Shown here in pieces: positions 1-21,075 of a stretch of DNA of 21,075 nt (position 1 is its first letter; each line of letters starts with the position of its first letter). A program made the position numbers and the translations under genes. The notes below the pieces were generated by a model. The model saw only the letters and a program-made list of their open reading frames with translations, did not search any database and was not told the DNA's origin. This DNA comes from a virus. The stretch lies in IMG/VR virus record IMGVR_UViG_3300032050_000965, positions 1 to 21,075 of that record; one strand, given 5' to 3'.

Positions 1-18
1 GTCGTCGCCGTAGGCCAC
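1..18 (-). CDS. 5' end of a downstream gene
   Basis: AAGGAG at 22-27 lies five bases before GTG at 16-18, which would start a product beginning MAYGDD. The upstream methyltransferase stop is 13 bases away. Only six codons are in the window, so the product cannot be named, but the ribosome site and spacing match other starts here. Confidence 0.5.
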
Positions 19-31
19 TATGTCTCCTTAA

Positions 32-853
32 TTATTCTGTAGTTTTTCTTAACCAAACCTGATAGCCATTTTCAATAATGGTTGACTTATCTTTAACACT
101 TTCAACAAAAGCATTATTTGCTTGTGTGGTTTCATCGTTTAGGAGTACATCATCTAGTGCCATAACTCCACCTACTTTAAGCATAGGCCAAGACAGTCTT
201 GTGTCAGATTCAATACTTGCTGCAGAGTGGTCACCATCAATATAGATAAAGTCAAAGCGTTGATCTTGGTTCTGTTCTAGCCAAACTTTACTGTCGCTTT
301 TTACCTTTGCAATCTTGTCTGCATATGGTGCTGTTCGTTCATCAAAGTATTCTTCTACCTTTGAGTCTTCCCAATTATCAACACAAGTAATAGTTGAGTT
401 AGCACCGGTTAATATATTTTTGACTTGTTCAATTGCGCTTGTTCCGACCCACGAACCAATCTCTAGGAATTTTAGGTTTGGCTTGTTAACGAACTCAGTC
501 ATATTCCTGTCAAAGAAATCGCTAGATCCCATTGTCCAATACCAATTTGAAGGATATGCTGGGTCAATTTCTTCCCAATTTAATGTTGTCTCATCCCAAC
601 GCCAAATTCCTTTTGGTTTAGGCCAATGAAAAACATTTCTAACTTTGTCATAAAACATTCCAATACCAGCAAAGCGAAAACGCAAATTTCCATTGTAAGA
701 AGTTTGAACCCAAGTACCGCCATAATGAGCAACGCAAAAGTCAATACCTTTTTGCTCGGATTCATTTCCATTCTCATCAAGCAGTTCATTGTTATGTACA
801 ACAATCACTTGCTTAACAATGTTGGTTTCATCTAGTTCTGCAAAGTGTGCCAT
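32..853 (-). CDS. Methyltransferase fused to a phage tail-type N-terminal domain (273 aa)
   Basis: The start is ATG at 851-853, with AAAGGA seven bases upstream; the adjacent ATG at 854-856 would add one Met. The 273-residue product begins with a domain of about 95 residues (MAHFAELDETNIVKQVIVV, then GGTWVQTSYNGNLRFRFAGI) that I recognise from tail proteins of aquatic phages. A class I SAM methyltransferase follows: LEIGSWVGTSA is the cofactor loop, CVDNW carries the acidic residue after strand 2, and FIYIDGDH and MALDD are typical of the Methyltransf_24 group. The substrate is unknown. The fusion could tether the enzyme to the virion or serve a fibre sugar. The gene follows the adhesin by about 18 bases. 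Confidence 0.78.
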   Translation of the reverse strand: MAHFAELDETNIVKQVIVVHNNELLDENGNESEQKGIDFCVAHYGGTWVQTSYNGNLRFRFAGIGMFYDKVRNVFHWPKPKGIWRWDETTLNWEEIDPAYPSNWYWTMGSSDFFDRNMTEFVNKPNLKFLEIGSWVGTSAIEQVKNILTGANSTITCVDNWEDSKVEEYFDERTAPYADKIAKVKSDSKVWLEQNQDQRFDFIYIDGDHSAASIESDTRLSWPMLKVGGVMALDDVLLNDETTQANNAFVESVKDKSTIIENGYQVWLRKTTE

Positions 854-871
854 CATATATTCCTTTTCAAA

Positions 872-2266
872 TTAAGCAAAAGTGATACTTCCTGAACCTG
901 TCCATTTGTAAACATAGTTAGCACCAACAGTTGTTTGAGTTGGAGAACCAGTAGTTGCTGCCGCTAATCCTGCTGATGTTGGATAGGAAATAATTACAAT
1001 ACCTGAACCACCTAATCCACCAGAAACGTTGGTACCGTTGTAACCACCACCACCACCGCCGCCACCGCCTGTGTTAGCAGTAGCAGCAGAGCCAGTTACA
1101 CCGTTTCCTTGTCCACCGCTACCGCCTCCTCCAGAACCACCAGCACCAGAAGTATAAGAAGTAGGTGCACCGCCACCGCCACCGCCTGCGTAATAAGTTG
1201 CGGTTCCCGTTATGGACGAACTTATTCCTATACCACCTGAGCCAGCATTAGCACCAGATTGAGTACCACCTACAGCACCAGCACCACCGCCACCACCTGC
1301 AGGACCACCAGAAAGTCCACTGCCACCATTATTACCTTGACCAGCAGTACCAGTACCGCCTGTGCCACCAGCACCACCACCACCTGAACCACCATTATAG
1401 GTTTGACCTACTGGTGAGTTTTGTATTCCAATACCGCCGCCTGATGATGTAATGCTGCTAAATACGGAGTTACTACCAGGTTGGAATGTGCCAGCACGTG
1501 GACCACCTGCGCCTACTGTAACGGTATGGGCAACACCTCTAGTAAATGAAGCCGTTGAGGTTAATAATCCACCAGCACCACCACCGCCACCACAAGCAGC
1601 AAACATATAGAATGCACCACCACCACCAGCGCCACCACCTGCTACCACTAAGTAAGTAACAGATACTCCAGGTACTACAGGAGTTACTGAGTTAGATGCA
1701 GCAGATGCCAAAGATTGTCCATTAGCATTAGTTGCTCTTACTGTAAATGTGTAAGCAGTTCCGTTGGTCAAACCTGAAACTGTAATTGGACTTGCACCAG
1801 ATCCTGTCAATGAACCAGGAGATGAAGTAGCTGTGTATGCAGATACCGCAGCACCGCCTGTTGCACCTGCTGTATAAGTAACAGTTGCAGAAGCATTGCC
1901 AGCAGTTGCTGTACCAATAGTAGGAGCTTGTGGAACTGTAGTTGCAGTAATGCTGTTAGATGCAGCAGATGCAGGACCTGTACCACGACCATTGGTTGCA
2001 GTTACTGTAAATGTATATGATGTGCTTGACTGTAAACCAGTTACTGATATTGGAGATGATGCACCAGTACCAGTGAACCCACCAGGGCTAGAGGTAACTG
2101 TATAAGAAGTAATAGGCAACCCACCATTAAAGCTAGGTGCTGTAAATGTAACATCTGCACGACCATTGTTATAGGCACGACCTGATGGCACATTGGTAGC
2201 AGTACCAATCGTTGGTGCATTAGGCACTTCACGTGATGAAGATGCAACTGTTCCCAAGATTCTCAT
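872..2266 (-). CDS. FnIII-containing glycine-rich adhesin (464 aa)
   Basis: The ATG at 2264-2266, in a TAATG overlap with the previous gene, is the better start; a TTG ten codons upstream is in frame but would overlap by 31 bases. After a short N-terminal lead come two FnIII domains (about 14-111 and 112-197, each with TSYTFTV or TAYTFTV near the end). A very Gly-rich region (202-425) then begins VTYLVVAGGGAGGG, followed by a C-terminal strand (YVYKWTGSGSITF, 452-464). The region resembles the Gly_rich_2 type of phage tail tip, where polyglycine helices expose variable loops that bind receptors. FnIII pairs are frequent in phages of Gram-positive hosts. It is probably the receptor-binding tip. 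Confidence 0.78.
   Translation of the reverse strand: MRILGTVASSSREVPNAPTIGTATNVPSGRAYNNGRADVTFTAPSFNGGLPITSYTVTSSPGGFTGTGASSPISVTGLQSSTSYTFTVTATNGRGTGPASAASNSITATTVPQAPTIGTATAGNASATVTYTAGATGGAAVSAYTATSSPGSLTGSGASPITVSGLTNGTAYTFTVRATNANGQSLASAASNSVTPVVPGVSVTYLVVAGGGAGGGGAFYMFAACGGGGGAGGLLTSTASFTRGVAHTVTVGAGGPRAGTFQPGSNSVFSSITSSGGGIGIQNSPVGQTYNGGSGGGGAGGTGGTGTAGQGNNGGSGLSGGPAGGGGGAGAVGGTQSGANAGSGGIGISSSITGTATYYAGGGGGGAPTSYTSGAGGSGGGGSGGQGNGVTGSAATANTGGGGGGGGGYNGTNVSGGLGGSGIVIISYPTSAGLAAATTGSPTQTTVGANYVYKWTGSGSITFA
992..1663 (-). repeat. Glycine-rich low-complexity tract of the adhesin
   Basis: This DNA encodes residues about 202-425 of the adhesin, with runs of up to nine glycines (residues 400-408). 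On the plus strand it reads as repeated CCACCACCGCC-like units. It is coding, not a separate repeat element, but it is a likely site of slippage. Confidence 0.7.
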
Positions 2267-2910
2267 TAGGCGGTTATGTCTCCAATCAAGATCCAAGAGT
2301 TTGTACCAGTTTTAATAAGAGTTGCTGCAGACCATTGTGTTCTGAGTTTAGTTGCGCTATCTGAGGCATTGACCGTTACGCCAACTGCGCCAGCAACTGT
2401 TACCTGACCTGAGTTTGCTTGAGCAATAGTTATCTGAGTTCCAGTAGCAAAGGGAACTGTGGCATTAGTTGGGACTGTTAGCGTAATTGCCGAAGCATTA
2501 GATAGAGTTACTAGATCTCCAGCATCTCCTGCTACCAATGTATAGGTAGTTCCAGTCTGAGTATTTAATGGGATAGTTTCATTAAGTCCTGCCTCGAAAG
2601 CGTTAAGTGCCTCTGATACAAAGACGTGCTTGATTGTTGCACCGCCTGAGTGAGATATAGCGCTAGTGCCTGATTGACCACGAACGATAGTAAAGGTATC
2701 GCTAGAGTTAGCAGTGATAAAGACAATCTCTTCGTTCTGTGTATCTGGGTCAATAGCTACCGAGAAAGTATCAATGTTGCCAGAGGCAAGAGTTACACCA
2801 CCGAGAAGGGCTGCACCAGTACCAGTAGCCACAGTCATAGATGTAGCAGAGTTTGAGATACCAGAGGCAAGCGTTGTCTGAACGCTTATGCTTGAGTATT
2901 TACGTGTCAT
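2266..2910 (-). CDS. Tail fibre / receptor-binding protein (214 aa)
   Basis: The 214-residue protein has two modules. Residues about 15-97 form a beta module with EEIVFITANSSDTFTIVRGQ and SGTSAISHSGGATIKHV, typical of phage tail proteins. Residues 117-214 form a domain also present at the C-terminus of the collagen fibre (KLRTQWSAATLIKTGTNSW here against [19 protein letters not shown] there). Shared tips of this sort usually mean a common trimerisation or receptor function. The start is ATG with AAGGA and a six-base gap, and its TAA overlaps the next gene as TAATG. It is probably a short spike or fibre. Confidence 0.72.
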   Translation of the reverse strand: MTRKYSSISVQTTLASGISNSATSMTVATGTGAALLGGVTLASGNIDTFSVAIDPDTQNEEIVFITANSSDTFTIVRGQSGTSAISHSGGATIKHVFVSEALNAFEAGLNETIPLNTQTGTTYTLVAGDAGDLVTLSNASAITLTVPTNATVPFATGTQITIAQANSGQVTVAGAVGVTVNASDSATKLRTQWSAATLIKTGTNSWILIGDITA

Positions 2911-2919
2911 TGGTTTTCC

Positions 2920-3822
2920 TTATCGGGTGTAGTGAATACGGATTGGATACTTGTCTGCCAACTTCAACGCTTCTTCGTTAAGACGCTGTTGGTAAAGAGC
3001 AAAGATGTAGCGAGATGCAGCAGCACCTGCAGTTGATGGCAACTTAGAATCGTTTAGATCTGCTTCAGCACTAGAGAGATTGATTCGTCCTGCGTCAAGG
3101 TAAGACAATAACTTGTATGCTGCGCCGAGTACGACAACATCCTTGCAAGACTCAGGTAAGCCAGATACGTCAGCAAAATCATCTGTGTTTGCGTCAAGAG
3201 TGTTAGGCGTGGCTGTATACCAAACTTGAATTGTACGACCAGGTTGTACGTTCTCATAGATATTTAGTGTGTTGTTTGTGTTGAAGGTAGCAGCATTTGC
3301 CATCCCGTCTAAGCGCCAGCGATTTACTGGTAGCCATTCTTGGCTAGAACCTGTTGTTTGCCAAGATATAAAGAGTACACCTTCGCAATCATCAGGCAAT
3401 GGGTATGTAACCTGAGATGCGTTAAAGGTAAATGTATAAGAGTTAATAATCCAGAGCTTAGGATAGAAGCTGTTGATTGTGTCGTTGATTGCCTTTTTGA
3501 TGGAGTTACGTGGGAAGGTTGGAGATAAAGTTACCGGCGCATATTGTGCGTGAGGTGATGCAGTTGTTCCCTGATACCCACGACCAAAGCCTGGAATAAC
3601 ATTGAGTACGTTGTTTGCCTTGTCAAAAGAATCAATCCAGATAAGTTCATCATCAATCTCAATGATACCTTTGGCTAGGTTAGATGCTGAGCCAACAGTG
3701 ATTTGTGTGCTGGTAGTTGTTAAACCTGCAGCGTTGGCAACATAAGTGATGCGGTCTTGGCGTAGTGCATAACCTTGTAGGTTAGCCTTTACCTCGTCTA
3801 CCAGTTCGTCCAGTGTTGGCAT
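2920..3822 (-). CDS. Putative head-tail adaptor protein (300 aa)
   Basis: The 300-residue product starts LDELVDEVKANLQGYALRQD, then has a beta module (about 30-98) and FPRNSIKKAINDTINSFYPK (103-122). Helix-rich ends such as VVVLGAAYKLLSYLDAGR (229-246) and RYIFALYQQRLNEEALKLAD (271-290) follow. This matches the adaptor (gp6/SU10-adaptor) type that sits below the portal in podoviruses, as I recall. The beta module (DDELIWIDS, then GFGRGYQGTTASPHAQYAPV) is like the one in the following fibre gene and may be an inserted tail contact. The start overlaps the previous stop as TAATG and has AGAGGA upstream. Confidence 0.6.
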   Translation of the reverse strand: MPTLDELVDEVKANLQGYALRQDRITYVANAAGLTTTSTQITVGSASNLAKGIIEIDDELIWIDSFDKANNVLNVIPGFGRGYQGTTASPHAQYAPVTLSPTFPRNSIKKAINDTINSFYPKLWIINSYTFTFNASQVTYPLPDDCEGVLFISWQTTGSSQEWLPVNRWRLDGMANAATFNTNNTLNIYENVQPGRTIQVWYTATPNTLDANTDDFADVSGLPESCKDVVVLGAAYKLLSYLDAGRINLSSAEADLNDSKLPSTAGAAASRYIFALYQQRLNEEALKLADKYPIRIHYTR

Positions 3823-4883
3823 TATTTCCTCTCATACCAGCCATCTCCCCATAGAGTTAGCAGTCTTGCAAAGTATTGCTCGTATTGTGGTGCGATAGCA
3901 TCTAATGAATATAAAGATACTGCTCGCTTGTGTATTGCTACTGGGTCCAAGTCTTTAACCCACTCTGTAGCTACTGCAAACTCCATTGCATTTCTGCAAC
4001 GATATCCAGTAACACCTTGTGGATTAGTTTCTGTAAATGCACCCCAGTCTGTGGTAATCGTTGGAGTCCCACAGGTTTGTGCTTCGATAACAACGTTACC
4101 GAAAGGTTCTATGTAAAGCGTTGGAGCAAATAGGGCAATAGCACCACCCATTAACTTTGCTCGTTCTTCTGCTCCCACTGGTCCTACCCATTCACCGTAT
4201 TCAATCTTAGGATCTTTACCAGGACCTGCCATAATCAGCTTGAGTCCTAGTTCCTTGCATACGTGCTGAGCAACAATTAAACCTTTGCGATCTACCATAC
4301 GTCCAACATATAGGTAGTAATCTTCCTTCTTTTCTTGCAAAGGAAACATCTCTGGTTCTAAATACCCTGGAATAACCGCATCATAGAAGTTGCCATCTAC
4401 CATTGTTGGATTCTTAAACATTGCATAGATGCTGTGCATCCAAGCGTAAGACTCAAAGACTTTATACTTGCTAAAGATTCCACCGTAACCCACACCAAAC
4501 TCTACTGTGATGTGGTTTGGGTAAGCATCTGCAATAGGTTTTTGTGAAGCACCACCGATAACACAGATAAAGTCTTTTTGTTCTAGGCGCTTACCTAGTT
4601 CCTTAATAGCGTTACCATTAAAGATCTGCCAGTGTGGAAGGTTAGAATCAAATGCTGCTTCAGTAAAATGCTTGCCGTCTAGTGCTTCTTCACGTTGCTC
4701 GTTTGTGATACAAGTAATTAACTCGTCACACGGTGCTTCGTTTTCTTCACCAGCATAGAGATAGACCGTATGGCCTAACCTTTTCATCATCATACAGAAT
4801 CGGCGTACCTTTTCTGTATAGGCACAGTTGACATAATCTTTGGTTGTCTGCGTGTGAGGCAGGCTCATAACGTGGAATCTCAT
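3822..4883 (-). CDS. Glycosyltransferase, GT4-like GT-B fold
   Basis: The 353-residue product looks like a GT-B glycosyltransferase that transfers a sugar from a nucleotide donor. The C-terminal half carries the donor-site signs: YVGRMVDRKG (192-201), with R195 and K200 likely contacting phosphate, and the E-x7-E motif EPFGNVVIEAQTCGTP (259-274; E259, E267). The N-terminal half has a Rossmann-type start (RFHVMSLPHTQ). No signal peptide or membrane helix is visible. It lies nine bases after the collagen fibre stop, with a weak ribosome site, so coupled translation is likely. The acceptor is unknown: the threonine-rich fibre or the host surface are the candidates. Its TAA overlaps the next ATG. 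Confidence 0.82.
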   Translation of the reverse strand: MRFHVMSLPHTQTTKDYVNCAYTEKVRRFCMMMKRLGHTVYLYAGEENEAPCDELITCITNEQREEALDGKHFTEAAFDSNLPHWQIFNGNAIKELGKRLEQKDFICVIGGASQKPIADAYPNHITVEFGVGYGGIFSKYKVFESYAWMHSIYAMFKNPTMVDGNFYDAVIPGYLEPEMFPLQEKKEDYYLYVGRMVDRKGLIVAQHVCKELGLKLIMAGPGKDPKIEYGEWVGPVGAEERAKLMGGAIALFAPTLYIEPFGNVVIEAQTCGTPTITTDWGAFTETNPQGVTGYRCRNAMEFAVATEWVKDLDPVAIHKRAVSLYSLDAIAPQYEQYFARLLTLWGDGWYERK

Positions 4884-4892
4884 ACGAGAATC

Positions 4893-6846
<1,954 letters not shown>

Positions 6847-6850
<4 letters not shown>

Positions 6851-7131
6851 GATGACACCGCTCTGAGAGCTTGCGCTGCAGGTAGTTGAAAAGTGCCAGC
6901 GATGAGGTTACATACGCCATTGTAATCAAGACGATTAGTAGTAGACGTACCCGCAATCGCATTTAGAACTCCCACTGTGTCTGTTAAGTTTGTTGATACT
7001 GAGCGTTGTGCTGCCCATTGGCGAGCAGCCAATGCTTGGTCAACCATCTCACCTGGTGCTCGATAGGTGCCACCATTAGCCAGACGATTCAGTTCATCTA
7101 ATAGCGTTGTACCGTATTGTCCTAGTGCCAC
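6847..7131 (-). CDS. Conserved phage protein of unknown function, likely structural (94 aa)
   Basis: Translation starts at GTG (7129-7131), with GAGG seven bases upstream. The 94-residue product has LLDELNRLANGGTY (residues 10-23), then QALAARQWAAQRS and RLDYNGVCNLIAG. I recall this pattern from small phage proteins encoded near tail fibre genes. It is helical and lacks membrane segments. Its TGA stop overlaps the TTG of the next gene. The location just before two fibre-type proteins suggests an assembly or tail role, which is inference. Confidence 0.7.
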
Positions 7132-7140
7132 CTATTTACC

Positions 7141-7305
7141 TCACTTCTTCTTTTTACGAGATGCTGCTGCGTTATCTACTAGATTTGGATAAGGTCGTCC
7201 TGCTGCCTTAGCCCGTGCTTTTGCTGCCGCCTTTTGTGCTGGCGTTAATTTCTTTGACTTCTCTTTAGGATTTTTTGTATCCCAGAATGCTGCCTTCTTT
7301 TTCAT
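7141..7305 (-). CDS. Small lysine-rich phage protein (54 aa)
   Basis: The 54-residue product begins MKKKAAFWDTKNPKEKSKKL and contains ARAKAAGRPYPNLVDNAAAS before a KKKK end. The core FWDTKNP and GRPYPNLVDN segments are familiar from small proteins of aquatic phages, without a known function. The start overlaps the previous stop (ATGA at 7302-7305). It is the last of the run of basic small genes and is separated by nine bases from the next gene, whose ribosome site overlaps its end. Confidence 0.72.
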   Translation of the reverse strand: MKKKAAFWDTKNPKEKSKKLTPAQKAAAKARAKAAGRPYPNLVDNAAASRKKKK

Positions 7306-7580
7306 TTGCAACTACAATCCCAAGCGCGAAGCGACTTGTTTATTCTTGAGTTTGGATCTCTAGCTGTCTTACTAGAAGTGTTCTTGGCCTTCATCCCACA
7401 CATACGACCACAGAAAGACTTGCGCCGTCCTGCAGACTTAGGAGACTTAGCAGCCTCAGCCTTTTTAACTGGAGGCTTGAGGTTCATCCCCTGCGCTTTG
7501 GCAGAGGCACGACCTTTTGCATTCAGGCCACCCTTTGGGTTCTTACCTTCTGCTCTCTGCCACGCTGGAGACTTTGCCAT
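7302..7580 (-). CDS. DUF6321-like basic, cysteine-containing protein (92 aa)
   Basis: The 92-residue product begins MAKSPAWQRAEGKNPKGGLN, continues with AKGRASAKAQGMNLKPPVKK, and later has RRKSFCGRMCGMK and RDPNSRINKSLRAWDCSCK. This matches a small phage family I know as DUF6321, although the family number is from memory. Four cysteines (57, 61, 89, 91) are arranged as CxxxC and CxC and could form a metal site or disulfides. The protein is strongly basic, and its role in the virion or in DNA binding is unknown. It overlaps the upstream gene as TAATG and the downstream gene as ATGA. Confidence 0.77.
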   Translation of the reverse strand: MAKSPAWQRAEGKNPKGGLNAKGRASAKAQGMNLKPPVKKAEAAKSPKSAGRRKSFCGRMCGMKAKNTSSKTARDPNSRINKSLRAWDCSCK

Positions 7581-7753
7581 TACTTCTTTTTGCCCATTCT
7601 CTTCTTAGTCATCTTTGCCTGAGACATTGCAATAGCAACTGCCTGCTTGCGACCTGTAACTACCGGACCTCTACTAGATCCTGAGTTCAAAGTACCAGAC
7701 TTAAACTCTTTCATTACCTTAGCAATCTTGGCCTTCTTAGCAGCCTTGTTCAT
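7580..7753 (-). CDS. DUF6496-like basic protein (57 aa)
   Basis: The 57-residue product contains KVMKEFKSGTLNSGSSRGP (residues 13-30 region) followed by VVTGRKQAVAIAMSQAKM. This is the pattern of the DUF6496 family as I recall it: a short helix, a Gly/Ser turn, then a QAxAIAxSxA helix. About a third of residues are Lys or Arg, so nucleic acid binding is possible, but the family's role is not known to me. It overlaps both neighbours by one base (TAATG junctions at 7753 and 7580), so translation is probably coupled through the cassette. Confidence 0.78.
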   Translation of the reverse strand: MNKAAKKAKIAKVMKEFKSGTLNSGSSRGPVVTGRKQAVAIAMSQAKMTKKRMGKKK

Positions 7754-7875
7754 TACTTGGCTGCCTTGCCCATTGCACCTGTCTGGATTGATTCGTATGT
7801 GCAGTACTTCATAGCACCTTCGTACTGCTTGTCAGGTGTTGGGTACTTTGCAATATCTTCTTCGTAGTTTTCCAT
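7753..7875 (-). CDS. Very small unknown protein (40 aa)
   Basis: The 40-residue frame begins MENYEEDIAKYPTPDKQYEG and ends GAMGKAAK. AAGGAG lies five bases before the ATG, and the site includes the previous gene's last codons. Its TAA overlaps the next ATG as TAATG. The product is mildly acidic and tyrosine-rich at the start, with one cysteine. The ribosome site and the overlap on its 3' side support it as a real gene. No family is recognised. Confidence 0.68.
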   Translation of the reverse strand: MENYEEDIAKYPTPDKQYEGAMKYCTYESIQTGAMGKAAK

Positions 7876-7877
7876 TG

Positions 7878-8150
7878 TTACTCCTTAAATGTCATTGAGA
7901 TTCCATCGAATGCTTTACCGGCCTCGTTGGAAAGTTGAACTGCTGCATCTATATCTTTACTCTTTGTTGAACGTGGTTCTATACCCTGTCGTGTTGCATC
8001 GTAATAGGACTGTAGTTCCCTATCGTGTTGCTTAGCAGTAGGTATACCTCTGTGGTTTGCCACACCTACGCTCAACTCTAGTTCGCCAATCTTGCAACCG
8101 AAGCATCCTTCTACATACTCAAGGTGCGTTGTTCGTCTATGTAAACTCAT
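7878..8150 (-). CDS. CFGC-motif phage protein of unknown function (90 aa)
   Basis: The start is ATG at 8148-8150, in an ATGA overlap with the previous stop; a TTG five codons upstream is the alternative. The 90-residue protein begins MSLHRRTTHLEYVEGCFGCK. It has a CxxC at residues 16 and 19 and nearby histidines at 4 and 9, which might bind a metal ion. The second half (RELQSYYDATRQGIEPRSTK, then SKDIDAAVQLSNEAGKAFDG) looks helical. I recall very similar short proteins in actinobacterial phages, and this is one of the best host clues in the window. Function is unknown there too. Confidence 0.75.
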   Translation of the reverse strand: MSLHRRTTHLEYVEGCFGCKIGELELSVGVANHRGIPTAKQHDRELQSYYDATRQGIEPRSTKSKDIDAAVQLSNEAGKAFDGISMTFKE

Positions 8151-8470
8151 ACTGGAGTTATCCAACTTCCGTATCCGGCAGCGGTAAGGACTCCTGCTTG
8201 GTAATCACTAATCTCGTACTCGTGACCACCGAGGAAGTAGTAACTAGCTGCAGCCAGATCATCTTGGCTTGGAGTTAATGTTGCTATAACTTGAGTTCCA
8301 TTAACAATCAAAGTCTGACCGCGTGGAATGTCTGTAAGGCTTGGAGCAATATCACCATCAATGGTTCCACCATTAAGGCGACGACCTGCAAGGCGTGAGT
8401 ACGGTGTGAACTCGTTTAAGCCTGCGCCCCAGGTTTGCCACTGGTACGGAGTTACTAATGTGTATGGCAT
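8147..8470 (-). CDS. Unknown small structural protein after the capsid gene (107 aa)
   Basis: The chosen start is ATG at 8468-8470, preceded by AGGAAAGG with a six-base gap. A TTG two codons upstream is in frame but would overlap that spacing. The 107-residue protein begins MPYTLVTPYQWQTWGAG, is rich in Tyr, Thr and Gly, and contains a beta-like middle (GQTLIVNGTQVIATL) and a C-terminal SDYQAGVLTAAGYGSWITP. No transmembrane segment or enzyme motif was seen. Small genes just after the capsid gene often encode head decoration, completion or neck proteins. I cannot assign one. Its TGA overlaps the next ATG. Confidence 0.65.
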   Translation of the reverse strand: MPYTLVTPYQWQTWGAGLNEFTPYSRLAGRRLNGGTIDGDIAPSLTDIPRGQTLIVNGTQVIATLTPSQDDLAAASYYFLGGHEYEISDYQAGVLTAAGYGSWITPV

Positions 8471-8494
8471 ATCCAACCTTTCCTAAGTGACAGA

Positions 8495-8512
8495 GGGTAG
8501 GTTTCCCTACCC
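8495..8512 (-). other. RNA hairpin after the capsid gene (7-bp stem, GAAA loop)
   Basis: In the transcript strand the arms are GGGTAGG and CCTACCC around a GAAA tetraloop, a very stable GNRA loop. It starts about 21 bases beyond the capsid stop codon. It lacks a following T run, so it is more likely a partial terminator, processing site or mRNA stabiliser than a full intrinsic terminator. Its placement would help give the capsid message a different abundance from downstream genes. Confidence 0.55.
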
Positions 8513-8533
8513 CCTGCCGTTGCACTAGCGGAA

Positions 8534-9712
8534 TTATCCGTTTGTTGCTGCAGACTCAATGCGATAGAGCGCTGCTTCACGAAGGCGTGCAAAGCCTCCG
8601 AAGTAGTACCAACCGATTGTGCGGAAACGACGTAGCGCGTCAATCTCTGGACCGATAACGGTTGAGATGTCTGCTGCTTGTGCTTCAGCCAATGCTTCAC
8701 GACCTGCGATGATCGCACGGTAGTTGTTGGTGAATGTAACAGTACCTGTGTCAGCAACTGATGTGATATTAGATGCTGTAAGTGCATAGGTAAATGTTGT
8801 TGATGTTGTGCCTGTGATGGTGTATGTACCATTGACACCTGTGTTAGTTGTAGCAGCAACTGTTACAACCTGACCTGTTCCAAGGCCGTGAGCAACTGCT
8901 GTAGTGATTGTCACTACGTTAGATGTCAAAGCAACGTTGGTGATTGCAACTGTAGGTGTGATACCTGCAGCAAGATTCAAACCGTTTAGAACACGTGGTG
9001 TCTCAACGATGAAAGCGCCTTCGATAACGCCTACTGCACCAGCAACGAACGGTGTACGCTCAACGTACTTTGTTAGCTCCTGGAATCCACCTGTACCAGT
9101 TTCAGCGCGAAGGTCTGCTGACTGACGTGGGTGTAGGTATGCAGCATATAGTTCACCCATACGAGGCAATGCCTTGTTTGTGCGTAGTGAAACAACAGCG
9201 TTACGGATATCCGATACTGTCATTGTGTCTACTGGTAGAACTGTTGCTGATGATGTTGGAGCAGTTCCTGATGGACCGTTTGAGTAGATCACGTTAGTTC
9301 CTGCTGAGAGGACCTGACCTACAACGTTGTCGATAGAATCTGCTGCGTTGTACGCGATGATGTCAGCAAGTGCTGAATCAACGTCGTTGAATGAAGTTAG
9401 GTTTAACTTCTTTGTTGTTGTAACTGCTGAACCGTATTCGTTCAGTGTTACTGTAACCTGTGATGGGTTACCTAGTGCGATGCTTGATACATCTGAAGAT
9501 TCTGTCAATGTAGAAGTAGCTTGTGCCAAATCTGAGTAGATTGAGAATACAACTGATGATCCTGGCATTGCCTGTTGCACTGGCTTAACATCTGCAAGTG
9601 AACGCATAACAGGAATGGAACGTAGTGCCATTCTTACATACTGATCGTATGCTGCTTGTACGAGGTTGCTGATGCTAGACGTGGTGGTAGGGGTACCTGT
9701 TGGAATTGCCAT
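8534..9712 (-). CDS. Major capsid protein, N4-gp56-like HK97 fold
   Basis: The 392-residue product forms the head shell. The N-terminal part (NLVQAAYDQYVRMALRSIP, residues 17-35), the central AAYLHPRQSADLR (190-202) and the C-terminal REAALYRIESA (378-388) match the N4-gp56 type of major capsid protein as I know it. Residues about 252-328 look like an inserted beta-sandwich module (VVTITTAVAHGLGTGQVVTV, then NGTYTITGTTSTTFTYAL). Such modules are common in phage structural proteins and probably project from the capsid surface here. The gene follows the scaffold by 30 bases with AAAGG nine bases before the ATG, and a GAAA-loop hairpin follows its stop. Confidence 0.85.
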   Translation of the reverse strand: MAIPTGTPTTTSSISNLVQAAYDQYVRMALRSIPVMRSLADVKPVQQAMPGSSVVFSIYSDLAQATSTLTESSDVSSIALGNPSQVTVTLNEYGSAVTTTKKLNLTSFNDVDSALADIIAYNAADSIDNVVGQVLSAGTNVIYSNGPSGTAPTSSATVLPVDTMTVSDIRNAVVSLRTNKALPRMGELYAAYLHPRQSADLRAETGTGGFQELTKYVERTPFVAGAVGVIEGAFIVETPRVLNGLNLAAGITPTVAITNVALTSNVVTITTAVAHGLGTGQVVTVAATTNTGVNGTYTITGTTSTTFTYALTASNITSVADTGTVTFTNNYRAIIAGREALAEAQAADISTVIGPEIDALRRFRTIGWYYFGGFARLREAALYRIESAATNG

Positions 9713-9742
9713 TGGGTCTAGCCTTTCTTGTTTAGGATCGGA

Positions 9743-10213
9743 TTAGAGTCCAGACAACCTAATAACTTCATCCAATTCTTCTCTGCTATTTGCATTCATT
9801 AGTTTTTGCATAATATCTCCGTTGTGTTCTGGTGAAACACCAGAGTCTGCGGAGTTAGTCATACGCTTATATGCTGCAGCATCGTTTGGATTTACGTTAG
9901 GTGTTGCCTGGGTCTGACTTGTTTCAATACCGAAAACATCGGCATAGTCTTCAAGCCATTTAGATACAGACTCTTCAGTTGGGTCTATATCCTGTGGGAT
10001 AAATGAAGCAATTTTGCTGTTTACCCCGCGACTTGCGAGGGCATCCTTTATTGCTCGTTCGCGCTGCGCTTTGTTCAAAGACTCGAACTGAGCCTTAAGC
10101 TCATTGAGTTCTTTGTCTTTTTGCTTAGACGCTTTGCGTAGTTGCTTTACTAGGTCGTTAGATGAGTCATTCGTATCGAAGTCGTCATCATCCTCGTAGT
10201 CGTAATTGGACAT
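9743..10213 (-). CDS. Capsid scaffolding protein (156 aa)
   Basis: The scaffold would guide major capsid protein into a procapsid and then be lost. The 156-residue product is acidic at its N-terminus (YDYEDDDDFDTNDSSND). A helical, coiled-coil-prone stretch follows at about residues 22-60 (KQLRKASKQKDKELNELKAQ), then a segment with SKIASFIPQDID and a C-terminal helix (REELDEVIRLSGL). This composition, the small size and the position immediately before the major capsid gene are the usual signs of a phage scaffold. AAGGA lies six bases before the ATG. No protease domain is present, so a separate protease or none must be used. Confidence 0.78.
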   Translation of the reverse strand: MSNYDYEDDDDFDTNDSSNDLVKQLRKASKQKDKELNELKAQFESLNKAQRERAIKDALASRGVNSKIASFIPQDIDPTEESVSKWLEDYADVFGIETSQTQATPNVNPNDAAAYKRMTNSADSGVSPEHNGDIMQKLMNANSREELDEVIRLSGL

Positions 10214-10256
10214 AGTGGTCCTTCTCCCTATTAGTTGTTGGCGCAGGCCTCATATT

Positions 10257-10270
10257 CGTTTGGGGAAACG
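10257..10270 (-). other. Small inverted repeat (5-bp stem, 4-nt loop)
   Basis: CGTTT and AAACG flank a four-base C/G loop. The stem is short and could be chance. It is noted because it lies in the same leader as the larger inverted repeat. Confidence 0.2.
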
Positions 10271-10302
10271 GTATGGCTCCTACTCCTGGTCTTGTTGTCG
10301 CT

Positions 10303-10326
10303 CCACTAGGCCAGTCGTTCTAGTGG
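10303..10326 (-). other. Inverted repeat (7-bp stem, 10-nt loop)
   Basis: The arms CCACTAG and CTAGTGG are perfect complements around a 10-base loop, just after the stop of the 391-residue gene. There is no run of T after it on either strand, so it is not a convincing intrinsic terminator. It may be an RNA processing or stability element, or chance. Confidence 0.4.
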
Positions 10327-10334
10327 CAGGCTTG

Positions 10335-11510
10335 TTATAGTACTCCGGCTCTGTCTCGTGCTATCGCACCAGCACCGGCACGTCCGCTAAATGCGGCTTC
10401 TTCTAATGATTTTAATTTTTCAGTTTGTTTTTTAGCTGCTGCTGAACCAGGAATATTTAGAATATTTGCTTCTGCAGTTTGCTGTGTGTATGGATCTTGC
10501 TTATAGATAGATGCTAATTGTCCACCACGCATAGTATCTTCAGCAATAGTAGCTGCTGCTTGCTGGTATCTTTGTCCGGTTACCCCAGCATTGGCAAGTG
10601 CTTCAGCACCTGCAAGAGTTGCACCAAGTCCTGCTCCTAGTTGAGCACCGCCAATTTCGGCAGCAGTTACCTTGCGCTTAATGTTCTCAATAGCGTTCTT
10701 AGGATCAAGTGTGTAAGCCAAGATATCACCGTTTGTAATATCAGGGTAGAATTGCTTGAGTGCCTGAGTTACCTCTGGGTTGGCGTTGAGTACACGCTTT
10801 TGTGCAGTTGCGATACGATCTTCTAGTTCTATATCACTGATATCGTTTGCAATTATTTTTTCAAATCCTTCTTGGCGACCCATTTCACCACGAGTGTAGT
10901 AAGACTCTGGCAATCCATAGCGACGCATAATGTCTTGGTAGGCATCTTCCTTACCAATGTACTCAGCCTCTGATAGTGCACGAAGACCCTTAGCCATACG
11001 CTGTGCGTTAGCAGCAAAGCGCTTCTTGTAAGCATCTGTATCGCGTAAGCGAAGAGTTAATTCTGATGAAGATAAACCTTGCTGGATAAACTGCTTAAGT
11101 GGTTCTACTAATGCGCCTAATCCATTTGCATCAAACTGCTCAAATAATAGATCGTAGGCCGACTGTCCTTTAAGACGCTTTTCCTCTTGCATTTCATCGC
11201 CAACTATTGTTGCTCCTGATGGTGTTGCACCAGCGCCTACTAGTGTTGCACCAGTGCCTGATCGTGTTGGCTTATTCTTTAATGCCTTAGCTGCTAAGGC
11301 AGCATTGACAGATTTACCTACATCAAGTCCAGTTTTACCAGCAATTGCTGCTGCATATTCTTCATCGCTAAGAGAAGTATTAGGATCATAAGTATCGCCA
11401 TAATACCCAGAAGCGTTAATACCACCGCGTCTTTCAATCTCTTCTTTAGTGATTGTCCCGCGTGCAATTGCAGCCGCTTCTCGAGCTGCATCTCTCTTAA
11501 ATTCAGCCAT
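10335..11510 (-). CDS. Putative internal virion protein, helical and alanine-rich (391 aa)
   Basis: The 391-residue product is strongly helical in composition (Ala, Glu, Lys, Gln). The middle (about residues 115-260) contains TDAYKKRFAANAQRMAKG and LSEAEYIGKEDAYQDIMRRY. That layout resembles the C-terminal part of the preceding 508-residue protein, so the two may be distant relatives. A Gly/Ala-rich stretch follows (AEIGGAQLGAGLGATLAGAE, about residues 277-296), which could associate with membranes. The ATG lies three bases after the previous TAA, with AGGGG as a modest ribosome site. It is the last gene before the largest intergenic gap. A head-core or ejection role is inferred from position only. 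Confidence 0.6.
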   Translation of the reverse strand: MAEFKRDAAREAAAIARGTITKEEIERRGGINASGYYGDTYDPNTSLSDEEYAAAIAGKTGLDVGKSVNAALAAKALKNKPTRSGTGATLVGAGATPSGATIVGDEMQEEKRLKGQSAYDLLFEQFDANGLGALVEPLKQFIQQGLSSSELTLRLRDTDAYKKRFAANAQRMAKGLRALSEAEYIGKEDAYQDIMRRYGLPESYYTRGEMGRQEGFEKIIANDISDIELEDRIATAQKRVLNANPEVTQALKQFYPDITNGDILAYTLDPKNAIENIKRKVTAAEIGGAQLGAGLGATLAGAEALANAGVTGQRYQQAAATIAEDTMRGGQLASIYKQDPYTQQTAEANILNIPGSAAAKKQTEKLKSLEEAAFSGRAGAGAIARDRAGVL

Positions 11511-11513
11511 TAT

Positions 11514-13040
11514 TTACCCCTGGAATCCAAAGTCACGAAGGACTCTAAGTGCTGTGTCAGATACTTCTTCTTTAGCCTGATTAGTAAACTGCCAACGGTT
11601 GTCTTTTCTTAACATCTTCTGGTAATCATACAAAGACATTTCTTTGTCAGGACCGATAGCACTGCGAAGTACTTGGTCATCGAGAGTAATACTCTCTGGG
11701 TTAATCTCTAGTACAGATGCCATAAGTCTCTTGTATGGGTTGTAAATAGTGTCAAGGTCTACGCCTTGGTCAAGTAAAGAGGATACCTTTTCAGGTAGTC
11801 CTAGCTTTGCTGTGCTACGAATAATCTGCTTAAAGGTTTCAATAGACTCACCTTGTGCAAGGTTTTGTAGCCATCCTTGGATACTAGAACCAAAGTTCTT
11901 GTCTAGGTCTAATCCATTTGCCTTGGCAGTTTTTCTCAAGTCAGCAAGATTCTCTCCTGCTTGACCTCCTACTATTCCACCAGGCTTGTATGAAATCTTA
12001 GCTCTGATGCGTTGAGCAACTATTGCTGGCTGGTTCTCATAACCTAGGTCATAGATATCACGAGAGATTAAATCTAGTTCATCTGGAGATACTGTTACGC
12101 CAAGGCGCTTAGCCTCATCTGCTATAACCTGCTTCGTATAAGTAAGTCCACGACCATATTCAGTAGTTCTAAGAAGTTCATCTGCATTAGAACCAGTCTT
12201 AATTAGGTCATCAAACTGACGCTTATAGAATCCACGTTGGCGAACTGCATTAGCGTTTTGCTTAAACCAAGTTGTATTCTCAAGTTCTTTAACAAATTGA
12301 TCTGGTGTTAAATCATCGTCTGTATTAGGAACACCATCCTTACCTATAGCTTTACGTAATAAAGCCTGAAGGTCTGGATTAGTCTTAAAGATTGTGTCAA
12401 TAGAACCATAGTTCTTTGCAACCTGGTCAATGATTTCATCAATTGTTAATTTCTTTTTCTCAGCAGGTGTAGGTTCTGGTTCTCCTGGCTTTGGCTTTGG
12501 AGCACCTGGCTTTGGTTTTGGACTACCAGGTGTAGGTGTTTTTACAACACCAGGTGTGACCGCCGGAGTACCAGGTGTCACTGCTGGAGTGCTAGGCGCT
12601 TGGGCAGGTGTACCAGTAGGGCCATCATTTGCAGTAGTAGGAACTTGAGGCTTTGCTACCTTAATTTCTGGAAAACTGCGCTCAACATCTGGTGCTATAA
12701 CACCAATTCTGCTTGTTGCTTTGTTAATATCTCTCTTAATAGAAACAGTATCTTCTCCACGTGCTTCTGCCTTAGCAAGTTTTGCTTGATCCTCTTTGAT
12801 CTTTTTATTAAGATCTAGGTATTCTTCAGCAGTCTTTTCTAATTTAATAAGTCTGTTGAGTTCTGCCATTGCTGCCTTGGATTCACGCTCAAGAACTCTA
12901 ATCTGTTCATTGATTGTTTTTACTTCAGCATCTGTTACAAACGGCTTCTTCTTCTTTTCTTTAAGGTCACGGATATCATTAACCTTGGCTGAATACTCGC
13001 CAGAAACTTTTTGCAGTTTAGTTTTAATTGCATTAGCCAT
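11514..13040 (-). CDS. Putative internal virion protein with N-terminal coiled coil and proline-rich linker (508 aa)
   Basis: Three regions are visible. Residues about 1-115 are Lys/Glu-rich with heptad-like spacing and probably form a coiled coil (VKTINEQIRVLERESKAA). Residues about 129-197 are a Pro/Thr/Lys linker with tandem TPAVTPG (151-164) and two PKPKPG copies (174-186). Residues about 198-508 form a helical domain with short segments such as NTTWFKQNANAVRQRGFYKR and ISRDIYDLGYENQP. The extended layout fits a protein that lines the head core or is threaded through the tail tube. It shares a 1-nt TAATG overlap with the preceding gene. A minor tail or lysis-associated role cannot be excluded, though no hydrolase motif is seen. 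Confidence 0.62.
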   Translation of the reverse strand: MANAIKTKLQKVSGEYSAKVNDIRDLKEKKKKPFVTDAEVKTINEQIRVLERESKAAMAELNRLIKLEKTAEEYLDLNKKIKEDQAKLAKAEARGEDTVSIKRDINKATSRIGVIAPDVERSFPEIKVAKPQVPTTANDGPTGTPAQAPSTPAVTPGTPAVTPGVVKTPTPGSPKPKPGAPKPKPGEPEPTPAEKKKLTIDEIIDQVAKNYGSIDTIFKTNPDLQALLRKAIGKDGVPNTDDDLTPDQFVKELENTTWFKQNANAVRQRGFYKRQFDDLIKTGSNADELLRTTEYGRGLTYTKQVIADEAKRLGVTVSPDELDLISRDIYDLGYENQPAIVAQRIRAKISYKPGGIVGGQAGENLADLRKTAKANGLDLDKNFGSSIQGWLQNLAQGESIETFKQIIRSTAKLGLPEKVSSLLDQGVDLDTIYNPYKRLMASVLEINPESITLDDQVLRSAIGPDKEMSLYDYQKMLRKDNRWQFTNQAKEEVSDTALRVLRDFGFQG

Positions 13041-13738
13041 TAGCGCACACCTAACGCACTCTTAAAGGCATCGTAGTAACTAAAGACTTTATTGGCCTTA
13101 GCCTCATCTGTGCCTGCAATTTGCTGAATCAAGAACTGCCCCTCGTCAATGCCACCTGTTGTAGTAGCAGTTTGAACATCGCCAGATGTTGAGTATGTTG
13201 TAACAGTAGGAGCAGCCTTCTGCGCCTTCTGTAATGCTGATGTGTACTTCTTTAACTCTTCTTTGGTAGCACCTCGACCAACAACATCTTCAAGAACTGC
13301 ATTAATAAGAGTTCTAGCAGTTGTTTCATCAGCGATACGGATATCTTTGCGGATAGATGGGCCATCACCTGATGCACCTTCTGCAATACGAGATGCTGCT
13401 TCTTGGTCTAAATATTGTCCTACAGTAAACTGTTGTCCTACCATTTGACTCTGGAGTGCAGCCTTCATAGAAGCTGTTGAGTAAGCAGAAAGTAACTTGT
13501 CTGAATACTTGCCAGTAACTGCTACCTTGTATCCAGCGTTCTTTAATCTTTGAGCAAGGATCTTACGATCTGGTTCTGACATATTGTACAAAATGCTTGC
13601 ATCTTGATTAGCAGTTACTGTTGTAGCTTCATATCCTCCGCTAACGCCAGTATTGGAGATGGTTGTACCAGATGGGATTATCTGGCTTTGCCAAGTCTGC
13701 ATAGCTCCTTGGCGTGCTTCATCAGCAGATTTAGCCAT
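13040..13738 (-). CDS. Putative internal virion protein (232 aa), unknown function
   Basis: The preferred start is ATG at 13736-13738, with GGAG six bases upstream. An in-frame TTG at 13748-13750 would place that ribosome site inside the gene. The 232-residue product has Ser/Thr-rich stretches (residues about 20-45 and 178-197) flanking mainly helical segments. The segment VVGRGATKEELKKYTSALQ (about residues 147-165) followed by a TTTGGID stretch recalls a protein family in actinobacterial phages, but that is recollection without a search. It lies four bases after... in effect just below the giant gene stop, and its own stop overlaps the next start as TAATG. It is probably part of the same internal-protein group. 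Confidence 0.6.
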   Translation of the reverse strand: MAKSADEARQGAMQTWQSQIIPSGTTISNTGVSGGYEATTVTANQDASILYNMSEPDRKILAQRLKNAGYKVAVTGKYSDKLLSAYSTASMKAALQSQMVGQQFTVGQYLDQEAASRIAEGASGDGPSIRKDIRIADETTARTLINAVLEDVVGRGATKEELKKYTSALQKAQKAAPTVTTYSTSGDVQTATTTGGIDEGQFLIQQIAGTDEAKANKVFSYYDAFKSALGVR

Positions 13739-13739
13739 T

Positions 13740-16700
13740 TTAGTCTCCAATCAATCGTGAGAATAATACATCGTATGCTGATTTAGCATTTGGATTTGCT
13801 CCTGCAATTTCCAACAATTTTACTTTAATGCTTTGACGCAACAAGTCCTTGTAGTTTTGTTGTGTATCACCGTTACCAGTAATAGAATCACGAGCAGTCT
13901 TATAGGCTTCAAACTCATTGACCATCTTAGAAAGTAACGCACGAGTCTTTGGCTGTGCTGTTACATCCTTATCGCTAAGCATATTAACTAGGTCTTGGTA
14001 TGCACGTTGGCGTTGGATCTGACGACCTGCACCACCGGTACCTAGTTCTTCTTGCAACACTGGACGTGTATTCTTGTACTGGTCTGCCCAAGTATTCCAT
14101 TGTTGACGAATCAAGCGCTTTCCTTCATCTGAAGGAGTACCTGCTAGATCTGCCTCGTATAGTTCCTTTTGGCTGTAGTAGTACTGAATGTCCTTGGCAG
14201 CACCAACTTCTTTGAGGTAATCATCAAGAGTTTTGCTCTTCTTCAGACCTGCTTGGAAGATAATCTTGTAAGCATCGAAGTTAAAGTCACCCTTTGTAGG
14301 TATAAGGAATGGAGCGCCTTCCTTGTACTTCTCAAGCAATGGCTTGTTTTCTTGAATCCAAGTATCTGCACCATCTACTGCACGAACCACAGCTACTGTA
14401 TTGCGCTCTGATTCAGATACTGTAAATGGCATCTGGTTTGGATAGAGTCTAATCCACTCTTTTGTAGTCCTATCAATGTCGCCATTGTATGTTTGCAATA
14501 GATTATTAAATACTTGCTTGAAGTTTGTACGCTCATTGTCGCGTACCCACTTAGCCATATCAGACTTGAGTGTAACTTGTGGTGATGCTGGAGCAATGAA
14601 TCCAAAGACTGCACGAAGTGCTAGAACGCTTAGCGTTGCAGACTGCAACTTGTCTTTGTACTCCTGTAGTTCACCAGGTGTAGGCGGAACTTCTACTTCT
14701 TGACCATTAACAATCTCAATACGAGACTTTGGGCTATAGCCTGCAGCCTCTAGGTAGGTAACACCCTTACGGAAAGCAGATGCGTACTGAGATGATCGCT
14801 CATCCTTGTTTAATGCGCCCAAGATACGGTTAACGTGTGCAGGTAATACAGCGTTTATCATAGGCGCATCTTCGCCATACTCACCTAAGAAAGCTCTTTC
14901 CAATTCAGCAAACTGAGGTATTAAGTTACCCATTACTTTAACTGGAAACGCTGCTAATGGACCTGCAAATGTAGGAAACAATGAGTCAGGGTTCATAGAA
15001 GGTGTAATCATCTTCAACTTACCTGAGAACTCTACTGGCATTGGAATTTGAAACGCTGTTTCTACTCCAAATGCTTTCATTATTCCATTGACTGCCTTGT
15101 ATACAGGCTCTAATCCTGGATAGAAGAAGTACTGCTCGCCATTATCATCTGTCTGTACGAAGCCAGAGTGTGAAATACCCTCATAAGTAAGTGCTGCACG
15201 AGACAAAGATTCTGGGTTGTACTTTACTGTGCGTACAATACGACGATAGAAGTCTTCAGTAGCACGATAGAATCGTGCAAAGTTACGACCAGACATAGCC
15301 AACTGGCTACGCACTGCAGGATTGTCAACAAATGCTAGAACTCTCTCACGAGCAAGGTCTTCTGCAATGTCAACTAAGTGACGAGTTGCTTTTTCCTTAC
15401 CCTTTTCAAGTGCTTCACCTGTTAAACCTACAGTAAAGCGGTCCATAATAGATTTCTCAAAGCCTGTTGCACGCATATTCTTGCGAATCTGTGTTAACTG
15501 GTAGATAACTAATGGCTCACGTGAGAATCTAGCGTTAGCTTCTCCCATATAGCCCCATAGTTTTTCCATAATTCCAGCAGCAAACTGGTTACCTTCGGTA
15601 ACTGGTACAAGTACTGGACCGTTGATCCACCTAGGAGCAAGAGCAATGTCATCAAGTCCTGGTAGATCATCTAGTCCAAGATTATTTGCAGATACTTTTA
15701 CTTTTCCAAGTCCATCTGTGAATCGGATTTTGCTTAGTAGGTCCTGGTTAACATCACCATTTTCCTTAGACAAGAGATTCTTAACAGCCTGGAAAGCACG
15801 CTGTGCGTGATTCTGTTCTGTTTCACCAGGGATACTGTAAAGCTGAAAGCGCTCACGTTCTTGTTGAGTTAGACTCTTTAGGTAAGTAACAATTTCATCA
15901 ATTGCTTTACCTTCATCATTAAGGTTAGCAATAGCAAGGCTACCAATTTCATCATTTGCTACACGACTAATCTGTACTAGCCAGCCTAGACGACTTTCTG
16001 TGCTTGCGATTGGACTAAATGGTGCGTATGAACGCTTGCCATAGGCTTGCTTGTATGCAGTTCCGTCATAGGTTAATGCAGCCATCTGGCCATACTTTGC
16101 AACATCATCTGTTGCTGCCATAAATTGATCTGCACCACGAAGGCCGTTCTTACCGCCTTCACCAATGATACGCATAGTTTCATCTAGGCGACCAAATTTT
16201 GCAAACTCTGTTAGGAACTCTGCTGCCTCTGGATCAAGAAATTTTCCAACCATTGAGTCAAGGATTGCTTCTGCCATAACAGTCTGTGCTGCATTAACAT
16301 CGCCAGCATCTGCTGCTGCTTTAATCTTTGCATTAAAAGTGTCTACTTGTTTTTTGCGAACAATTTTGTTAATGAAACCTAATTTTCCTTCACCTGATGC
16401 AACACGCAAAGTTGTTGATAATAAGCGTCCTTTTACTACTCCCCAAGGAGAATCACCGACTGCTAGGTGAAGCATTAAATCTTCAGCAGCATTACGTACT
16501 GGAAACTTAGGACCAGCTAGAGTTCCAAGAACCCAGACAGATGTCATATCATCTGCCCATTTCTGTTGGGATAGACCCATAACATTATCAATGATTCCAG
16601 AACGAGCAGATAAGCGATCTAGGTCTTGAATACTAGGAGTTGAGATAGTCTCAGATAGTTGAAAGTTAAACAACGCAGAACGCTGCCCATTAGGCAACTC

Positions 16701-18470
16701 GTCAGGGTTGACGCGCTTAGTAATCTCATTACCTGCTTCATCAATCTCACGAACGATAGTAGGTGAGGCATAAGCCTTTGGAACGCCCTTGCTACCAAAG
16801 TTACGCAGGAATGTTCTTCCAGCTTCTGACTTATCTACACCACGAATAGTTGCAAGTGTATACCAGATACCTTCGTAGATTTGTTTGCGCTGACCTTCGT
16901 TGCCTGCAGTAAATGCTTCTGCAATAATCTTTGCGTGGTAACGAGAGTTAGCAAGACGAGCTAGACGATATACCTGTGTTGATGCGTCATCTGCCAGTAC
17001 ATTAAACTGGTTATCACGAAAAAATGGAATGGTTGAGAACTTACGTGCAAAGCGGTCAATGCGTCCTTGAATCTGACGCAAAGGCATACGTGTAGCTCCG
17101 TCAGAACCTTTGATACGACCAACCTGACGCTCTAAACCTGCAAGGTCTGCAACATCATCTGTTAGTCCAGCAGCAATATCTTCATATTGGATTGTGCCAG
17201 TACCATAGAAGGCATCAACAATCTTTTGACCAACTTCGTCAATGTTAAAAACTTTGTTTGCTGTTCTAAATGTAGCAATACGTGCCTTGCGTGCAGGACT
17301 AAGTGTAGGAACAAGTGGAGTCATACGTGCTGCTTGTCCACTAACAATGCTCTTTAGATCTACCACATTTAGTAAATAATTTCTTGCAGTTGCTGCGTCT
17401 TTAACGCCAGCTTTAATAAACTCATCTATAGCTGCTGGACCAAACTCTGGTGCGATACGACGTAGTTCATCACTAACAGCAACCTGAGCGCGTAGATCTC
17501 TAGTTGTATTACGTATCTTACTTAGTTCGTCTAGTTTTTCACCATAGAGATTAAAAAAATCTACTACACCCTTTTGCTCAAATACTTTATCTAGTCGCTG
17601 TGTATTTCCAGCAACAGCAAATAGATTACGACCATAAGTAAACTTCTCTTTACCAATAACATTAAATAGTAAGAAGTCTCCGGCATCGTATGCCTTCTTA
17701 GCCTTACCTAATATTAGTGTTGGGTCAGCAAAAATGCGATATGTTGCATCTCCAAGTCCAGATATACCTTTATAGAGAAAGCCTGAGCCTTCCATTGAAC
17801 CTGGAAGTAATATGTTTGCAAGTGCGCGACCAGGAGAATACTTGGCAGCATTGACCTTATCTAGCGCATTTTGAAAATCTTTAACATCTTCTTCTGTGCT
17901 ATAGCGTAGATCTGCACGACGCGCAATCTGCTTTTCAATCTCAGTACCTTCTGCAATGATCTTATCAAGCGGTGTACCGCCTGCTACCTTCATAGCAACA
18001 TTGATTAAGTCATTACCAAATTCTGTTTTAGCACGTGAAATACGATCTGGGCTAAAGACCATATCGCCTTTATCGTTAGCAATCTCAAAGGCTTTACCGA
18101 TATTTACGCCTTGGTCTAATGCAATAGCACCAGTACGATAGATGCGAGTCATCGCATCTGATACTTCAGTTAATGCAGCAAATGTTCCACCGATAACAGC
18201 CTTAATAGGAGCTGTTGCGTAATGAAATGCTGTTCCAAACCAACCACGCTTTTGCTCAGGTGGCGCATCTTCTGATTCGCCAAACATAGCAAGGTGAGCG
18301 TTCTGTTGGTCTTGAGTCATTTGACCAAACTTCTGTTGTGCAACTGGTGCAGGTAGAGCAAGTAGGGTCTTGTGAGAATCAAGAAGTTTTGCTAAACCAT
18401 CAACTTGTGACTTTTGTGATGGATTAAGACCAGCCTGTGCTGCCGCAGCAATTAAATTATTCTGCGCCAT
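13740..18470 (-). CDS. Giant putative internal virion / DNA-ejection protein (1576 aa)
   Basis: At 1576 residues this is by far the largest gene. It is mostly charged and helix-like, with one weakly hydrophobic stretch at about residues 77-103 (HYATAPIKAVIGGTFAAL) that could insert into or lie along a membrane. No signal peptide or protease motif was seen, nor the polymerase motifs of N4-type virion RNA polymerase. A C-terminal part (from about residue 1115, with YFFYPGLEP, FLGEYGEDAP and FGFIAPASPQ) resembles large uncharacterised phage virion proteins I have seen. Location between portal and scaffold and linkage to three other large helical proteins suggest a core or ejected protein comparable in role to T7 gp14-16. 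A tape measure is less likely, because no tail-tube genes are nearby. Its ATG directly follows the previous TAA. Confidence 0.6.
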   Translation of the reverse strand: MAQNNLIAAAAQAGLNPSQKSQVDGLAKLLDSHKTLLALPAPVAQQKFGQMTQDQQNAHLAMFGESEDAPPEQKRGWFGTAFHYATAPIKAVIGGTFAALTEVSDAMTRIYRTGAIALDQGVNIGKAFEIANDKGDMVFSPDRISRAKTEFGNDLINVAMKVAGGTPLDKIIAEGTEIEKQIARRADLRYSTEEDVKDFQNALDKVNAAKYSPGRALANILLPGSMEGSGFLYKGISGLGDATYRIFADPTLILGKAKKAYDAGDFLLFNVIGKEKFTYGRNLFAVAGNTQRLDKVFEQKGVVDFFNLYGEKLDELSKIRNTTRDLRAQVAVSDELRRIAPEFGPAAIDEFIKAGVKDAATARNYLLNVVDLKSIVSGQAARMTPLVPTLSPARKARIATFRTANKVFNIDEVGQKIVDAFYGTGTIQYEDIAAGLTDDVADLAGLERQVGRIKGSDGATRMPLRQIQGRIDRFARKFSTIPFFRDNQFNVLADDASTQVYRLARLANSRYHAKIIAEAFTAGNEGQRKQIYEGIWYTLATIRGVDKSEAGRTFLRNFGSKGVPKAYASPTIVREIDEAGNEITKRVNPDELPNGQRSALFNFQLSETISTPSIQDLDRLSARSGIIDNVMGLSQQKWADDMTSVWVLGTLAGPKFPVRNAAEDLMLHLAVGDSPWGVVKGRLLSTTLRVASGEGKLGFINKIVRKKQVDTFNAKIKAAADAGDVNAAQTVMAEAILDSMVGKFLDPEAAEFLTEFAKFGRLDETMRIIGEGGKNGLRGADQFMAATDDVAKYGQMAALTYDGTAYKQAYGKRSYAPFSPIASTESRLGWLVQISRVANDEIGSLAIANLNDEGKAIDEIVTYLKSLTQQERERFQLYSIPGETEQNHAQRAFQAVKNLLSKENGDVNQDLLSKIRFTDGLGKVKVSANNLGLDDLPGLDDIALAPRWINGPVLVPVTEGNQFAAGIMEKLWGYMGEANARFSREPLVIYQLTQIRKNMRATGFEKSIMDRFTVGLTGEALEKGKEKATRHLVDIAEDLARERVLAFVDNPAVRSQLAMSGRNFARFYRATEDFYRRIVRTVKYNPESLSRAALTYEGISHSGFVQTDDNGEQYFFYPGLEPVYKAVNGIMKAFGVETAFQIPMPVEFSGKLKMITPSMNPDSLFPTFAGPLAAFPVKVMGNLIPQFAELERAFLGEYGEDAPMINAVLPAHVNRILGALNKDERSSQYASAFRKGVTYLEAAGYSPKSRIEIVNGQEVEVPPTPGELQEYKDKLQSATLSVLALRAVFGFIAPASPQVTLKSDMAKWVRDNERTNFKQVFNNLLQTYNGDIDRTTKEWIRLYPNQMPFTVSESERNTVAVVRAVDGADTWIQENKPLLEKYKEGAPFLIPTKGDFNFDAYKIIFQAGLKKSKTLDDYLKEVGAAKDIQYYYSQKELYEADLAGTPSDEGKRLIRQQWNTWADQYKNTRPVLQEELGTGGAGRQIQRQRAYQDLVNMLSDKDVTAQPKTRALLSKMVNEFEAYKTARDSITGNGDTQQNYKDLLRQSIKVKLLEIAGANPNAKSAYDVLFSRLIGD

Positions 18471-18875
18471 TTATAGACCTCGTGATGCAGCTCGCTGATA
18501 CAAGATCGCAATTTCACCAGTTTGATCGTATGGAATCATCTTTGCTAATACATCAGATAGTTTTTCAGTTGCTGGATTCATACCTAGTACTTCTGGACCA
18601 GGACCAGGGCCTAACCTATTACCAGCCATAATGTCTTCAGTTGGGCGCTGTGATGGTGCAAATAATTCTGTTACTGGTGCCTGTTCTGCAGCTTCACGTA
18701 CATCTCCTGCACGAGCAGGACGTACATCACCAGTCTTGGCAAGCGGAGCACCTGACTTAATAGCCTGTGTCTCAACGCCTTCGCCGTATGCTGTAGAACC
18801 TAATTCTAATTTATCAGTACGTGTGGAGAATTTACCTGGACCTGCTGGTCCAGCCAGTGGATTCATCATACTCAC
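18471..18875 (-). CDS. Putative small structural protein of unknown function (134 aa)
   Basis: The 134-residue product starts at a GTG (18873-18875) that overlaps the previous stop in a GTGA junction and has GGAGG seven bases upstream. A start 48 bases further upstream is in frame but would overlap the previous gene by 52 bases and lacks this ribosome site. The N-terminal two thirds are Gly/Pro/Ala-rich and probably disordered (NPLAGPAGPGKF near residue 5, LGPGPGPEVLG near 88). The last 35 residues look helical (EKLSDVLAKM). The TAA stop is followed directly by the ATG of the giant gene. Small proteins of this composition occur beside portals in other phages as I recall, but no function is assigned. 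Confidence 0.7.
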   Translation of the reverse strand: MSMMNPLAGPAGPGKFSTRTDKLELGSTAYGEGVETQAIKSGAPLAKTGDVRPARAGDVREAAEQAPVTELFAPSQRPTEDIMAGNRLGPGPGPEVLGMNPATEKLSDVLAKMIPYDQTGEIAILYQRAASRGL

Positions 18876-19087
18876 TGTTGTTCCTCCTCTAATTTTTCTA
18901 AGTCTGTTGCCATATCTTCCCAAGCCCTATTGGTTTGAGTAAGATGATTTGATTGATAAATTGATAACTCCATTAGTTCACCTGTTAATGTTTCAACAGA
19001 TGAAGCAATGTTATGTAAAAAGCCTATACCGACAACAACAAAATCAAGAAAGCGCACTGGACGAGAAATGTAATTATTATCTTTCAT
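18872..19087 (-). CDS. Small protein of unknown function with a short hydrophobic N-terminal segment (71 aa)
   Basis: The 71-residue product has an uncharged stretch at about residues 13-29 (FLDFVVVGIGFLHNIAS). This could be a short membrane-associated or buried helix, and it is followed by an acidic, glutamate-rich C-terminal half ending DLEKLEEEQQ that may be helical. AAGGAG lies nine bases before the ATG. Its TGA stop overlaps the GTG start of the next gene in a GTGA junction, indicating coupled translation. The size and single hydrophobic segment recall small lysis proteins, but there is no lysis gene neighbourhood, so I leave the function open. Confidence 0.65.
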   Translation of the reverse strand: MKDNNYISRPVRFLDFVVVGIGFLHNIASSVETLTGELMELSIYQSNHLTQTNRAWEDMATDLEKLEEEQQ

Positions 19088-19115
19088 CGCCCAGTGCTCC
19101 TTCTATTAAAAGTTA

Positions 19116-19256
19116 TTATCCCTTTTTTACTGCGTTGCCACGACGGCCTGCTGGCATCATTGATGGAACTACCTTGCCACCTGCTGGCTTAGATGTGTCC
19201 TTCTTGCCTTCGACTGGCTTTGACATTGGCGCTGCTGCGCGAGATCCCTTGTTCAT
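19116..19256 (-). CDS. Small basic protein of unknown function (46 aa)
   Basis: This 46-residue frame begins MNKGSRAAAPMSKPVEG and ends RRGNAVKKG. It is rich in Lys, Arg, Ala, Gly and Pro, with no cysteine and no hydrophobic segment, so it is probably soluble and disordered. An excellent ribosome site (GAGGAGG, seven bases upstream of the ATG) strongly supports translation even though the gene is short. It follows the portal stop by 17 bases and is the first of three small genes between the portal and the giant protein. I do not recognise a family. Position suggests a virion or assembly accessory protein. Confidence 0.72.
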   Translation of the reverse strand: MNKGSRAAAPMSKPVEGKKDTSKPAGGKVVPSMMPAGRRGNAVKKG

Positions 19257-19273
19257 ATTTACACCTCCTCTGC

Positions 19274-21034
19274 TTAAGCTGCGCCGGTGATACCAGCGAG
19301 TAATTGGGCTATATCGGGTCTTTGACCAGCAGCAGGGGCCATACCACCTTGTTCTTGTGGAGGTTGCGCTGAGGCTGGGGCGGGGGCCGCACCTGCTGCT
19401 GGAAGTTGTTGTTCCATACCTGGTGCCATAGGTGGCATCGCTGGGGCTGGAGGTGGTGGTTCTGGTGTAAATGCTTTTTCGATTGTGCTCTCTAGCGATT
19501 GGCCCTTTTGCCGACCTTGGATAACAGATGCAATGCGGGTGATAATCTCACTAGGGTCTTGGCCTTGCGCTGCAAGGGCCGGAATGGCTTGAGCATACTG
19601 AGCAACAGCCACGCGCAAAGAATCGCGCATTTCTTCGATATCAACACGTTGTTCCTCCTGCGTAACATTCAAGTCCATTGGAATCTCACGACGTACATAG
19701 TCACGAGATACGAGCTTGTCTGAACGCATTTGTAGTAATGCAATGATGGCACGGTTTGGATCCATACCAGACATAATTCCGTAGCGTACATCTACGCCGT
19801 ACTCACCCTTGATGTCACGAGATGGTGTGTACTTTAGAACGTAAGGTGTTCCATCATCTGAACCCTTGATGGTCTTTGGAATACCACCAAAGATTTTCTC
19901 GTCTGCTTCAAAACAAACAGAGATAAGTTCCTGGAACATACGAGCAAATTGTGCTTGTGCTGCCTTGATCTGTGTATCAAAGCCAGCCTGTAGTGCTTGC
20001 ACACCACGGCCTGTTACAACTGATGCATCAATGTTACCTGAACGAGATTCAGGATAACGAGCACCAAGGCGTAGTTCACGCTCTAATACACCAGATTCTG
20101 TAAAGACTCCAGGTGGTAGTTCTAGCGGAACGCGACGAATACCTTGTGGATTAGCAGAACGCATAATGGAATCTGGACCAAGTGCCAACTCTTGCACATC
20201 CTGTGGGATAGCAATAGGTGCTTGGATAGATTTTTCTGCTGCTTGGATCTGCAATACTGCAAAGCGAGCACGAGCTAACTGTACAGATAGAACATCATCA
20301 AACTGTCCACGTGCTTCACCGTCAAGTGAAGAACGCATTACGACAGATGCCATTGCCTTACCTAAGATGTTAGGCGTGCGTGATAGAACAAGGTTCTTAC
20401 GCTCTGGTAGATAGAGCAAGTCCTGGTCCTTGTCGTGGTACTTGACCATTGAGATATAAGGAGAAGATAAAGCGTACTGGTTCTTACCTAGGATTAAATC
20501 GTAATACTCTGGGTATTGTGCCGCTAGTGTCTCTGCATCGGTAACGATAACCTGAGTTACAGACATAACGCGACCATAACGATCTAACTCTGGGTAGGTA
20601 CCAAATGGATTGAGCATACGGATACGAGGGTTGTTATCCTCAAAGTCCATCTCAACCATACCGATACCAAGACCGTAGGTGTTATACCAGTCTGCTGCTG
20701 TGTACATCTGCAGTTGTAGGTCAGAGTTTGTTACATAGAAGTTTGCAATACGAGTTCTGGTATCTGCAGCCTTGCGTGCAGCGTCAGAAACCATATTGGT
20801 TGCTGAACAGTTAAAGGATGGCAGTGGTGCCATTGCTTCTGCTAAGTCACGTGCTGCTACGTCAATGAAGTTTGCAACCAGAGGCTTTGGATATTCCTCT
20901 GAAAACATTGCAGGGTATACCTTAGAGATATCTCCCTGACGCACCGAGAGCACATCACGCATACGTTGATCTCGCGCTGATGAGCGAGTACGTAAGCGTG
21001 CGAGCTTAGCGTCAACTTCTTTGACTGATAACAA
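19274..21034 (-). CDS. Portal protein (head-tail connector)
   Basis: This 586-residue protein is the likely dodecameric portal ring, through which DNA is packaged and ejected at one capsid vertex. The length, the acidic and aromatic core with LNPFGTYPELDRYGRV (about residues 140-155), and a position ahead of scaffold and capsid genes all fit portals of short-tailed phages. Residues from about 517 to the end form a proline/alanine/glutamine-rich low-complexity tail, probably disordered. The start is TTG at 21032-21034, with AAGGA seven bases upstream; no ATG or GTG in frame precedes it within the window, and the frame stays open to the window edge. A longer product starting outside the window is possible but unlikely given the ribosome site. 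Identity rests on recalled family features, not on a search. Confidence 0.8.
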   Translation of the reverse strand: MLSVKEVDAKLARLRTRSSARDQRMRDVLSVRQGDISKVYPAMFSEEYPKPLVANFIDVAARDLAEAMAPLPSFNCSATNMVSDAARKAADTRTRIANFYVTNSDLQLQMYTAADWYNTYGLGIGMVEMDFEDNNPRIRMLNPFGTYPELDRYGRVMSVTQVIVTDAETLAAQYPEYYDLILGKNQYALSSPYISMVKYHDKDQDLLYLPERKNLVLSRTPNILGKAMASVVMRSSLDGEARGQFDDVLSVQLARARFAVLQIQAAEKSIQAPIAIPQDVQELALGPDSIMRSANPQGIRRVPLELPPGVFTESGVLERELRLGARYPESRSGNIDASVVTGRGVQALQAGFDTQIKAAQAQFARMFQELISVCFEADEKIFGGIPKTIKGSDDGTPYVLKYTPSRDIKGEYGVDVRYGIMSGMDPNRAIIALLQMRSDKLVSRDYVRREIPMDLNVTQEEQRVDIEEMRDSLRVAVAQYAQAIPALAAQGQDPSEIITRIASVIQGRQKGQSLESTIEKAFTPEPPPPAPAMPPMAPGMEQQLPAAGAAPAPASAQPPQEQGGMAPAAGQRPDIAQLLAGITGAA

Positions 21035-21044
21035 TGTGGGGTCC

Positions 21045-21075
21045 TTACTTAGACTTCTTGTATAATCCTGGGTAC
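21045..21075 (-). CDS. 3' end of an upstream gene (unidentified; possibly terminase)
   Basis: Only the last codons of the preceding gene lie in the window. One frame reads YPGLYKKSK and ends in a TAA at 21045-21047 that overlaps the AAGGA ribosome binding site of the portal gene. Another frame reads VPRIIQEV and ends in a TAA at 21049-21051. The overlapping stop and ribosome site resemble other junctions here, so I prefer the first frame. A large terminase subunit commonly precedes the portal in phage late operons, but nothing in these few residues proves that identity. Confidence 0.3.
   Translation of the reverse strand, partial: YPGLYKKSK

Follow-up and report, generated by a model that had tools for sequence, protein, structure and literature searches.

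Among the closest described systems are the ejection proteins of the short-tailed phages SU10 (gp20-gp24, with gp24 reaching 1473 aa), T7 (gp14-16) and P22 (gp7, gp20 and gp16). Each set comprises several large co-encoded proteins that are poor in cysteine and evolve as mosaics, some sets include a wall hydrolase, and in these phages, whose hosts are Gram-negative, the sets are encoded after the tail genes. In a study of podovirus evolution, the genes for internal virion proteins are described as highly mosaic and as usually located to the right of those for the tail tube (PMC10386132), and earlier work on marine phages had placed internal virion proteins in variable islands without explaining them (PMC3909814). 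According to a 2022 review, ejection proteins occur in podoviruses of Gram-negative hosts, with mycobacteria also listed, and are absent from phi29-like phages of Gram-positive hosts (PMC8954989).

Relatives of the locus described here have entered the literature under other names. Two phages cultured on 'Ca. Planktophila', LanE43AprE7 and LanE43AprF5 (hereafter E7 and F5; Kavagutti 2023, PMC10202952), carry an 8-kbp genomic island that codes for three proteins in the former and four in the latter, all of them only hypothetical, with the proteins of either island reported to lack homologues in the other phage (PMC10202952). In Streptomyces podoviruses of the Beephvirinae, the corresponding genes are annotated as hypothetical, peptidase, glycosylase or minor tail; Abafar, of the same subfamily as these carriers of the set, has a podoviral tail of 16 nm (PMC11536984). 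The locus resembles the SU10, T7 and P22 sets in its large co-encoded proteins, the wall hydrolases of its Streptomyces homologues, its low cysteine content, its mosaic evolution and a lineage read as short-tailed. It differs in that no sequence homology to them was detected, its genes lie between portal and scaffold, and the hosts of its lineage are Gram-positive.

Five coupled genes between portal and scaffold

The stretch analysed, which we call the window, is the whole of virus record IMGVR_UViG_3300032050_000965 (21,075 bases). Its block genes all lie on the minus strand in the order portal, p150, a giant gene, genes for proteins of 232, 508 and 391 aa, scaffold and capsid (Table 1); small genes, a collagen-like gene, a glycosyltransferase-like gene and an SU10-type adaptor are found downstream of the capsid gene. 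From p150 to the 391-aa gene the successive gaps are 0, 1, -1 and 3 bases, followed by 121 bases to the scaffold gene. No excess of promoter-like signals was found in the region. The p150 gene probably starts at the GTG behind AGGAGGA rather than at the upstream TTG.

Table 1. Features of the window, with positions counted from its first base
Feature	Position	Strand	Remarks
Portal	19274..21073	-	5' end lost at window edge; conserved flank; tblastn
p150 gene	18471..18875	-	GTG start at 18875 preceded by AGGAGGA; longer TTG form extends to 18923
Giant, 1576 aa	13740..18470	-	Cysteine-free; predicted ejected internal protein
Giant, point of the L128 insertion	16710..16750	-	About residue 583; empty in window
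Giant, most conserved block	15111..15293	-	About residues 1060-1120, NFARFYRATEDFYRRI...HSGFVQTDDNGEQYFFYPG; alignment and profile alignment
232-aa protein	13040..13738	-	Length from ATG; mechanical ORF from TTG is 236 aa
508-aa protein	11514..13040	-	ORF
508-aa protein, exchangeable N-terminal part	12456..13040	-	Charged helices, then Pro-rich linker
508-aa protein, conserved core	11514..12455	-	About residues 196-508
391-aa protein	10335..11510	-	ORF
391-aa protein, exchangeable N-terminal part	11187..11510	-	About residues 1-108
391-aa protein, conserved all-helical core	10335..11186	-	About residues 109-391; phrog_8424, E 2.8e-87
Scaffold-like protein	9743..10213	-	phrog_7813; scaffold families matched weakly; conserved flank
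Major capsid protein	8534..9712	-	Pfam Phage_capsid_3 3.8e-17; phrog_1357 1.6e-71; conserved flank
SU10-type head-tail adaptor	2920..3822	-	Pfam SU10_adaptor 1.6e-8; short-tail signature

A preliminary description of this DNA had placed four large coupled genes between portal and scaffold. These open reading frames are borne out both by shuffling, in which no open frame exceeded 258 codons in 100 shuffled versions of the window, and by the retention of the four genes in dozens of other contigs. The portal and scaffold had been named correctly, as had the capsid (PHROG, Pfam and tblastn). The set itself is larger than had been described, with p150 as a fifth member that abuts the giant and is exchanged along with it.

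The giant as query recovered 23 close loci, and a giant profile recovered more than 550 candidate stretches; gene order was identical in all related loci examined (more than 100). Two scans for relatives of the set in bacterial genomes found none. WhiB is a marker of actinobacterial phages, and it was found in 17 of the 19 records tested, including that of locus L015, which shares 98% identity with the window in the giant. From this we infer that the host of the window phage is a freshwater actinobacterium. Support for a short tail in this phage comes from the SU10-type adaptor together with the 16-nm tail of its relative Abafar.

The members of the set differ in what can be recognised in them. 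The p150 protein is conserved in 88 loci and belongs to PHROG 8200, for which PHROG assigns no function. In many relatives the 232-aa protein and the 508-aa core form one polypeptide, which suggests that they work together. Two of the reported signs are real, the proline linker of the 508-aa protein (28.6% Pro across residues 126-195) and, in the 391-aa protein, the Gly/Ala stretch (52% over residues 281-320); the coiled coil reported ahead of the linker is compatible with the composition of residues 1-125, which are charged and heptad-like. As to a common origin of the 508-aa and 391-aa cores, only short, weak matches join them. The weakly hydrophobic stretch noted near residue 77 of the giant exists and is weak (Kyte-Doolittle 1.1 at residues 77-103, against a highest value of 1.6 at residues 1275-1293). 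Because the maximum in shuffled giants averages 1.8, neither stretch is evidence of a membrane helix.

The giant matched no Pfam family and no PHROG family, and Beclin-1 and Psb28 matches to its profile were dismissed as coiled-coil or chance. Structure searches had been proposed against internal core proteins and virion RNA polymerases. A model of residues 377-1576 was poor (pLDDT 62, pTM 0.36), and Foldseek with this model gave no match at E below 0.2; N4 mini-vRNAP occupied the top rows at a probability of 0.04 and a TM-score of 0.05, which is meaningless. Pfam likewise found no single-subunit RNA polymerase domain in the window giant, leaving an N4-type polymerase unsupported. The whole 391-aa protein was modelled with greater confidence (AF2 mean pLDDT 82.5); its model matched nothing in the PDB and, in the viral library, only relatives, almost all unnamed; one of them, called 'LysM domain containing protein', counts in favour of the function proposed below.

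Proven ejection proteins were not matched by PHROG, Pfam or PDB sequence searches, or by Foldseek with the two models (giant pLDDT 62). Profile comparison with single T7, P22 and SU10 sequences also gave no hits, and is uninformative because the portal, capsid and adaptor controls failed likewise. With failed profile controls and a poor giant model (pLDDT 62), these homology negatives are weak.

Homologues in Streptomyces phages and exchange as a block

Among annotated phages, the portal, 508-aa, 391-aa and capsid proteins match Streptomyces Beephvirinae and Planktophila phages, and the giant matches only E7 in a direct search. The Beephvirinae portal is only 45% identical to that of the window (44-45% for annotated Streptomyces portals, tblastn). 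A syntenic cassette is present in these Streptomyces podoviruses, with homology detectable for each member: Manuel has the portal, then p150-like, giant, p232-like, p508-like and p391-like genes (gp10, of 1646 aa, gp11, gp12, gp13 and gp14 among the syntenic genes), then scaffold and capsid. Comparison of giant profiles gave E 1.6e-5 over 753 colinear columns between window plus E7-type and Streptomyces-type giants, and E 4.2e-5 between F5-type and Streptomyces-type giants; these E-values are single pairwise tests, backed by colinearity and synteny. The conserved block of the window giant is recognisable in the Streptomyces giant by profile alignment. Judged by these profiles, the giants of the window and of the Streptomyces phages are distantly homologous.

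The Streptomyces cassettes differ from the window in carrying two paralogues of the 508-aa protein with wall hydrolases. Manuel has a match to the 508-aa core in gp12 as well as in gp13, and in gp12 an NlpC/P60 peptidase precedes the core (Pfam 2.6e-29). Across nine Streptomyces-type loci, the first copy carried NlpC/P60 in all nine and the second carried a transglycosylase domain (SLT or SLT_3) in five. The window has a single 508-aa protein, with a coiled-coil-like passenger and no enzyme domain recognised by Pfam. Peptidoglycan hydrolases are common, though not universal, in podovirus ejection sets; none was present in the window proteins scanned, whereas the syntenic Streptomyces homologues have them. 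Manuel and Fabian also have a tRNA array before the scaffold gene, which the window lacks.

The two Planktophila phages provide the clearest view of exchange. E7 and F5 are 96% identical in nucleotides at E7 2833-8372 and 98% identical at 16922-25476. Between these, E7 8372-16922 has no nucleotide match to F5, and this stretch is exactly the p150 body, the giant, a fusion of the 232-aa and 508-aa proteins, and the 391-aa homologue. One breakpoint lies within the first third of p150, the other among the final codons of the gene for the 391-aa homologue. The whole cassette has been swapped as one block between sister phages of one host. In size and content the published 8-kbp island matches this block: it occupies the same locus and encodes the same protein families, with E7-type giants 28-31% identical to the window's. 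Unlike the published account, our comparison finds distant homology between F5 products and p150 (1e-9), the 508-aa core with the 232-aa protein (1.6e-16 and 4.8e-7) and the 391-aa protein (1.2e-15), alongside a far-diverged giant of 1711 aa.

Fast divergence is evident closer to the window as well. Identity dips at the cassette between the window and each of the loci L005, L083 and L095. The portal of L083 is 96% identical to the window's and its capsid 79%, against 56% for the giant, 44% for the 508-aa and 49% for the 391-aa protein. In L005 the capsid is 98% and the giant 94% identical, against 65%, 31% and 62% for the 232-aa, 508-aa and 391-aa proteins. Within the set the N-terminal parts of the 508-aa and 391-aa proteins change fastest. 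Nucleotide similarity of the window to L004, L005 and L012 is lost across the first of these parts, and in the 391-aa gene positions 11194-11505 are unmatched in L015 between flanks that are 95% and 90% identical. The cassette combines mosaic exchange with divergence faster than that of the head genes.

Cysteine depletion and inserted enzyme domains

Cassette proteins of the window family contain a single cysteine in 203,673 aa, and F5-type giants none in 30,057 aa. On the same contigs, portals have 5.1 cysteines per 1000 residues and capsids 0.27. The absence spans giants of about 30% identity as well as nearly unalignable ones; we give no probability for the pattern, since the sequences are related. 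Where a cysteine was found in NlpC/P60 copies of Streptomyces phages, it was Cys33, the catalytic residue.

Reference phages show a similar depletion. Cysteine is missing from 12 of 19 ejection or internal proteins and from 4 of 32 other virion proteins (Fisher p 0.0004), at 0.85 and 8.1 cysteines per 1000 residues for ejection and other virion proteins, respectively. The cysteine-free proteins include T7 gp15 and gp16, P22 gp7, gp20 and gp16, and all of SU10 gp20-24; Sf6 ejection proteins are also depleted, and epsilon15 is a weaker, less clear case. The tape measure of lambda (gpH) is also cysteine-free, and capsid and scaffold proteins are low as well. Because of the lambda tape measure, the signature appears to mark proteins that pass through a channel, and not ejection alone. 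We know of no published criterion of this kind; the signature is an empirical one from the present analysis, and screening sequences for it may be an easy way to find proteins that pass along the channel of the portal.

Some giants carry additional domains at defined points. In five F5-type giants the sequence is interrupted after about residue 820 by an ADP-ribosyltransferase domain (Pfam PF03496, up to 2.6e-18). At the same point four others have a different insert that looks ParB-like, a reading based on a motif and on Pfam scores below threshold (E 0.02-0.03). An intein had been considered for the F5-type inserts and was dropped because the ADP-ribosyltransferase match was clear. In one E7-type giant (L128), a 96-aa acetyltransferase-like (GNAT-like) insert was found (PF00583, 1.4e-4). 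The window giant has no insert, and Pfam recognised no enzyme domain in any of the window's own cassette proteins. Phage ADP-ribosyltransferase proteins such as T4 Alt are packaged in the head and injected, and the inserts recall them and the polyvalent proteins in placing ADP-ribosyltransferase, GNAT-like and ParB-like domains within a large, here putatively virion-associated, protein (PMC5512222). Polyvalent proteins, unlike these, string several disparate enzyme domains on one polypeptide; here a conserved giant bears at most one recognised insert in the scanned relatives, and the window giant bears none.

Candidate function and alternatives

We propose that p150, the giant and the 232-aa, 508-aa and 391-aa proteins are most probably the ejection (internal virion) proteins, encoded as one cassette, of a phage that has a short tail and infects freshwater actinobacteria. 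Wall-hydrolase homologues, the short-tailed lineage, block exchange, the near absence of cysteine and the ADP-ribosyltransferase domains of some giants together make this the best reading. The preliminary description had guessed at an undescribed actinophage ejection or core complex, a guess that these sequence comparisons support. 'Undescribed' is partly accurate: we found no record of the genes as an ejection set; as genes they are on record as hypothetical, 'minor tail', 'peptidase' or an unexplained island.

From the same position in the gene order one could suppose that the proteins stay in the head as an internal core and direct its assembly or the spooling of DNA on the portal. Genes between portal and scaffold occupy the place of head-morphogenesis genes, and translational coupling and co-exchange would suit such a core. 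A pure assembly core should, however, evolve in step with portal and capsid, whereas the cassette diverges far faster and was replaced between E7 and F5 while portal, scaffold and capsid were kept. Wall hydrolases on the 508-aa core, like the ADP-ribosyltransferase or GNAT-like domains of giants, could be of use only outside the head, and we regard a resident core as quite unlikely. Less likely still, indeed barely credible, is the reading implied by several Streptomyces records, which would make the giant a tape measure and its neighbours minor tail proteins in a phage with a long tail. Size, helical content and lack of cysteine, as in the lambda tape measure, agree with it, as do the 'minor tail protein' labels; but the genes precede scaffold and capsid, an SU10-type adaptor is present, Abafar has a 16-nm tail with homologous genes, and tail tube and tape measure families were unmatched among the Manuel proteins and the part of the E7 proteins scanned.

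The inserted domains raise another alternative, that the giant is primarily an injected carrier of effectors, polyvalent or resembling the N4 virion polymerase, with only the smaller proteins aiding DNA entry. A large cysteine-free protein with ADP-ribosyltransferase, GNAT-like and ParB-like inserts in relatives is what such a carrier might look like. Most giants, including the window's, nonetheless lack a recognised enzyme domain, the backbone is kept in giants that have no cargo, and no polymerase was matched (Foldseek to N4 mini-vRNAP, probability 0.04); we consider this alternative unlikely.

Under the ejection-cassette reading, the proteins would be packed in the head near the portal during assembly, as proposed from the position of their genes between portal and scaffold, and would leave through portal and tail ahead of the DNA. 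The exchangeable N-terminal parts of the 508-aa and 391-aa proteins may open or bind the cell wall locally, and the ejected proteins might then refold into a conduit across wall and membrane. The giant would reach furthest and, in some relatives, carry an enzyme domain into the cytoplasm.

Three points are new: this lineage is identified, its set is seen to be exchanged whole between phages that share a host, and sites are located at which enzyme domains are inserted. We tentatively entertain a broader possibility: a separate ejectosome lineage of Gram-positive hosts, in which the giant doubles as a delivery vehicle by way of enzyme or ParB-like domains inserted mid-protein, hydrolase or coiled-coil passengers ride on a common core, and the whole is swapped among co-occurring phages. 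If so, entry after adsorption, beyond receptor binding, would be a rapidly changing determinant of which phages infect the abundant acI actinobacteria of fresh water. Confirmation of the set would mean that actinobacterial podoviruses own a distinct ejection machine, and would give a function to one of the two unexplained hypervariable islands in phages of very abundant freshwater bacteria. E7 and F5 constitute a natural experiment for this, with one host, a near-identical virion and different cassettes.

Enzyme-like inserts and cysteine content

The predicted ejected internal proteins (giants) of some relatives carry enzyme-like domains. Five giants of the family named after Planktophila phage F5 (L111, L116, L118, L119 and L120) contain a mid-protein ADP-ribosyltransferase insert (PF03496), and a ParB-like insert occupies the matching site in L112-L115; this site is empty in the giants of other relatives. 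Within one giant of the family named after phage E7, a 96-aa acetyltransferase-like (GNAT) insert was found (L128:4633-4920).

Ejection proteins of the reference phages L159-L164 were depleted in cysteine compared with other virion proteins; a literature search found no paper reporting such depletion.

Variation in neighboring genes

At the position of the window's portal-p150 stretch, E7 and F5 have a 178-aa ORF. The second island of these phages includes collagen-like proteins (PMC10202952).

Features of the window
Feature	Positions	Strand	Remark
Stretch between portal and p150	18876-19273	minus	~400 bases, no assigned gene
Capsid protein	8534-9712		
Collagen-like repeat tail gene	4893-6512		another variable region
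Methyltransferase-like gene among tail genes	32-856		judged by eye from translation
Glycosyltransferase-like gene among tail genes	3822-4883		judged by eye from translation

The window capsid protein is 392 aa long, versus about 311 aa in many relatives, and has an additional stretch (about residues 250-330) that is missing in many relatives, L011 among them. Homologues of the 508-aa cassette protein measure 887-891 aa in L009 (9413-12073) and L093 (9724-12396), where the C-terminal core unit occurs three times in tandem.
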